DNA from: Rhodobacter sp.
Lineage (GTDB): Bacteria > Pseudomonadota > Alphaproteobacteria > Rhodobacterales > Rhodobacteraceae
Direction: 5' to 3'
Assembly (NCBI GenBank): GCA_030066215.1
Contig: JASJCA010000005.1
Span: 1-64,000, forward strand
Length of the DNA: 64,000 nucleotides
How positions within the stretch are numbered: the stretch's first letter is position 1; every line of letters begins with the position of its first letter. Shown here one piece after another: positions 1 to 64,000 of the stretch. The position numbers and the translations under genes are program-made. The notes beneath the pieces are model-generated. The model was not told the origin of the DNA, did no database searches, and worked only from the letters and a program-made list of their open reading frames with translations.

Positions 1-462
1 AGCCAGGTCGCGCACTCGCTGGCCGACACGCTGATCACGCCCTTGAACGACAGCTTCGTCGATTTCGATCTGTTGGCCAAGACCGACGGCGAGACGCACG
101 AGATCCTCGGCCCCTCGGTCTATTCCGAGATGGTCTGGAATGCGCGTCAACTGCGCTCGCAGGCCGGGTTGTCGGCGATCGACTGGGTCGTGGTGCGCAA
201 CCGTGTCGGCGCCCAGCGCATGGTCAACAAAGAGCTGATGGCGAAGTCGCTCGCCGGGCTGGCCGAGCGCCTGGGCTTCCGAATTGCGCCGGGATTCACC
301 GAGCGGGTGACTTTCCGCGAGCTGTTCCCGCGCGGGCTGACGCTGTTGGATCTGAAGGACATCGGCGTAAAGCAGTTCAACATCTCGATGGTCGCCGCCC
401 GGCAAGAGCTGCGCGACCTGATCGCCGCGCTGGAACTGCCGGGCGTGTCGGTGAAGTTCTAG
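1..462 (+). CDS. mipZ: MipZ-like division-plane positioning ATPase, C-terminal part (5' truncated by window)
   Basis: Open frame from window start; contains SQVAHSLADTLITPLNDSFVDFDLL and WVVVRNR...FRIAPGFTERVTFRELFPRGLTLLDL, typical of alphaproteobacterial MipZ. Confidence 0.8.
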   Translation, partial: SQVAHSLADTLITPLNDSFVDFDLLAKTDGETHEILGPSVYSEMVWNARQLRSQAGLSAIDWVVVRNRVGAQRMVNKELMAKSLAGLAERLGFRIAPGFTERVTFRELFPRGLTLLDLKDIGVKQFNISMVAARQELRDLIAALELPGVSVKF

Positions 463-775
463 CGGCCGGCGTTGAGCGAGGGCTGTTTCGGGGATTTGGT
501 CCAACGCCAATGCCCGCGTGATGCCGCGGGCACGGAATCAAGGCGCGCAGCGCCGCCGTGCCCATCGCCAACCCGCACCGGAGGGGTGGCGATTGGTCGA
601 TCCTCGCGCACCGCGTGAGGCCCTACGGACACGACAGCCATAAAGTGCACCCGAACAGACGTCGGCTCGCCACCCCGCGGGTCGTCGATGGGCACGGCTT
701 CTCACTGCGTGCGCACAGTTTACTCAAGAGCACACCCGGGCGCGTTCCGATGCTCCTCACCACCTCAGCCGCCCC

Positions 776-1849
776 CTAGGCGCCCCGATACCCCGCCATC
801 ACCCGCTGCAAATGAAAGTCGGTGTCGCCAAGCTGGTGGTCGATCATCACCAGGCGTTTGGCGTAATGCGCGGCCGGATGCTCCCAGGTCATGCCGATGC
901 CGCCGTGGAGCTGGATCAGCTCTTCGGCGACCAGCTTGGCGGTGCGGCCGATATGGCTCTTGGCCATCGACACCGTGCGGGACTGCTGCTCCGCGCCCAT
1001 CCGGCTGGCGGCGAGGATGGTGATCGAGCGGGCCTGTTCGATCTCGATCGTCAGGTCCACCATCCGGTGCTGCAGCGCCTGGAAACTGCCGATGGGCTGG
1101 CCGAATTGCTGCCGGGTCCGGAGGTGGTCGAGCAGCAGCGCCTGGGCGGTATCCATCGCGCCCACGGCCTCGGCGCAAAGCGCCAACGCGCCGTGGTCGA
1201 GCGCGTCGTGCAGAGTGGCCTCGGCGTCTGGGAGCAGAAGCGCCGCGGGGGTGGCGTCGAGGAAGACCTCTGCTGCGCCGCCGCCGTCGATCATGCCGTA
1301 GGCGGTGATCTCGACCGCCTCCGAAGCGACCTCGAACAGGCCCACCGCCTCGCTCGCACGCGCCGCGACCAGCAGCCGGTCGGCGGTTCCACCGCCATAG
1401 ACGACGCTCTTGCGGCCGTGCAGGGTCCAGCCAGTGGCGCCGCCCTGGGCCGCGCAGGTGATTTCGGCGGGGTCATAAGGCGCATCGATCTCGCCGATGG
1501 CCGCGGCATAGCGGGTCCGGCCCGACAGCAGCGGGTCCAGATCGTGCCCTGCAGCAACGAGGAGGCGGGCTGACAGCAGCGCGGCAAGCACCGGCTCGGG
1601 GCAGAGCGCGGCGCCGAGCGGTTGAAAAACGGTGGCGATGTCGAAGCCGGCGCCGCCCATGCCGCCCTGGGCCTCGGGCGCAAGGGCATAGAGAAGGCCC
1701 AAGTCGCTGAGCCGCGCCCACTTATCGGGGTCGTGATACGGCGCGGCATAGGCCACGGCATTTCGGTGCGCGATCGGGTATTCGGCGGCGAGAAACCGGG
1801 TCAGCGTGTCGGCCAGCACGCGGCGGTCGTCCGAGGGCTCGAAATCCAC
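776..1849 (-). CDS. acyl-CoA dehydrogenase family protein
   Basis: C-terminal RTRQQFGQPIGSFQALQHRMVDL and QLHGGIGMTWEHPAAHYAKR motifs. Confidence 0.88.
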   Translation of the reverse strand: MDFEPSDDRRVLADTLTRFLAAEYPIAHRNAVAYAAPYHDPDKWARLSDLGLLYALAPEAQGGMGGAGFDIATVFQPLGAALCPEPVLAALLSARLLVAAGHDLDPLLSGRTRYAAAIGEIDAPYDPAEITCAAQGGATGWTLHGRKSVVYGGGTADRLLVAARASEAVGLFEVASEAVEITAYGMIDGGGAAEVFLDATPAALLLPDAEATLHDALDHGALALCAEAVGAMDTAQALLLDHLRTRQQFGQPIGSFQALQHRMVDLTIEIEQARSITILAASRMGAEQQSRTVSMAKSHIGRTAKLVAEELIQLHGGIGMTWEHPAAHYAKRLVMIDHQLGDTDFHLQRVMAGYRGA

Positions 1850-1852
1850 CGC

Positions 1853-3040
1853 TCAGAGCCCGAGCTTGGCCTTGGCGAGGATGTTGCGCTGGATCTCGTT
1901 CGAGCCGCCGAAGATCGACAGCTTCCGGCTGTTGAAATAGCGCGCCGCGTTCGCTGCCTGGTCAAGCGGAACCAGGGCGGCGTTGCCCTCCAGCGCCTCC
2001 AACGGAAACGGCGCGGCGGCGGGGCCGAGGGCGCGGCGGGCGAGATCGTTCAGGGCTTGGCGGATCTGCGTTCCCTTGATCTTGAGCATCGAGCTTTCGG
2101 GGCCGGGCGCCCCGGTCTGCTGCGCCGCGACCAGCAAACGCAGGTTTGTGATCTTCATCGCCTCAAGCTCGATTTCGATCTCCGAAAGCCGTGCGGCGAA
2201 AAGCAGGTCGTCGATCAGCCGCCGGCCGTTGCCGCGGGGCCGGCGGGCGAAGGCGCGGAGCTGTTCGAACGCCTGGACGGCAAAGCCCACCCCAGCGATG
2301 TTGGTGCGTTCGTGCCCGAGCAGGAACTTGGCGATGGTCCAGCCTTCGTTTTCGGCGCCGACCCGATTGGTAATCGGCACGCGCACGTCGGTGAAGAAGA
2401 CCTCGTTGACCTCGTGGCCGCCCTCGATCAGGCGGATCGGGCGCATCTCGATGCCCGGCGCGGCAAGGTCGATCAGCAGAAACGAGATGCCCTGTTGCGG
2501 CTTGCCCTCGGTGGAAGTGCGCACCAGGCAGAAGATGCGGTTGGCGTGCTGGCCAAGCGTGGTCCAGGTCTTCTGACCGTTCACGACATAGGTGTCGCCG
2601 TCACGGATCGCGCGGGTCCGAAGGCTGGCGAGGTCCGATCCGGCGCCGGGTTCGGAATAGCCCTGGCACCACCAGTCGGCGCCGCTGAGGATGCGCGGCA
2701 AATACGCCTGCTGCTGCGCCGGCGTGCCGAAGCGCATCAGCACCGGGCCGAGCATGTTCAGCCCGAACGGCACGACGCGCGGGGCGAAGGCGCGGCAGCA
2801 TTCCTCTTCGAAGATGTGGCGCTGGACCGGAGTCCAACCGGGCCCGCCGAATTCCTTGGGCCAGGTGGTGGCGAGCCAGCCCTTGGCATTCAGGATTGCG
2901 TGCCAAGCTTCCATGTCGGCCTTGGTCAACTCGGCGCCGGTGCGGACCTTGTCTGACAGACGCGCGGGCAGCGCCTCGGCGAGGAACGCTCGGATCTCGT
3001 CCTGAAACGCGCGGTCCTCGGGCGAATAGGACAGGTCCAT
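1853..3040 (-). CDS. acyl-CoA dehydrogenase family protein
   Basis: MDLSYSPEDRAFQDEIRAFL start; WCQGYSEPGAGSDLASLRTRA and FGGSNEIQRNILAK motifs; start trimmed from ORF 1853..3139. Confidence 0.9.
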   Translation of the reverse strand: MDLSYSPEDRAFQDEIRAFLAEALPARLSDKVRTGAELTKADMEAWHAILNAKGWLATTWPKEFGGPGWTPVQRHIFEEECCRAFAPRVVPFGLNMLGPVLMRFGTPAQQQAYLPRILSGADWWCQGYSEPGAGSDLASLRTRAIRDGDTYVVNGQKTWTTLGQHANRIFCLVRTSTEGKPQQGISFLLIDLAAPGIEMRPIRLIEGGHEVNEVFFTDVRVPITNRVGAENEGWTIAKFLLGHERTNIAGVGFAVQAFEQLRAFARRPRGNGRRLIDDLLFAARLSEIEIELEAMKITNLRLLVAAQQTGAPGPESSMLKIKGTQIRQALNDLARRALGPAAAPFPLEALEGNAALVPLDQAANAARYFNSRKLSIFGGSNEIQRNILAKAKLGL

Positions 3041-3041
3041 C

Positions 3042-5132
3042 TCAGGCCTCCCCGTTGAGGTCGGCGAAGGTTTGGCCGGTGGCGGCGAGGTGGCGCAGAA
3101 GCGGCGGTACTTGCCAGAACTGCGGGTCTTCGGCGGCATAGCCCTCGATCCGGTCGATCAGCGCGGCGGCGCCGATGCCGTCGGCAAAATGCATCGGGCC
3201 GCCGCGGAACCGGGGAAAGCCGTAGCCGAAGAGCAACACGGCATCGACGTCGATCGGCCGCAGCGCGATGCCGTCGCCCAGCACCCGGGCGGCCTCGGCG
3301 ATCATCGCGGTCAGGGTGCGGTCGGTGATGTCTGCGTCGGTGAATCTGCGGGGCGCGATGCCGGCCTTGGCGCGTTCTTCGTCGATGATCCGGGCGACAC
3401 CCGGGTTGGGCTCCGGCGCGCCGTCATAGGTGTAGTAGCCCTGACCCGTCTTGCGCCCGAACCAGCCCGCCTCGCAGATCCGGTCGGCGATGGGCGAATA
3501 GCGCGCGGCCGGATCGCGGGTCGCCGCCAGGCGCTTGCGGTTGGCCCAGCCGATGTCGAGCCCGGCCAGATCGGCCACGGCAAAGGGCCCCATCGCGAAG
3601 CCGAACGCCTCGAGCGCCCGGTCGACCTGCTGCGGGCTGGCGCCGTCGAGCACCATGTGATCGGTGGCCGTGCGATAGTGCGACAGGATGCGGTTGCCGA
3701 TGAAGCCGTCGCAAACCCCGGCGCGGACCGCGATCTTGCGAAGCCGCTTGGCCAGGGTGAAACCGGTGGCGGTGGTCTCGGGCGCGGTGTCCTTGGCGAC
3801 CACGACCTCCAACAGCCGCATGATGTGGGCGGGCGAGAAGAAATGCAGGCCCAGCACGTCCTGCGTCCGGTTGGTGACGGCTGCCAGCTTGTTGATGTCG
3901 AGATACGAGGTGTTGCTGGCCAGGATCGCGCCGGGTTTGGCGATGGCGTCGAGCCGGCGAAAGATGTCCCGCTTGACGTCGAGATCCTCGAACACGGCCT
4001 CGATCACCAGATCGGCCGCGGCGAGATCGGCCAGATCGGCGGTTAGGACCAGGTCCTCGGCCAAGAGGGTGTCGCGACCCGCCGCATTCAACTTGCCCCG
4101 CGCCACCGCGCCGTCGAGGTTCTTCGAGATCGCCGCAAAGGCGCGGTCGAGGGCGGCGTCGTTCTGCTCGGCAAGGGTCACGGGCAGGCCCGCGAGCAGG
4201 AGCGCAGTGGCGATGCCCGACCCCATCGTGCCGCCGCCGACGACGCCGACACTGGCAATCTCGCGCGGCGTGGCGTCGCGTTCGGGGATCTTGGCGACGA
4301 CGCGCTCGGCGAAGAAGGCGTGGATCAGAGCAGCGCGTTGCGGGCTTTTGAGGCAAGTGTTGAAGAGCGCGCGCTCGCGGGCGAGGCCCTTGTCCAGCGG
4401 GCCGGTGCTGGCGGCCACCGCCTCGACGGCGCGGGGCGGAGCGAAGAGCCGTGGCTGGCTCTTGGCAAGGCGGTCGGCGGCCGCGGTCAGCGCCTCCGGA
4501 TCGGGCGGCACCGTCAGGTCGCCGGTGCGGCGGGTGGCCAGCGTTCCGGCCAGCACCTCGGCCGCCGCGGCCAGCGCGGCGTCGCGGGGCGGGCCGTCCA
4601 TCACGCGGTCGATCAGGCCCAGCGACACCGCCTCGCAGGCCTCGATCCGGCGACCGGTGGTGGCCAGCTCCAGCGTGGCGGCGAGGCCGATCAGCCGCGG
4701 CGCACGCTGGGTGCCGCCGGCGCCGGGAATGATGCCCAGCGTGACCTCGGGGAAGCCAGTGACCAGATCGGGCAGCGCGACCCGGGCCTGGGCCGACAAC
4801 GCGACCTCGAGCCCGCCGCCCAGGGTCGGCCCGTGCATTACGGCAACAACCGGCACCCGGCTGCCCTCGATCGCCAGGCAAACCGCCGGCAGGGTCGGAT
4901 CGATTGGGGTCTGGCCAAATTCGCGGATATCGGCGCCGGCGATGAAGGCGCGGGTGGCGCCGTAGACGGCGATGACCGCGACGCCCTCGGCCACGCTCAG
5001 CGCCTGGGCGGCCTGCATCAGCCCGTGGCGCAGGTGGTGCGAGGCGGCATTGACCGGCGGGTTGTCGAGCACGATCAGGCCAGTCTGATCGACGATCTCG
5101 TAGCCTACGCTGTCGGAGGTCGCGGTGATCAT
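3042..5132 (-). CDS. bifunctional enoyl-CoA hydratase / 3-hydroxyacyl-CoA dehydrogenase
   Basis: N-terminal crotonase fold (FIAGADIREFG, GGGLEVAL) plus VGVVGGGTMGSGIATALLLAG and HFFSPAHIMRLLEVV; start MITATSDSVGYEIV. Confidence 0.9.
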   Translation of the reverse strand: MITATSDSVGYEIVDQTGLIVLDNPPVNAASHHLRHGLMQAAQALSVAEGVAVIAVYGATRAFIAGADIREFGQTPIDPTLPAVCLAIEGSRVPVVAVMHGPTLGGGLEVALSAQARVALPDLVTGFPEVTLGIIPGAGGTQRAPRLIGLAATLELATTGRRIEACEAVSLGLIDRVMDGPPRDAALAAAAEVLAGTLATRRTGDLTVPPDPEALTAAADRLAKSQPRLFAPPRAVEAVAASTGPLDKGLARERALFNTCLKSPQRAALIHAFFAERVVAKIPERDATPREIASVGVVGGGTMGSGIATALLLAGLPVTLAEQNDAALDRAFAAISKNLDGAVARGKLNAAGRDTLLAEDLVLTADLADLAAADLVIEAVFEDLDVKRDIFRRLDAIAKPGAILASNTSYLDINKLAAVTNRTQDVLGLHFFSPAHIMRLLEVVVAKDTAPETTATGFTLAKRLRKIAVRAGVCDGFIGNRILSHYRTATDHMVLDGASPQQVDRALEAFGFAMGPFAVADLAGLDIGWANRKRLAATRDPAARYSPIADRICEAGWFGRKTGQGYYTYDGAPEPNPGVARIIDEERAKAGIAPRRFTDADITDRTLTAMIAEAARVLGDGIALRPIDVDAVLLFGYGFPRFRGGPMHFADGIGAAALIDRIEGYAAEDPQFWQVPPLLRHLAATGQTFADLNGEA

Positions 5133-6643
5133 ACGGCAGGGCTTCCTTCGGCCGCTGTGTGGGAACCGAGCGCGTCGGCGAACTGCCGGGTCAGCTTGTG
5201 CTTCAGGATCTTGCCTGTGGGCGCGGTGGGGAAGGCGTCGACCACGACGATCCGCTGCGGGCGCTTGTAGCCGACGAGCCGCGGCGCCAGCCAGTCCGAC
5301 AGCGCGGCCTCGGTCAGCCCGCCGCGGACCATCACAAAGGCCAGGATGTCCTCGTTTCCGTCCCGGTGCCGGCCCACCACCGCAGCCTGCAACACGTCGG
5401 GATGGCGGGTCAGCATGGCCTCGATCTCGGGCGGGTGAACGTTGAAGCCCGAGCGGATGATCAGCTCTTTTTTGCGGCCCAGCAAATGCACGGTGCCGTC
5501 GGGGTCGATCCGGCCCAGATCGCCGCTGCGGAAGAGCCCCGACTCGGGCAGCGCCGCGGCGGTGGCCTGCGGATCGCGGTAATAGCCGGCCATCACGCCG
5601 GGGCTTCGGATCAGGATTTCGCCGACGCCCTCGGCATCGGGGGCGTCGACGGTCAGCGTCACATCCTCCATCGCCGTCCCCACCGAGACATCGCCGCGCG
5701 GCTCTGCCGGCCGGGTCGCAGCGACGCCGGGCGCGCATTCGGTGATGCCGTAGCCGTTGTTCAGCGTCAGCCCGAAGACCGCCTCGGTCCGCGCCTTGAG
5801 GTCAGGGTCGAGCGGCGCGCCGCCCGCCGAGATATAGCGCAAGCGGGGCGCCTGCAGCGCCGCGCCGGTGCGGTCGAGATGGCTCAGAATGCGCGCGTAC
5901 ATCTGCGGCACCGCGGGCAACACGCTGGCGCCCTCGGCGAGCGCCCGGACCACCGTTTCGGGGGCGAAGCGCGGCAGGAACCGCAGGGTCGACCCGGCGC
6001 AAAGCGCCGCCAGCATGGTCGAGGAGAAGCCGAAGATGTGGCTACCGGGCAGCACGCCCAGCACGGTGTCGTCAGGCGCCATGCCGCGCAGCCGGGCCGA
6101 GGTTTCGGCGTTCCAGATCAGATTGGCGTGGGTCAGCATCACGCCCTTCGGGGCGCTGGTGGTGCCGGTGGTGTAAAGCACTGCGGCGATGCGGTTTTGC
6201 GGTGTGTCCGCCACCGGCTCCGGCGCGGTGTCGGCGCAGGCGGTCGCAACCAGAGGTCCGAGGTCGTCGGCCAACTGCGCGGCGTCCAGCCTCGCGGCAT
6301 GGGCTGCGGCCTCCGGCGAAGCGCCGGGCGTGAAGAGCGTCAGCCGCGCGCCGGAATGGGCGGCCAGCGCCGCGATCTTGCCCGCCGAGTGGCGCGCATT
6401 GACCGGCAGCACCCAGGCGCCGAGACGCACCACCGCCAGCACCGCGGCGGCAAAGGCGGCGCAGTTCTCGCAGACCAGCATCACCCGGTCGCCCGGGCGG
6501 ACGCCGCGGTCCTGCAGCCGCTCGGCAAGTGCGGCGGCACCGCCGCGCAGATCGTCGTAGCTGTAGATCGCCCCGTCATGGTCGACGACCGCGGGATGGC
6601 CGGCGGGGGCGGCGTCGGCGATGGTGTGGAGCCAAGCGCTCAT
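5129..6643 (-). CDS. AMP-dependent acyl-CoA synthetase/ligase
   Basis: AAVLYTTGTTSAPKGVMLTHANL, NNGYGITECAP, GKILKHKL motifs; overlaps the downstream gene by 4 nt. Confidence 0.9.
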   Translation of the reverse strand: MSAWLHTIADAAPAGHPAVVDHDGAIYSYDDLRGGAAALAERLQDRGVRPGDRVMLVCENCAAFAAAVLAVVRLGAWVLPVNARHSAGKIAALAAHSGARLTLFTPGASPEAAAHAARLDAAQLADDLGPLVATACADTAPEPVADTPQNRIAAVLYTTGTTSAPKGVMLTHANLIWNAETSARLRGMAPDDTVLGVLPGSHIFGFSSTMLAALCAGSTLRFLPRFAPETVVRALAEGASVLPAVPQMYARILSHLDRTGAALQAPRLRYISAGGAPLDPDLKARTEAVFGLTLNNGYGITECAPGVAATRPAEPRGDVSVGTAMEDVTLTVDAPDAEGVGEILIRSPGVMAGYYRDPQATAAALPESGLFRSGDLGRIDPDGTVHLLGRKKELIIRSGFNVHPPEIEAMLTRHPDVLQAAVVGRHRDGNEDILAFVMVRGGLTEAALSDWLAPRLVGYKRPQRIVVVDAFPTAPTGKILKHKLTRQFADALGSHTAAEGSPAV

Positions 6644-6763
6644 GGCCCCACTCGGCCCCGGAATTGCGAGCGATGCAAGGGGCATTGCGCCTTCGGGCTT
6701 TCTGAGCTGGCACGAGTCCTGCTATGCGCGAGCCGAACGCTCTGCCCGCAAGGAGGATCCGAC

Positions 6764-8425
6764 ATGCCCCAACGCGCCGCCGATCTGCTTGCCGCTTGCC
6801 TGGTGGCACAAGGCGCCGACCGGTTGTTCTGCGTGCCGGGCGAAAGCTATTTGGCTCTACTCGATGCACTCTACGACCTGCCGCAGGTTGATGTGGTGGT
6901 CTGCCGGCACGAGGGTGGTGCCGGCATGATGGCGGTGGCGGATGCCAAGCTGACCGGGCGCCCGGGTCTGGCTGCAGTTAGCCGAGGACCAGGCGCGACC
7001 AACGCCGCGATTGCGGTGCACCTGGCCGAACAGGATGCGGTGCCGCTGGTGCTGCTGGTGGGTCAAGTGGCCCGCCATGAGCGCGGGCGCGGTGCGTTTC
7101 AAGAGATGGACTACGGCGCAGTCTTTGGAACGGTCGCGAAGGCCGTTTGGGAGGTCTGGGACGCGGCGCACCTGCCCGAGATCGTGGCGCGGGCGTTCCA
7201 CACCGCCGCCGCGGGCACACCGGGGCCGGTGGTGATTTCTTTGCCCGAGGACATGCTGGGCGACGTCGTCGATGCCGAGCCGGTGCCGCCGCAGCCCCTG
7301 CCCCGCACCGGGCCTGGTCCTGGCGAAATCGTGGCGGTGGTCGAGAGGTTATCGGCGGCGGAACGCCCGCTGGTGATCGCCGGTGGCGGGCTCGCTGCAA
7401 CTGAGGGTCGCTCGGCGCTTGCCAACCTGGCTCGGCGCTGCGGGCTGCCGGTGGCGACGACCTTCAAGCACCAAGAGATATTCGACAATGCAGCGCCCTA
7501 TTTCGCAGGCAATCTAGGCTTCAAAATCCCCCAGCGTCATGTCGACACGCTGGCCGAGGCCGATCTGATCCTCGCCATCGGCACCCGGCTGGGCGACGTA
7601 CCAACCCAAGGTTTCACCTTTCCGGTGGCGCCCCGGCCGGCCCAGACCCTGGTGCATGTCTGGCCCGACCCGGCAGTGTTGGGACGGGTCTACCGCACCG
7701 ATCTGGCGGTGCCGTGCGACCCGGTGCTGTTCTGCGCTGCCCTGGCCGATGCGGCGCCAGAGGCCGATCGGGGCGATTGGCGGCAACGGGTGCGCCGCTC
7801 TGCGATGACCCTGCGCGCGCCACCGCTGCGTCCCGTGACGGGCGGGGTCGATTTCGGAGCTGTGGTCTCGGCACTGGCGCGACAAGCACCGCGGGACAGC
7901 ATAGTGGCAACGGATTCGGGCAATTTCTCCAGCTGGGTGCACGCCTTCTGGCCCTGGGACGGCAGCCAGACCGCAATTGGTGCTGTCGGCGGCGCCATGG
8001 GGCTCGGCGTGCCCGGCGCGGTGGCGGCGGCGATGCGACATCCCGACAGGACCGTACTGGGATTCGTCGGCGACGGCGGCGCTCTGATGACCGGGCAGGA
8101 GCTGGCGACAGGCATCGCCCACGGGGCGAAACCGAAGATTGTGATCTCTGACAATAGCACCTATGGCACCATCCGGCTGCACCAGGAACGCGCATATCCA
8201 GAACGTGTGGTCGGCACCGATCTGGCCAATCCCGATTTTGCTGCCTGGGCACGGGCATTCGGCGCGTTTGGCCGAACCGTCAGCGATGTCGACGGCATGG
8301 ACGACGCGGTCGCCGAACTGCTGGCACATGACGGCGCGGCGGTGCTGCATGTGAAATCAAGCGCCGAGGCAATTTCCGCCTTCACCACCATTACCGCCCT
8401 GCGCGGCGCGCCAACGAGTGACTAG
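6764..8425 (+). CDS. thiamine-pyrophosphate-dependent enzyme, acetolactate synthase/benzoylformate decarboxylase type
   Basis: [35 protein letters not shown]...[12 protein letters not shown] ThDP-binding region; AGGAGG about 8 nt upstream of ATG. Confidence 0.88.
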
Positions 8426-8427
8426 CA

Positions 8428-9630
8428 ATGACCCAAGCCTTCATCTGCGATTACATCCGCACGCCCATTGGCCGTTTCGGCGGGGCGCTTTCTTCGGTTC
8501 GGACCGACGACTTGGCAGCGATCCCGATCAGGGCGTTGATCGACAGAAACCCAAGCGTCGACTGGGGCGCCGTAGACGACGTGCTGCTCGGCTGCGCCAA
8601 CCAGGCAGGCGAGGACAACCGCAACGTCGCCCGCATGGCCGCTCTTTTGGCAGGGCTACCCGACACGGTTCCGGGCGCGACGATCAACCGACTATGCGGT
8701 TCGGGCATGAATGCGGTGCTGGATGCCGCGCGCGCGATCATCGCCGACGATGCCGAATTGGTCATTGCCGGCGGGGTCGAGTCCATGTCGCGCGCGCCGT
8801 TCGTCATGCCCAAGGCCGAGACAGCGTTTTCGCGCACTGCCGAGGTCTACGACACCACCATTGGCTGGCGCTTCGTCAATCCAGCGATGCAGGCGCAGTT
8901 CGGCACCGAGTCGATGCCCGAGACGGCCGAGAACGTGGCCGAGGATTTCGCGGTATCGCGCACCGATCAGGACGCCTTTGCCCTGCGTTCGCAGCAACGC
9001 GCAGCCGCGGCTCTGGACGCGGGGCGGTTGGCGAAAGAAATCACGCCGGTGACGATTTCCCAACGGCGCGGCGACCTGGTGGTGGTGACGCAGGACGAAC
9101 ATCCCCGGACCACGACACCGGAAAAGCTCGCCGCCTTGAAGGCGCCATTTCGTGCCGGTGGCACGGTAACGGCGGGCAATGCGTCTGGCGTCAATGACGG
9201 CGCAGCGGCGCTGATCGTAGCCTCCGAGGCGGCAGCCACACGGCACGGACTGACGCCCATAGTACGGGTGACGGGCGGCGCGGCGGCGGGCGTTGCGCCA
9301 CGGGTGATGGGGGTCGGGCCGGTGCCGGCGATCAAGGCACTCTGCGCGCGGCTTGGCCTGTCCCCGGACGATTTCGATGTCATCGAACTGAACGAAGCCT
9401 TCGCCGCCCAAGCGCTCGCCGTACTGCGCAGCCTCGGGCTCGACGACGACGCAAGCCACGTCAATCCCAACGGCGGCGCCATCGCGCTTGGCCACCCGCT
9501 CGGTATGTCAGGGGCACGGATCACCGGGTCATCGGCTCTGGAACTGGCCCTAGGGGACGGCCGGCTTGCTCTTGCCGCCATGTGTGTCGGCGTCGGCCAG
9601 GGCATTGCAATCGCGATGGCGCGGGCGTGA
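8428..9630 (+). CDS. acetyl-CoA acetyltransferase (thiolase)
   Basis: [19 protein letters not shown] (active Cys), [32 protein letters not shown]. Confidence 0.92.
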
Positions 9631-10049
9631 TCCGAAAAACAGCGGGCGATCACATGTTCGTGAAAACCCGCAAAACGTGCACATGTTCTCGTCGCCCGCT
9701 TCGTTGCCGACACGCATTCACTGGCCGCGCAGATTGCCGCCTGTCGCGACCCTACCGCCCCGACAAAGGCGACACACCGTAAGGCCTTCGACCGGAGGTT
9801 GCGCGACGCCAGCCACCGCATCGGCAATACTCTGATCTCCACATAACTCACTATAAGATAATAGAAATCCCATACTCGAGGCCCTTAGGCAAAGCAGATC
9901 GAGTCGTAATTTCGCGACGACAACTAACCTAAGTCTATCCTGCGTATTGGATGAGCAACGGCGATTCAGAGCCGCAAATATGGTGATATATGCATGTATA
10001 AAAGCGGTAATCAGAATCCTTAAATTGAGCTTCGAAAATAAAAGTTAGT

Positions 10050-10078
10050 GCGTTGATTTCCCTTCTCGAAATCAACGC
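10050..10078. promoter_or_regulatory. perfect 10-bp inverted repeat (9-nt loop) upstream of the small GG-leader ORF
   Basis: GCGTTGATTT-CCCTTCTCG-AAATCAACGC read directly. Confidence 0.7.
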
Positions 10079-10104
10079 CGAAACAAATATTCATCCCGCG
10101 AAAG

Positions 10105-10119
10105 TTGACCCTGGGTCAA
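10105..10119. promoter_or_regulatory. operator-like palindrome overlapping a TTGACC -35-like box
   Basis: TTGACCC-T-GGGTCAA, about 47 nt before the small ORF start. Confidence 0.5.
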
Positions 10120-10165
10120 ACAGCGCTACCTGAGGGCATCACTGCCAACACAGGAGACTAGATCC

Positions 10166-10285
10166 ATGACTGAGAAGATGACCCAAAATGAACTGGAAAC
10201 CGTGGAAGAAGTCCAAGCCCCGACCGTCGAAGTTGAGGAGCTGTCCTTCGACGAATTGCGGCTCGTGTCCGGCGGGTGCGAATAA
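10166..10285 (+). CDS. small double-glycine leader peptide (39 aa), candidate precursor or scaffold peptide
   Basis: Hand translation MTEKMTQNELETVEEVQAPTVEVEELSFDELRLVSGGCE*; LSFDELRLVSGG matches the bacteriocin/microcin GG-leader pattern (compare microcin V leader LTLNELDSVSGG); CAGGAGAC just upstream of ATG; below the ORF track length cutoff. Confidence 0.8.
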   Translation: MTEKMTQNELETVEEVQAPTVEVEELSFDELRLVSGGCE

Positions 10286-10459
10286 AACCATCGCCGAGAC
10301 CGGCTGAAGCAAGGGACCTGGTTCTTGGTGGGTCTCTCTCAGGAACCGCCCTTCCTCCGTTGGCGCCGGCGCTAGCTTGACGACCCTGGCGGTTGCGGGC
10401 CGCCCCCGGCCCGGAACCCTCGGATGTTCAGCCCGGTGCGGCGGGGAGGCCAAATCAAG

Positions 10460-10489
10460 ACGTGCGCCCATCGCGGTTTGGGCGCACGT
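10460..10489. repeat. perfect 10-bp stem hairpin in intergenic DNA
   Basis: ACGTGCGCCC-ATCGCGGTTT-GGGCGCACGT; no U-tract follows. Confidence 0.6.
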
Positions 10490-10768
10490 GCTGCCAAGAC
10501 AGTGCCATTCAGAGTTTGCTGCGGTGCGTTCGACAGATTTTGAGCGATGAAAGCATCCCGCACCATGCATCGCGCAGCGTTGATACGAACGTGTTTTGGC
10601 CCTACCGATAACGTCGGAGCGCAAAGGTGACGCGACATTTGTCTCGGTTTTCTATGATGGTGGGCCGGACTACATATCCTCGTGACATGCGTATTGCAGA
10701 CTTATTGCTCCCGATGTGAAGACCGCTACGAGCGTTTTGCACAGAGATAATCCCAAACAAGGCCCGAA

Positions 10769-11467
10769 GTGACCGAACGACCCGCCGCTCCTGATCTGTT
10801 TCGAAGCCGGTCGATCGACGGGTCTTATCGGCTGTTTCTGATCCGCCACGGTCGCACCAGCTGGAACGAGGCCGGCCGACTGATGGGGCGGGAAGACATC
10901 CCGCTAAGCCCGCGGGGTGAAGGTGATGTTGCTGAGCTGGCCAATGGGCTGGCCGGCATTTCCTTCCATGCAATCTACACAAGTCCACGTGCACGGGCGC
11001 ATCAAACCGCGGCAGCGATCGCCGACCGGCAAAACGGCGTGACGCCCGTGAAGGAATCTCGCATTGACGAAACGCTGATCACGCGTTGGGTCGGTCTGAC
11101 GCGCGAGGAGTTGGCGGAGGATCCAGAATTCGTCGCCTTCCGACACAACCCACTTCACCACACCGACGGAATCGAGCCGGCGGAGGAGGTCGACAAACGA
11201 GTTGCCGCATTCCTTAGCGAGATCGAGATGCGTCACGGCGACAATGGCGTGATCGCGATGGTCAGCCATGCCGATCCGTTGCGCATCGCCTTGGCGCGTT
11301 TCCTCGGCATGCCCCTGACGCATTTCAAGCGGTTGATGGTCAAGACGGCATCGGTCTGCGTGGTGACCTGCCGAAACGGCGAGTACCAGCTCACCGGAGT
11401 GAACGTTGAGCGTCAGAACCTGGCGGAGCTTTCAGTGCGCCCAACACTGGAACCGAACGCGCTTTGA
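10769..11467 (+). CDS. histidine phosphatase family protein
   Basis: YRLFLIRHGRTSWNEAGRLMGREDIPLSPRGE (RHG motif) and VSHADPLR second His. Confidence 0.88.
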   Translation: MTERPAAPDLFRSRSIDGSYRLFLIRHGRTSWNEAGRLMGREDIPLSPRGEGDVAELANGLAGISFHAIYTSPRARAHQTAAAIADRQNGVTPVKESRIDETLITRWVGLTREELAEDPEFVAFRHNPLHHTDGIEPAEEVDKRVAAFLSEIEMRHGDNGVIAMVSHADPLRIALARFLGMPLTHFKRLMVKTASVCVVTCRNGEYQLTGVNVERQNLAELSVRPTLEPNAL

Positions 11468-11472
11468 TCGGC

Positions 11473-12669
11473 TTACGCCGGACCGACGCGTTCTTCTGGC
11501 CAGGTATAGCGAGCGATCAGATCGTCAGGCGCCGGCAAGGGATTTGTTTCCAGCGGGTCCGCCGAGAGATCGAACATCACGTATTCGGGGGATTTCCCGA
11601 TCCAGCGCATGATCTTACGCTGCGGGTCAAGCCAGATGCATTGTGAATTCACGATTTCCGGGAACTTCCCGGTGTTTTCCTGGATTTCGCGCGGGTGCAT
11701 CGTTTCGGCGTAGAGCACGCGTTCCGGCGGTTCGGCGCCGGTACGAATTGTCCCGCTTAGATCGACGCCGTCGGGCTGGCCGCGGAAATCCGCTCCAAGC
11801 ATCCCAGCGATGGTCGGCGCGACATCGATCAGGCCGACTTGTGTCTCTATCGATCGCTCGGCGATCGACGCGTGCGAGAACATCAACGGCACATGCTGGG
11901 TCTGCTGATACAGGCAGCAACCGTGCCCCTCTTCCTCGGGATGTAGGTTTTCGGCGCCTGACTTGTCGTTGGGATACCAGCCGGCAAGGTCCTCGCCATG
12001 ATCACCCAGGATCACGATCAGCGTGTCGTCGAACGCGTCATGGTCCTTCAGACACTGCACGATCCGACCTAGGTGTTTGTCGGCGAACAGCAATTCGCCT
12101 TCGTAGGGATTGGCCTGCCGGTCGGAGGTTTCGGGGGGCTCGTAGGGCCAATGGGCGTCGAAGAAATGCAGGAACATGAACCAGCGGTCCTTGTCCTTCA
12201 GGCCCGGGATCAAGTCGATCGCGCGCTCGGACACCTGATTGGCCCGCTTCAGCGCCAGGCCGCGCAGCTTGACATCAGGCACCGACAGCGGGTCGCTGCC
12301 GTCAGGCAGCGGCGGAAGCCAGTCGTCGTAATGCTGAAAGCCGCGGCAGTGCCCGTACCACTTCATCAAGCCCGGGCACGACACCAGAGCCGCCGTGAAA
12401 AAGCCCTGCTCCGACAGCGCCTCGGCCAGCGTGGGGACGGTCTCTGGCAAGGGCTCGCGGAATAACCGGCGCAGGCCGTGGTTATAGGGCTGCAACCCGG
12501 TGAAGATGGTGGCGTGGCTGACGGGCGTCATCGGCGAAGACGATATCGCGCGGCGGAATTGACAGCCATGCGATGCCAATTCCGAGAACGTGGTGTTCTG
12601 GAAGTCCCACACGACATCGGCCCGCGCACAGTCGTAGGTCACCAATATTACATTGCGAATGTCCGACAC
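11473..12669 (-). CDS. sulfatase-like (alkaline phosphatase superfamily) hydrolase
   Basis: DIRNVILVTYDCARAD, TPVSHATIFTGLQPYNHG, LIVILGDHGEDL; GTG start proposed at 12669 (ORF track start 12795). Confidence 0.82.
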   Translation of the reverse strand: MSDIRNVILVTYDCARADVVWDFQNTTFSELASHGCQFRRAISSSPMTPVSHATIFTGLQPYNHGLRRLFREPLPETVPTLAEALSEQGFFTAALVSCPGLMKWYGHCRGFQHYDDWLPPLPDGSDPLSVPDVKLRGLALKRANQVSERAIDLIPGLKDKDRWFMFLHFFDAHWPYEPPETSDRQANPYEGELLFADKHLGRIVQCLKDHDAFDDTLIVILGDHGEDLAGWYPNDKSGAENLHPEEEGHGCCLYQQTQHVPLMFSHASIAERSIETQVGLIDVAPTIAGMLGADFRGQPDGVDLSGTIRTGAEPPERVLYAETMHPREIQENTGKFPEIVNSQCIWLDPQRKIMRWIGKSPEYVMFDLSADPLETNPLPAPDDLIARYTWPEERVGPA

Positions 12670-13092
12670 GATCCAATCCCCGATGCAGCTCAGCTTTGTG
12701 CCCAGGCAGGCCCTGTAAGTCGAAAAACGGCCCGCCGCGAACGCCAACCATTCTAGGTTGTACGGCTGAACGCGCAACCCTGCCGCATGACACACCAGCC
12801 ACTCCGCAGGCGCACGTGTCGCCGTCCGACGATCACTGCTGGATTGCCGGCGGACTGGGGTGGCGGTGTGGGCGCTGCTCGACGGCCTGCGCGAAGGCGA
12901 ATTGGCTCAGCCGATTCAACCTAGCCGCGCGTTTTTGTGTATGTGCAAATTGCCTAGAATCGCTTACCGTCACCTGGTCAGGTCCGCCTTTGCATCTTCG
13001 TGCAGCCACACGCCACGTCTTAAACGTACGGCTCGGACTCACGGTCGCTGGCGGGTTTGTGCATGAGTTAAAAGCAAAAAGTTGGATCGAAC

Positions 13093-14121
13093 ATGCCTCA
13101 TCGTATTCTTTTCTTCGCCGCGCTGTTCTTCGTCGCAACCCAATCGCAGGCCGACAGCATCCGGTTGGGCTGGCAGTTGCCGTGGGCGACGCAGGGCCAG
13201 CTTGTGATGGCCCTGAAGCATTCCAATATTCCGGAACTGGCGGGGATTGAGATCGACTACACCGACTTCGCCTATGGAGGACCGCTGAACCAGGCCGCTC
13301 TGGCCGGCGACGTCGACATTCTTCTGACAGCGGATCAGCCGGCAGCGGTTTTGATCGCGCGCGGCAGCCGGCACAAGATCGTCTCGCGAATGATGTACAA
13401 CCGCACGTGTATCTACGTGCCCACGAATTCGAACGTCGAGAAATTGGCGGATTTGGCCGATGCGAGTATCGGCGGACCCGTCGGTGCCGCGGCCGAACGC
13501 ATTGCCATGGCCGATTTGCGCGCCAGCGGTGTCGATATCGATAGGCTGTCGCACTCCAAGCTGGACATGTCGCAACAGGCAGTCATCGTGCGCCGGGATC
13601 CCGCGGCCGAGACCTGGGCGACGATCGACGCGCTCTACGGTTTCGATCCGTTGCCGGCCGCATTCGAAGAGAACGGGTTGGTCAAGATGATTTCGTGCGG
13701 CAAGGTCTTGTCGCTGGTTCTTGCCTCGGACGACATGATCGAAAACCGCCAGGACGAGTTGGTTGAATTCCTACGCGCCTTCCACGCCGCTTGGGCGGTC
13801 TTTGCCAGCGAGCCCGAGGTGCTGAACAAGCGCTACCTGGCGGATTCGGGGCTGGAACTATCAGAAGCGGCGCTCGAAATCGCCGCCGCCGTCGAGCCGA
13901 ACCGGTTCGCCGCAGGCCTCGAAGATATCCGGCTGACATTCACCGACGACGACGCGGCGATCTTCGAAACGGCGGTCGATTTTCTGATGGAGCGCGACAT
14001 CATCGACAAAAAGCTTGATCTGACCGGTGCCGATGTCACCGCTCTCGGCCCCCTTGACGCGGCGCTTTCGGATCCGGGTCGGATTGCCGCCATCGTCGAA
14101 GCGGTCGAGATTTCGCCGTGA
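13093..14121 (+). CDS. ABC transporter substrate-binding protein, NMT1/SsuA type
   Basis: Signal peptide MPHRILFFAALFFVATQSQA; periplasmic binding fold; followed directly by permease and ATPase genes. Confidence 0.8.
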   Translation: MPHRILFFAALFFVATQSQADSIRLGWQLPWATQGQLVMALKHSNIPELAGIEIDYTDFAYGGPLNQAALAGDVDILLTADQPAAVLIARGSRHKIVSRMMYNRTCIYVPTNSNVEKLADLADASIGGPVGAAAERIAMADLRASGVDIDRLSHSKLDMSQQAVIVRRDPAAETWATIDALYGFDPLPAAFEENGLVKMISCGKVLSLVLASDDMIENRQDELVEFLRAFHAAWAVFASEPEVLNKRYLADSGLELSEAALEIAAAVEPNRFAAGLEDIRLTFTDDDAAIFETAVDFLMERDIIDKKLDLTGADVTALGPLDAALSDPGRIAAIVEAVEISP

Positions 14122-14122
14122 T

Positions 14123-14881
14123 ATGAACGGGCGTCTCGGCGGTTTTGGCTGGCAGGCCCTAGGCATCTTCGCCCTGCTGCTGCTTTGGGTGTTTCTGCCG
14201 GGCGACGGCGATCTGATTCCAAACCTCGGCGATATCGCCCGCAAGGCTGGCGCACTCATTGAAAGCGGAGATTTGGGGCGGCATCTGCTGCAAAGCGTCA
14301 GCAGGGTGTTGGCCGGCATTCTGATTGCCGTGGTGCTGGCCTTGGTGTTTTGCCTGATCGGCTTTCACCCTGCATTTCGCGGCATTCTGCAGGGCCCGAT
14401 CGAGATCATGCGGCCGGTGCCTCCGATCGCCTGGATCCCCGTCGTGATCCTGCTGTTCGGTCCCGGCGGCAACGCCGCGATCGCCATCGTCACACTGGCT
14501 GCGCTGTTCCCGATCGTCACCTCGGTCTTCGCCGCCTGGGACGGCATCGACGAAACCTATGTGCTGATGGCCAAAACGCTTGGCGTCGAGCGCTGGAAGC
14601 TGTTTCAAAGGGTCTATGTACCCCTGCTGCTGGAAGGCTTCCTGATCGGCTTTCGCATGGCATTCGGCCTGGCCTGGTTTTCGGTTGTGGCCTCGGAAAT
14701 GGTCGGCAGCAGCGGCGGGCTGGGCTACGGCATTCAGGTATCGAGCCTCAACCTCGAAATGGAACGCTTCTTCGTCTACCTGTTGACCATCGCACTATGC
14801 GGATTTGCCATGAACTGGCTTGTTATCGCCGTTTTTCAGTACGCCTGCCCATGGCAAAAGTCGGGCCAGGCGCATGTCTGA
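14123..14881 (+). CDS. ABC transporter permease (SsuC-like)
   Basis: Multiple TM segments; RPVPPIAWIPVVILLFGPGG and EETYVLMAKTLGVERWKLFQRVYVPL-like EAA loop. Confidence 0.85.
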   Translation: MNGRLGGFGWQALGIFALLLLWVFLPGDGDLIPNLGDIARKAGALIESGDLGRHLLQSVSRVLAGILIAVVLALVFCLIGFHPAFRGILQGPIEIMRPVPPIAWIPVVILLFGPGGNAAIAIVTLAALFPIVTSVFAAWDGIDETYVLMAKTLGVERWKLFQRVYVPLLLEGFLIGFRMAFGLAWFSVVASEMVGSSGGLGYGIQVSSLNLEMERFFVYLLTIALCGFAMNWLVIAVFQYACPWQKSGQAHV

Positions 14882-15578
14882 GCCGCTGGTGCTGTTTCGC
14901 GGTGCCGCGTTTTCGTGGGCGGACCGGGTGATCTTGCAGGATTTCGAGTTGTCGGTGCCAGCCGCGGGCCTGACTTGGATGATCGGAAAAAGCGGGGTCG
15001 GCAAGAGCACGCTGCTGAAGCTGATGGCCGGGCATCTGAAACTGCGCCAGGGCAGGTGTGTCGTCAACGGCACGCTGATCGAGGCACCCACCCCGAAAGT
15101 CGGCTACGTGCCGCAGGATTGCCGCCTATTTCATTGGCTGCGGTTGACGGAGAACGTGCGCTATTCGGTGGAGTTGAACCCGTATACCGGGCCCGAGGAC
15201 AAGGCCTGGTTCGACGGGCTGATCGAACGGTTCGGGCTCGCCGATGCCGGGCACTTATGGCCGCACCAGTTGTCGGGCGGGATGGCGCAGCGTGCAGCGA
15301 TCCTGCGGGCGCTGTATCTCGCGCCGCCGGTTATCATTCTGGATGAGCCATTCAGTGCCATCGACGGAGAAAACACTCGGCGTTGCCTGGCAGTGCTTCG
15401 CGAATACGCCGCGCGGGGCTACGGGCGCGTTTTGATCTCGACCCACGAAATCGGCTTGATATCGGGGCGGAACGATCCGGTGGTCTCGTTACAGCAAGTT
15501 GCCGGCAGCAGCCGGCTTGGCGCCCAATACGACGAGGCGTTCACGGAAACTCAGATCGCTCGCCTTCGCGCGGTGTGA
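14874..15578 (+). CDS. ABC transporter ATP-binding protein
   Basis: GKSGVGKSTLLKLMAG Walker A, LSGGMAQRAAILRAL signature, VIILDEPFSAID Walker B. Confidence 0.92.
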   Translation: MSEPLVLFRGAAFSWADRVILQDFELSVPAAGLTWMIGKSGVGKSTLLKLMAGHLKLRQGRCVVNGTLIEAPTPKVGYVPQDCRLFHWLRLTENVRYSVELNPYTGPEDKAWFDGLIERFGLADAGHLWPHQLSGGMAQRAAILRALYLAPPVIILDEPFSAIDGENTRRCLAVLREYAARGYGRVLISTHEIGLISGRNDPVVSLQQVAGSSRLGAQYDEAFTETQIARLRAV

Positions 15579-15669
15579 GGGTCGCGATACGGCGCCATGG
15601 CCTCCGCGCCCATTGCACTGAGAAATCGAAGTAGGTACTGGTCGCCCTGTGCGCGCCCGGAGGAGACGA

Positions 15670-16668
15670 CTACTGAGCGGCCTGACCCTCAGCGCCGGGC
15701 GCCACGATGTCCTCGCCCAGCTTCGCGGCAAGTCCGTCCAGCCGCCGCCCGGATTTGAGGTACTCGGCGAGAACCATCGCATGAACCTCCATCGAGTCGC
15801 GGGTTTGCGACACCTTGTAGGGCACATGTTCGGCGTGGAATGTCAGGCTGCCATCGCGGGCGACCACAAGATAGTCGCTTTTCGAATTCAGCACGACGAC
15901 GATCAGTTCCAGCTGCGGCAAAAGCGACGTTAGATCGCCAGCCGTAACCAGACGGTCCGGAGCGTCCCACCCCGCCGCCGCTCGATCCCAGCCGAGATGG
16001 TCGAATAATGTGTAGTTGGTGATCATGATCGAGTTCGCGTCGGCGATCCAATCCAGGTAGTCGCGCGAGGGAACGCTTTGCCAAATCTCGTGCGGCACCA
16101 CGTCGACCACAACCAGCGCCCCCGCCGCGCGGGCGCGCCGCATCAGGGCCTGCACGGCCCGGCGCTGCGCGTCCTTGACCAGGAAATAGCCCGATACGAA
16201 AAGGACATCCGTTTCGTCGAGCACCGAGAGATCGAGCATCTCGACCGTCTCGGCCCCAAGCATCGCATTGGCGCCGGAGTTCGCCACGATGAACCTGTGA
16301 CGGGGCTCCGGAAACACCATGGCCACCTGGCCGGTTGACTCCTCGACGAAGGCAAGGCGGCTTTCGATCCCGTCTCGCGCCATTGTATCGAGAGTGATTT
16401 GCCCCGCAAAATCGGCGGTCGTCGGATCGGTCGCGCTGTGACCGATGGCGCCGATCAGCACAGATCGGTCGAAGCCGCTTTGCCGGGCGTAACGGGCGAA
16501 CATATAGCCCAATCCGGCAACGGCGGTGCGGATCGGACTGAAGTAGCACCGATTGACCAGAGGCGAACCAGGCGTACGCTCTGGCGAAATGTCGATCAGG
16601 TAGTCCAGCATGACGTCGCCAACGGCGGTCGATGTCAAAGGTTTCGGGCGAGGTGCTGGTGTCGTCAT
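15670..16668 (-). CDS. PfkB-fold carbohydrate kinase-like protein
   Basis: VGDVMLDYLIDI and DVLFVSGYFL features; canonical GAGD motif not found (see findings). Confidence 0.65.
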   Translation of the reverse strand: MTTPAPRPKPLTSTAVGDVMLDYLIDISPERTPGSPLVNRCYFSPIRTAVAGLGYMFARYARQSGFDRSVLIGAIGHSATDPTTADFAGQITLDTMARDGIESRLAFVEESTGQVAMVFPEPRHRFIVANSGANAMLGAETVEMLDLSVLDETDVLFVSGYFLVKDAQRRAVQALMRRARAAGALVVVDVVPHEIWQSVPSRDYLDWIADANSIMITNYTLFDHLGWDRAAAGWDAPDRLVTAGDLTSLLPQLELIVVVLNSKSDYLVVARDGSLTFHAEHVPYKVSQTRDSMEVHAMVLAEYLKSGRRLDGLAAKLGEDIVAPGAEGQAAQ

Positions 16669-16793
16669 GAAAACCGCCGTCGGCTATTGAAATTCGCTCA
16701 ACTTAGCTTCGGTCACGCGGTCGAGGATTTCAATCCCTGCGGGTGGTTCCGAAACAGCGTCGGCGCAGTTCGCTCAACGCAGCTTTCCGGTTT

Positions 16794-17567
16794 CTACGCA
16801 GGCGAGCCGCCGCGCCTGCGCAGCAATGCGAGATCGCCGTCCGTGGCTGTGGCGTCGCTGACCCTGGCCCAGTCTTCGGGGTGCTTGATCGCCCTCCATG
16901 CGTCAAGTCGGACCGCATGGCACACGAGTCCGGCGCCGACCAAATCGGTCAGTACCGGCTCATAGGCCGCCCCGGTCTCGAGCCGCCCAAGCACTGCCTG
17001 GACAATCGAGGCGTTGCCGAACCAATGCAGAAAGACATTGATCAATGCGCCCGGCGGGCAGCCGCCAGGAGGTTTCTCGGATATCCCGGCGACGTGTCCG
17101 GCCGCGTTCAGGGTGACCAGCCCCCCTGGAAAGGCGCGGTTGCTTATGGCGACGGAGATCGCCATTTCGTCCGGCCCCACCGTAGCCTGTAGCCGGGCAT
17201 AGGTGTCATCCGGGACCAGGTCGTTCACGCAGGACACGCATGCGCTGTCGCCTGGACCAACCTGCCGCAGTCCCGTCGCGATACCGGATTCGACGGTGCG
17301 GCCGGCCTGTTGCACGACACGGAGCGCCGGGTGCTGGCGCACCGCGGGGTCCGCCTCGATTGAGGCCCGGTTTTGGGCGTTCGCCACAACGGCCACGCGG
17401 CTGGCGATCGGACTGATTTGCCGGATATGGCGTTCGAGCAAGGTTTCCCCGTCGAGTACCAATCGGGTTTTGTCCCGCCCGAACCGTTTGCTTTGCCCGG
17501 CCGCAAGCAAAATCGAAACAACCTCAGCCACGGCCCACACTGCGCTTTGTGGCTGCGCGTGAAGCAC
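16794..17567 (-). CDS. MobA-like NTP transferase / nucleotidyltransferase family protein
   Basis: VSILLAAGQSKRFGRDKTRLVLDGETLLERH motif; true start probably internal (near VVSILLAAG). Confidence 0.8.
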   Translation of the reverse strand: MLHAQPQSAVWAVAEVVSILLAAGQSKRFGRDKTRLVLDGETLLERHIRQISPIASRVAVVANAQNRASIEADPAVRQHPALRVVQQAGRTVESGIATGLRQVGPGDSACVSCVNDLVPDDTYARLQATVGPDEMAISVAISNRAFPGGLVTLNAAGHVAGISEKPPGGCPPGALINVFLHWFGNASIVQAVLGRLETGAAYEPVLTDLVGAGLVCHAVRLDAWRAIKHPEDWARVSDATATDGDLALLRRRGGSPA

Positions 17568-17837
17568 GCTGTGGGTCCGCCGGCGCGGTCAAGGTCCAAT
17601 ATGTCCGGCAAGGCCGGCGTTTGGGTTGGATCCCGCCGTCTGGTCGGTGCATTTGCCGCCTCCTTCGCCTCGCCGTTGTCGCTCTCGACGACATCGACCG
17701 CCAAGACCTAACCGATTGGGCGTGATCCTTGCCAGCGCGTGAAAGAACTGGGCGCTCCGGGGTTCGTGGCCTTGCGTTTCGGCGACGGCCGGCAACGATG
17801 GTGATTGAGTCGGCCCCGTCGGTTTGATCACGATGGT

Positions 17838-19007
17838 CTATTCGAACCTCTCCTTGATCCGTTCAACTGCATCGAGCGACAGCGCAATGGACTGCTCGAT
17901 ATTCGGCGATGGAATTGAGTGACGGCCCAGAAACAATATGCCCTCCTCCGCTCGTGCGAGCTTTTGATATCTGCGCAGCCTATCGATGTTCGCTCGGGTT
18001 TTGGCGAGAAACCGGTAGGGATAGGCCACCCCATTCCTGAGGGTTTCCGGAACAGTCGTGGTCCCGCTAAGCTCGTACCCCACCAGGGTCATGTGGGACG
18101 CAGGCGCATTGTGGTTGTAAGGCAAGTGCATCGGCGCGTGGGTTCGAAAATACGGAACATCGATATCCGGATGTGCCAGAACCGCGACTTTCTGCGCCTC
18201 GCTGGTCTTGACCGGCGCCCAAATGACGACGTTGTCCCGGAAATCCAACGGACCCTCGGAGAAATCGAAAAACGCGTCGATTTCACCAGTATACACCACC
18301 GCCTTGCGGCAAATACCGATGGCAGAACGGATGGCATCGCGAGCCACCCCCATCCTGACGGTGATGTTTTCAGCCCCTAACAGCCGATCAAACAGGCCGT
18401 GAAATCCATGCACGGGCAAAGCCTGCCAATCTGCGAACGGGGCAAATCGATCCTCGGCGTCGAACCGAACCGGAAATCGGGACTTGAAGAGCTCGTCCGA
18501 CAATTTCGACGGGTCTTCACCGAGCTGTTTGGTGGCGAATCCCCTAACGAAGGTCTCGTAAAGTCGGGTGCCCATCGACGAGATGGCTGCGTCCTGCATC
18601 GAGCCGTTTCGGGCCTCATGTTCGGCGGCCTCGATCTGCAGCTGCGCCCTCGCGGCCCGAGAGTCGAAGTTGGCTTCGTACACCCTGTTGATGGTTTCGA
18701 GGTTGATCGGAATGGCATAGGTTTCGGTGCCGACCATCGCGCGCAGCCGATGCTCGAATTTCCGGAACGGTGCAATGCTCTCAAGGTAATCCGCGACAGT
18801 GGAATTCGCGGTGTAGATCACCCGCGTTCCATAAATCGGGACGATCAAGCCATGATCTTCGTCCCATTGCGTCCGGCAAAGCCCGCCGACGTGACTGGCC
18901 TGGTCCAGGACCAACACGGAATGGACGCCAGACTTGGCCAATCGCTCCGCCGCGACCGCCCCGCTGATGCCGCTTCCGATTACAACGAAGTCGTACTGTT
19001 CTGCCAT
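17838..19007 (-). CDS. FAD-dependent UDP-galactopyranose mutase-like protein
   Basis: DFVVIGSGISGAVAAERLAKSG FAD motif; YAIPINLETINRVY; FADWQALPVHGFHGLFDRLL resembles the UGM YQALPxxGY region. Confidence 0.7.
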   Translation of the reverse strand: MAEQYDFVVIGSGISGAVAAERLAKSGVHSVLVLDQASHVGGLCRTQWDEDHGLIVPIYGTRVIYTANSTVADYLESIAPFRKFEHRLRAMVGTETYAIPINLETINRVYEANFDSRAARAQLQIEAAEHEARNGSMQDAAISSMGTRLYETFVRGFATKQLGEDPSKLSDELFKSRFPVRFDAEDRFAPFADWQALPVHGFHGLFDRLLGAENITVRMGVARDAIRSAIGICRKAVVYTGEIDAFFDFSEGPLDFRDNVVIWAPVKTSEAQKVAVLAHPDIDVPYFRTHAPMHLPYNHNAPASHMTLVGYELSGTTTVPETLRNGVAYPYRFLAKTRANIDRLRRYQKLARAEEGILFLGRHSIPSPNIEQSIALSLDAVERIKERFE

Positions 19008-19358
19008 TGCGGCGTTGCCTAAAATGTGTCCCCCACGCTGGCCGGTCGTCAGATTGGGTCCGAGGAAACCGGCTGGAGTTGCGTCGGAGAAAGGAAATTC
19101 AGTGCCCCGGACGTCGATAAGGTGCCAAGTTATGCTGTTTGAGTGCGCAGGGTGTGTTCCGACTTCATCATCCTAAAGTAGTGCAGAAACGCTATAGCCG
19201 ACGGGACCGCCGCTGCATTGACCGTATCGGACTTCCGGTGGTGCGGCAAACATCGCAAGTCGCCGCAGTCGGGCCGCTGACCACACGGTTTGCGGGCCGA
19301 TGGGGCGTCGTCAAGGATCGGCGCGGCGCGGTTAAATGTCTATGTCCCACCAAGCACA

Positions 19359-19440
19359 GCCGGCGCAGGCTCGATTGCATATCGTCCGGGCACGTGTCGC
19401 GTCATGGCGGGTACGGGCCGGCCCACCCGCCTGCGCCGGC
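19359..19440. repeat. 11-bp inverted repeat with 60-nt spacer upstream of the exporter operon
   Basis: GCCGGCGCAGG (19359-19369) and CCTGCGCCGGC (19430-19440). Confidence 0.55.
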
Positions 19441-19675
19441 ACGCCATTACCTGGCCCTCACAGGCAACGCCGACGGTGATCTATTCCCCGTATCCCAAGG
19501 ACTCTGCTCCCTTTTTTCATTATTCAAACCCGCGACTTTCTGGTACCGTGCAGCGGAGTTGTTCGCTGCGCTATTTGGTTTCTCGCGATTTGACTGAATA
19601 TGTTTCAGCGACGGGCCCGACTGAATCAGATTGTGCGGATTCGGGTCAGAAGTTTTCGAAGGAGGTGTCGCAACA

Positions 19676-20890
19676 GTGGCGAGACCGGTATTTCGCAAGG
19701 CATCCTCTGCAGCGCGCCAGGAAAGCTGGCTGGGCGAGCCGCAGGCGGTATCAGGGCGGATTGGTACCTTTGTCGCTGTCATGTCGCTGCTTCTCTTTGT
19801 CGGCTTCGCTGCGCTTGTCCTTCTTGGCTCTTACACGCGTAGGGAGTCGCTGACCGGCGTGATCGTTCCGGCCAACGGCATGATCCAGATCCTTGCCCCA
19901 ACACGCGGGCGGATCGGTGAGACCGCGTTGACCGAAGGCGAGAGTGTGCAATCTGGGGCGACGCTGTTCCAACTGACGCCAGAGGCCGACATCGCCGACG
20001 GCGACCACGCGCTGATTGCAGCGTTGCTGAACGATCGGGTGGCACTCATCGATGCCGATATTGCCGCGATCGACACGCGACGCGCCGCCGACCGTGAGCG
20101 CATCGAGACCCGCATCGCGGCCGGACAGCGCGAAATCGCATTGCTGGAAGGCCTGATTGCGCAATCGGACGAACTGGAAAACGTGCTGGCCGAGGCGGTC
20201 CAGAGGGATTGGGATTTGTCCGAAGGCGGGCTTGCGGCCCCGAACGGCCTAGCGCAGTCGCTGCAGGCTCTTGCAGCCAAACGGGTCACGCTGCAATCGC
20301 TCAGGCGAGAATTCGTCGCCGTGGAAAATGCAATCGACGAGGCGCGGGTAGAGCTGAGAAACCTCGATGCCGAGTATGATGCGACCGCCAATCGCTTGGC
20401 GCTGCAAAGAAATGAGGTCCTTCGGCAGATTGCTGAGAGCGCAGGCGGCCGGCCGATTGACATCTTGGCACCCGAAAGCGGACGGATCGCTCTGATCCCG
20501 GACAGGGGCGGGCGCGTTGTCGAGGCCGGCGATTTGTTGGCGACGGTCCTTCCGGAGGATTTTGCCCCGCAGATCGAAATCCTCGCCCCAAGTCGGACGG
20601 CCGTCCGACTGGAGGTCGGGACGAAAGTGACCTTGCGATACGCGGCGTTCCCATACCGCAAGTATGGTCATTACGAGGGCGCCGTGGTCAGCGTTTCGGA
20701 GACGGCTTTGGCCCAAGACGTCGCGGGCGGGGTGGAGCCCAAGTCAGGGTCGGTATTCAAGGTCGTCGTCCGCCCCGATCAACCGTACGTGTCGCTAGAG
20801 GGTCGCGACTATCCGCTGTCTCCCGGGATCGAGGTCGACGCGAAGGTACCGATAGAGACCCGGCGCCTCTATCAATGGCTGACCGGCTGA
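19676..20890 (+). CDS. HlyD-family secretion adaptor
   Basis: Single N-terminal TM, TRRESLTGVIVPANGMIQILAPTRGRI, coiled-coil middle; GTG start after GAAGGAGG. Confidence 0.85.
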   Translation: MARPVFRKASSAARQESWLGEPQAVSGRIGTFVAVMSLLLFVGFAALVLLGSYTRRESLTGVIVPANGMIQILAPTRGRIGETALTEGESVQSGATLFQLTPEADIADGDHALIAALLNDRVALIDADIAAIDTRRAADRERIETRIAAGQREIALLEGLIAQSDELENVLAEAVQRDWDLSEGGLAAPNGLAQSLQALAAKRVTLQSLRREFVAVENAIDEARVELRNLDAEYDATANRLALQRNEVLRQIAESAGGRPIDILAPESGRIALIPDRGGRVVEAGDLLATVLPEDFAPQIEILAPSRTAVRLEVGTKVTLRYAAFPYRKYGHYEGAVVSVSETALAQDVAGGVEPKSGSVFKVVVRPDQPYVSLEGRDYPLSPGIEVDAKVPIETRRLYQWLTG

Positions 20891-20894
20891 CGCA

Positions 20895-23027
20895 ATGTTC
20901 GATCGTTTGAATGAGCATCTTCAGCCGCTCTTCGGCCGTCGTCTGCCCAATATCTTGCAATCCGAAGCGTCCGAATGCGGTCTGGCCTGTCTGGTCATCG
21001 TCGCCGGGCATTTCGGCATGCTGATCGACATGTCGACCGCCCGAACCCGGTTTCCGGTGTCGGCGCGGGGCAGCACGCTGGTCGATCTCATGCAGATCGC
21101 GGACGACATGAAGCTCAACAGCCGTGCCGTAAGAGTCGATCTAGAACAGGTCCGCCTGTTGAAACGGCCCTGCATCTTGCATTGGAACCACAACCATTTC
21201 GTTGTCCTGACGGCAGTTGGCCGCCGCGCGGTGGAGATCATCGACCCCAGGATCGGCTTGCGGAAGGTGAGCTTTAAGGAACTCGACCGTTCCTTCACCG
21301 GCGTCGCGCTTGAGCTTTGGCCGGACATTGCCTTCCAGCCCGAAGACCTGCGCGAGCGGACCAAGCTGCGCAGCCTGCTCGTCAACACCCAAGGCCTTTG
21401 GTCCGCGGGAAGCAAGATCCTGCTAAGCTCGCTGCTGCTCGAGCTCGCCGTGGTGTTGATGCCGATCGGCCTGAAGGTGGTTGTCGACGAGGTATTGATC
21501 GTCAACGACCTGTCGCTTCTGACGGTGATCGTGCTTGCGCTGTGCCTGCTGCTGCTGGTGCAAGTCCTGGCGCAATTCACGCGAGCCTGGACGATCTCGC
21601 TGACCGGGGCGTCGCTGTCGCTGCAATGGAAATCGGCGCTTTACCGTCATTTGATGCGGTTGCCTTCGGACTACTTCGCCAAACGCCACATCGGTGATGT
21701 GGTGTCGCGGTTCCGTTCGCTGGACAGCATCCAGCAAACGATCACTTCGCGCAGCGTCTCGGCACTGGTCGACGGCGCCACATCGATCTTCATTGTCGCG
21801 ACCATGGCCATCTACGCTGGGGCCCTAACCGCTCTGGCCGTGACAGGGGTCGCCATCAACCTCGGTCTGCGCCTGTCGCTGTTCCCGGTCTTTCGCCGGC
21901 TGACGCAGACGTCGATCATGACGCATGCCGACGAGAATTCGCATTTCATCGAATCCGTGCGTGCGATCGACTCGATCAAAGCGCTCGGCATGGAAGAACG
22001 GCGCAGCACAAGCTGGACGAATTACATGGTCCAGTACATCAACGCCGATCTAAGCGTCGAGAAATACAACGCGATGATCGAGGCGGTGCAGCGGTACATC
22101 CTGGGCGGCACCCGGATCGTGTTGATTTATGTCGGCACATTGGGCGTTCTGAATGGCACGATTTCGATCGGCGTTTTCTTCGCCATTCTGACCTATAGCG
22201 AGCTTCTGACCACACGGACCATGGCGGTCGTCGACGTCATCATCGAATTCAGATTGCTGCGGCTGCATGCCGAGCGTATCTCGGACATCACGCTGGCCCC
22301 GCCCGAGGACGACGACACCGGTATCCGCCCCAGCCCCGCCGAAACCGGCGCAGGCCAGGTGAAGCTGCGCAACGTCTTCTTCGCCTATTCCAAGAACGAT
22401 CCGGTCGTGCTGCAAGACCTCAGCCTGACGGTCGAGCCGGGTGAAAGCGTCGCCATCAGCGGACCGTCCGGGGCGGGAAAGACCACCCTGGCCCGGCTGA
22501 TCACCGGCCTTGCCTTGCCCACGTCCGGTAGCATTTCCATCGATGGGATGCAGTTGACCCCACAGACGATTGCCGCCTATCGCAGCAAGGTGGGCTGTGT
22601 GCTGCAGGACGACCGTCTGCTCGGCGGTTCGATCGCACAGAACATCTGCGGGTTCGACCCGCAAGCCGACCGCGACCGCATCGTCCAGGTTGCGCGCGTG
22701 GCGGCGATCCATGACGAGATCATGGAGATGCCGATGCAATACGAAAGCCTTGTCGGCGATATGGGGTCGACCCTGTCGGGCGGTCAGCAGCAGCGTATCG
22801 TGCTGGCGCGCGCGCTTTACCGGAAGCCGTCGGTTCTGATCCTCGATGAAGCGACGAGCCACCTGGACACGACCAACGAGCATGTCATCAACGCCGCGGT
22901 GTCCAATCTGCAGATGACGCGGATCATCATCGCCCATCGGGAAAGTACATTAGACTCCGCGGACCGGGTAATCGACTTGTTCGCCTGCCAGAACAGGGCG
23001 CAGGCCTTGCAAGACGCCGGGTCCTGA
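20895..23027 (+). CDS. peptidase C39 domain-containing ABC transporter (bacteriocin/microcin exporter type)
   Basis: LQSEASECGLACLVIVAGHFG (Cys), HWNHNHFVVL (His), IIDPRIG (Asp) plus GPSGAGKTTLARL, LSGGQQQRIVLARALY, LILDEATSHLD. Confidence 0.95.
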   Translation: MFDRLNEHLQPLFGRRLPNILQSEASECGLACLVIVAGHFGMLIDMSTARTRFPVSARGSTLVDLMQIADDMKLNSRAVRVDLEQVRLLKRPCILHWNHNHFVVLTAVGRRAVEIIDPRIGLRKVSFKELDRSFTGVALELWPDIAFQPEDLRERTKLRSLLVNTQGLWSAGSKILLSSLLLELAVVLMPIGLKVVVDEVLIVNDLSLLTVIVLALCLLLLVQVLAQFTRAWTISLTGASLSLQWKSALYRHLMRLPSDYFAKRHIGDVVSRFRSLDSIQQTITSRSVSALVDGATSIFIVATMAIYAGALTALAVTGVAINLGLRLSLFPVFRRLTQTSIMTHADENSHFIESVRAIDSIKALGMEERRSTSWTNYMVQYINADLSVEKYNAMIEAVQRYILGGTRIVLIYVGTLGVLNGTISIGVFFAILTYSELLTTRTMAVVDVIIEFRLLRLHAERISDITLAPPEDDDTGIRPSPAETGAGQVKLRNVFFAYSKNDPVVLQDLSLTVEPGESVAISGPSGAGKTTLARLITGLALPTSGSISIDGMQLTPQTIAAYRSKVGCVLQDDRLLGGSIAQNICGFDPQADRDRIVQVARVAAIHDEIMEMPMQYESLVGDMGSTLSGGQQQRIVLARALYRKPSVLILDEATSHLDTTNEHVINAAVSNLQMTRIIIAHRESTLDSADRVIDLFACQNRAQALQDAGS

Positions 23028-23080
23028 TTGCTGGCCACCGGGCGCGCGGACGTGCCGTCAGACCGGCCGAGGGGATGCGC

Positions 23081-24343
23081 TCAATCCTCGAAGCACCGAG
23101 AGACGAACTCGCCAATATGACGTTCCACGTCGCTGCAATCGGCCTCTTCGGCATGTATCAGAGCGCTGAGATACATCGCCTCGACCATCGCGCCACTGTA
23201 AAAGGACCCGGGACGCTTCCACGACGGGAAGATCTTGGCGATCTTCTCGAAACGCGGGTCTTCCGGAATTCGTCTGGAGCGAAGCCGGTCGCGATTGATC
23301 AAGGGCTTGGTCGCAGCTTTGTCGCCACCCGTGGTGACCCGTCTGATACGCCCGATGTTTAGCGGCCGGTCGTCGACCAATGTCGTGACGAACCCGGATG
23401 CCGCAAAATGCGCCTTGAACTGGGTAAGGTCGACGATCCGCGCCGACAAGGGTTCGGACGACACGCCACGGGTCAGCTGAATGTTGGTGGGAAAAATCGT
23501 GTAGGGAGGCTCGAGCCCCAAAAGCTCTGACAAACGGTCGATATGCTTCTCGGTCACCTCGGTCATTCTGCCACGATGCCGAAGGCAAAACTGGCCCTCC
23601 TCCCAGGCAATCGAAATGCAGGTGGACGCACCGGTGCTGGTCAACCCATGTTTTTCGATTTCGATTTGGATCCGAGACTGGACGTCTTCGGCAGCGGAAT
23701 TGGACAAAGGGATTTCGTTGTTCTCAGGCGGGCGCAGGTGGCCGTCGCGCACAAGATTGGCGACCGGAAAATCCGGCCCGTCGGCGCTTGGGTATGTGAA
23801 GCCCAAATGCCAAACGCCGAACAGCGGCACGCAGGAGACGTCGAGGCCGATCGTAGCGAACAACCGGTTCAAGATACGCTCGTTGATGACTTCACCCAAC
23901 GCGATGTGCAGATACAGCAACCCATTGCTGTTGCGATCGTTGCCGGGCCGCGTTCCATCCGGCACGCCGCAGCCTTTGACGTCGAACAGCAGCGCCTGCC
24001 CGGAGTCCGTGATCTCGAGCTCGAAAATCGACGCGCGACCGTAGCGGGGCGGCCGATGGCCGAGAAGACCGATGTCGCGGGACGTGTCGGGACCGAGCCC
24101 CTGCGCGACCGACATCGCTCCGCCGATATCTGCCAGCGCGTCGAATACGTCGTCCGGGTCGCGCGTCAGGTGCGCCAGTTCCAGCTTGGCCCTTAGATGG
24201 TCGGAGTTTGCGTAGACCAGGCGGGATCCGGCAACACGGGCATGCATCTGCGGCTGCAGCGGATAGTCGACCGCGGCCTTCATGTCATCGATGGAGCGAA
24301 TTATCTCGGGTGTTACGGGCATTCCGGCGATCTCATCCTGCAC
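23081..24343 (-). CDS. uncharacterised protein; weak resemblance to SelO/YdiU-type pseudokinase N-lobe
   Basis: GRASIFELEI...LLFDVKGCGVPDGTRPGNDRNSNGLLYLHIALGEVINERILN resembles the SelO K-G-x-G...E region; the rest is not recognisable. Confidence 0.35.
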   Translation of the reverse strand: MQDEIAGMPVTPEIIRSIDDMKAAVDYPLQPQMHARVAGSRLVYANSDHLRAKLELAHLTRDPDDVFDALADIGGAMSVAQGLGPDTSRDIGLLGHRPPRYGRASIFELEITDSGQALLFDVKGCGVPDGTRPGNDRNSNGLLYLHIALGEVINERILNRLFATIGLDVSCVPLFGVWHLGFTYPSADGPDFPVANLVRDGHLRPPENNEIPLSNSAAEDVQSRIQIEIEKHGLTSTGASTCISIAWEEGQFCLRHRGRMTEVTEKHIDRLSELLGLEPPYTIFPTNIQLTRGVSSEPLSARIVDLTQFKAHFAASGFVTTLVDDRPLNIGRIRRVTTGGDKAATKPLINRDRLRSRRIPEDPRFEKIAKIFPSWKRPGSFYSGAMVEAMYLSALIHAEEADCSDVERHIGEFVSRCFED

Positions 24344-24364
24344 GTCCCAATCCGCTGCCCGCGT

Positions 24365-25471
24365 TCAACGCGTCAGACAGTGCTCAAGCACATCCAACAC
24401 AAGCCCCGGCTCGTCCTCGCCCATCGCTTCATGCAGCGGTAGGCACAGCGTTCGCGAAATCAGGCTGCAAGTGACGTCGTCGGCGCCCGCGGCGGCGCCG
24501 AACGCGGCATGCGCGGTCCACGGCACTCCGTACATCACGCTGCAATCTATACCCTCCAGCGACATTGCTTCGGCGACGGCGAATAGATCGACACCCTCCG
24601 GCAGCTGCACCGGATACCGCGTCGGCACAGTTAGCGAGCCCCCTGCCCCAGCCGTGACAGAATAGTCGCCGGAAGCGAGGCGGTTGTCATACGCACGTTG
24701 CAGTGCGCGGTACACAGATTGGATGTCGGCCCGCCGTGCCCATTGGTGGTAGGCCATTATCGCGTTGATTTCGCCGATCTGGCGGTCGCGATAGATGTGG
24801 CCTCCACCGTCCCAGATATGTTCACGCCCGCTATGCGCCCGCGCGGCCTCGGCATAGTCGGAAAGGCCGCTGTCGGCGGTGACCAGTGCGCCGCCCTTGG
24901 CCGAAGCGACGGGCTTTGTAGGGTTGAACGACAGGAGTTCCGCGATCCCTTCGCCGGTCGGCCGGTGCTGCAAATAGGCTTCGTCAGGCAAAAGATTGGC
25001 GCTGTCGACGATCACGAACCACCCGCGCTGTCGCAGGTCGTCGAGACCGCGCAATTCGCGCGCGCTCGAAATCCCGAAACTGTGTACATGAATCAGGATC
25101 GCGGGCGGCAGGTCGGCCAGCGCCGCTATGTCCCCTGCGTGGGTTTCGGGCGAAACCCCAAGCGCGACGGGCGTGGCGCCCGCCGCAGTGACCATAGACG
25201 GAACGGCCTGGAAGCAGTTGGCCGGCAGAAACACCTGTCGGCCGGCCGGGGCGAGATGCTCCAGAACGATCTCCAGCGCGTCCATGGCCGACGACGCTGC
25301 AAAGACCGGGGCCGAAAGATCGGCGGCCAGCGTTTCTTCTAAGCGACGCGTGTATGGACCGGTAGAAAGCCAACCGGATTCGATTGCCGTCCGGATTTCT
25401 GCAAGCGTCGGACCAGGATCGGGCAGCACGAAGCGTTTCGACCGGATGCGGTTTTGCTGCATCGTCTTCAT
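24365..25471 (-). CDS. DegT/DnrJ/EryC1 family PLP-dependent aminotransferase
   Basis: ESGWLSTGPYTRRLEETLA, LSFNPTKPVASAKGGALV (PLP Lys region); ATG overlaps the upstream TGA by 4 nt. Confidence 0.87.
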   Translation of the reverse strand: MKTMQQNRIRSKRFVLPDPGPTLAEIRTAIESGWLSTGPYTRRLEETLAADLSAPVFAASSAMDALEIVLEHLAPAGRQVFLPANCFQAVPSMVTAAGATPVALGVSPETHAGDIAALADLPPAILIHVHSFGISSARELRGLDDLRQRGWFVIVDSANLLPDEAYLQHRPTGEGIAELLSFNPTKPVASAKGGALVTADSGLSDYAEAARAHSGREHIWDGGGHIYRDRQIGEINAIMAYHQWARRADIQSVYRALQRAYDNRLASGDYSVTAGAGGSLTVPTRYPVQLPEGVDLFAVAEAMSLEGIDCSVMYGVPWTAHAAFGAAAGADDVTCSLISRTLCLPLHEAMGEDEPGLVLDVLEHCLTR

Positions 25472-26172
25472 GCGTCGACCTTTGCGCATTGGGCTTCCCT
25501 CAGGTGCCCGAGCGCCCCTGCTGCGCCCATGTGAAACAGCATGTCCCACCCCGCCAGGTGGCTCAAAAAGGGCTGCCGCCCTTGTCGGTAGACCGGGTGG
25601 TGGAAGCGCTGCCACACGACCCTTAGCCCCGCCGCCTCGAACTGAGCGACGTCCAGATAGGTCGAGCCGTCGCCGGTCAGGTATCCGGTGGCGCCCAGCC
25701 GTTGGCAAATCTCGACCAGAAGTCCGGACTTGCGGGCCGAAAACGGTCCCAATTCGCTGGCGACGAGGCATTCGGTCCGGACCCCGAAGATGTCGAAGAT
25801 CTGGCGGCTGCTGTCTATGCCAAGCTCTGCCAGGGTCCCCCATTGCCGGTCATAGAACCTGTGGAGGTCTTCGCGGAAATCCTTGGCATGGGCGGCCGAG
25901 GCATAGGCCTGCAGGATCGCGTCGCGATGCTTTCGGCGCCAGTTGCGGTCGTAGGAGATCGGCGTTTCGTCCAGTGAGCGCGCTGCGCCCGAATGCCGGA
26001 TCGGAACTGACAAGAGCTGCCGCCGCGGGCCGGCGCCGATGTAGTTTCGGTTCTGCCAGCCGCCACGCGAAAAATCGACGGTGTCCAGGAACACGAAAAC
26101 ATCGGCCCGGTCCGCCTTTTCGATATAGCCGAGCCAGGGCAAATAATGCGGCTGATGGATGGCAACTAGCAT
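25468..26172 (-). CDS. WbqC family protein
   Basis: MLVAIHQPHYLPWLGYIEKADRADVFVFLDTVDFSRGGWQNRN. Confidence 0.88.
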   Translation of the reverse strand: MLVAIHQPHYLPWLGYIEKADRADVFVFLDTVDFSRGGWQNRNYIGAGPRRQLLSVPIRHSGAARSLDETPISYDRNWRRKHRDAILQAYASAAHAKDFREDLHRFYDRQWGTLAELGIDSSRQIFDIFGVRTECLVASELGPFSARKSGLLVEICQRLGATGYLTGDGSTYLDVAQFEAAGLRVVWQRFHHPVYRQGRQPFLSHLAGWDMLFHMGAAGALGHLREAQCAKVDA

Positions 26173-27044
26173 GCCGGTGCCGCCACCGGCAGCAACGCGG
26201 AAACCGCAGACGACGCCGGCGCCATCACACAGGGCTCGGTGAATGGTGCTGAGACACCGGCGCGCTTTGCATACGCCTGATCCCGGTCGCGCGCGATCTG
26301 CCGGTAGTCGCGATTGTCGGCAGAGGTGTAGCTGCCGAACGCCGCACGCCGTTCCAATTGCGAGCGATGGGCAGCGATTGCGGTTGCTTTCCGGTCGGCC
26401 AAATCGGCACCGAACGCGAAGTCGGCCCGGGCCAGGCCTGCCGGCAGCGTCTCCCACCCGAGCGAGGAAAGCGGTTCATAGAATGCCAGCGTCAGCGGCT
26501 TGTTCGACCCCGCCAGGGCGTCGAGGACCATCCAAGTGGTGATCCGGTGTATGGCTTGCCGATCATTTGGCGCGGGCAGGCAAACTACCGCCGCGGCAGG
26601 CAGTTCTTCGATTTGCGCCGCGACCGCCGCACGCGCCGCGTCGGTCACTGCGCCTGGGCGAAACCCCGCGACGTCGATCAGGCCGCCATGGGCATCCATC
26701 GCTTCGGCAGGCGTCGCGGCCTCGGTGTGCCAGGTTTGCTGGGTCAGCGTCTCGACGCGGTCGATCCCAAGCGCCTCGGCCTCGCGCCTGGCCTCCGCGA
26801 CCCGGATCTCGCCGCGAAGCCGAGCGGATTGGGGCGCGGTCCATGCCTCTGTCCATTCGTGGCGGACGAGCGTCTGCTTCGCCATGCGGCCTTCCGATCC
26901 GTCGGTCACAAGCAACATGGTCGAAGACTCGGCGCGCTCTGCCAGAAACGCGGCCAATCCGCCCATTCCGATGCAGATGTCATCCGGATGGGGGCTGACG
27001 AACAAGACGCTCTTCGGCGCAATCTCCTGCCAGGCTTGCGCCAT
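26166..27044 (-). CDS. PIG-L/LmbE family deacetylase
   Basis: VLFVSPHPDDICIGMGGLAAFL (HPDD zinc motif), LLVTDGSEG; overlaps WbqC gene. Confidence 0.85.
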   Translation of the reverse strand: MAQAWQEIAPKSVLFVSPHPDDICIGMGGLAAFLAERAESSTMLLVTDGSEGRMAKQTLVRHEWTEAWTAPQSARLRGEIRVAEARREAEALGIDRVETLTQQTWHTEAATPAEAMDAHGGLIDVAGFRPGAVTDAARAAVAAQIEELPAAAVVCLPAPNDRQAIHRITTWMVLDALAGSNKPLTLAFYEPLSSLGWETLPAGLARADFAFGADLADRKATAIAAHRSQLERRAAFGSYTSADNRDYRQIARDRDQAYAKRAGVSAPFTEPCVMAPASSAVSALLPVAAPAC

Positions 27045-27046
27045 GC

Positions 27047-28156
27047 CTACCGCCGCTCCAACAGCGACAGCACATGCGCCCGAATGTTCTGCCCTGCATC
27101 CTTGCCCCGGCAGTTCTCGGCCGCGGCCGCGGCCATCCGGGTCCGTAGCGCATCGTCGCCAAGGAGGGTCCGCGTGGCTTCGCGCACCCTGTTCTCGAAA
27201 TCCGGGCCTTCCTCGACCACAACGCCGGCACCTGCATCGCTGGCGAAGACGGCGTTGGCCAATTGGTGGTTCTCTGCCACGTTCGGAGAAGGCACCAAAA
27301 CCGACGGCAGCTTCGAACAGAAGATCTCGCTTAAGGTCGAGGCACCGCTGCGCGACACGATCATATCCGCCGCAAGCATGAAGATCGCGGTCTCGTCGAG
27401 GTACTCGTAGATCTTGTATCGGTCGGTCGCGCCACTCTGCATGGCGTCCCGCTTCGCTGAAACCTCGTCGAAATATCGCCGGCCCGTGCCGTGCAGCAAG
27501 ACCAGATCGGGTCGGTCTATAAGCAGGTCGGTCAAGGCCTCTGCCGCCGCATTCAAGGCCGGGGCACCGCCGCTGCCGCCGACGACCAGGATGACCGTCG
27601 CCGTGTCGGGAACGCCAAGCTGGGCCCGGGCGTCGCTTTTGGTGAAGGCCCAAAATGCCTGACGAACCGGGCACCCGGTCACGAACATCTCGTTCTTCGG
27701 GAAGTGCCGGTCTTCGACCGGAAAGGTCGTGAGCACGTCCATGCCGGCAATGCGCCCCAGAAATCGGTTGGCCTGGCCGGGACCGACGTTCTGCTCGTGC
27801 AAGACCAGACGCCGCCGGGCCAGCCAGCCGGCCAGAACCATCGGCACGCTGACGAAGCCACCGACGCCGATGATCAGGCGGGGTCTGAGCCGAAGCACAA
27901 GCCAAACCCCTTTCATCGTGCCGAGCAAGAGCCGAAGCGCAAGGCCGATGCGGTTTAGAAGACCGGGTCGGTAATAGGTGGATTGAATGGCGAAGAATGG
28001 TATCCCCTTTTGCGGAATCACTTCGGCTTCGATGCGGTCTGGGTTGCCGACATAGGAAATCTCGGCCACGTCCTGAATCGCCTCGATGATCGCCAGTGCC
28101 GGATAGAGATGACCGCCAGTGCCACCGCCGGTCACAATAACGGGCTCTTTTGCCAC
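27047..28156 (-). CDS. MurG-like UDP-sugar glycosyltransferase (GT28)
   Basis: VTGGGTGGHLYPALAII, IGVGGFVSVPMVLAGWL, LHEQNVGPGQANRFL, MIVSRSGASTLSEIF. Confidence 0.88.
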   Translation of the reverse strand: MAKEPVIVTGGGTGGHLYPALAIIEAIQDVAEISYVGNPDRIEAEVIPQKGIPFFAIQSTYYRPGLLNRIGLALRLLLGTMKGVWLVLRLRPRLIIGVGGFVSVPMVLAGWLARRRLVLHEQNVGPGQANRFLGRIAGMDVLTTFPVEDRHFPKNEMFVTGCPVRQAFWAFTKSDARAQLGVPDTATVILVVGGSGGAPALNAAAEALTDLLIDRPDLVLLHGTGRRYFDEVSAKRDAMQSGATDRYKIYEYLDETAIFMLAADMIVSRSGASTLSEIFCSKLPSVLVPSPNVAENHQLANAVFASDAGAGVVVEEGPDFENRVREATRTLLGDDALRTRMAAAAAENCRGKDAGQNIRAHVLSLLERR

Positions 28157-28224
28157 CCCTCAAAAGCCTCTCAATCTGCTCTATGGCTACGGTATCGACC
28201 GCAACCGGAGCACGCAATATCGAG

Positions 28225-29430
28225 CTACAGGAACCAGGAGTGGCGCGGCTCGAACTCGTCGGCGGGCGGAAAGGCAACCTGGCCCTCGAGGGCCGCATTT
28301 ATCGCCTTGGTCTGTTTGATGTGGCGGCACCCGATCTTATAGCATCCCGACGACATCATGCGGTCTTCGATCTTCGCGGCGACCTCTTGGTGTTTTGCGC
28401 CGCCCCAGATCTCGTCGAACTCCATGAAATTCAGATTGCCGATGCAGTATTCCGGCGTGCCCCATTGCGGCCCGCAGACATAGACCTCGCCGTTGGACAG
28501 AACCCAGGCGTTGAGCCCCAGCCGAACGGTCCAGCACCGGCTGTGCTCGCCGCTGCTGCCCTTGGCGCCGAGGATGAAGCCGATATTGTCGCGCCAATAG
28601 TCCAACCCGTAACGATCGCAGAGATGCAGCAGCGAGTGCTTGAACTCTTCGATCTGGGGCGGGGTCAAGGCGACCTCGACGCCGTCCTCGTAGTCGTCGA
28701 CCAGCCGCAGGTGGATGTTATCGAAGCCGACTGAAACCGACCAATCGTAGATCTCGTGCAGCCAACGGTAATTGATCTGGTTGATCAAAATTTTGGCGTT
28801 GATCGCCGGCGACTCCAACCCGTTGTCGCGCTTGACCTCCTGCAGCAGCTTGACGTTGGCCGCAACTTTTTCGGGACAGTTTCGGCGCGCGGCGACCTGG
28901 AAATAGGACTCGTCGTCATGGGCAAAGACCGCCACTTCGATGAAGATCATACGCCGAAGCGTTTCCGGATCCGCCAACGTGTGGCCCATCAACATATTCG
29001 AGGCCATTCCGGCCCGGGTCGTGTCGAGGTTCAGGCCGCCGATATACTCGGCGATCTTGCCGCGCTTCCAGATCAGCGGTTCTCCACCGCCGCAATACTG
29101 GACCCCGCGCACCCCCATGCGATGCAACGAGACGTGCAAGCGGTCCATCATCTCGACCGGCATGCTCTTGAACCGGTACTCCCGGTTGCGATCCTGCGCG
29201 TAGCAGTGAATGCAGTCGATCTGGCAGGCCATGGTCGGATAGATTTCGACCGACCACGGCCGCGACAGGATTTTCGGCCGCTCGCCGCGGCGCAACGCGG
29301 CAAAATCGATCTCCCCCGCCTTCTCGGCGTCTTCTACGGCATAGAGTGCCTTGTGTGCCGAGAAGTAGTCCTTGTGGGTTCGTGTGATCGTGATCTGGAA
29401 TTCTTCATCAGACTTCGGCGCGCCGTCCAT
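28225..29430 (-). CDS. radical SAM/SPASM domain protein
   Basis: YPTMACQIDCIHCYAQ (CX3CX2C), GVQYCGGGEPLIW; C-terminal Cys-rich SPASM-like region. Confidence 0.9.
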   Translation of the reverse strand: MDGAPKSDEEFQITITRTHKDYFSAHKALYAVEDAEKAGEIDFAALRRGERPKILSRPWSVEIYPTMACQIDCIHCYAQDRNREYRFKSMPVEMMDRLHVSLHRMGVRGVQYCGGGEPLIWKRGKIAEYIGGLNLDTTRAGMASNMLMGHTLADPETLRRMIFIEVAVFAHDDESYFQVAARRNCPEKVAANVKLLQEVKRDNGLESPAINAKILINQINYRWLHEIYDWSVSVGFDNIHLRLVDDYEDGVEVALTPPQIEEFKHSLLHLCDRYGLDYWRDNIGFILGAKGSSGEHSRCWTVRLGLNAWVLSNGEVYVCGPQWGTPEYCIGNLNFMEFDEIWGGAKHQEVAAKIEDRMMSSGCYKIGCRHIKQTKAINAALEGQVAFPPADEFEPRHSWFL

Positions 29431-29431
29431 C

Positions 29432-30550
29432 CTAGAAAAACCCTTTGTGCTTCGACACGAAGCTGCTGAAAAACTCGATCATCTGGTTCTGCTGATGATG
29501 CACGCAGTACGGGCAGGAATAGAGGTTCAACTCTTCGACGACCTTGCGGCGCTCGTCGCTTTCCCAGATTTCTTTCAGCGACTTTTCGTAGATGTTGCCG
29601 ATGACCCCATTGTTGTTCGTTCGCTTTTGCGCGCACAGATACACGTTGCCGTCCGCGTTGATGATCGGCTTGAACGCCTGCCAGTGGCATTTGGTGTAGC
29701 CGCGCACCTGATGCGTCTCATTCGCGAAGATCCGGTCCATGACGTGGACGTCGAAATCGTCGTCCTGCAGGTCGAGAACGCGTTCGACCTGCTTAAGCGC
29801 CTCGTTCTGCAGTTCCGTCGACATCGGAACGCCGGAATAGGATTTCAGCTGGATGTAGTTTGCGCCGGTCGATTTCACCAATTCCGCACATGCCTGGACC
29901 TCATGCACGTTGTCTTCGTTGATGAAAAAGCCCGTGCCAACGGTACAGGGACCGTCCTGCGCTGCCAGATTGCGCAGGTTGTCGATGATGCGAGGATGGT
30001 CGTCCTTCTGGTGAAGCTTCAGGTGCAATTCGGGCGAGGCGGCGTCGAGGCTGAACCGAACGTAGGCCGCATGCTTCTTCAGCTTGGCCTGGAATTTCGG
30101 CTTCACCAGCGATCCGTTGGTCACCAGCCCCGCCGAGATCCCATAGGAATGCGCACGCTCGATGGCGGCCGTCGTGTCGGGATGAGCCATCGGTTCGCCA
30201 CCGCCGACAAAGAGGATGGACTTGACGCCCAATTCGCCCAACTCGTCGATCGTCTCCAGAAGACGGCTGCGCTGCATCGTTTCGCTGCGCTCTTTCGAAT
30301 GCATAGAATGGTAGATGCAAAAGCTGCAGTTATGGTTGCAGGCATTCGACGGATCAATCTCGACAGACTTTGGGAACGGATTTTCACCCATTGCATATGA
30401 GGTTATGAAATCTTGGTTCTCCAGCAAACGAAGAGGATCGAATAGGAATCTATACTTGTGACGCTTTTCGATTTCAGCATACTTGTAACCGACTTCTTCA
30501 CCAATCGAACGCGCACCGGATGTAAGGACTGCGACATCTTCGTTTATCAT
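29432..30550 (-). CDS. radical SAM/SPASM domain protein
   Basis: DPSNACNHNCSFCIYHSMHS (CX3CX2C), ILFVGGGEPMAHPD, SPASM-like C-terminus with CHWQAF...YLCAQ...CPYC; 1-nt gap to next gene. Confidence 0.92.
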   Translation of the reverse strand: MINEDVAVLTSGARSIGEEVGYKYAEIEKRHKYRFLFDPLRLLENQDFITSYAMGENPFPKSVEIDPSNACNHNCSFCIYHSMHSKERSETMQRSRLLETIDELGELGVKSILFVGGGEPMAHPDTTAAIERAHSYGISAGLVTNGSLVKPKFQAKLKKHAAYVRFSLDAASPELHLKLHQKDDHPRIIDNLRNLAAQDGPCTVGTGFFINEDNVHEVQACAELVKSTGANYIQLKSYSGVPMSTELQNEALKQVERVLDLQDDDFDVHVMDRIFANETHQVRGYTKCHWQAFKPIINADGNVYLCAQKRTNNNGVIGNIYEKSLKEIWESDERRKVVEELNLYSCPYCVHHQQNQMIEFFSSFVSKHKGFF

Positions 30551-30653
30551 TTGACACTCCCAGGAAGGCTGGCCAAGGTGAGCCGTAATCAATCCCCCGA
30601 TCATAAGAGACCGAGGGGCTGTTAGTCAATCTTAAGCTGAGTCCTGGATTGGC

Positions 30654-31526
30654 CTAATCCACTCCACGGCCACGGCCGGCTTCCAGAAGGCGATACCACT
30701 CTTCGTGGTCCAACCGGAGGTCGATGGCGTCGACCGCCTCTTTCACGCGATCGATCTGCGCCGTCCCAAGGACCGGCCGGGCGATCGCAAAGGCGTTGAT
30801 CCACGCAAAGTAGACTTGCGAGCGGGTGGCGCCGTGGCGCGCCGCGATCTCGTCCGCAACCGGCGCAACCCGCGCTCCAACCTCGTTGTCGGCATCGAAC
30901 GCTGCGCCGCCGCCCAGCGGCGACCAGGCCATCACTTCGCAGTTTCGCGCCTGAAACGCGGCCATCGAACCATCGAGCACCGGGTCGATATGGCTGAGGC
31001 TCAACTGGATCTGGTTGGCAGTCACCGGAAGTACGTCGCGCAGCAGATCGAGCTCAAGCGGCGCATAGTTCGAGACCCCAAATCGCGCGGCCTGATCGTT
31101 CTTCAGATAGGGCGTGATCGCCTCGGCCACCGCTGCCGCATCGGTCAGGTAGTCGAAGCGGTGGATCATCAGCATCTCGACTTGATCTACGCCAAGCTCC
31201 TCGAAACTGGCATCGATGGCCGATTTCAACGCATGCGCCGAACTGTCATAGTAGTTGATTTTGCGCCCTGGGAAGGCGTCGCATTTCCGGGCGATGCCGA
31301 CTTTTGCAATTAGGCGGCACGCCGTTTTCAGCTCAGGCGCCTCGGCCAGCGCCCGGCCAACAAGCGTATTGACCGTGTGGTCGCCGTAGATATCGGCCAG
31401 ATCGATGTCGACGCAGCCAAGCTCGACGCAAGCCGACAGAAACCGCGCGACCTCGCCGGGCGCCAAATTCGCGCCCCAGCTTCCAAGCCGCATGGTTCCG
31501 ATGACGGGGAATTTCTTGTCGGCCAT
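30654..31526 (-). CDS. aldo/keto reductase
   Basis: IGTMRLGSWG...DIDLADIYGDHTVNTLVGRAL; LMIHRFDYLTD; RFGVSNYAP. Confidence 0.88.
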   Translation of the reverse strand: MADKKFPVIGTMRLGSWGANLAPGEVARFLSACVELGCVDIDLADIYGDHTVNTLVGRALAEAPELKTACRLIAKVGIARKCDAFPGRKINYYDSSAHALKSAIDASFEELGVDQVEMLMIHRFDYLTDAAAVAEAITPYLKNDQAARFGVSNYAPLELDLLRDVLPVTANQIQLSLSHIDPVLDGSMAAFQARNCEVMAWSPLGGGAAFDADNEVGARVAPVADEIAARHGATRSQVYFAWINAFAIARPVLGTAQIDRVKEAVDAIDLRLDHEEWYRLLEAGRGRGVD

Positions 31527-31549
31527 CCGGACATCTCCCTTAACGGCGT

Positions 31550-32971
31550 TCAAATCCTGTAGCCCAAAGCCTGCATCTGGCGCCGCATGGCCTCGTCGAG
31601 CTTCGGCTTCTCGGTGCGCTCGGACAAATTGGCCCGGCGGTTGTAGGCAGACAACATCTCTGCCAGGCGCGCGGTGGCGCCGACGTCGTCGGCCGGCTCA
31701 TAAAGACCGTCGGGCCCGCGTCGCGTCAGATGCAGCTCTTCGTCGGGATTGACCACCAATTCGGTGTCTTCCGCCGACCGAACGTAGCTCAGGTGGCGCT
31801 TCACCAATTTCCAAGGGCCATCATAGATGCACTCACAGGTCAGATGGTGCGGCACATCGATCTTTCCGCTCTTGCGCTCCAGCAGCCGGTTTTGAACGCG
31901 CCTGAGGTCGGTGGAATTCGCTGTGTAGGTCTGCGCATAGGCCGGTGCGGGCGGCTGGCTTTCGCCCCGCATCAGCGGCACCAGCGAATGACCGGACAAG
32001 TTCGGCAGATCGCCGCCGATCAACTCGATTACGGTTGGCGCGATATCGACGGTTCGGACCGGCTCGGCGATGCGGTTGGGGGCAATATCGTCGCCGAAAA
32101 GGATCAGCGGCACCTGCAACGCGCCTTCCGTGACCGAGTTGTAATGGCCATAGCTTTCGGCGGAATAGTCTTCGCCGTGATCGCCGAAGAGCACGATGAG
32201 AACCCGTTTGCCCTTGGTGCGCTCGAAGACCTCGTCGAGGAACCGCTGAAAATGGCCAGCGTCGAACCTGTTAATCCCGGCAAGGTAGAGGTCGAACAGC
32301 TTGTCGTAGTCGCCGGCGAGATAGAGCGCCTCGATTACGGCCTTGTAGCGCAGCAACTGGTCAAGCCTGGCACCGTCCAGAAAGGTCTCGACAAACCGGT
32401 CGACTTGCGGCGGGGCCGTCAGGTCGAAGGCGGCCTCCATCGCGGCAACCTGTGCATCCAGCGACTCGACGCTATCGTCGTAAGACGAATAGCCATAGGG
32501 CATGTGCACATCGGCGAAGTGATAGAACATGAAGACCGGATCGCTGCCCGACAGCAGCGGCAGCACCGGGAATTCGCCTTCCACCACATAGTCGTCGACG
32601 GCCTTGGTAAAGCCCAGATAGTCGCCCAAAACGAACGGGAAGTCCGTTTTGAAAGCCGTGCGGTATCCAAGGTCCTTGGCGGCGTGAAACAGGGTTCTCG
32701 CGGCCAAATCGCCATTGAGATATTCGTGCAGTCCGGTCTCAAGCGGCCAGCGCCCGCTGAAGATCGTCCCGTGCGACGCGGATGTATAGGGCGCCGCACT
32801 TCGGGCTTCGAGAAAATGCGCCCCGCGCGCTGCCAGGTCGTCGAGATGTGGTGTGTTCAGACGTTCGGTCGCACGATACCGCTTGGGCCAGTGCTTGGCA
32901 GGATGCGAAGCGATGGCGTCGAACCGAAGCGTGTCGCAGGAAACCAAAAGGACAATGTCATATCCTGCCAC
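31550..32971 (-). CDS. sulfatase-like (alkaline phosphatase superfamily) hydrolase
   Basis: DIVLLVSCDTLRFDAI, APYTSASHGTIFSGRWPLETG, VLIVLFGDHGEDYSAE. Confidence 0.88.
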   Translation of the reverse strand: MAGYDIVLLVSCDTLRFDAIASHPAKHWPKRYRATERLNTPHLDDLAARGAHFLEARSAAPYTSASHGTIFSGRWPLETGLHEYLNGDLAARTLFHAAKDLGYRTAFKTDFPFVLGDYLGFTKAVDDYVVEGEFPVLPLLSGSDPVFMFYHFADVHMPYGYSSYDDSVESLDAQVAAMEAAFDLTAPPQVDRFVETFLDGARLDQLLRYKAVIEALYLAGDYDKLFDLYLAGINRFDAGHFQRFLDEVFERTKGKRVLIVLFGDHGEDYSAESYGHYNSVTEGALQVPLILFGDDIAPNRIAEPVRTVDIAPTVIELIGGDLPNLSGHSLVPLMRGESQPPAPAYAQTYTANSTDLRRVQNRLLERKSGKIDVPHHLTCECIYDGPWKLVKRHLSYVRSAEDTELVVNPDEELHLTRRGPDGLYEPADDVGATARLAEMLSAYNRRANLSERTEKPKLDEAMRRQMQALGYRI

Positions 32972-33003
32972 GCAGACGTCCTTTCAGACATAAGGAACTA
33001 AGA

Positions 33004-33975
33004 TCAAAGACCGAACTGCAACCTACGGGTATTGCGCAATATCTGGGTTGCTCTGTCAAGGTTGTTGGCCATTGCCGGGCGGTCGTCCCTGTCCGCCGCC
33101 CGCTGCGCCTCGGCGATCCGGCGAAGCAGCAGCGCAATCGGAATCGTTCGATCGTAAAAGGCGAACCGCCGGCGATATTCGGCCCTGCTGACGCCGCGCA
33201 TCGGCATATCCCGAAAGACCTCTCGAAGGCGGCGCGACCAGCGCGCATTGGCGCGATGGTGCACTGCCTTGGCCACCTCGCATACCGGATCGCCAAGGCC
33301 GGCATCCTCCCAATCGACGAGCGTCAGCGAGCCATTCGTCCCCAAGATCGCATTGTTGAACCCAGGGTCGCCGTGGCACAGCTGCAAGGGCGTCGTTGTC
33401 TTGGGCAGACGCTTGGCCAGTCGGTCGATCCAGTCGATCCTGCGAAGCGCCGCATTGTACAGTTGGGTCGTTTCGGGCCGCGGGCGAATGCCACCGGCGG
33501 TCTCGGCCAGCATAAGCCCCATGCGAGACGGGCAGCCCGGGTTCATCTTGGCCGCGCCAACGCCGGTCACGCTTGGCCCTGCCAGACCTGCGAAAGCCCG
33601 CATCGCCCGTAACAGCAGCGACCGGCCGACCGGTCCCGCGGACAGCGTGCGTCCGGCAGCAAAAGTTGTGACCAGCAGCGGTCCAGGCAAATCGGGTCGA
33701 TCCAAGATCAGCGAGAGGGGACTGGGACACGACCCGTGATCCCGCTGCAACCGCAGAACGTGGTATTCAGTGCGGGCTTTGGGGTCGGCATTCTCGGGAA
33801 AGAGCTTGGCCGCAAATCTCGCGTGACCCGTCGCAATCTCAAACACAACATTCGTGTGTGCCGGAAGGCGCCGGATCCGTGCCCGCAGGCGCCCGGCCTC
33901 TCCCAGAACGCCGGTGTCCAACACGGCATCCAATACGGCCTGAGCTGAAATGCGCGCTGAATCGAAGGCGTCCAT
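33004..33975 (-). CDS. aminoglycoside phosphotransferase/choline kinase-like (APH) family protein
   Basis: LQLCHGDPGFNNAIL...LTLVDWEDAGLGDPVCEVA (Brenner and DFG-equivalent motifs). Confidence 0.87.
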   Translation of the reverse strand: MDAFDSARISAQAVLDAVLDTGVLGEAGRLRARIRRLPAHTNVVFEIATGHARFAAKLFPENADPKARTEYHVLRLQRDHGSCPSPLSLILDRPDLPGPLLVTTFAAGRTLSAGPVGRSLLLRAMRAFAGLAGPSVTGVGAAKMNPGCPSRMGLMLAETAGGIRPRPETTQLYNAALRRIDWIDRLAKRLPKTTTPLQLCHGDPGFNNAILGTNGSLTLVDWEDAGLGDPVCEVAKAVHHRANARWSRRLREVFRDMPMRGVSRAEYRRRFAFYDRTIPIALLLRRIAEAQRAADRDDRPAMANNLDRATQILRNTRRLQFGL

Positions 33976-34167
33976 TGCCAGACCTTATATCGGCAGCCCG
34001 GAATCGCTTGGCCGCTGGTTCCGTCCGGGTTCAGAGACGTCTTCTATATTGGGGATTTGCGGTCAAGCGCGGCTTGGTCAAAAGCCGTCACGTTGCGCTG
34101 CTTGCCCGTCAGGCAGGAAGCAGCCGCTCCGACAGTGGAGCACCGATTTCAGCGGCCTGTTTCATGG

Positions 34168-34458
34168 CTACCGCGAAAAGCACCGGGACCGCATGCCGGA
34201 CCCGCTGGGCGAGCAAATGTACGCGCTGCGCCCGTTGTAATACCTTTGCACGTAGTGGGTGCGGTTTCCGGACGACGCTACCGATCTTTGCTGCGGGACG
34301 GCATTGCGTTTGGTGTTCCAGACATAGGTTTTGTACAACGGCAGGCTGGGCGACTTCACCTGCGCTGCATCGGCCGACGCCATGGTCGCGGCGGTACCAA
34401 CGACAATCGCGCACACGGCGGCGCCCAGCACCGCACAGGTGCCAATTCTCATGGGCAT
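34168..34458 (-). CDS. small putative exported protein, unknown function
   Basis: MPMRIGTCAVLGAAVCAIVVGTAATMASADA signal-like N-terminus; 96 aa. Confidence 0.5.
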   Translation of the reverse strand: MPMRIGTCAVLGAAVCAIVVGTAATMASADAAQVKSPSLPLYKTYVWNTKRNAVPQQRSVASSGNRTHYVQRYYNGRSAYICSPSGSGMRSRCFSR

Positions 34459-34889
34459 GGGACTGCTCTGCTCCTCGTTCTTTGGGGCGTTTCGCCCTCA
34501 CGGTCCAGCGCCCGTTGATCGGGCATCTCGACCGTACTCTTGTTGTGTTTAGTCGCCGTAAACGGAGACGGGGGAAGTCATGGCGTCAAACACCTATTGC
34601 GTCAAACGCGCGCGACCAGTGTGCGGGGGCAACAACGCGAACCCCACAATCCCGGGTTGGCGCCGAAGGCACGCCTACGCCGGCGGGCCATTTCCGTCGA
34701 ATTGATCGAGAAAAATGAGTCTGATTAACAGGTTATGCGCTTCAGTAAAAAAATGGGTGGTTATCTCGCGCACGCCAGCGCGTCGCCTTGGGCAGGGGCG
34801 GGATCATTGACCGCTGCGGCTTAGGTTCTGCAACGCTGTGCCCTGAAAACCACAGGTAACGGTGGATACCGAACCTCCCATCGAGCCGA

Positions 34890-35816
34890 TCAATTCAATG
34901 ACAGCGCCCGTTCACTGAACCGCCAATCCGGCAATCCGAAGTCGTCAGGCCAAGGATAGACCTCTTTCTGGTTGAAATAGATAACTCCGACGAGATCCGG
35001 GAACTGCTCGAAGCTTTGCCGCACGGTGTTGTCCCAGCTTTCGACATAGGACTCGCTGCCGACATAGCCCAATTCCGCCACGACGATTGGTTTGCCGAAT
35101 TGTTGTGCACGCTCGTACCGCGGCTCTAGGATGTCCACGAAACTTTGAGCCTGATCGAGAATTGTCTCTTCCCAGGGCTGCAAACCGAACACCGACAGAC
35201 CGACCAAATCGACATACTCGTCGCCCGGATAGTACTCTGCCATATTCTCGTAGCCGAGTGGCGACCACATAACGTTGATGTCAGGCGCCACCTCGCGACA
35301 GATGTCGATCATCTTTTGGAACGCCGAGATATAGGTTTCCGGCTTCCAACCGGCCCAGATGAACTGCGTGGTGTAGTCGTCCATTTCTTGCGCCCAGCGA
35401 ACCGTGATCGGGCTCTCCATCTCGCCAAGCACAGTGCAAATGTCGCGCATGTAGAAATCATATTCACCCGACTCGATCCCAGCGATTAGCCGGGCGGGCG
35501 TGTTGCGTTCAGACCGGGTCCACGTCCAGGGTTCGATGGTCACCAGGATGGCGCGCTGCCGGTCAAGAGCATATTGATCCGCCTCGAACAGGCTGGGCAG
35601 GAACACGTCCTCCCAAGGCAGGAACAGATGTTCGATTTCGACCTCGGCATCGTTGACGAAGTCGCCTGGAGGATCGTAGACGCCAAACGGCGTTTCGCCC
35701 GGCGGAGCCGCCGACGCGATGGAGGTCAGCATCAGAAATCCGGCCAGTGCGGCGCCCGTGGCGCCCAGGCATCTAAAGGCACGAACGCGTGCCGGCTGAG
35801 CCGCTATCGCCACCAT
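34890..35816 (-). CDS. exported glycoside hydrolase-like protein (GH26-like)
   Basis: Signal/TM N-terminus; TVRWAQEMDDYTTQFIWAGWKPE, NVMWSPLGYENMAEYYPGDEYVDLVGLSVFG, KPIVVAELGYVG. Confidence 0.72.
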   Translation of the reverse strand: MVAIAAQPARVRAFRCLGATGAALAGFLMLTSIASAAPPGETPFGVYDPPGDFVNDAEVEIEHLFLPWEDVFLPSLFEADQYALDRQRAILVTIEPWTWTRSERNTPARLIAGIESGEYDFYMRDICTVLGEMESPITVRWAQEMDDYTTQFIWAGWKPETYISAFQKMIDICREVAPDINVMWSPLGYENMAEYYPGDEYVDLVGLSVFGLQPWEETILDQAQSFVDILEPRYERAQQFGKPIVVAELGYVGSESYVESWDNTVRQSFEQFPDLVGVIYFNQKEVYPWPDDFGLPDWRFSERALSLN

Positions 35817-37651
35817 TTTCCCACTCCTTCTGATGTCCAGTCGAACCCAAATGTGTATTTCACCGTGCCAGGAGCGCCCTGCCCGGCACCCGACACAACG
35901 AATTTCGTCTCCGTGACCTGCAATGGCTCCAGCCCGGCCGTCAGCGCATACACGCTCTCTGCGCTACGCACCCAAAGCGCGCTGCCCGCTACCAGGAACA
36001 GCACCAATGCCGCGGCGTATTGCAGGGCCCCGCGCATGCCGATGTCGCGCATCGGAATTTGGTTCTCTTTCTGATCGTGGAACAGAATGACCAGGCAGAG
36101 CGACAGATAGAGAAACACGTTGACGAGGCTCAGGATGTAGAACCCCTTGGCCTCTTGCACCTGATCGACCAGCACCACTGGGGCCAGGGCGCCAACTGTC
36201 AAAAGCGCATGCGGCGCGATGGCACGCAGGGGCAAACCGGTCCGCACCGCCTCGCCTTTTGGCGTGATGCGGAAATCGACGAATTCACCGGTGATCCGGT
36301 CGCGCACAGCCATCAGCGTACCCCAAAGCACCCAGGGCCATTGCGCGGTGGCAAACAACGCCTTCTCCCAGCTCAGCACTTTGGCATCCGTGGGCCGGAA
36401 GAGCCCGTCCTTCTGGATTTGCGCCGCGATCCAAATCAGCAAGATAACGGGCGGAGCGGCGTGCGCTATGAAGCCTGGATAGGTGACGTTCGCGAACCGA
36501 ATATCGAAAAGCAGGGCCAAGATCGGCATGGCGTACATCAGCGCCATGAAGCAGGCAAAGAGCGGGTACCAAAGCTGGGAAAACACAAACTGAAACTTCA
36601 GCCGCGCAGGAAGGCTGCCCAGGTACCTTGGCGTATATCTCAGGAGTAAGCTGACCAGGCTGCGCGACCACTGGAATTCTTGGGTGATCATGTCTGAATA
36701 GCTGCCTGGTCCGTCGCCGACCGCAATGGCGTCGATGGCATGGGCGCCGCGCCACCCCCCGGCATTGAGGATCATTGAGGTCGAGTGGTCTTCGGCCAAT
36801 TCCGGCCCCAGGCCGCCGACGTCCTGCAACGCACGGGTGCGCACCGCGTAATGCGACCCGATGCACATCGGCGCCCACTTCGCCGTGTAGCCGGACTGCA
36901 ATACGCCATGGAACATCGCTTCGGCGTTGAGGCGTGTGCGGGCGGCCCAGCTTTCGCGGGCATTGCGCGAACAGATGCTCGGAGCGCTCACATACCCGAC
37001 CGCGGGGTCGGCGAAGGGTTTCAGCATCTCGTGCAGATAGTCGGGTTCCGGCGCGTGATCGGCGTCGAGCTGCGAGACGAAGTCGTAATCACGGTAGCCA
37101 TAGGTATCGTAGAAGAACGCCAAATTGCCCTCTTTGCACCGTTTGCGGCGCGGCCAGGTGTCACGGTGATATTCCGGATGACCTCGGCGGGTGGAGATCT
37201 TCACGCCGTGCTCGCGACACCACGCAATCGTATCTGGCGACGGGTCTTCGTCGGCCAACCATGTGTCATGCGGAACGGTTTGTGCCAGCATCGCCCGAAG
37301 GGTCCGCTCGACAACGGAAAACGGTTCCGAGGGCGTCTTGGTGACGACCATCGCGGCCCGGAACTCTCCCAAATCCTCAAGCGTCGCCGCTGACCTGCGG
37401 GCCCGCAGAAACATCGCCAGGAAGTAGACCTGGAGGAAGAAGATCCAGAATATAGCCGCAGTAACCGTGCCGTACCGCCCCCAGGACAAAACGTGATCGG
37501 GCGACAACCACCACCCCCAAAAGAACAGCGCAAGGCCCACCCATGCACCGATAAGCAGCCGGTACTTCCAGCGTTGGCGCACCGTCAGTGGATCCGCCAG
37601 ATACGGCTTCACGGGCCGGCGCGGCGAGGTGGGTTCACGCATGTTCGGCAT
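35804..37651 (-). CDS. family 2 glycosyltransferase, cellulose-synthase-like membrane polysaccharide synthase
   Basis: VVTKTPSEPFSVVERTLRAML, DFVSQLDADHAPEPDYL, ELAEDHSTSMIL, QEFQWSRSLVSLL, multiple TM segments. Confidence 0.88.
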   Translation of the reverse strand: MPNMREPTSPRRPVKPYLADPLTVRQRWKYRLLIGAWVGLALFFWGWWLSPDHVLSWGRYGTVTAAIFWIFFLQVYFLAMFLRARRSAATLEDLGEFRAAMVVTKTPSEPFSVVERTLRAMLAQTVPHDTWLADEDPSPDTIAWCREHGVKISTRRGHPEYHRDTWPRRKRCKEGNLAFFYDTYGYRDYDFVSQLDADHAPEPDYLHEMLKPFADPAVGYVSAPSICSRNARESWAARTRLNAEAMFHGVLQSGYTAKWAPMCIGSHYAVRTRALQDVGGLGPELAEDHSTSMILNAGGWRGAHAIDAIAVGDGPGSYSDMITQEFQWSRSLVSLLLRYTPRYLGSLPARLKFQFVFSQLWYPLFACFMALMYAMPILALLFDIRFANVTYPGFIAHAAPPVILLIWIAAQIQKDGLFRPTDAKVLSWEKALFATAQWPWVLWGTLMAVRDRITGEFVDFRITPKGEAVRTGLPLRAIAPHALLTVGALAPVVLVDQVQEAKGFYILSLVNVFLYLSLCLVILFHDQKENQIPMRDIGMRGALQYAAALVLFLVAGSALWVRSAESVYALTAGLEPLQVTETKFVVSGAGQGAPGTVKYTFGFDWTSEGVGKWWR

Positions 37652-38645
37652 GTGACATTTCGTTCAATTCAAGGCCAAAAGACGGTGCGGCGTCGCGCAC
37701 GATGGTCTCGATATCCGAGAATTCCGCAGTGAACCGGAAGAGCTGTCGCGCACGCGATGGATTTGCGTAGAGCGCCGGCGGATCACCGCTTCGGCGTGGC
37801 CGCATGCGCGTCGGCACCTTTCGCCCGCAAAGATGTTCGATAACCTTGATGACGGTCAGTATGGAATGGCCGTTTCCGCTACCCAAATTGACCGCGACGT
37901 TGCGGCCACCGCCGGCAAGATACTCGTATGCCAAGACATGGCCGCGCGCCAAATCATCGACATGGATGAAGTCGCGCACGCAGGTGCCATCGGGCGTGTC
38001 GTAGTCAGAGCCGTAGATATCGAGGCAGTCGATTTTTCCAGCCGCCGTCATCAAAGCGAGCGGAATGAAATGCGTCTCCGGCGTATGCTTCTCGCCAAGG
38101 TCGCCCTCTGGGTCAGCCCCGCAGGCGTTGAAATACCGCAAAATGACATGGTCGAGCCCGTAGGCGCAATTGTAGTCGGCAAGCATCTGCTCGCAGATGA
38201 GTTTGGTGCGCCCATACGGATTGATCGGCTCCTGCCGTGCGTCTTCGGAGATCGGCAGATTCTTCGGTATTCCGTAAGTTGCGCAACTGCTGGAAAAGAT
38301 GAACCGCTTGATCTCGGTTTTCCGGCAGGCCTCCAGCAAGGCGATCATGCCGCCTACATTGTTGTCGTAATACCGCGCGGGGTTGATGACGCTTTCGCCC
38401 ACATAGGCCGATGCAGCGAAATGCATGACCGTGTTGATCTTGTGCATGCCGATGATGCGCTGGACGGCCTCGGTGTCGCGGGTGTCAACCTCGTAAAAGG
38501 GACCCCAACGCACATCCGTGCTGTGACCCGTCGACAGGTTGTCAATCGTCACCGGCAGCAATCCGGCATTCGCCAAATGCTTGCAGGCGTGGCTGCCAAT
38601 GAACCCGGCTCCGCCGGTCACCAATATGGCAGGTCTCTTTTTCAA
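37635..38645 (-). CDS. galE: UDP-glucose 4-epimerase
   Basis: ILVTGGAGFIGSHACKHLANAGLLPVTIDNLSTGHSTDVRWG; FSSSCATYG; NPYGRTKLICEQML. Confidence 0.85.
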   Translation of the reverse strand: MKKRPAILVTGGAGFIGSHACKHLANAGLLPVTIDNLSTGHSTDVRWGPFYEVDTRDTEAVQRIIGMHKINTVMHFAASAYVGESVINPARYYDNNVGGMIALLEACRKTEIKRFIFSSSCATYGIPKNLPISEDARQEPINPYGRTKLICEQMLADYNCAYGLDHVILRYFNACGADPEGDLGEKHTPETHFIPLALMTAAGKIDCLDIYGSDYDTPDGTCVRDFIHVDDLARGHVLAYEYLAGGGRNVAVNLGSGNGHSILTVIKVIEHLCGRKVPTRMRPRRSGDPPALYANPSRARQLFRFTAEFSDIETIVRDAAPSFGLELNEMSHAEHA

Positions 38646-39679
38646 AGCGCCATCGCCCTCGCTGTCGCGTTTTGGCTGAGTTGATCGCGGAAATAGCGGA
38701 TCGTACGGTCCAACCCGCGTTCGAGCGGCACGGTTGGCGCCCAGCCAAGCAACCGCTTCGCAACGGAGATGTCCGGCCGGCGCTGCAATGGATCGTGTTG
38801 GGGCAGATCGCGGTAGCTAACCGGGTTGGTTGTACCGGTCTTCGATCGCACAAGCTCTGACAGTTCCAGAATCGTGACTTCCGCAGGATTGCCGAGATTC
38901 ACGGCCTGGAACCGCTGCAGTGGTGCATTCATCAAACGGATCAGGCCGTCGATCATATCGTCCCGGTAGCAAAACGACCGGGTTTGTGTGCCATCGCCGT
39001 TCACGGTCATCGCAACGCCGCTCAGCGCCTGGACAATCAAGTTGGACACGACCCGGCCATCCTCTGGGCTCATGCCCGGACCGTAAGTGTTGAAGATGCG
39101 GGCAATCCGGGTTTCGACCCCAAACCGGTCGTTGTAGTCGTGAAACAGAGTCTCGGCCGCCCGTTTACCCTCGTCGTAGCATGCTCGAGGCCCACAGGTG
39201 TTCACGTTGCCGCAATAGCTTTCGGGTTGTGGACTGATCTTGGGATCGCCGTAGATCTCCGAGGTCGACGCCTGAAGGATGCGCGCACGCTTGGATCGCG
39301 CAATCTCCAGCATATTCATGCCGCCCAGAACACTGGACTTGAACGTATGAAGCGGGTCGCGTTGGTAGACCGGCGGTGAGGCCGGACAGGCCAGATTGTA
39401 GATTTGGTCGATCGGGGTTTGGATCGGCAGCGGCTCGATTATGTCGTGCAAGATGAAATCAAAGCGCGGGCAGCCGAGCAGATCCGAAAGGTTCTCGAGC
39501 CGCCCCGACAGCAGATTGTCGATCGCGATGACCCGGTGACCCTGCTCGATCAGGGCCCGGCATAGCTGCGAGCCCAGAAAGCCGGCGCCGCCGGTCACGA
39601 TGATCCTTTGCTGATCGCGCCGGGATGCGACCGCCGGGGCCTTGCGCGACGATTGCGGTCTGAATTCGGTCACCGTCAT
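38642..39679 (-). CDS. NAD-dependent epimerase/dehydratase, UDP-glucuronate decarboxylase-like
   Basis: IIVTGGAGFLGSQLCRALIEQGHRVIAIDNL; YNLACPASPPVYQRDPLHTFKSSVLGGMNML; CYDEGKRAAETL. Confidence 0.85.
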   Translation of the reverse strand: MTVTEFRPQSSRKAPAVASRRDQQRIIVTGGAGFLGSQLCRALIEQGHRVIAIDNLLSGRLENLSDLLGCPRFDFILHDIIEPLPIQTPIDQIYNLACPASPPVYQRDPLHTFKSSVLGGMNMLEIARSKRARILQASTSEIYGDPKISPQPESYCGNVNTCGPRACYDEGKRAAETLFHDYNDRFGVETRIARIFNTYGPGMSPEDGRVVSNLIVQALSGVAMTVNGDGTQTRSFCYRDDMIDGLIRLMNAPLQRFQAVNLGNPAEVTILELSELVRSKTGTTNPVSYRDLPQHDPLQRRPDISVAKRLLGWAPTVPLERGLDRTIRYFRDQLSQNATARAMAL

Positions 39680-39764
39680 GGTCTTTTTCCCCGGAGAACA
39701 GATGCAGCGCCCAGAGGGCGTTTTGCAGGCGCTGCGCGGAATTCTGAGTTGAGATCCATCGGCA

Positions 39765-41111
39765 TCAATCCTCGCGAAACGCGCGCGACATCGAGTCGAC
39801 GATCGGCTTGGTCAGGTATTGCATGAAGGTACGCTCTTGCGTCGTGATCAGGATTTCGGCGGGCATGCCCGGGGTCGGAGAAAAGTTCTTCACCCGCGTC
39901 AATTCGGTTGGATGCAGACTGATCCGCGCGATATAGACCTCGCGATTGGGATCTTCCTTGGCGTCGGGGATGGCGTCCGCCGAGACGTAATACACCTCGC
40001 CGTCCAGTACCGGTGTGGTGCGCTGGTTCAGCGCCACCAGACGAACCGATGCGTACTGGCCGACCTGCACGCTGTCGATATCCGTGCGCGGGATCAGCGT
40101 TTCTATGATCAGCGGTGCATCGAGCGGCAGGATTTCCGCAATTCCCTTTCCGGCTTGGATGACACCGCCGGTGGTATGATAGTTGAGCCGCAACACCGTG
40201 CCGGCGACCGGGGCAACGATTTGGGTGCGCCGCAATACGTTCTCGGCCTGCTGAAACTGCTCCTGCACGCTGTCGAGTTCGGACTGGACGGCCTGCAATT
40301 CGTCGAGCGCGGCCTGGTTGTAGGCTTGCCACGCCTGGAGCGCCTGCTTTTTGTACTTGTTGATCTGCGACTCGCTTTCGCCGATTTCAGCGTAAAGCCG
40401 AGCAATCTGACCTTGGCCGTCGAACACCGCGCGTTCCAACGCATTCAGATCGGATTTGCGCGCGAGCCCCTCCTCGACGAGGGCGGTCTTTGATTCCAGA
40501 TCGTCCTGCAACAGCACGACCTGTTCTTCCAGCGCGATGCGCTGCTCCTCGTAGCCCCAGATGCGCAGTTTTTGCGCATCAATGTTGGCATTGATCAGAG
40601 CCAGATCGTTGTTCAGCTTTTCCCGCGACAGCGTGAAACTCATCCGCTGGCTGTCGAGGATTTCGCGGATATCCGCGTCCATCGTCGACTTCACCAAGAG
40701 CTGGGTGGAAAACTCGATCTTGTCCTGGTCATCGTATTCGGCGTTGAGCCGCGCGCTCATGGCGATCAGCCGTGCCCGGCGCAGCTCGAGTTCCGTCATC
40801 CGGGTTTCCGCCGCCGTACGATCAAGCGTCAGCAGGGTCTGGCCTTCCGCTACAACCTCACCTTCTTCGACGAGGATTTCCTCGATAATGCCGCCTTCGA
40901 AGTGCTGAATGACCTTGTTGCGGCCGGTCGCAACGAAGCTTCCCTGCGAGACGACCGCGGCCGCAAGCGGCGCGGTGAATGCCCAATAGCCGAAGCCACC
41001 GAGCGACACGCCCATCAAAAGGAGCCCCAGCAGCCCGATACGCCAAATGCTGCGCGGCACATCCGAATACCACTCGGTCGTTGTGTAGGCGGGAACGTGC
41101 GCGATACTCAT
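39765..41111 (-). CDS. HlyD family type I secretion periplasmic adaptor
   Basis: GFGYWAFTAPLAAAVVSQGSFVATGRNKVIQHFEGGIIEEILVEEGEVV; C-terminal PTELTRVKNFSPTPGMPAEILITTQERTFMQYLTKPI. Confidence 0.92.
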   Translation of the reverse strand: MSIAHVPAYTTTEWYSDVPRSIWRIGLLGLLLMGVSLGGFGYWAFTAPLAAAVVSQGSFVATGRNKVIQHFEGGIIEEILVEEGEVVAEGQTLLTLDRTAAETRMTELELRRARLIAMSARLNAEYDDQDKIEFSTQLLVKSTMDADIREILDSQRMSFTLSREKLNNDLALINANIDAQKLRIWGYEEQRIALEEQVVLLQDDLESKTALVEEGLARKSDLNALERAVFDGQGQIARLYAEIGESESQINKYKKQALQAWQAYNQAALDELQAVQSELDSVQEQFQQAENVLRRTQIVAPVAGTVLRLNYHTTGGVIQAGKGIAEILPLDAPLIIETLIPRTDIDSVQVGQYASVRLVALNQRTTPVLDGEVYYVSADAIPDAKEDPNREVYIARISLHPTELTRVKNFSPTPGMPAEILITTQERTFMQYLTKPIVDSMSRAFRED

Positions 41112-41114
41112 CTG

Positions 41115-43124
41115 TCAGCCTGCCTGCGGATCTGTATGGGGAGCCTGAACGGGTTGTTGTCCACCGCGCCGGCGGTTTTCCAACGCTTCCAGGACTTGCT
41201 GCCGCTGGCCGTAGACGGCGATGTTTCCGTCGGCCATCAGCATGATCTTATCGACCGAACTGAGCAGCGATGGCTTCTGCGTAATGACGACCAGCGTCAT
41301 GCCTTGGCTTTTGGCATGGGTCACGGCGCGGGCGAGTGCCTGATCCCCAGCCGTGTCCAGGTTGGAGTTGGGTTCGTCCAACACGACAAGCCGCGGATTT
41401 CCAAAGAACGCCCGGGCAAGCGCAATGCGCTGCTTTTGACCGCCAGAAAGCGGCGATCCATCGGCGGCCACCACGGTTTCATAGCCTTGCGGGAAGCTTG
41501 AGATCATCTCGTGCACGTCGGCCAGGACTGCGGCTTCGTGGATTTGCGCGTCGGTGGCGTCCTCGCGCATCCGTGCGATGTTCTGTTTGATCGTGCCCGG
41601 GAATAGCTGCACGTCTTGCGGCAGATACCCGATGTTGGTGCCAAGTTGGCGTTGGTCCCAGTTCCGCAAGTCCATGAGATCGAGCCGGACCGAACCCGAT
41701 GTCGGCAGAACCGATCCAACCAGCATCTTGCCCAGCGTCGTCTTTCCAGCGCCGGAATTGCCGATGACCGCCAGTGACTCGCCTGGTGCCAAGACGAAAC
41801 TCAGGGCATTCAACACGACACGCTTCGTCCCTTGCGGCACGTAAAGCAGTCGCTCGACATCCAGCCGGCCCTCTGGGCGTGGGAGGATCAGCCGATCCTG
41901 GTTCAGTGGTGAGGATCGCAAGAGATTGGCGATGCGATCGTAGGCAGCCCGTGACATCAGGAAGTGGTTCCAACCCTCGATGGCGCCTTCGACCGGAGCC
42001 AGCGCCCGGCCAGCGATGATGGACGCGGCAATCACCATGCCGCCTGTGATCTGCCCTTGAATCGCGAGGTAGGCGCCCCAGCCCAGGATGCCGATCTGGG
42101 TCAACAGCCGCACGGCACGTGAAAATGCAGCGGATACGATGTTGCGGTCTTGCGCGCTGACTTGCGCCTTCAGCGAGGCAGCGGTGTCGCGGCCCCAGAT
42201 CGAGACAGCCTCGGGGATCATCGCCAGCGCATTGATGATTTGGCTGTTGCGCGACATCGAGTCGAGGTGAAGGTTCGCCTTGCTTTGATGAACGTTGGCC
42301 TCGGCGAACTTGCCCGAGGTTATGCGCTGGTTGATCAAGGCGATGACGAACAAAAGCAGCGCGGTCGCCACGACGATGCTGCCAAGGTGGGGATGCACCA
42401 GGTAGATTGCCAGGATGAACAGCGGGGCGAAGGGGACATCGAGAAACGACAGAAGCGTTCCCGAGACCAGAAATCCACGCAGCTGCTGCAAGTCGCCAAG
42501 CGTCTGGTATTCGCGGCCGTTGCTGCTGAGCGAGGCGCGCGCTGCGGCGCTAAGGATCGATGAGCCGAGCTGCGCAGCCAATTCCACCGCGGTGCGCATC
42601 AGTACGAAGCGTCGAACCGCATCGAGAATGGCCTGCAGCACCACGGCGCCCACGATGACCGCGGTCAACATGATCAAGGTATCCATCGACCGGCTTGTGA
42701 GGACCCGGTCGGAGATCTGGAACAGATAGACCGGGATCGCCAGGATCAGCAGGTTGGTGGCGCAGGTGAAAACCATGACCAGAAGCATGTTTTGCCGGAT
42801 CGCCCGCAGGCCGCGATTTAGGCTGCCCGCGAAATCCGTCGGGCCCAAACGCTTGTGAAAAACGCCCTTGTCACTGTGTCCGGCTCCGCCACCGCCCGAC
42901 GCGGTCGCGGGTGGGCCGTCGGTCTTTTTAGGCGGGGTCTTGTCGGTTTGTTCCTCCGATGGGTAGAGATCTTCGACACCTCGAAACGCGCGACCGTCGG
43001 CATGGACGCGCTGCGATGGCTTGAGGCGCAACGCAGGCCGGCGCACGGAATGTTTGAACATCCAAGTTGCGGCATCACCCGTCTGGACGTCTTCCTGCTC
43101 TTTTTCGGCTCCAAAGTCTTTCAC
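41115..43124 (-). CDS. type I secretion system permease/ATPase
   Basis: GNSGAGKTTLGKMLVG, LSGGQKQRIALARAFF, LVVLDEPNSNLD; N-terminal TM domain without C39 peptidase motifs. Confidence 0.92.
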   Translation of the reverse strand: MKDFGAEKEQEDVQTGDAATWMFKHSVRRPALRLKPSQRVHADGRAFRGVEDLYPSEEQTDKTPPKKTDGPPATASGGGGAGHSDKGVFHKRLGPTDFAGSLNRGLRAIRQNMLLVMVFTCATNLLILAIPVYLFQISDRVLTSRSMDTLIMLTAVIVGAVVLQAILDAVRRFVLMRTAVELAAQLGSSILSAAARASLSSNGREYQTLGDLQQLRGFLVSGTLLSFLDVPFAPLFILAIYLVHPHLGSIVVATALLLFVIALINQRITSGKFAEANVHQSKANLHLDSMSRNSQIINALAMIPEAVSIWGRDTAASLKAQVSAQDRNIVSAAFSRAVRLLTQIGILGWGAYLAIQGQITGGMVIAASIIAGRALAPVEGAIEGWNHFLMSRAAYDRIANLLRSSPLNQDRLILPRPEGRLDVERLLYVPQGTKRVVLNALSFVLAPGESLAVIGNSGAGKTTLGKMLVGSVLPTSGSVRLDLMDLRNWDQRQLGTNIGYLPQDVQLFPGTIKQNIARMREDATDAQIHEAAVLADVHEMISSFPQGYETVVAADGSPLSGGQKQRIALARAFFGNPRLVVLDEPNSNLDTAGDQALARAVTHAKSQGMTLVVITQKPSLLSSVDKIMLMADGNIAVYGQRQQVLEALENRRRGGQQPVQAPHTDPQAG

Positions 43125-43149
43125 CGGATTATTCCTGCCTTTCTTCGGG

Positions 43150-45111
43150 CTAAGCCAAGACGGTTTCCATACTGTCGGCCGGGGTCTCGGTGACGGCCGG
43201 CGGGGCGATGGCGTACTCGGCCGCAGCGGGGTCGTCGCCTAGGATGCCATCGGCCAAGAACAGCACCGCCTCACTCGCCAAGTCCGAGGTGTTCTGGATC
43301 GCAAGTGGATCGTCCGCGGCGATGAACTCGGCCTGATACAGAACCGCGTCAGAGTAGGTTCCACCGGCCGAATAGATCGTTGAATCGACGCCGGCGTCCG
43401 TGACCGAAGCGACATTGATCAACTCGTTGCCGCCGGTGGTGACCTGAATTGTCGCGCCATCGGCGCCTTGCACGGTTCGAGCCGCGACCGCGACCTGATC
43501 GGCATCGCCGAGGACGTTTGTCTGCTCGACAAGTTGAATGTCGATGAGGTTGCCGGAGATATACAGGACGCTCATAACGCCTGTCCCCGCAAAGGCGGCG
43601 TCCGACAGTATCGCGTCCGAAAAGTCGTCGCCTCCTTTGGCGGCCGTCTCGGCGGCTTCGCTATAGGCCGCCGTCATCTCGACCGTCGTATCCACGCCGA
43701 TGTCGGTGATCGACGCACTGTTAAAGAGCAAATTGCCGGAGGTCTCCAGAACGCCGCCGAACGCCTCGCCAAAGTGCACGTTGTCGTTGTCGAGCAGCAC
43801 ATTCGTCTGCGACAGGAAGCTGACGTCGATGATACTGCCGCCGACGATGATCAAGTCGTAGTGAAAGCCCAGCCCCAACAGACTGGCGAAATTCGACATT
43901 AGGTTGCCGCCGGCTTCGATGAAGGTCTCGCTGCCCTCGAAGCTGACGCTGACGACGTCGGCATCGTTTGCGAAGTTGAACTGCTGGATGTGATTGTAGT
44001 TGACGACGTTGCCCTCGATGCGGGTCACAGCCACATGGGCAGGCGCGCCCAAGGCCTCGCCGGACGGAACCGGCTTTGCGTTTGCAACGGTGCTGATCGA
44101 TGCTGCGCTCACTGCTTCATCGACCGTGGAATGCGCGAAAAGGCGGCCGCCGTTCACGGCATCCAAGTTGTGCCAAACGTTGATCTGGCTGATGGCGTTT
44201 GCGAAATAGACGCCGCCCAACACCGCAATCACCGGCGCATCGATCCAATCTGTAATCAGGTGAGCTTCGTTGATCAGGACGTTGTCGCCGGCGACGACGT
44301 TATGGACAGGGGCATCCCCATCCAGGACACCCGAAGGACCCGCTGCATCGGCATCCGGGTCGGACGGCGCGAAGGCCTCGCTGTGGTCGGACAGCCGCGG
44401 CAGTTCGCCAGCGGTCTGCCCGTTGACCGTCACTTCCGATGCGTCGGCGTCGAAGGCCAGGTGAATATCGGCCCCTTCCACAGAGGGCCCGAGACCAGTT
44501 TCCTTTAGACCTTTGATTGCGTGGGCAATATCCAGCCCGGTGTCGACCATCGCGTCCTCGTCTTCGGGGTACGCGGGAAACCCAAGCGGGTCCAACGCGT
44601 CCGCCGCGGAAACCAAAGACACCAAGAGACCATCGAAAGAAGCAGGGTCGAAAAACGGAAAACCGGGATCGAAATCCCAAAGATGATCCTGATCCGAAAG
44701 CGAATTCAGCTGAACCGTGATCGTGGCCATGGATGATGGCGGCGGCACGATGAAATAGAACTCGGGCATCGCCGCGAAGGTCGGTGCCTGAAAGGCTGGG
44801 GCGCCGAAATGGCCAGGTCCGCCCGGCAGCGGCGACCAGGGGCTGCTGAAGAGGAACGGCCAGCTGGCCGCCCCGCTGGCCGGCGGAAGGGTCAAGGCGG
44901 AATACGGTCCGGGAAGAAACGGATAGTAGTCACCCAGCGCATAGGGACTGGAGACGTTCACTGTGACGTTCAAAAGACCGCCGAGGTCGGCGGTCGCGGC
45001 GCGCTCTGCCAGGAATTGATTGTATTCAACGCGAAGCCGGGCTGCTTCGGTATTGAGTCCGAATAATCCGATGAAGTGCGCGATGAGTTCGGTCTTGTCG
45101 TCGAGCAGCAT
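43150..45111 (-). CDS. large acidic repeat protein adjacent to T1SS, candidate secreted protein
   Basis: Repeated units GGNLLFNSASITDIGVDTTVEMT / GGNELINVASVTDAGVDSTIYSAGG / SGNLIDIQLVEQTNVLGDADQV; encoded directly upstream of the T1SS genes on the same strand. Confidence 0.65.
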   Translation of the reverse strand: MLLDDKTELIAHFIGLFGLNTEAARLRVEYNQFLAERAATADLGGLLNVTVNVSSPYALGDYYPFLPGPYSALTLPPASGAASWPFLFSSPWSPLPGGPGHFGAPAFQAPTFAAMPEFYFIVPPPSSMATITVQLNSLSDQDHLWDFDPGFPFFDPASFDGLLVSLVSAADALDPLGFPAYPEDEDAMVDTGLDIAHAIKGLKETGLGPSVEGADIHLAFDADASEVTVNGQTAGELPRLSDHSEAFAPSDPDADAAGPSGVLDGDAPVHNVVAGDNVLINEAHLITDWIDAPVIAVLGGVYFANAISQINVWHNLDAVNGGRLFAHSTVDEAVSAASISTVANAKPVPSGEALGAPAHVAVTRIEGNVVNYNHIQQFNFANDADVVSVSFEGSETFIEAGGNLMSNFASLLGLGFHYDLIIVGGSIIDVSFLSQTNVLLDNDNVHFGEAFGGVLETSGNLLFNSASITDIGVDTTVEMTAAYSEAAETAAKGGDDFSDAILSDAAFAGTGVMSVLYISGNLIDIQLVEQTNVLGDADQVAVAARTVQGADGATIQVTTGGNELINVASVTDAGVDSTIYSAGGTYSDAVLYQAEFIAADDPLAIQNTSDLASEAVLFLADGILGDDPAAAEYAIAPPAVTETPADSMETVLA

Positions 45112-45234
45112 GTATCAGACCCCGCACGCACTCGGCGTTCGTACTTTGGTGTCTGCTCGTGCCTCGGAACGTTTTTTGTCTTTGGTTGGCCTGCGCGAAG
45201 GGCTCCGCGCAGGCCGTTGGTGTTCTGCGATCGA

Positions 45235-46800
45235 TTAGGCGCCGAGTCCGTCGTCGCCAATCAGGGTGCTGCTGTAGTTGCCGCCAACGACGGTCATATC
45301 GACCGTGTTGCCAAGCACGTTGGCACCCTGAACGATGCTTTGGTTGAACGCGGCGTTGTCGTTCAGCGAATCCGCCGTGGCGCCCGAATAGCCGTTGACG
45401 TAGCCGTCATCGCCATTGTTGGACCCCCAGTAGCCGCCGGACTGGCCGTAGCCGCCGTCGTTGTCGGTCATGCCGCCAAGGCCGCCGTTGCCGCCCGTCG
45501 TCGTACCGGCACCGCCCTGCGAAGAGCCGAGGCCACCGGCACCACCGGACGCACCGGCCAGCCCGACACCGATACCGGCACCCAGGCCGATACCACCGGC
45601 GTCGCCGCCACCGGCATTGCCGCTATCGCCGGACTTCCCACCGGCACCACCGGCGCCCGTGCCCGCAATACCGATACCTCCGGCATCGCCGGCTTCGGCG
45701 TTTCCGGCACCCAGGCCGACACCGACCGGGACCAGACCAAGACCGCCAAGGCCTAGGCCGGCACCAATCGCACCAGCATCGCCGCCGGCACCGGCGCCAA
45801 TGCCACCGGCATGCCCGGAATCGCCACCCGCGCCGCCGTTGCCGGTCGAACCGGTTTTGCCGCCGTCACCGCCGACACCAACGCCGACGCCAAGGCCACC
45901 AACGCCGCCAGCGAGCGCGTCGCCGTTGCCGCCGGACGCGCCCTTCGCGCCAGAACCGCCGCCTTTTGCAGCCGCGCTACCTGCGCCACCGCTGGCCCCG
46001 CCGCTTCCACCGGCGCCACCGTCGGCTTCAGCGTCGATGCCATCGGCAGAGCTGGCCTTGCCGCCTTCCGACTTCTGCGTGTGGTCGTATTTGGCTTTGT
46101 TTGCCGTCGAGTTTTTGTTGGCCGTGTCGTCGTCCGACAGCGAGTTGGTCATGTTGTTGATGGTGGCAACATCATTGCCCATGCCGTTCAGCGAGTTCTT
46201 CAGAACATCGTTGAAGTGGCTGTCGTTGCCGGGATCGTAGTTCATGTTGCCCTTGGACATCATGACGTCTCCGATCGACGAACCGCCGGCCAGATCGAAG
46301 TCGGCGAAGTCGTCATCGCTCGGCTCCCAACCGGTCAAATCGACAGCAACGTCCACATCGACGTCGACCTTGGAGTCGTTTTTCACCGATGTGTTCGACG
46401 TATTCGTGGCGTCGGACGAGGACGTCGCGCCGGACTTCGCCCCCGACGTCGCGCCGGACGACGAATCGGAAGTGGACGTTCCTGTTCCGGATCCCATCCC
46501 AGTTCCGGCACCCATGCCGGTTCCGTTCCCGGAGCCGCTGGCAGTGGTGTCGTTCCAGTTGTAGTTACCATTGCCGTTCAGGTTGCCGTTTCCGTTGCCG
46601 TTCAGGTTGCCGTTGCCGTTCAGGTTGCCGTTGCCGTTACCGTTCAGGTTCACGTTCTCGCTGTGCTGACCCTGGTGCTGGCCCTGGCCCTGGCCTTGGG
46701 CTTGACCCTGGCCCTGCAATTGGCCTTGTCCCTGGCCCTGCAGTTGACCCTGAAGCTGGCCCTGCAGGCCAAAAAGATGTTGATTTCTCGGTCCGGGCAT
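45235..46800 (-). CDS. low-complexity Q-G / N-G repeat and Gly-rich protein, candidate T1SS substrate
   Basis: LQGQLQGQLQGQGQGQLQGQGQAQGQGQGQHQGQ then NLNGNGNGNLNGNGN tract, long Gly-rich segment, C-terminal QSIVQGANVLGNTVDMTVVGGNYSSTLIGDDGLGA. Confidence 0.7.
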   Translation of the reverse strand: MPGPRNQHLFGLQGQLQGQLQGQGQGQLQGQGQAQGQGQGQHQGQHSENVNLNGNGNGNLNGNGNLNGNGNGNLNGNGNYNWNDTTASGSGNGTGMGAGTGMGSGTGTSTSDSSSGATSGAKSGATSSSDATNTSNTSVKNDSKVDVDVDVAVDLTGWEPSDDDFADFDLAGGSSIGDVMMSKGNMNYDPGNDSHFNDVLKNSLNGMGNDVATINNMTNSLSDDDTANKNSTANKAKYDHTQKSEGGKASSADGIDAEADGGAGGSGGASGGAGSAAAKGGGSGAKGASGGNGDALAGGVGGLGVGVGVGGDGGKTGSTGNGGAGGDSGHAGGIGAGAGGDAGAIGAGLGLGGLGLVPVGVGLGAGNAEAGDAGGIGIAGTGAGGAGGKSGDSGNAGGGDAGGIGLGAGIGVGLAGASGGAGGLGSSQGGAGTTTGGNGGLGGMTDNDGGYGQSGGYWGSNNGDDGYVNGYSGATADSLNDNAAFNQSIVQGANVLGNTVDMTVVGGNYSSTLIGDDGLGA

Positions 46801-47531
46801 AGCCGGTCTCCTTCAAAGAGCTCGCGCGGCCACCCGTCTGTTTAATGTGGCCATTGTCGAGCGGGTTTAGGGTTGTTCAGCCGGAGACGATTCCGGGCTC
46901 ACAATAAAACCTGCGGCTGAATTGCGTATTTTCTTCCAATTTCCCCCCTTTCTCTTGGATCCAACCGCTTTCCGGAAGTACAGCGCCAGAAAGCGTATCG
47001 GATTCATGAGCCCCTCAGCGCACCGCCCAAGCAGACGGCACGTCGGAAATGGTCGCGAAAGGTCGCCTTCGACGGAACCTAGGGATTTGGTCTACATCGC
47101 GGATTGGACAGCAGGAAATCGGAAATAACTTATTAATTTCAGACTGTTCTGCTCACCCGATCGTACGTTTTTCCACGTGAATATCCACGCCTTTGCGGGC
47201 GCCGAGGCAATTATCCCCAAAACGGATTGATTCGGAGCACGGGAAAAGTCATACTTGTGTAATATGCGGTGTATAACCTGTGGATAGGTTGCTAATCCTT
47301 CGATTGATTGACCGAAGTGGGGAGCAAAAGTAGACTGCACTGCGTTGAAAGGATTGATTTTGCTCGCCTTTAAAGTGTAGTTGCTATGTCGGTTCGTAGG
47401 TTATCGAGTTTAGACCGTTACGGGGAGGAGGGCCTCGGATCGGTCGGTGGAGTACTTGATGGTTTGGGGAGTACTGTCGAGTGGCGGCTGGGTTTGACCG
47501 GGTCGCTCCTAGGACGAAGGGAGAGGGGAAA

Positions 47532-48290
47532 ATGTTTCAACCGTCGCCGGTGGTGCCGGTGCGTTCAGGAGTGAACGACACCGAAGCCAATGAGCGTGAC
47601 CTCGTGGCTTTTGCAGGGCCAAAGAAGAGATTCACCAACACACTGATGCGAAACATCGAAGAAGAGTTCGATGACGTCAGCCCTGTTCGGTTCGAGACCA
47701 TCGAAGAGTATCTGGACTCGATCAAAAGCAACCCGGTCTCAACCCGCGTCCTGATCGTCGACCCAGTCCTCTGCAAGGCGGATGACCGGCAATGCTACGA
47801 ATTCGCCAAACGCTATCAGGACATCTATCAGGGCGATGAACCGCCCGGGATCGTCATCGCCTATTGGGACGTGGAATCCGCCCAGGAACTCTGCGAGCAG
47901 CTCGATGGGCACCTGGACCTGCGCGGCTTCATCCCGATGAACCAGAGCATCGACATCTGGCTCGGTGTTCTTCGCCTACTGGTCAACGGCGGGGTGTACT
48001 ACGCACCGGACGTGCTTGGAGTGGATCCCAAGCACCCACTCCAAGGGTCCGAACCGGTCGCTGCGACGAATTCCGATGGGCATCTTGACCTTGCGCTCGG
48101 GAAGCTGACCCGCCGCGAGACCGATGTGGTGGAACTGTTGTCGAACGGTTTGCAGAACAAGCAAATTGCAGCCGAACTTGGCGTTTCGGAACACACCATC
48201 AAACTTCACATCCACCACATCATCACTAAGATGGGGGTTCACAACCGAACCGAGGCGGCGATGAAGTTCATGCAAATGAAGGGTGACTGA
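47532..48290 (+). CDS. LuxR-family response-regulator-like transcriptional regulator
   Basis: C-terminal LTRRETDVVELLSNGLQNKQIAAELGVSEHTIKLHIHHIITKMGVHNRTEA HTH; N-terminal receiver-like domain. Confidence 0.88.
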   Translation: MFQPSPVVPVRSGVNDTEANERDLVAFAGPKKRFTNTLMRNIEEEFDDVSPVRFETIEEYLDSIKSNPVSTRVLIVDPVLCKADDRQCYEFAKRYQDIYQGDEPPGIVIAYWDVESAQELCEQLDGHLDLRGFIPMNQSIDIWLGVLRLLVNGGVYYAPDVLGVDPKHPLQGSEPVAATNSDGHLDLALGKLTRRETDVVELLSNGLQNKQIAAELGVSEHTIKLHIHHIITKMGVHNRTEAAMKFMQMKGD

Positions 48291-48825
48291 CGAGGCAGGC
48301 ATAGGCACCGGCGCCAAACAGCCGAAAGGTGGCAGCCCGGGGGAGATCGAACTGCAGGACATCCTGCTGCTGGTTGGACGCCTCAACTATGCGTGGACCA
48401 ACACGGAAAGCCTTTTGATCCACCTCATAGCCGGATTGGCAAAGGTGGAAAAAGATGTCGCTGTCGTCATCTTCCTGACGCTGAGCACGACCCGGGCGCG
48501 AACCGATCTGGTCGATCGCCTTGCGAAGATGCCGGGCTTTCCGAAAGACAAGCGCGACGAAATCCTGGCGTTGACGTCCGGGCTGATGAAAGAGGGCGCG
48601 CTTCGGAACAAATACAACCATTGCATCTATTCCTTCGACCCCGAGGGCGGAAGGATTCAGACGATCATGATGCGGATCCATGACCGAAAGGACGAGATAC
48701 GCGTCGGCAAGACAGAGACCGTGAACAACGCCGAGGTCGCCAACATAGACGCCTGCATTTCACGTCTGGAAAAACTCAACACGAAGATCTGGCAGACCGT
48801 TCAAAAGTTCGGCTTTCCCATCTGA
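48283..48825 (+). CDS. hypothetical protein
   Basis: 180-aa ORF overlapping the LuxR gene end by 8 nt (GTG start). Confidence 0.55.
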   Translation: MTDEAGIGTGAKQPKGGSPGEIELQDILLLVGRLNYAWTNTESLLIHLIAGLAKVEKDVAVVIFLTLSTTRARTDLVDRLAKMPGFPKDKRDEILALTSGLMKEGALRNKYNHCIYSFDPEGGRIQTIMMRIHDRKDEIRVGKTETVNNAEVANIDACISRLEKLNTKIWQTVQKFGFPI

Positions 48826-49221
48826 TCGGGCACATGACGTTACAGATTCCGCTGGGCTGCTGACCAACCCAAATTGATTTGATCGGCAAGCGCTCTCTGG
48901 CCGTGGATTTTGAATGAAGCCCGACCGAGACACCTTGGTAGCCAAAGAAAATATGTACCTTTAAAACACCGATTCGTAGTCTCTCGCGACTTGCACGTAT
49001 AGCGTGCACTTGGCTGGACTTTGCCCCACAAAGAGATTTGAAAATGAGCCCTTCGGGACATTCGCTGGCAGGATTGCAACCACATGCTTAGTCCATCGTA
49101 GCTGTTGCGCAACGATGGGCAACAAAACCGAATTTGCCCAAAAATCGCCCCAATTGACCGATTATCAAGCCATTCAACGAAACAAAATGCCCGGGACAGC
49201 CCGGCGAAAGAGAGCAGGACG

Positions 49222-50592
49222 GTGGGAACGGGGCAGTTAACCAAACTGGTCGGATCGACTGTATTGGCGGGTCAATTGGCCGCCTGTTCGGTTGGCCCGG
49301 AATACAAGCAGCCGACAATGGACACTCCTCCGCGTTTCTCGGTGCTTGCTGCCGACGCGAAGAAACCCGTGCCGACGGCGCCTTGGTGGCAAGGGTTCAA
49401 GGATCCGGTACTGGACGAACTGGTCTCGCGGGCGCTGCGCGACAACATACGGCTGAACCAAGCCAGGCGCCGTGTCGACGAGGCCGAGGCGCTGGCCCTC
49501 ACCGCGGTGCCGTTTGTCGACGTGAACGGGCGCGTGGAATCACAGCTTGCGTCGAGCAATGTCGGAGACGACCGTTCGCTGGCGTCGGCCACCGGCTTTG
49601 CCACATTCTTCGGTCCCCGCAAACATCGGATCGACGTAGCCCAAGCCCGCGTAGACCTGGCGCGCGCCGAGCGCGACGGCGCCCGTTTGCTGCTATTGTC
49701 GAACCTTATTTCCGCCTATATCGACCTGCGATTTGTCCAAGAACGGCTGGCGTTGAAACAACGCGAACGCCAATCCTGGCTGCGCACATTGCGGGACTTG
49801 CGGTCCCTGCAGGCGCAAGGCGCCACCACCCGGCTGGACATCGTGCAACCCAAAGCGGCCCTCGCCGTAACCGAGGCGGAAATCGCCAATCTCTTCAGCG
49901 AGATCACCCGCCAAAAGAACCGCATCGCAACACTTTTGGGCGCTCCGGCCGGTGTCACCAAGCTCGATCTTGGCTACGGCGGGCAGCAGCCGATGCCGCA
50001 TTTCAGCGTCGCCGCCGGGGTGCCAGCTGATCTGATAAGCAACCGCCCGGACATTCGCAGTGCAGAGCGCAACTATCGGGTTGCCGTTGCTGAGATCGGT
50101 GTAGCTGAGGCATTGCGCTATCCAACGCTGACACTGTCGGGCACGGTATCGGTCCGGTCCGATACTGACCCAGTGACGGGCGGCCTTGGTGTGCTCGGCG
50201 CGAATATCCCGATTTTTGACCAGGGCGGCCGACAAGCGACGGTCACCGCACGTGAGATACAGGCCAACATCGCATTCTTGGAATGGAAAGCGCGGGTGCT
50301 GGCGGCAATCGAAGAAGTGGAAACCCTACTTGCCTCTATGGGCAACACAGAAAAGGCCATCTCGGCCTCTCGCCAGGGTGTTGCACTTAACTCAGAGGCG
50401 GTGAGTTTGGCGCGAAAGCTTTTGCGAGCGCAGGAGATTTCGGTGTTGGACTTCGTGGGATTGCAACGCAACTTGTTGAATGCGCAGGCGGACCTGGCGC
50501 AGAACCGGCGCCAGGCAGCCGCGAATTACGTTGCCCTGCAACTTGCTGTCGGAGCTGGGAGCGTCTCGACAGCGATCGTTCCCGCCTACTGA
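49222..50592 (+). CDS. efflux outer-membrane lipoprotein, TolC/NodT type
   Basis: Lipobox LAGQLAACSVGPEYKQP; PWWQGFKDPVLDELVSRAL, NRPDIRSAERNYRVAVAEIGVAEALRYPTLTLSG; GTG start proposed (ORF track 49105). Confidence 0.88.
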   Translation: MGTGQLTKLVGSTVLAGQLAACSVGPEYKQPTMDTPPRFSVLAADAKKPVPTAPWWQGFKDPVLDELVSRALRDNIRLNQARRRVDEAEALALTAVPFVDVNGRVESQLASSNVGDDRSLASATGFATFFGPRKHRIDVAQARVDLARAERDGARLLLLSNLISAYIDLRFVQERLALKQRERQSWLRTLRDLRSLQAQGATTRLDIVQPKAALAVTEAEIANLFSEITRQKNRIATLLGAPAGVTKLDLGYGGQQPMPHFSVAAGVPADLISNRPDIRSAERNYRVAVAEIGVAEALRYPTLTLSGTVSVRSDTDPVTGGLGVLGANIPIFDQGGRQATVTAREIQANIAFLEWKARVLAAIEEVETLLASMGNTEKAISASRQGVALNSEAVSLARKLLRAQEISVLDFVGLQRNLLNAQADLAQNRRQAAANYVALQLAVGAGSVSTAIVPAY

Positions 50593-50760
50593 TTTGGGGT
50601 CTTTCAGCCCGATCACAGCGAAGCTGCCGATGCTTGGGCGGGTCCTCAGCCGAACGCTTTGCTTGGCCAACTGATCGGTGCGAACGCCCTTTGCTGGGTG
50701 ACTTCGGATGATGGGGGGCCGCGATCCGAACCAGCCGCCGAAATCGGCGCGCTCGAAGAT

Positions 50761-51603
50761 CTAGTTGCGCAGTGCCGCGATACGCTTCGGGCCCGTCCTA
50801 GAAACAACCTCCTCGAACGCCTCCCCAACCGCAGTTGGCCTCAGCCCGTCATCAACCAGATTGATTTCGGGACGGCGTCCTTTCCATGGGTAAGGGTTAG
50901 CCGCGAACCAGGCATGACGCTCGACAAATGGCAGGTCTTCCATCATTAAAATGGCCGCTTCGACGAAGGCCGCATTCTGCGCATAGGTGACGGCCCGGGA
51001 CCTCTTCCAGTCGATGCGCGCAAATTCCGTGACCCAGATCGGCCGCCGGTACTCGGCATAGACAGCCTTCAGCCAAGACTTGAACTCCGCCACATCGCCG
51101 TTGGTCGAATAGTAATGTACGGCCATGAAATCGACCCGGAGACCGCGGGCCGCAGCGGCGGACATGAAACGTCTCTGCCACGAGCCTCGACCCAAAGTCC
51201 CGCCCCGGGTCGTGGCCGGGCTCCCCAATCGCAATCCGCGGGCTTCCAGTTGCGGCCAAAGTGCGATTGCTTGGGCAACGGTTAGGTTGGCTTGATGGCT
51301 GCCGCGCCCATCCGGTTCGTTGAACCCCAGCAAAGTGGTGACCGGCAGGTCGGATGAGATCTTGTCCCGCACATTCTCGGCGCTGTGGATCATCGGAACG
51401 AATTCCACTGACCGACGCTGCCCGCCGGCGTGCCAGATTTGGTCGGCCCGCCAATTGTAATACCAGCCAAGGGCGCGCGTGCGTTCAATCCACTCCAGCA
51501 TGGTGAAGCGCGAGTTCTCCCATGCACCGATGCCGGCCTTTTGGGCCATGGCGGAACTGGCGAACAAAAGGAGGAATACTGCGACCAGCGCCTGTTTGAT
51601 CAT
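50761..51603 (-). CDS. exported glycosyl hydrolase (GH128/Asl1-like catalytic core)
   Basis: Signal peptide MIKQALVAVFLLLFASSAMAQ; TTLLGFNEPDGRGSHQANLT, DFMAVHYYSTNGDVAEFKSWL, PIWVTEFA. Confidence 0.8.
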   Translation of the reverse strand: MIKQALVAVFLLLFASSAMAQKAGIGAWENSRFTMLEWIERTRALGWYYNWRADQIWHAGGQRRSVEFVPMIHSAENVRDKISSDLPVTTLLGFNEPDGRGSHQANLTVAQAIALWPQLEARGLRLGSPATTRGGTLGRGSWQRRFMSAAAARGLRVDFMAVHYYSTNGDVAEFKSWLKAVYAEYRRPIWVTEFARIDWKRSRAVTYAQNAAFVEAAILMMEDLPFVERHAWFAANPYPWKGRRPEINLVDDGLRPTAVGEAFEEVVSRTGPKRIAALRN

Positions 51604-51906
51604 GTCTGCCTCGTGCGGTTTTTTCGCGAGAGGCTAGGAACGGAATTCGGCGAATCTCGGGTTGGAACGGGGCAAGATTGGGGCAAACAACAGCAAGCAC
51701 AGGGTTGTGCGCGACGCGGATTCTCGAAGCGATACGAAGTGTGAGGTCAGAGCTTGGATCCCCACCGTCTGGCCAGATCGCCAAGCCACGGCGATCGTGG
51801 AGTTGCATCAACCGGTGCAGCTCGGTTCAGAATGACGGATGTTTGGATTCTAACGCGTTGAGTGCTATCAATCAGTTCGGAGCATTGGTTCATGTGGGGG
51901 AGAAAA

Positions 51907-52575
51907 ATGCAGTGGATTCTTGGGATTATCGTATCGGGCTCGGTATTCCTTGCGGTGCCGACCACCGCTATCGCGCAATCCGACGACTTGCCGTTGCCGA
52001 AACTGGAATTCTGCGATCCGTTGCTGAATACCGGCGCCGATGAGGCCGAGGACGAAGGCGATGAGGACGTCCTGCTGACCCGCAAACGGCGTTACGATTT
52101 GGAGCAAAGCGAATTCCTGGAATCCGAGCAGGCGATCATGGATGCGCTTTACGAAGAGAAATGGGACCTCAACACCGGCCAATCCATCCCGCGCACCGAC
52201 CTCTGCGCGAGTGAGCCGAACTATCTTATTCACTGGGCAGAATTAACCAGCAAGAACGAGCAAGGCGAGATCGTGGTGCTTGCCGAGGGGACCTTTCGGT
52301 TCCAGAAAGACAAGACATTCGAGTATGTCTACAAAGACCGCCCCTATTACGGGACTTGGGGGATTTCAGACTTTTGGATCTGGCTAAAGGCGGACTGGCT
52401 GAACGAAGGCGAACCCATCGTCGCAAAGGTCGAGATGGTGCGGACGCCGGTCGAGGTGACCTATTCCGACGGTGAGACCGAGTCCTACATCGATGAGGTT
52501 TTCCGCATAGGTTGGTTTCGCTTCACGCGAATTGAAACGACCGAAAAGGGCAAAATCCACGATTGTGCATGTTGA
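51907..52575 (+). CDS. hypothetical exported protein
   Basis: Signal peptide MQWILGIIVSGSVFLAVPTTAIAQ; no recognised domain. Confidence 0.65.
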   Translation: MQWILGIIVSGSVFLAVPTTAIAQSDDLPLPKLEFCDPLLNTGADEAEDEGDEDVLLTRKRRYDLEQSEFLESEQAIMDALYEEKWDLNTGQSIPRTDLCASEPNYLIHWAELTSKNEQGEIVVLAEGTFRFQKDKTFEYVYKDRPYYGTWGISDFWIWLKADWLNEGEPIVAKVEMVRTPVEVTYSDGETESYIDEVFRIGWFRFTRIETTEKGKIHDCAC

Positions 52576-52733
52576 TCCCTGTTCCGCCAGCATGAGCCGA
52601 AGCTGCGCCGCATTCGCGCCGCTAAGCAAACGGAGGTCTGAGGTTGGGCTCAAACCCCTAGAGGTGCCGGTGCATAAGGGCGAAGCATTGGCGGAGACTC
52701 AAACGCGCGCCATCGCGCGTGACGCTCCCAACT

Positions 52734-52872
52734 AAATGGCATCGTCGGATTGCCCTCTGCCCGGGGGGCGCATCTCCCGGAACCCGGCGTTGAAGCTTTC
52801 GCAGTGGCCATTGTCCTATAGTGATCCTGTTTCGATGAAGGCAGTCTTGGCACCGGCTGCTGGGATCCAAAA
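52734..52872 (-). pseudogene. IS3-family transposase (orfB) C-terminal remnant
   Basis: Reverse-strand translation WIPAAGAKTAFIETGSL*DNGHCESFNAGFREMRPPGRGQSDDAI* resembles IS3 'GAKTAYIEPGSPWENGYCESFNARFRDE'; internal stop. Confidence 0.65.
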
Positions 52873-53038
52873 ACGCGATTGGTATCAAGCGCCTAACACC
52901 AAGGCCCGTCAGGCGCCTCAAGCCGACATGTGCCCAATGTTGGCAATTTGCGGTCATGGTTGATCTCTGTCATCCCCGATGGCAGATATTTTGGGTATGA
53001 GACTCCGCATTGATTTCCATAAGCGGAAGGTTTCATCG

Positions 53039-53329
53039 ATGTCGCAGACAGAGGACTACGAACGGGCCAAACGGCGCGCCGAGGCCAAGTACCAATTCTA
53101 CGTTCATGCCGCCGTCTATGTCGCGGTCATGGCGTTGCTGGTGATCATCGACATGCTCACGTCGCCCGGATCCACCTGGTCCATCTGGCCGCTGATCGGT
53201 TGGGGCCTGGCCGTTGCGCTGCACGCCGCGCGGGTCTTCGTTTTCGCCGACAAAGGCGCGATCGTCGATGCTCTTACCGAACAGGAGCTGCGGAATTCGG
53301 GGGACGATAAGCGCGACAGCGGCGTGTAG
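53039..53329 (+). CDS. 2TM domain-containing protein
   Basis: YERAKRRAEAKYQFYVHAAVYVAVMALLVIIDML...WPLIGWGLAVALHAARVFVF. Confidence 0.75.
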   Translation: MSQTEDYERAKRRAEAKYQFYVHAAVYVAVMALLVIIDMLTSPGSTWSIWPLIGWGLAVALHAARVFVFADKGAIVDALTEQELRNSGDDKRDSGV

Positions 53330-53346
53330 CGAGAGGTCCCAACGCA

Positions 53347-54582
53347 ATGACAGAGCGCCCGTTTGACATCGTTCTGTGGGGGGCGACTGGTGCCACTGGG
53401 CGCCGCGCCGCGCACCATCTGGCCAGGCGTTGCGGGGAACAGAACCTGCGGCTGGCGATCGGTGGAAGAAACCGCGAGAAACTGGAGGCCGTGCGCGCAG
53501 AGCTGCCCGAGGCGAGCAACCCGATCCCGCTGGTGGTGGGCGACAGCCATGACGCCGCGTTTCTGGCAGACGTGACGGCCAAGGCGACGGTGGTGGCGTC
53601 CACGGTCGGGCCCTTCGCGCTCTATGGCAGCGCGCTTGTCGCGGCGTGCGTGGAGAACGGCACGCAGTACTGCGATCTGACGGCCGAGCCGCAATGGATG
53701 CGCGCGATGATCGACGCGCATGAGGCCAAGGCGCGCGAAACCGGCGCTCGGATCGTGCATGCCTGCGGGCACGACTCGATCCCGTCCGATCTTGGCGTGC
53801 AGTTCCTGCAAGACGCCGCGCTGGAGCGCTATGGCAAGCCCTGCAAACGTGTTGCCACCCGGGTCACGCGGATGAAGGGTGGCTTCAGCGGTGGCACGGC
53901 CGCGAGTTTCCTCAATGCGATGAAGCTTCGCGAGACCGACCCGAACTTCAGCCAGTTGTCAGTGGATCCCTATGCGCTCTGCCCCGAAGGCGAACGGGAT
54001 GGTCCTGATGGCCCCGACCGTATGATGCCGATCGAGGTCACCTGGGATGCGGACCTGCAGGCTTGGACCAAGCCCTATTTTATGGGGCCGATGAATTCAA
54101 AGGTGGTGCGGCGCACCAACGCGATCATGGGGTATCCCTATGGCCGCGACTTCAGCTATCAGGAGACCGGGTTGACCCGAGGCGGGATCGGCGGATGGTG
54201 GGCGGCCATGAGAAGCACGCTGTTCGGCCGGCTATTTCTGACCGCAATGGCGATCCCAGCAACACGTAGAATTCTTCAGCGCAAGGTGCTGCCGAAGTCT
54301 GGCGAAGGGCCAAGCAAGGAGGTCCGCGAGTCCGGTTCCTACGAATTGGTGCTAGTCGGAGAAATGCCGGACGGCACCACTCTCAAGGCCCGGATCACGG
54401 GTCAGGGAGATCCCGGCGTGCGTTCCACAACGCTCATGCTGACCGAAGCGGCCCTGTGTCTGGCCGAGGCCGCGGACAGGATGCCGGTGGGCGGCGGCTT
54501 TTGGACCCCGGCCGCCGCAATGGGCGCGCTCTTGCGCGACCGGATCACAAAGCATGCGGGGCTGAGCTTCGAGATCATCTGA
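53347..54582 (+). CDS. saccharopine dehydrogenase-like / trans-acting enoyl reductase family protein
   Basis: FDIVLWGATGATGRRAAHHLARR; YCDLTAEPQWMRAMIDAH; HACGHDSIPSDLG. Confidence 0.87.
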   Translation: MTERPFDIVLWGATGATGRRAAHHLARRCGEQNLRLAIGGRNREKLEAVRAELPEASNPIPLVVGDSHDAAFLADVTAKATVVASTVGPFALYGSALVAACVENGTQYCDLTAEPQWMRAMIDAHEAKARETGARIVHACGHDSIPSDLGVQFLQDAALERYGKPCKRVATRVTRMKGGFSGGTAASFLNAMKLRETDPNFSQLSVDPYALCPEGERDGPDGPDRMMPIEVTWDADLQAWTKPYFMGPMNSKVVRRTNAIMGYPYGRDFSYQETGLTRGGIGGWWAAMRSTLFGRLFLTAMAIPATRRILQRKVLPKSGEGPSKEVRESGSYELVLVGEMPDGTTLKARITGQGDPGVRSTTLMLTEAALCLAEAADRMPVGGGFWTPAAAMGALLRDRITKHAGLSFEII

Positions 54583-54607
54583 CCGGGCCTTGAAGTACAC
54601 CTTCAGA

Positions 54608-55396
54608 TCACAGAGTGTCGTACGGCCTTGGCTGTGTTCCATCCACATCAGTGAAGCCGAAGTCCCGCGCCAACAGGGCCGCTTCCTGGATCTGGCCGGA
54701 TCGGGACATGACATCGGGGTCGGCCGCTAGGGCCGCGACGGCGCGTCCAACAAACTGGGCCGTTTCGCGCTTTGGCATTTCTCCCTTCTTCTTGTCGATC
54801 ACATGACCTGGATAGAGCGACATCACGGCGACCCCGTGTTGCCTCAACTCATGGGCCATGTCGCGGTTCATCGCGTCGGTTGCGGCTTTCGCGGCGCCGT
54901 AGGCGACATTGCCATAGTACTTCCGGGCCGCGTAGAACGAGACGTTCACGATCAATCCGGAGCCTTGCGCAACCATGATCGGCGCGGCGCAGTTTGCCGC
55001 CACATAGCTCGACCGAACGCTGACTTGGTGCATCTCGTTCCACAGATCGAGGGGCTGGGTCCAGAACGGGTCCTTCCACCTGAACCCCTTGTTGGCAGAG
55101 CGGTTGCGCAGCCGGACGTAGCCACCCCAGGCGTTGTTGACCAGGATGTCCAGCCGCCCCGATTGGCTTACGATCCGATCGAAGACGGCCGAGACAGCCG
55201 TGTCGTCACCATGATCGCACACGACGGCGACGCCTTGGCCGCCTGCTTCGGTGATATGCCTTACACCCCGATCGGTGATTGTGCGGCCGGTCACGTAGAC
55301 CGTTGCGCCTGCCTCGCCGAGGCCCAGAGCGATCCCTTTGCCAACGCTGCGTGTTCCTCCCGTCACCAGGGCGACTTTTCCGGTCAACGGGCGCAT
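54608..55396 (-). CDS. SDR family oxidoreductase
   Basis: KVALVTGGTRSVGKGIALGLGEAGATVYVTGR; LDILVNNAWGG; YGAAKAATDAMNRDMAHEL. Confidence 0.9.
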   Translation of the reverse strand: MRPLTGKVALVTGGTRSVGKGIALGLGEAGATVYVTGRTITDRGVRHITEAGGQGVAVVCDHGDDTAVSAVFDRIVSQSGRLDILVNNAWGGYVRLRNRSANKGFRWKDPFWTQPLDLWNEMHQVSVRSSYVAANCAAPIMVAQGSGLIVNVSFYAARKYYGNVAYGAAKAATDAMNRDMAHELRQHGVAVMSLYPGHVIDKKKGEMPKRETAQFVGRAVAALAADPDVMSRSGQIQEAALLARDFGFTDVDGTQPRPYDTL

Positions 55397-55403
55397 TCCG
55401 CGC

Positions 55404-55733
55404 TCACCCGCTCGCGGCCGTCGACAGGGCGTTCAGCACAAGAACCCCGGCAAGAATCAAACCGATCCCGAGATACGCGTAGCCGTCAAGCGACTGGCCA
55501 AAAACAACGGCCCCCATCAGCGTGACACCCGCAATGCCGCCACCGGCCCAGACCGAATAAGCGATCCCAAGGGGCATGGTGCGCACGACAAGCGACATCA
55601 CGTAGAACGCGACGGCAAAGCAGATCAGCGTCAGACCGGCATAGCCGATCTTGGTGAACCCGTCCGACAGCTTGAGCGATGCGCTGGCGAGGATCTCGAT
55701 GCCGACCCCGATTGCCAGTAAGACCCAGTGCAT
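55404..55733 (-). CDS. SMR-family multidrug efflux protein
   Basis: LLAIGVGIEILASASLKLSDGFTKIGYAGLTLICFAVAFYVMSLVVRTMPLGIAYSVWAGGGI. Confidence 0.9.
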   Translation of the reverse strand: MHWVLLAIGVGIEILASASLKLSDGFTKIGYAGLTLICFAVAFYVMSLVVRTMPLGIAYSVWAGGGIAGVTLMGAVVFGQSLDGYAYLGIGLILAGVLVLNALSTAASG

Positions 55734-55788
55734 TGAAAACTCCTTTCATTCGAGAACCGAAAATTCGGGGCGGCGCGGTCGCCCGGCG

Positions 55789-57342
55789 TCACCCCGTGAT
55801 TTGTTTCAACACCTTTGCATCGACACAGGCGGCTCCAAGAAGTCCGCCCATAAACGCGCCCGGAATGCCTGGGCTCGCCACGTCCTGGCCCGCAAGGAAA
55901 AGGCCAGGGATCGGTGTCTGTGCCCGCAGCGCGTCGCACATGACACGCTCGGGGGTCACGTCGAGGCCGTAGAACGCCCCCTTGCGATGCCCGGTGAAGG
56001 AGACGGTCAAAAGCGGCGTGGCCAGGTCTCGGTACACCACCAGCTTGGCCAGACCCGGGAAGTAGCTCTCGAACTGCGCCATGATCGTTTCCTCGGCCCG
56101 GCGCTTGAAGTCGGCGTAGTCGTCGCCGCCCGTGCCCGGCGGCTGGTCCGCCCATTGGGCGACCGTGGACCAATCGGCCCAGACCAACAATTGTCCCATG
56201 TGCTTCTGCCGCGGGCCCGGATCGTGCGCCGGGTTCTTGAGCGATCCGAATGACGCGGTCATGTGGGGCGGTGGTGCGTCTGGCGCATCCGTCCAAACAA
56301 CGTCGGCCTCTCCTGTCGGAAAGAACCAATGGTTGGCTTTGGTGGCGCCGGCGGCCTCGATGTCGCCCTCGAAGCCGAGGAACACGGTGAAATGCGCGAT
56401 GCTGGAGGGCAACGCGCGGATCTGCGCCATCCAGTCCTGGTGCCCGCAGTCTTCGGGCAACAGCGTGTCGATTGTCTCGCGCGCGCCGATATCGGACAGC
56501 ACGGCCTTCGCCCGGATCTCTGTACCGTCATCGGTCGTGACGCCCACAACGGAGCCGCCGTCGAAGAGCAAGCCCTTGACGCGGACGCCCGCGTGGGCCT
56601 CGCCGCCGTGCTTGGCGATGGTCGGGATCATGGCTTCGGCAAACGCGGCGCTGCCCCCAACGGGATACCACGACCCGCTCCACAGGTAGGCCGCGGATAT
56701 CAGGGCGTGCATCGAAAAGCTCGCCTTGCTCGGGCGTCCGCCATGATCGCCCCGCTGCGCGGCCATGGCGGCGGCAAGCCGGGGATCGTCGGTAATCTCG
56801 TCGATGACCTCTTTGGTTGTGCGGGCGCACCATTTCGATATCGCGCGCCGGTTCCACCAGTCGAGCAGATCGCCGGCGATCTCGGGCATTGCCCGGGTCG
56901 GGAATATCTTGAGCACCGCCTCGCGGCCTTCGCGCAACGCTCGGGTCCAGGCCTCGATCGCTTCGGCCTGATCGGGGAAGCGGTCCTTGAGGTCCCGTTC
57001 CTGTGCTTCATAGGGCCGGGACAGCGACAGCGGCTCGTCCGATCCAATGTGCAGAGTGTCGTAGATCGCCCCCAACGACACGAATTCGATGGGCGTGTCG
57101 CACAGCCAATCGAGCAGACCGCGCATGTGATCCCCGGGCGCCACGCCGCTGAGGTAATGCACGCCCACGTCCCAGGTGAACCCGTCGCGGGTAAAGCTGT
57201 GGGTCAGGCCGCCGAGCGTCTGGTGCTGTTCGAGCAGAAGTACCTTTTGCCCGACACGGCTCAACGCCGCGGCAGCTGCCATGCCCCCCATGCCTGAGCC
57301 AATAACGATGACGTCCCAGTGTTCATGATCTGAATTTGGCAT
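55789..57342 (-). CDS. NAD(P)/FAD-dependent oxidoreductase (phytoene desaturase/CrtISO-like)
   Basis: WDVIVIGSGMGGMAAAAALSRVGQKVLLLEQHQTLGGLTHSF; C-terminal GLFLAGQDVASPGIPGAFMGGLL. Confidence 0.87.
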   Translation of the reverse strand: MPNSDHEHWDVIVIGSGMGGMAAAAALSRVGQKVLLLEQHQTLGGLTHSFTRDGFTWDVGVHYLSGVAPGDHMRGLLDWLCDTPIEFVSLGAIYDTLHIGSDEPLSLSRPYEAQERDLKDRFPDQAEAIEAWTRALREGREAVLKIFPTRAMPEIAGDLLDWWNRRAISKWCARTTKEVIDEITDDPRLAAAMAAQRGDHGGRPSKASFSMHALISAAYLWSGSWYPVGGSAAFAEAMIPTIAKHGGEAHAGVRVKGLLFDGGSVVGVTTDDGTEIRAKAVLSDIGARETIDTLLPEDCGHQDWMAQIRALPSSIAHFTVFLGFEGDIEAAGATKANHWFFPTGEADVVWTDAPDAPPPHMTASFGSLKNPAHDPGPRQKHMGQLLVWADWSTVAQWADQPPGTGGDDYADFKRRAEETIMAQFESYFPGLAKLVVYRDLATPLLTVSFTGHRKGAFYGLDVTPERVMCDALRAQTPIPGLFLAGQDVASPGIPGAFMGGLLGAACVDAKVLKQITG

Positions 57343-57600
57343 TGTGCTATCTTTCCGTAATTCAATCGGTCGGCGCATGGCTGGCGGCGCCCTCCCTGAG
57401 AACACGCAAGCGACGCCTCATAAGACAGCAAAGCCAACCTTCCCGGGCAGTTTGGGAAATGCGGCGGCAGTGGCATGCCTATCACCCAGGCGATCTGCAT
57501 ACTTTGACCTGCCTCAACGCGTTCGCGCACGTTCTGCGCCATAAGACCGCGAGCCGGGCGCGTCGGCCGTCCGATCCGGCGTTATTGGAGGGTTCGAGAA

Positions 57601-58136
57601 TGGATGGCGCAGTCCTCTTCGCGACGAAATACGGCAGCACAGCGGAGTACGCCGGGTGGATTGGACAAGCGGCGGGGCTGCCCGTTTTCGATGTCCGGAA
57701 AGAGGCCGTCGACCCGGAAGAGTTTGACTTCCTGATCCTCGTGACCCCGGTGATCTACTACAAACTTCTGATCACGGATTGGGTGCAGAGAAACCTGACC
57801 AAGCTCAACGGAAAACCGATCATCATGGTGACGGTCTCCGGTGCCCCGCCGGGTCCGAAGCTCGATGCCTGGGTGGGCGACAGCCTGCCTGCCGAGTTCA
57901 TCGCCAATGCGACGCATGTCGCACTACGCGGGCGGCAAATCCCGGGCGAGCTTACCTGGTTCGATCGCGCCATGCTGATCATCGCGGCCTGGCGGAACCC
58001 CGATCCCGTGGCGAGCGAGGAAGAGCTCAAGGGGTTTGACTATATGGACAAGGAAAGCATCGCACCGATCGTCGCCCTGGCAAATGAATACAAAGCGCGC
58101 GAGCCCGCGGCCTCTGAAGCCCAGGCGGCGACCTGA
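57601..58136 (+). CDS. flavodoxin-domain protein (HemG-like)
   Basis: VLFATKYGSTAEYAGWIGQAAGLPVFDVRK; DFLILVTPVIYYKLLITDWVQRN. Confidence 0.8.
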
Positions 58137-58308
58137 GACAGCCCATGGCCCGCAAGACCGAAACAGTAGACCCCCGCACCGGCACGCGCGACGCGGAGGC
58201 TGGCCCGCTCTCGGAGGACTTCAAAAGTTCATTTCACGCGATGCGGCACTGCGCGCCAGAAGGCGTGCAAAACTGCTTTGTGTTCTCTATGCCTAGGAGC
58301 TGTCCGCC

Positions 58309-58719
58309 ATGACCAATCCTCATCCGAATGTCGAACTGCTGATGAAGCTCAACCTTCGAGATCTCGATGCATCCGCGGCGCTCTTTTCCGACGACTTCGT
58401 CTGGCACTTCTTCAATCCGAAGCTTCCGGATTTGCAGGGGGATTACTCCGGTGTCGACGGTCTGAAAGCGTTTTTTGGCGCCATGGCGAAGCGGACCAAA
58501 GGTTCGTTCAACGTCCAGCCAGTCTCGATCACACCTGTCGGCAACGAATTGATCGTCGTCCATGTCCGGGACGTGATGCAACTCGAAGGCGAAGCGTTGG
58601 AGGTCGATGCCGTGGTTGTCTGGCGCATTGTGAATGGCCAGATCAGCGAGGCGTGGGACATACCAGCGGTTTATACTACGCCGCCTCGGCTACGCGCTGA
58701 TGAAACCCAGACGCGATAA
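58309..58719 (+). CDS. SnoaL-like/NTF2-fold nuclear transport factor 2 family protein
   Basis: FSDDFVWHFFNPKLPDLQGDYSGVDGLKAFFGAM...ALEVDAVVVWRIVNGQISEAWDIP. Confidence 0.8.
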   Translation: MTNPHPNVELLMKLNLRDLDASAALFSDDFVWHFFNPKLPDLQGDYSGVDGLKAFFGAMAKRTKGSFNVQPVSITPVGNELIVVHVRDVMQLEGEALEVDAVVVWRIVNGQISEAWDIPAVYTTPPRLRADETQTR

Positions 58720-59479
58720 CTCTGAACATAGCGGTGGCGATTGGGCTGCCCCTTTTTCGTTTACGGGCTTAGGCGCTCGTGCGTCGTTGGGCCCGTTTCC
58801 ATCGGTATGAACGCCTCCCGGGCTGGTGGTCTTTATACTCTGGCACTGTGCAGTCTGGCGGCGGTGTAGTGCCTCCTCCTGACCCTCCTATCGCGATTGG
58901 ACAAAGAGGTGTCACCAGTCGCTTATGCGTCCACGGCTCGCCGGACTGGCAAATAATGCAGCCGAGTGCCACAGGTTTTTTGCAGTGATGGACACCCGTC
59001 GGGAATGCTCCACATGTCGGACCGCTGGGATTCGGACAATTGGATGCCTTTGGGCCTGCCACTAGACCGCATCTTAGCGAACAAAATGGCGATGACGCCT
59101 CCAAAGGATTTGGGAGACGCCTTTGCTCGCCGTCCGGATTTCTGAAACCACTTCCGCCTATCGCACTGTCGCTTTCAGCAATCGAACTGCCGCCGCGTCA
59201 AATGGGCGAGAGAGAAGCGGCCAATGTAGGACCGTGAGTCCTCGCGGATGAGATCGGCCCACGTATTCGTCTTTATCACCTACTCCCTGACAGCCGTTGG
59301 GCCCACCGCGCTGCAGCAGGCTAACCCGAGAATTACCGGAATGTCGCCCACTCGTCCTGCAGCCCGTCATCTGGATGGACCCCGGATCGGCCATGCCCTA
59401 CCTATCGATCCCGAGCAGTCACGTCAGGCCGGTCCGTTCATCATTTCAGGAAGTCATTTTCGCTTAAGGAGGCGATTGG

Positions 59480-60400
59480 ATGTCAGCGCTAGACCTCCGC
59501 CGAAAGTTCAATCCTAGGCTCGCAGGGCTTCCCAAATATCCGAACTTCCAAGGTTGGCTCATCGTCGGGGGATTTGTCTGCCAGATCGTCTTTGCCGTAC
59601 TTCTGGGCCACGTCATCATCCGCGGCGGCCTCTCGGTTTGGTCCTTGGCGCTTTCGCCCGTCTTGATGCTGTTCATTGGAACCCGCCTCCGGGCGTTGAA
59701 CAACGTTGTGCACGAGACGTCGCATGCGAGCTTCGTGCAGGATCGGCCTCAGAACGCTGCGATCGGGAAGGTCTGCTCGGCCCTCACCATGGGCAGCTTT
59801 CTGGACTACCGGGACGAGCAGCTCTCGCATCATGCCTATGTCGGGGACTACGCCAAGGATCTTGACTTTCAGGGCATCGAGCGCCTGGCGCTCCACGAAC
59901 CGCTCACCCGTCGAGTCCTGTTTCGGCACGTCCTGACGCCCCTGATTGGTCGGCACCTGCCATACTACCTGCATCTGAATCTCTCGCGGCGCGACGGTCC
60001 GATTTTCCTCGGGCTCAAGATCGCGATCCTGCTGGGCGTTCTTGCGATCACATTTGCGGCGCCGCTCACCTCTCTGCTGTTCTTGGTGGTCCCGTACGTG
60101 TTCGTCTTTTCGGCACTGAACTATTGGGCGGATTGCATGGATCACGCCGGGCTCGTCGGAGGCGCGGACGACCTGGACAAATCACGGAACATACTGGCGC
60201 CCAAGGCCGTCGCCTGGCTGTTCTTCCCGCGCCACGACAGCTATCACCTCGCGCACCATCTGTTTCCCCAGGTGCCAGCTCGCCACCTTGGAGCTACGCA
60301 CGAGATTCTCGCCCGAGACGAGACTTACAGATCCAGACCGAACGCAATGGGTGGGCGGCCCGCCCTCGCAGTGCGGAATTCGACACAACCGCTGAACTAG
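59480..60400 (+). CDS. fatty acid desaturase family protein
   Basis: His boxes NNVVHETSHASF, DEQLSHHAYVGDY, HDSYHLAHHLFPQVPARHL. Confidence 0.9.
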   Translation: MSALDLRRKFNPRLAGLPKYPNFQGWLIVGGFVCQIVFAVLLGHVIIRGGLSVWSLALSPVLMLFIGTRLRALNNVVHETSHASFVQDRPQNAAIGKVCSALTMGSFLDYRDEQLSHHAYVGDYAKDLDFQGIERLALHEPLTRRVLFRHVLTPLIGRHLPYYLHLNLSRRDGPIFLGLKIAILLGVLAITFAAPLTSLLFLVVPYVFVFSALNYWADCMDHAGLVGGADDLDKSRNILAPKAVAWLFFPRHDSYHLAHHLFPQVPARHLGATHEILARDETYRSRPNAMGGRPALAVRNSTQPLN

Positions 60401-60637
60401 GAGCTTCGAACGCAAAGTCGTCGATTTGTTCGTCACGCTGACTGCGGTTCTAGCTCGCCACGCATTGCGTCGACCGTGACGCATGCTTCCCCTTCGACGC
60501 CGGGACCGATCACTCGCCGTTCGCTGAGGTCTGCCTAAATCTTTGCAGTCAAACCTTGCAATCCATCATCTTTGCCGAGCGAGTGTCTGGTCTGGCGCTC
60601 CATGTGGCGCGGTTCGGTTCAGCATCATTCGGAGCCG

Positions 60638-60653
60638 ATTGACCGAGGTCAAT
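60638..60653. promoter_or_regulatory. operator-like palindrome upstream of alpha/beta hydrolase gene
   Basis: ATTGACC-GA-GGTCAAT. Confidence 0.4.
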
Positions 60654-60746
60654 GCGCGGCATTGCAGCCTCAATAGGGTTTCCGGGTACACGCTTTCGTT
60701 GGGCTTTATGTGGAACTAAGGGTTTGACTTCGAGGGAGGCGTTGGA

Positions 60747-61727
60747 ATGGCTGACCCACCCGATAGCTACGCGGCACGTGACTATTTGCGACCGTATCTG
60801 CCGTTCTTGCCGGATGTGATGCGTTTGCCCAGGGATCCGGAAGAAGAGTGGTGGACATGGCGGGATACGCAGGTCCATCTCGACCGGCTCGACGCCGATG
60901 ACGCCCCGCTGAAGGTCATACTCCTGCACGGCGGCGGTGGAAACGGACGCGTCATCGGGGCCTTTGGGGCGCTCGTGCATAGTCTCGGATACAGCTACGT
61001 GGCACCCGATCTGCCCGGGTTCGGGCTAACGGTGCCCGGCCCGGACTACGACCCCGACTACCGGTCGTGGGTCGCCTTGGTGGCGGATCTGATCGATCGC
61101 GAGCAGAGCCGCGATGGCCTACCCGTCGTAACCTTCGGTGGGAGCCTCGGCGGGATGCTGGCCTACAATGTGGCGGCGGCAAGCGGCAAGGTCCGAGGTG
61201 TGATCGCCACGACCCTGGCCGACCCGCGCAACATCGAAGCTTTGGACGCCCTGGCCCGCAGCAAGCTCTGGAGCCGGATCGGCAATCTGTTCATGAACGT
61301 GGTCCCGCGCCTCACGGATCGTCTGACCATCCCGGCGCGGATGATTTCAAGAATGGATGCGATGACGAACGATCCCGCCTTTTCGCGCGTCTTCGTCGGG
61401 GACCCGCTGGTCGGCGGCGCGCGCGTGAAGATCGGCTTTTACCGCTCCATGGCAAGCTATGATCCGCCGATTGCGCCAGAGGCGTTCGATCTCTGTCCGC
61501 TGCTGCTGGCACACCCCGCCGAGGACACCTGGACGCCGTTGTCGGTCAGCAAGCCGTTCTTCGACAGGCTTGGCTGCGACAAAGAGTTGATCACGTTGGA
61601 GGGGTGCGGGCATCTTCCCTATGAGGAACCGGGCGTGTCTCAGCTGCGCGAGGCTGTCCGGCGCTTTCTGAGTCGAATTTCAAGCCAAGTGCAACGCTCG
61701 GACCCTAGCCCGGTTGCGGGGTCGTAG
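60747..61727 (+). CDS. alpha/beta hydrolase
   Basis: VILLHGGGGNGRVIGAF; TFGGSLGGMLAYNVAA nucleophile elbow; GCGHLPYEEPGVSQ His. Confidence 0.85.
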   Translation: MADPPDSYAARDYLRPYLPFLPDVMRLPRDPEEEWWTWRDTQVHLDRLDADDAPLKVILLHGGGGNGRVIGAFGALVHSLGYSYVAPDLPGFGLTVPGPDYDPDYRSWVALVADLIDREQSRDGLPVVTFGGSLGGMLAYNVAAASGKVRGVIATTLADPRNIEALDALARSKLWSRIGNLFMNVVPRLTDRLTIPARMISRMDAMTNDPAFSRVFVGDPLVGGARVKIGFYRSMASYDPPIAPEAFDLCPLLLAHPAEDTWTPLSVSKPFFDRLGCDKELITLEGCGHLPYEEPGVSQLREAVRRFLSRISSQVQRSDPSPVAGS

Positions 61728-61864
61728 TATCGCCCGAAAACCGCGCTGCCTTACGCAATTGCCGATGGGTGCGCCGCGATCGAACTTACAGTGTGCACGA
61801 CTGTCTCAAAGGCCTATGTCCCCACACTCCGGCGGCAGGGGAATAACTTAGGGCGGTATCTGCG

Positions 61865-62155
61865 TTACCGATCCAGCGAAGCGTCAGCTTTGGGGTGGCC
61901 GTTGCCCCAGATCTTTCTTGCGTCTTTGGCGATCAGACGCTCTTGCACGCGATCCAGCTCTTCCAGAGCCTTGGTCGTATCCTGCGTTCGCTGGAATGCC
62001 CTGTCATAGGCGCGGCGGACGGATCGGGGGCGCCAGGGGAGGATTGCCGCGGCGAGCCAGCCACGCAGCTCTGGCGGGAGGCGGTCGAACTCATGCATGG
62101 GATTTTCGGACCTGCGCTTGCGTTTGAGCCTGGTCGTGCCGAGGTTTCTGGGCAT
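61865..62155 (-). CDS. DUF6525-like small protein
   Basis: MPRNLGTTRLKRKRRSENPMHEFDRLPPELRGWLAAAILPWRPRSVRRAYDRA; family recalled from memory. Confidence 0.55.
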   Translation of the reverse strand: MPRNLGTTRLKRKRRSENPMHEFDRLPPELRGWLAAAILPWRPRSVRRAYDRAFQRTQDTTKALEELDRVQERLIAKDARKIWGNGHPKADASLDR

Positions 62156-62216
62156 CAGGTCGTCTTTCCGGACATCGGACGGTACGATCCCCGCCGGTAC
62201 GAACAGGCGGCGGCTG

Positions 62217-63089
62217 TCATGCCACGATACGCAGAAGCAGCGTGAGGCTGGCGGCTGCAATAAGCGCGCCGCCGAGAATATGCAGGCTGGCCGAGAGCCG
62301 CCTTATGTCGTCGCCCGCGCCGAGGCCAACGACACTGAGGCGGCGCGCCGCGACCCCGGACCAGGCGACGAGCAGATTGAAGGCGGCGGTGCCGAGCCCC
62401 ATGGACAAGACCGCGAGGCAGCCTATCCAGAACACATCGAACCGAAGGGCGATGGCGAGCAGAAACAGCGCGCCGGTGCAGGGGCGCAACGCGATGCTGC
62501 CGACCAAGAGCGCCGTGTCTCGAAGGCCGGTAAGCGCCTCCGCCTCTGTCACACTGGGGCCATGCGCGTGGTTGCACTGCGCAGAATGCCCCTGCCGCCA
62601 CAGCCGAATGCCGCGAAAGATGAGATAGGCCCCGATCGCCGCGATCGCGGCGTAGCTCGCCGGGGCCAGCCAGGTGTCGGCCATGAGCCCCAATCGCCGC
62701 GTTCCGATCCCGAAGAGAACCGCCAGCGCGCCTACGATCACGATGGCCGATGCCGCCTGCGCCAGGCTGGCGACAACGGTCAGCACAGTCATCCTGCGCA
62801 AGGTGGCGCCCGACGCCAAGGCCGCGCCGCCCAAAAGCACCTTGCCGTGACCGGGGCCGAGCGCGTGTACGAAGCCGTAAGCGGCTGTGGCCAGGCAAAG
62901 GGTCCAGACCGCGGCGGGCTCGCCGGCCTGAACCGCCCGCAAAGCGCGTGCCATGGCTTCTTGAAAGCTCCTTTGCGCCGCCGTCGCCCAAGTCGCGACG
63001 TCTCCCCACGGCACGAAAAGCCAGAGAAGGGACGCCGCAACCGCCACGCCGACAACCGGCAGGACCGCGCCTACGCGCATTTCAGCCAA
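62217..63089 (-). CDS. nickel/cobalt (NicO/RcnA-type) transporter
   Basis: AYGFVHALGPGHGKVLLGG...SIALRPCTGALFLLAIALRF. Confidence 0.85.
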   Translation of the reverse strand: MAEMRVGAVLPVVGVAVAASLLWLFVPWGDVATWATAAQRSFQEAMARALRAVQAGEPAAVWTLCLATAAYGFVHALGPGHGKVLLGGAALASGATLRRMTVLTVVASLAQAASAIVIVGALAVLFGIGTRRLGLMADTWLAPASYAAIAAIGAYLIFRGIRLWRQGHSAQCNHAHGPSVTEAEALTGLRDTALLVGSIALRPCTGALFLLAIALRFDVFWIGCLAVLSMGLGTAAFNLLVAWSGVAARRLSVVGLGAGDDIRRLSASLHILGGALIAAASLTLLLRIVA

Positions 63090-63727
63090 ACCTGATCGGC
63101 GAAGAGGCGCCCGACATCCTCCTGTTCGGGGCTCTCCTCGCGCGACAACGCCGCCAGTTGCACCAAAAGCTCCTCGGCCGCATCGTCCGGCTCGAAGGGA
63201 ATGATCTCGGCCGAACAGCCGTCCGGCAGGCTGTCGTCCACGGCAACGACCGCATAGGCGTAGAAGTACATCGGGTCGTAGAACCTCAGCACATAATCGC
63301 CCGCAACGGACAAGGGCTGGTCCAGCGGCAGGTCGAAGGCCACGGTGATCCGGTCGTCGGCCATCCAGGACGATCCGTTGGCTGGCCGGGTCAGGGCGAC
63401 CTTGGCCGCGCCGGTCTCGAGGTGGATGTCGCCCTCGTAGCCCTCCGGCCAGTCGGTTTCGCCGGCGACGATGATCGCGCGGTCGGCATCGTCCAACTTG
63501 CCGTCGCCATCCTTGTCGAGGTCCAGAATGTCGAACAGCATCAGGCTGGCGAACGCGTCATAGGTCCAGGTGACGCGCAGCGACACCAGCCGACCGTCCT
63601 CGTCGAAGGTGAACCCCGCCTCAGCGTCGACAAAGACATGCGGATGCGACAGGGCCGCGCCGCCATGGCTCAGGCCGGAGAGGAAGACGAACAGGCACAA
63701 AAGGCATCTCATGCCCGTTCGTCGCAC
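63071..63727 (-). CDS. DUF1007 family protein
   Basis: Signal peptide; SHPHVFVDAEAGFTFDEDGRLVSLRVTWTYDAFASLMLFDILDLDKDGDG. Confidence 0.88.
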   Translation of the reverse strand: MRRTGMRCLLCLFVFLSGLSHGGAALSHPHVFVDAEAGFTFDEDGRLVSLRVTWTYDAFASLMLFDILDLDKDGDGKLDDADRAIIVAGETDWPEGYEGDIHLETGAAKVALTRPANGSSWMADDRITVAFDLPLDQPLSVAGDYVLRFYDPMYFYAYAVVAVDDSLPDGCSAEIIPFEPDDAAEELLVQLAALSREESPEQEDVGRLFADQVWLKCA

Positions 63728-63730
63728 GCC

Positions 63731-64000
63731 TCACAGGCAGCCTGCAAGCACGCCGGCGAGATTCCGCAAAAGCTGCGGATACATGCCCGGCCCCGGCTCG
63801 AGATCCGAGCCCAGCGGGTCGAGAACGCCGGTCTTCGCCTCCGTCCCATCCAACACGACGGCGACGAGGCCGGGGTTGTATTGCGGCTCTGACAGAACGC
63901 AATCGATCCCCTCGTCGCGCACCCGCTCTTGGATTTCGGCGATCCGCGCCGGGCTTGGGTCCGTGGCGTCGCCAAGCGAGATCGCGCCCGAGGCCGGGAT
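63731..64000 (-). CDS. znuA: zinc ABC transporter substrate-binding protein (ZnuA-like), C-terminal part, truncated by window
   Basis: ISLGDATDPSPARIAEIQERVRDEGIDCVLSEPQYNPGLV...KTGVLDPLGSDLEPGPGMYPQLLRNLA. Confidence 0.82.
   Translation of the reverse strand: MPASGAISLGDATDPSPARIAEIQERVRDEGIDCVLSEPQYNPGLVAVVLDGTEAKTGVLDPLGSDLEPGPGMYPQLLRNLAGVLAGCL

Follow-up and report, generated by a model that had tools for sequence, protein, structure and literature searches.

Gene content and layout of the locus

The window is the whole stretch of DNA analysed, 64,000 nucleotides in length. All ten minus-strand ORFs that a sequence-only reading had joined into one operon are present at 23081-33975 (Table 1). 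The gene spacings given by that reading match the coordinates: 1 nt lies between the stop of rSAM1 (29432) and the start of rSAM2 (29430), the PIG-L and WbqC genes overlap by 7 nt (26166-26172), and the WbqC and DegT genes share a 4-nt ATGA (25468-25471). A 710-aa ORF (26166-28298) was rejected as a glycosyltransferase (GT)–PIG-L fusion; the GT has its own frame, and the long ORF is the PIG-L gene (ATG 27044) stretched upstream through a non-coding frame over the MurG-like gene. The start codon of rSAM1 is most likely ATG 30550, not 30604, because conservation starts at 30550. This leaves a gap of 103 nt to the aldo/keto reductase (AKR) gene, and the ten genes may therefore form two transcription units. 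The AKR itself may start at ATG 31526 or at TTG 31553.

Table 1. Features of the locus in the window
Feature	Coordinates	Strand	Characteristics
Histidine phosphatase	10769..11467	+	PF00300 1.5e-48; common to two alphaproteobacterial loci
AlkP/sulfatase-fold hydrolase 2 (AlkP2)	11473..12795	-	PF00884 7.1e-30; 63% to Parvularcula MAG (L042); common to two alphaproteobacterial loci
PfkB-like sugar kinase (weak)	15670..16668	-	directly after the nucleotidyltransferase; TIGR04382 iolC kinase E=0.0015, far below cut-off
MobA-like sugar nucleotidyltransferase (NTase; core)	16794..17567	-	PF12804 4.2e-17; orthologs 50% (Parvularcula MAG, L042), 36-40% (others)
UGM-like FAD enzyme (core)	17838..19007	-	GLF PF03275 2.5e-28; orthologs 46% (Parvularcula MAG, L042), 31-33% (others)
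HlyD-family membrane-fusion protein	19631..20890	+	PF13437 2.6e-16; neighbour, outside conserved unit
C39-peptidase ABC exporter	20895..23027	+	PF03412, PF00664, PF00005; neighbour, outside conserved unit
Orphan (earlier 'SelO-like')	23081..24343	-	no Pfam/NCBIfam match, no convincing PDB match
DegT/DnrJ/EryC1 PLP aminotransferase (core)	24365..25471	-	PF01041 1.1e-33; orthologs 34-35%
WbqC-family protein (core)	25468..26172	-	PF08889 8.6e-57; orthologs 40-42%
PIG-L family deacetylase	26166..27044	-	PF02585 1.4e-13; accessory in window genome
MurG-like GT28 glycosyltransferase (core)	27047..28156	-	PF04101 7.5e-27, PF03033 1.2e-25
rSAM2 (core)	28225..29430	-	radical SAM CX3CX2C, 4 auxiliary Cys; PF04055 2.7e-08
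rSAM1 (core)	29432..30550	-	radical SAM CX3CX2C, 4-Cys Twitch-type auxiliary domain; 372 aa from ATG 30550
Aldo/keto reductase (AKR)	30654..31553	-	PF00248 2.8e-31; common to two alphaproteobacterial loci
AlkP/sulfatase-fold enzyme 1 (AlkP1)	31550..32971	-	PF00884 3.3e-20
APH-family kinase	33004..33975	-	PF01636 2.3e-22; far below all NCBIfam APH equivalog cut-offs

Pfam bore out the family assignments made from the sequence for nine of these ORFs (APH, sulfatase/AlkP fold, AKR, two radical SAM enzymes, MurG-like GT28, PIG-L, WbqC, and DegT), but not the 'SelO-like' label of the tenth. The likeness of this orphan to SelO is confined to a KGxG...RxG motif in residues 102-169. It has no Pfam match at E=10, scores -2.5 with the SelO HMM (shuffled copies, up to -0.5), and reaches an hhalign probability of 4%. 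A genuine SelO is encoded elsewhere in the genome. A search of 245 other genomes from the order did not turn up the orphan, and its single-sequence structure prediction is unusable (pLDDT 34).

In both AlkP-fold proteins, Thr occupies the formylglycine position: in AlkP1 it replaces Cys/Ser in the alignment to a solved sulfatase-family protein, and in AlkP2 it stands in the motif T-P-V-S-H. A formylglycine sulfatase with a radical SAM (anSME) maturase was rejected on this ground. The PfkB-like kinase has no Pfam match and is absent from the relatives described below.

Conserved core and twin radical SAM enzymes

Comparison with relatives' genomes revealed a core of seven genes. They form the contiguous run rSAM1–rSAM2–UGM-like flavoenzyme–WbqC–DegT–nucleotidyltransferase–MurG-like GT, in identical order, in Microbispora amethystogenes, M. 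hainanensis, and Streptomyces vietnamensis plasmid pSVL1. In the window, all seven are located on one strand within 14 kb, with the UGM-like and nucleotidyltransferase genes outside 23081-33975, past the inserted C39-exporter pair. An alphaproteobacterial MAG (labelled Parvularcula) carries AKR–rSAM1–rSAM2–MurG on one contig (L002) and UGM–nucleotidyltransferase–histidine phosphatase–AlkP on another (L042). Its AKR, upstream of rSAM1, is 53.5% identical to that of the window, and its histidine phosphatase, 1 kb beyond the UGM-like and nucleotidyltransferase genes, 52%. Judged by its co-conservation in unrelated genomes, the core is a cluster beyond chance. The originally proposed unit thus held for rSAM1, rSAM2, MurG, WbqC, and DegT, which are co-conserved across phyla. 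Its boundary did not: the UGM-like and nucleotidyltransferase genes had been omitted, and APH, AlkP1, PIG-L, and the terminal orphan are lineage-specific or untraceable. No counterparts of the APH, PIG-L, and orphan genes were found in the Microbispora, S. vietnamensis, and Parvularcula MAG relatives, and a search for PIG-L homologs at E<=1e-3 in three relatives' genomes returned none.

The radical SAM pair is far better conserved across phyla (50–62% identity) than its partners (31-42%), which suggests that these two enzymes define the chemistry of the pathway. The partner genes at 31-35% identity could in part be independent recruitments. Orthologs of rSAM1 share 85% (Parvularcula MAG) and 61-62% (Microbispora and S. 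vietnamensis) identity with the window protein, and those of rSAM2 77% and 50-54%, respectively. The CX3CX2C motif and four auxiliary Cys are invariant in five of five orthologs of each enzyme, with auxiliary spacings of 17/39/2 (rSAM1) and 19/43/4 (rSAM2).

Pfam assigns rSAM1 to PF04055 (7e-23) and SPASM (2.9e-10). Its matches among solved proteins include SkfB (4e-8), DesII (1.6e-6), BlsE (about 2e-5), and BtrN (0.0016); the best solved relative of rSAM2 is DesII (E=0.0017). With the rSAM1 auxiliary domain alone, BtrN ranks first in a weak match (E=0.12) that has the same C-x17-C, and the 4-Cys arrangement of this domain is similar. The auxiliary-domain anatomy and this weak homology point to radical SAM enzymes acting on sugars or cyclitols. 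The sequence of rSAM1 also matches peptide maturases (SkfB, 8vpo/TigE) and viperins, so any assignment of the substrate class is tentative. A viperin-type defence role was rejected, as the pVip profiles match only the generic radical SAM core. The viral collection contained full-length relatives of rSAM1 at only 24-33% identity, and none of rSAM2. Close paralogs of rSAM2 were absent from the collections searched.

As for the other core enzymes, the GT28 protein scores below the cut-off of housekeeping MurG (TIGR01133; 221.5 against 250.25 bits) and is closer to the cluster copy of M. amethystogenes (35%, 1.7e-44) than to the other MurG match of that genome (29%, 2.5e-26). The PLP-Lys motif FNPTK is kept in DegT, F-x-PTK being invariant in the orthologs. 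The flavoenzyme resembles UDP-galactopyranose mutase (UGM) in being homologous over its full length and in retaining the FAD motif as well as Arg at the conserved positions R181 and R288. It differs in its active-site motifs: Arg replaces the His of YGPHIFHT, and PSPNI takes the place of the C-terminal Tyr-rich stretch in the alphaproteobacterial pair. Given these altered catalytic motifs and a TIGR00031 score of 166.6 bits (cut-off 303.75), it is a UGM homolog but at most a putative mutase. The mutase MtdL offers no model for it, being a metal-dependent GT75 enzyme and not an FAD enzyme (PMC9937993).

The radical SAM pair is sporadic: it occurs in one of 387 genomes of the class, one of 150 of the family, and two of 349 in the order of Microbispora. 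The GC content of the window stretch is 61% (67-69% at its edges), and a Streptomyces copy resides on a plasmid, with transposases in its wider flanks. The cluster was apparently acquired horizontally, between distantly related bacteria.

Proposed pathway and alternative readings

On balance, we regard it as probable that this rare, apparently horizontally acquired cluster encodes a core by which a sugar or pseudosugar is activated, given an amine, remodelled by radical chemistry, and attached via one GT28. We infer these chemical steps, and a small secondary metabolite as the product in preference to a surface glycan, from gene content and order, co-conservation, domains, and Cys pattern. A kinase (PfkB-like or APH in the window; an HprK-related protein in Streptomyces) and a phosphatase would yield a sugar-1-phosphate, which the MobA-like enzyme would convert to an NDP-sugar. 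An oxidoreductase and DegT would then place an amine on the sugar. Hydrogen abstraction by rSAM1 and rSAM2 could result in dehydrogenation, deamination, epimerisation, or ring change, comparable to BtrN and DesII, while the UGM homolog would isomerise the ring and WbqC would provide a modifying step. The MurG-like GT would transfer the sugar to one acceptor, and PIG-L and the AlkP-fold enzymes may tailor the product in the window lineage. More tentatively, the twin radical SAM enzymes and the altered UGM-like flavoenzyme might remodel the ring of a nucleotide-linked amino sugar in a way not yet described, leading to a new class of glycoside natural products common to Alphaproteobacteria and actinomycetes. 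Searches of openly accessible papers yielded no description of a pathway combining radical SAM enzymes with UGM, WbqC, or a MurG-like GT.

Surface-glycan decoration, in which the core would supply LPS O-antigen, capsule, or an actinobacterial wall glycopolymer with an unusual amino or furanosyl residue, appears rather unlikely. WbqC, UGM, DegT, and nucleotidyltransferase are commonplace in O-antigen and capsule loci. At 27-29% identity, rSAM1 has more distant relatives in surface-glycan loci, beside NeuB/PseF-like, PfkB, and SIS genes; one WbqC relative adjoins pseudaminate-type genes; and just upstream in the window, a GT2 gene is accompanied by two epimerase genes and a GH26-like gene. However, the conserved seven-gene unit, with its twin radical SAM enzymes, has a single GT and neither flippase nor polymerase, which weighs against membership in an O-antigen or capsule locus. 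The core is also very rare and is found in actinomycetes, which have no LPS, with one copy on a plasmid.

A modified peptide (RiPP-like or glycopeptide) is improbable. The SPASM-like radical SAM enzymes would modify it, the GT would glycosylate it, and the C39 exporter would trim and export it. The matches of rSAM1 to SkfB and 8vpo/TigE fit this scheme, as does the top fold-search hit, SuiB, although the rSAM1 model used is of low confidence (pLDDT 55) and its generic radical SAM neighbours are not decisive. The exporter, as the sequence-only reading stated, is present; it is embedded intact within the locus and appears active from its catalytic-looking Cys/His/Asp. The double-glycine peptide reported beside it is unsupported: a pattern search of the non-coding space at 15-58 kb found no convincing ORF of this kind. 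The exporter and its HlyD partner were not seen beside the relatives' clusters in the sequence examined, both radical SAM enzymes have four auxiliary Cys and not the seven of full SPASM maturases, and a simple RiPP would have no use for UGM, nucleotidyltransferase, DegT, or WbqC. We consider very improbable a pseudosugar or aminocyclitol glycoside made by the logic of HpnI-HpnK-HpnJ or pactamycin, with the MurG-like GT adding GlcNAc, PIG-L deacetylating it, and a radical SAM enzyme remodelling the ring. GT, PIG-L, and radical SAM genes are adjacent in the window, and HpnI, HpnK, and HpnJ carry out the GT, deacetylation, and radical SAM steps on BHT (PMC12583986). But the nucleotidyltransferase and UGM-like genes point to nucleotide sugars, and deacetylation lies outside the conserved core because PIG-L was not found in any of three relatives' genomes.

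A seven-gene set that travels together across two phyla, with the radical enzyme pair best conserved, represents a defined, testable pathway, and the actinomycete copies, one of them plasmid-borne, bring it within reach of expression in heterologous hosts. Should the product prove to be a modified amino sugar, glycan or antibiotic chemistry would gain new radical steps.

Comparison with known systems

The idea of aminosugar-type chemistry with two radical SAM enzymes survives in part: the cluster is coherent, its core is co-conserved, and the radical SAM enzymes have sugar/cyclitol-like features. Its suggested echoes of 2-deoxystreptamine and of mycothiol/bacillithiol do not. As in the BtrN and NeoD steps, a Twitch-type radical SAM enzyme occurs near a GT, a PIG-L deacetylase, and a DegT-type aminotransferase. 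Unlike 2-deoxystreptamine clusters, the window has no gene of the DOI-synthase type (the single DHQ-synthase-family gene of the MAG is on another contig), GT28 replaces the GT4-type enzyme, and UGM, nucleotidyltransferase, WbqC, and a second radical SAM enzyme are added. With regard to mycothiol and bacillithiol, PIG-L falls far short of the profile cut-offs for BshB1 (29.7 vs 182.5 bits) and MshB (16.8 vs 224.35 bits), the GT is GT28 and not GT4, and none of the operon proteins has a cysteine ligase (MshC/BshC) domain.

The bacteriohopanetetrol cyclitol ether system HpnI-HpnK-HpnJ shares the trio of GT, deacetylase, and radical SAM enzyme. It differs in having no UGM, nucleotidyltransferase, DegT, or WbqC, and the window PIG-L is not conserved in relatives. 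DesII is a dTDP-4-amino-4,6-dideoxyglucose ammonia-lyase and BlsE a cytosylglucuronate decarboxylase. Similarity to these enzymes is low and partial, and the NCBIfam DesII cut-off is far from reached; their substrates are nucleotide-linked (amino) sugars or nucleoside sugars, and both are among the solved relatives of rSAM1.

The ten-gene run and its conserved core

The ten minus-strand ORFs and the spacings proposed in the sequence-only reading were both confirmed in the window sequence. Conservation of the radical SAM protein rSAM1 begins at residue 19-20 of its longest ORF, so that translation probably begins at ATG 30550, which has GGGAG before it. A 710-aa ORF spanning MurG and PIG-L was rejected as a frame artefact; the two are separate genes. 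The SelO label previously given to the last gene proved unsupported, as its profile scores do not exceed those of shuffled controls. Within residues 102-169 of this 420-aa orphan, a KGxG...RxG motif recalls the N-lobe of SelO; the protein has no relative in any collection searched, including 245 other genomes of the order.

Features of the window discussed in the text
Feature	Position	Strand	Remark
Low-GC stretch	8001-62000		61% GC
AlkP2	11473-12795	-	AlkP/sulfatase fold
Orphan	23081-24343	-	last of ten genes
PIG-L	26166-27044	-	own gene
MurG-like GT28	27047-28156	-	own gene
rSAM2	28225-29430	-	radical SAM
rSAM1	29432-30550	-	radical SAM
AlkP1	31550-32971	-	AlkP/sulfatase fold
Adjoining group	34890-46800	-	
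Adjoining group, continued	49105-50592	+	

A scan of ~85,000 species genomes for rSAM1, based on exact peptide patterns and thus missing distant homologs, gave four matches. Three were close orthologs, from a Parvularcula-titled alphaproteobacterial MAG (85% identity), Microbispora amethystogenes (61%), and M. hainanensis (62%). Among plasmids, Streptomyces vietnamensis pSVL1 encodes an rSAM1 with 61.5% identity and is the sole match to rSAM2. Both Microbispora species and pSVL1 share the close-packed order rSAM1-rSAM2-UGM-WbqC-DegT-NTase-MurG (UGM, UGM-like FAD enzyme; NTase, nucleotidyltransferase), and only these seven genes were found common to the window and the three actinomycete loci. 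In the window all seven lie on the minus strand, with a plus-strand HlyD-C39-ABC pair between UGM and NTase and the remaining core genes. The core rests on five loci, one of them incomplete and spread over two contigs: in the Parvularcula MAG, AKR (aldo/keto reductase)-rSAM1-rSAM2-MurG is interrupted by a contig end, and a second contig carries UGM-NTase-unknown 262-aa protein-His-phosphatase-AlkP2. The C39 exporter is absent from the 3.5 kb past UGM in this MAG. Neither PIG-L nor the orphan has a homolog at E<=1e-3 in three relatives' genomes, although that of the Parvularcula MAG is possibly not complete. Next to the relatives' clusters, neither APH nor AlkP1 was observed.

Enzymes of the cluster

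Each of the two radical SAM proteins has the CX3CX2C motif and, in its C-terminal domain, four cysteines that never vary (306/324/364/367 in the 390-aa ORF of rSAM1; 299/319/363/368 in rSAM2). A full SPASM domain is expected to contain seven cysteines, the BtrN Twitch type four. Profile matches of rSAM1 included TigE (8vpo), SkfB, viperins, DesII, PqqE, BlsE, MoaA, and BtrN; its auxiliary part alone matched BtrN best (E=0.12), with C-x17-C common to both. The top match of rSAM2 was DesII (E=0.0017). These sequence features favour a sugar or cyclitol as substrate. IMG/VR viral contigs also encode radical SAM proteins that share 24-33% identity with rSAM1 across most of its length.

DegT retains F-x-PTK, the NTase is MobA-like, and the UGM homolog retains the FAD motif and Arg181/Arg288. 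The alphaproteobacterial pair has Arg for the His of YGPHIFHT and PSPNI for the C-terminal Tyr-rich stretch, whereas actinomycete copies retain the His and, in Microbispora, also Y-L-D-M. Since these active-site motifs differ, the homologs of the two lineages may differ in substrate.

The core GT is a MurG paralog scoring under the MurG equivalog cut-off. It is closer to the cluster copy of M. amethystogenes than to the other MurG-like gene there; the cluster copy of M. hainanensis, by contrast, is equalled in score by a MurG-like gene located elsewhere in that genome. Within the window MAG (89% complete) it matches only itself at E<=1e-8, and no housekeeping MurG was seen, probably due to incomplete assembly.

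Thr occupies the formylglycine position in both AlkP-fold proteins, a feature shared with AlkP-superfamily phospho-transferases and phosphodiesterases; accordingly, neither qualifies as an FGly sulfatase.

Distribution and surrounding DNA

At E<=1e-60, rSAM1 was detected in 1/387 genomes of the class and 1/150 of the family, both being the window's own genome, and in 2/349 genomes of the Microbispora order. GC content is 61% in the stretch at 8001-62000, compared with 69% at one edge of the window and 67% at the other, which suggests a large acquired region. Horizontal acquisition is suggested by the rarity of rSAM1, its occurrence on a plasmid and the reduced GC; as neither an integrase nor an att site was identified, transfer is inferred from the patchy distribution.

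The adjoining group comprises GH26-like and cellulose-synthase-like GT2 genes, two epimerases, HlyD, and an ABC exporter, as well as 653-aa repeat-rich and 521-aa Gln/Gly/Asn-rich proteins, followed by a LuxR regulator and a TolC-like gene. Taken together, these genes resemble a combined polysaccharide and type I secretion locus.

A separate cluster on the Streptomyces sp. NBC_00239 plasmid (6181-20475) contains PIG-L, WbqC, GT4, a MurG-like GT, two radical SAM genes matching neither rSAM1 nor rSAM2, two aminoacyl-tRNA-ligase-like genes, and dCTP/deoxycytidine deaminases. On Streptomyces plasmids pSGZL and NBC_01343, a DegT-ATP-grasp-RfbB set adjoins a MurG-like GT; this is another small GT28 cluster type.

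Possible pathway

We consider it somewhat probable that the cluster encodes a nucleotide-sugar pathway, which would comprise two radical reactions and a single transfer. The main rival, decoration of a surface glycan, is possible but clearly less likely, and a peptide reading is weak and improbable. Least probable is a trio like HpnIKJ (PMC12583986), which would apply at most to the window lineage because PIG-L is not conserved in the relatives.

A PfkB-like protein, a weak match, comes after the NTase, and the kinase-phosphatase-nucleotidyltransferase series of the window would resemble the logic of NDP-heptose synthesis.
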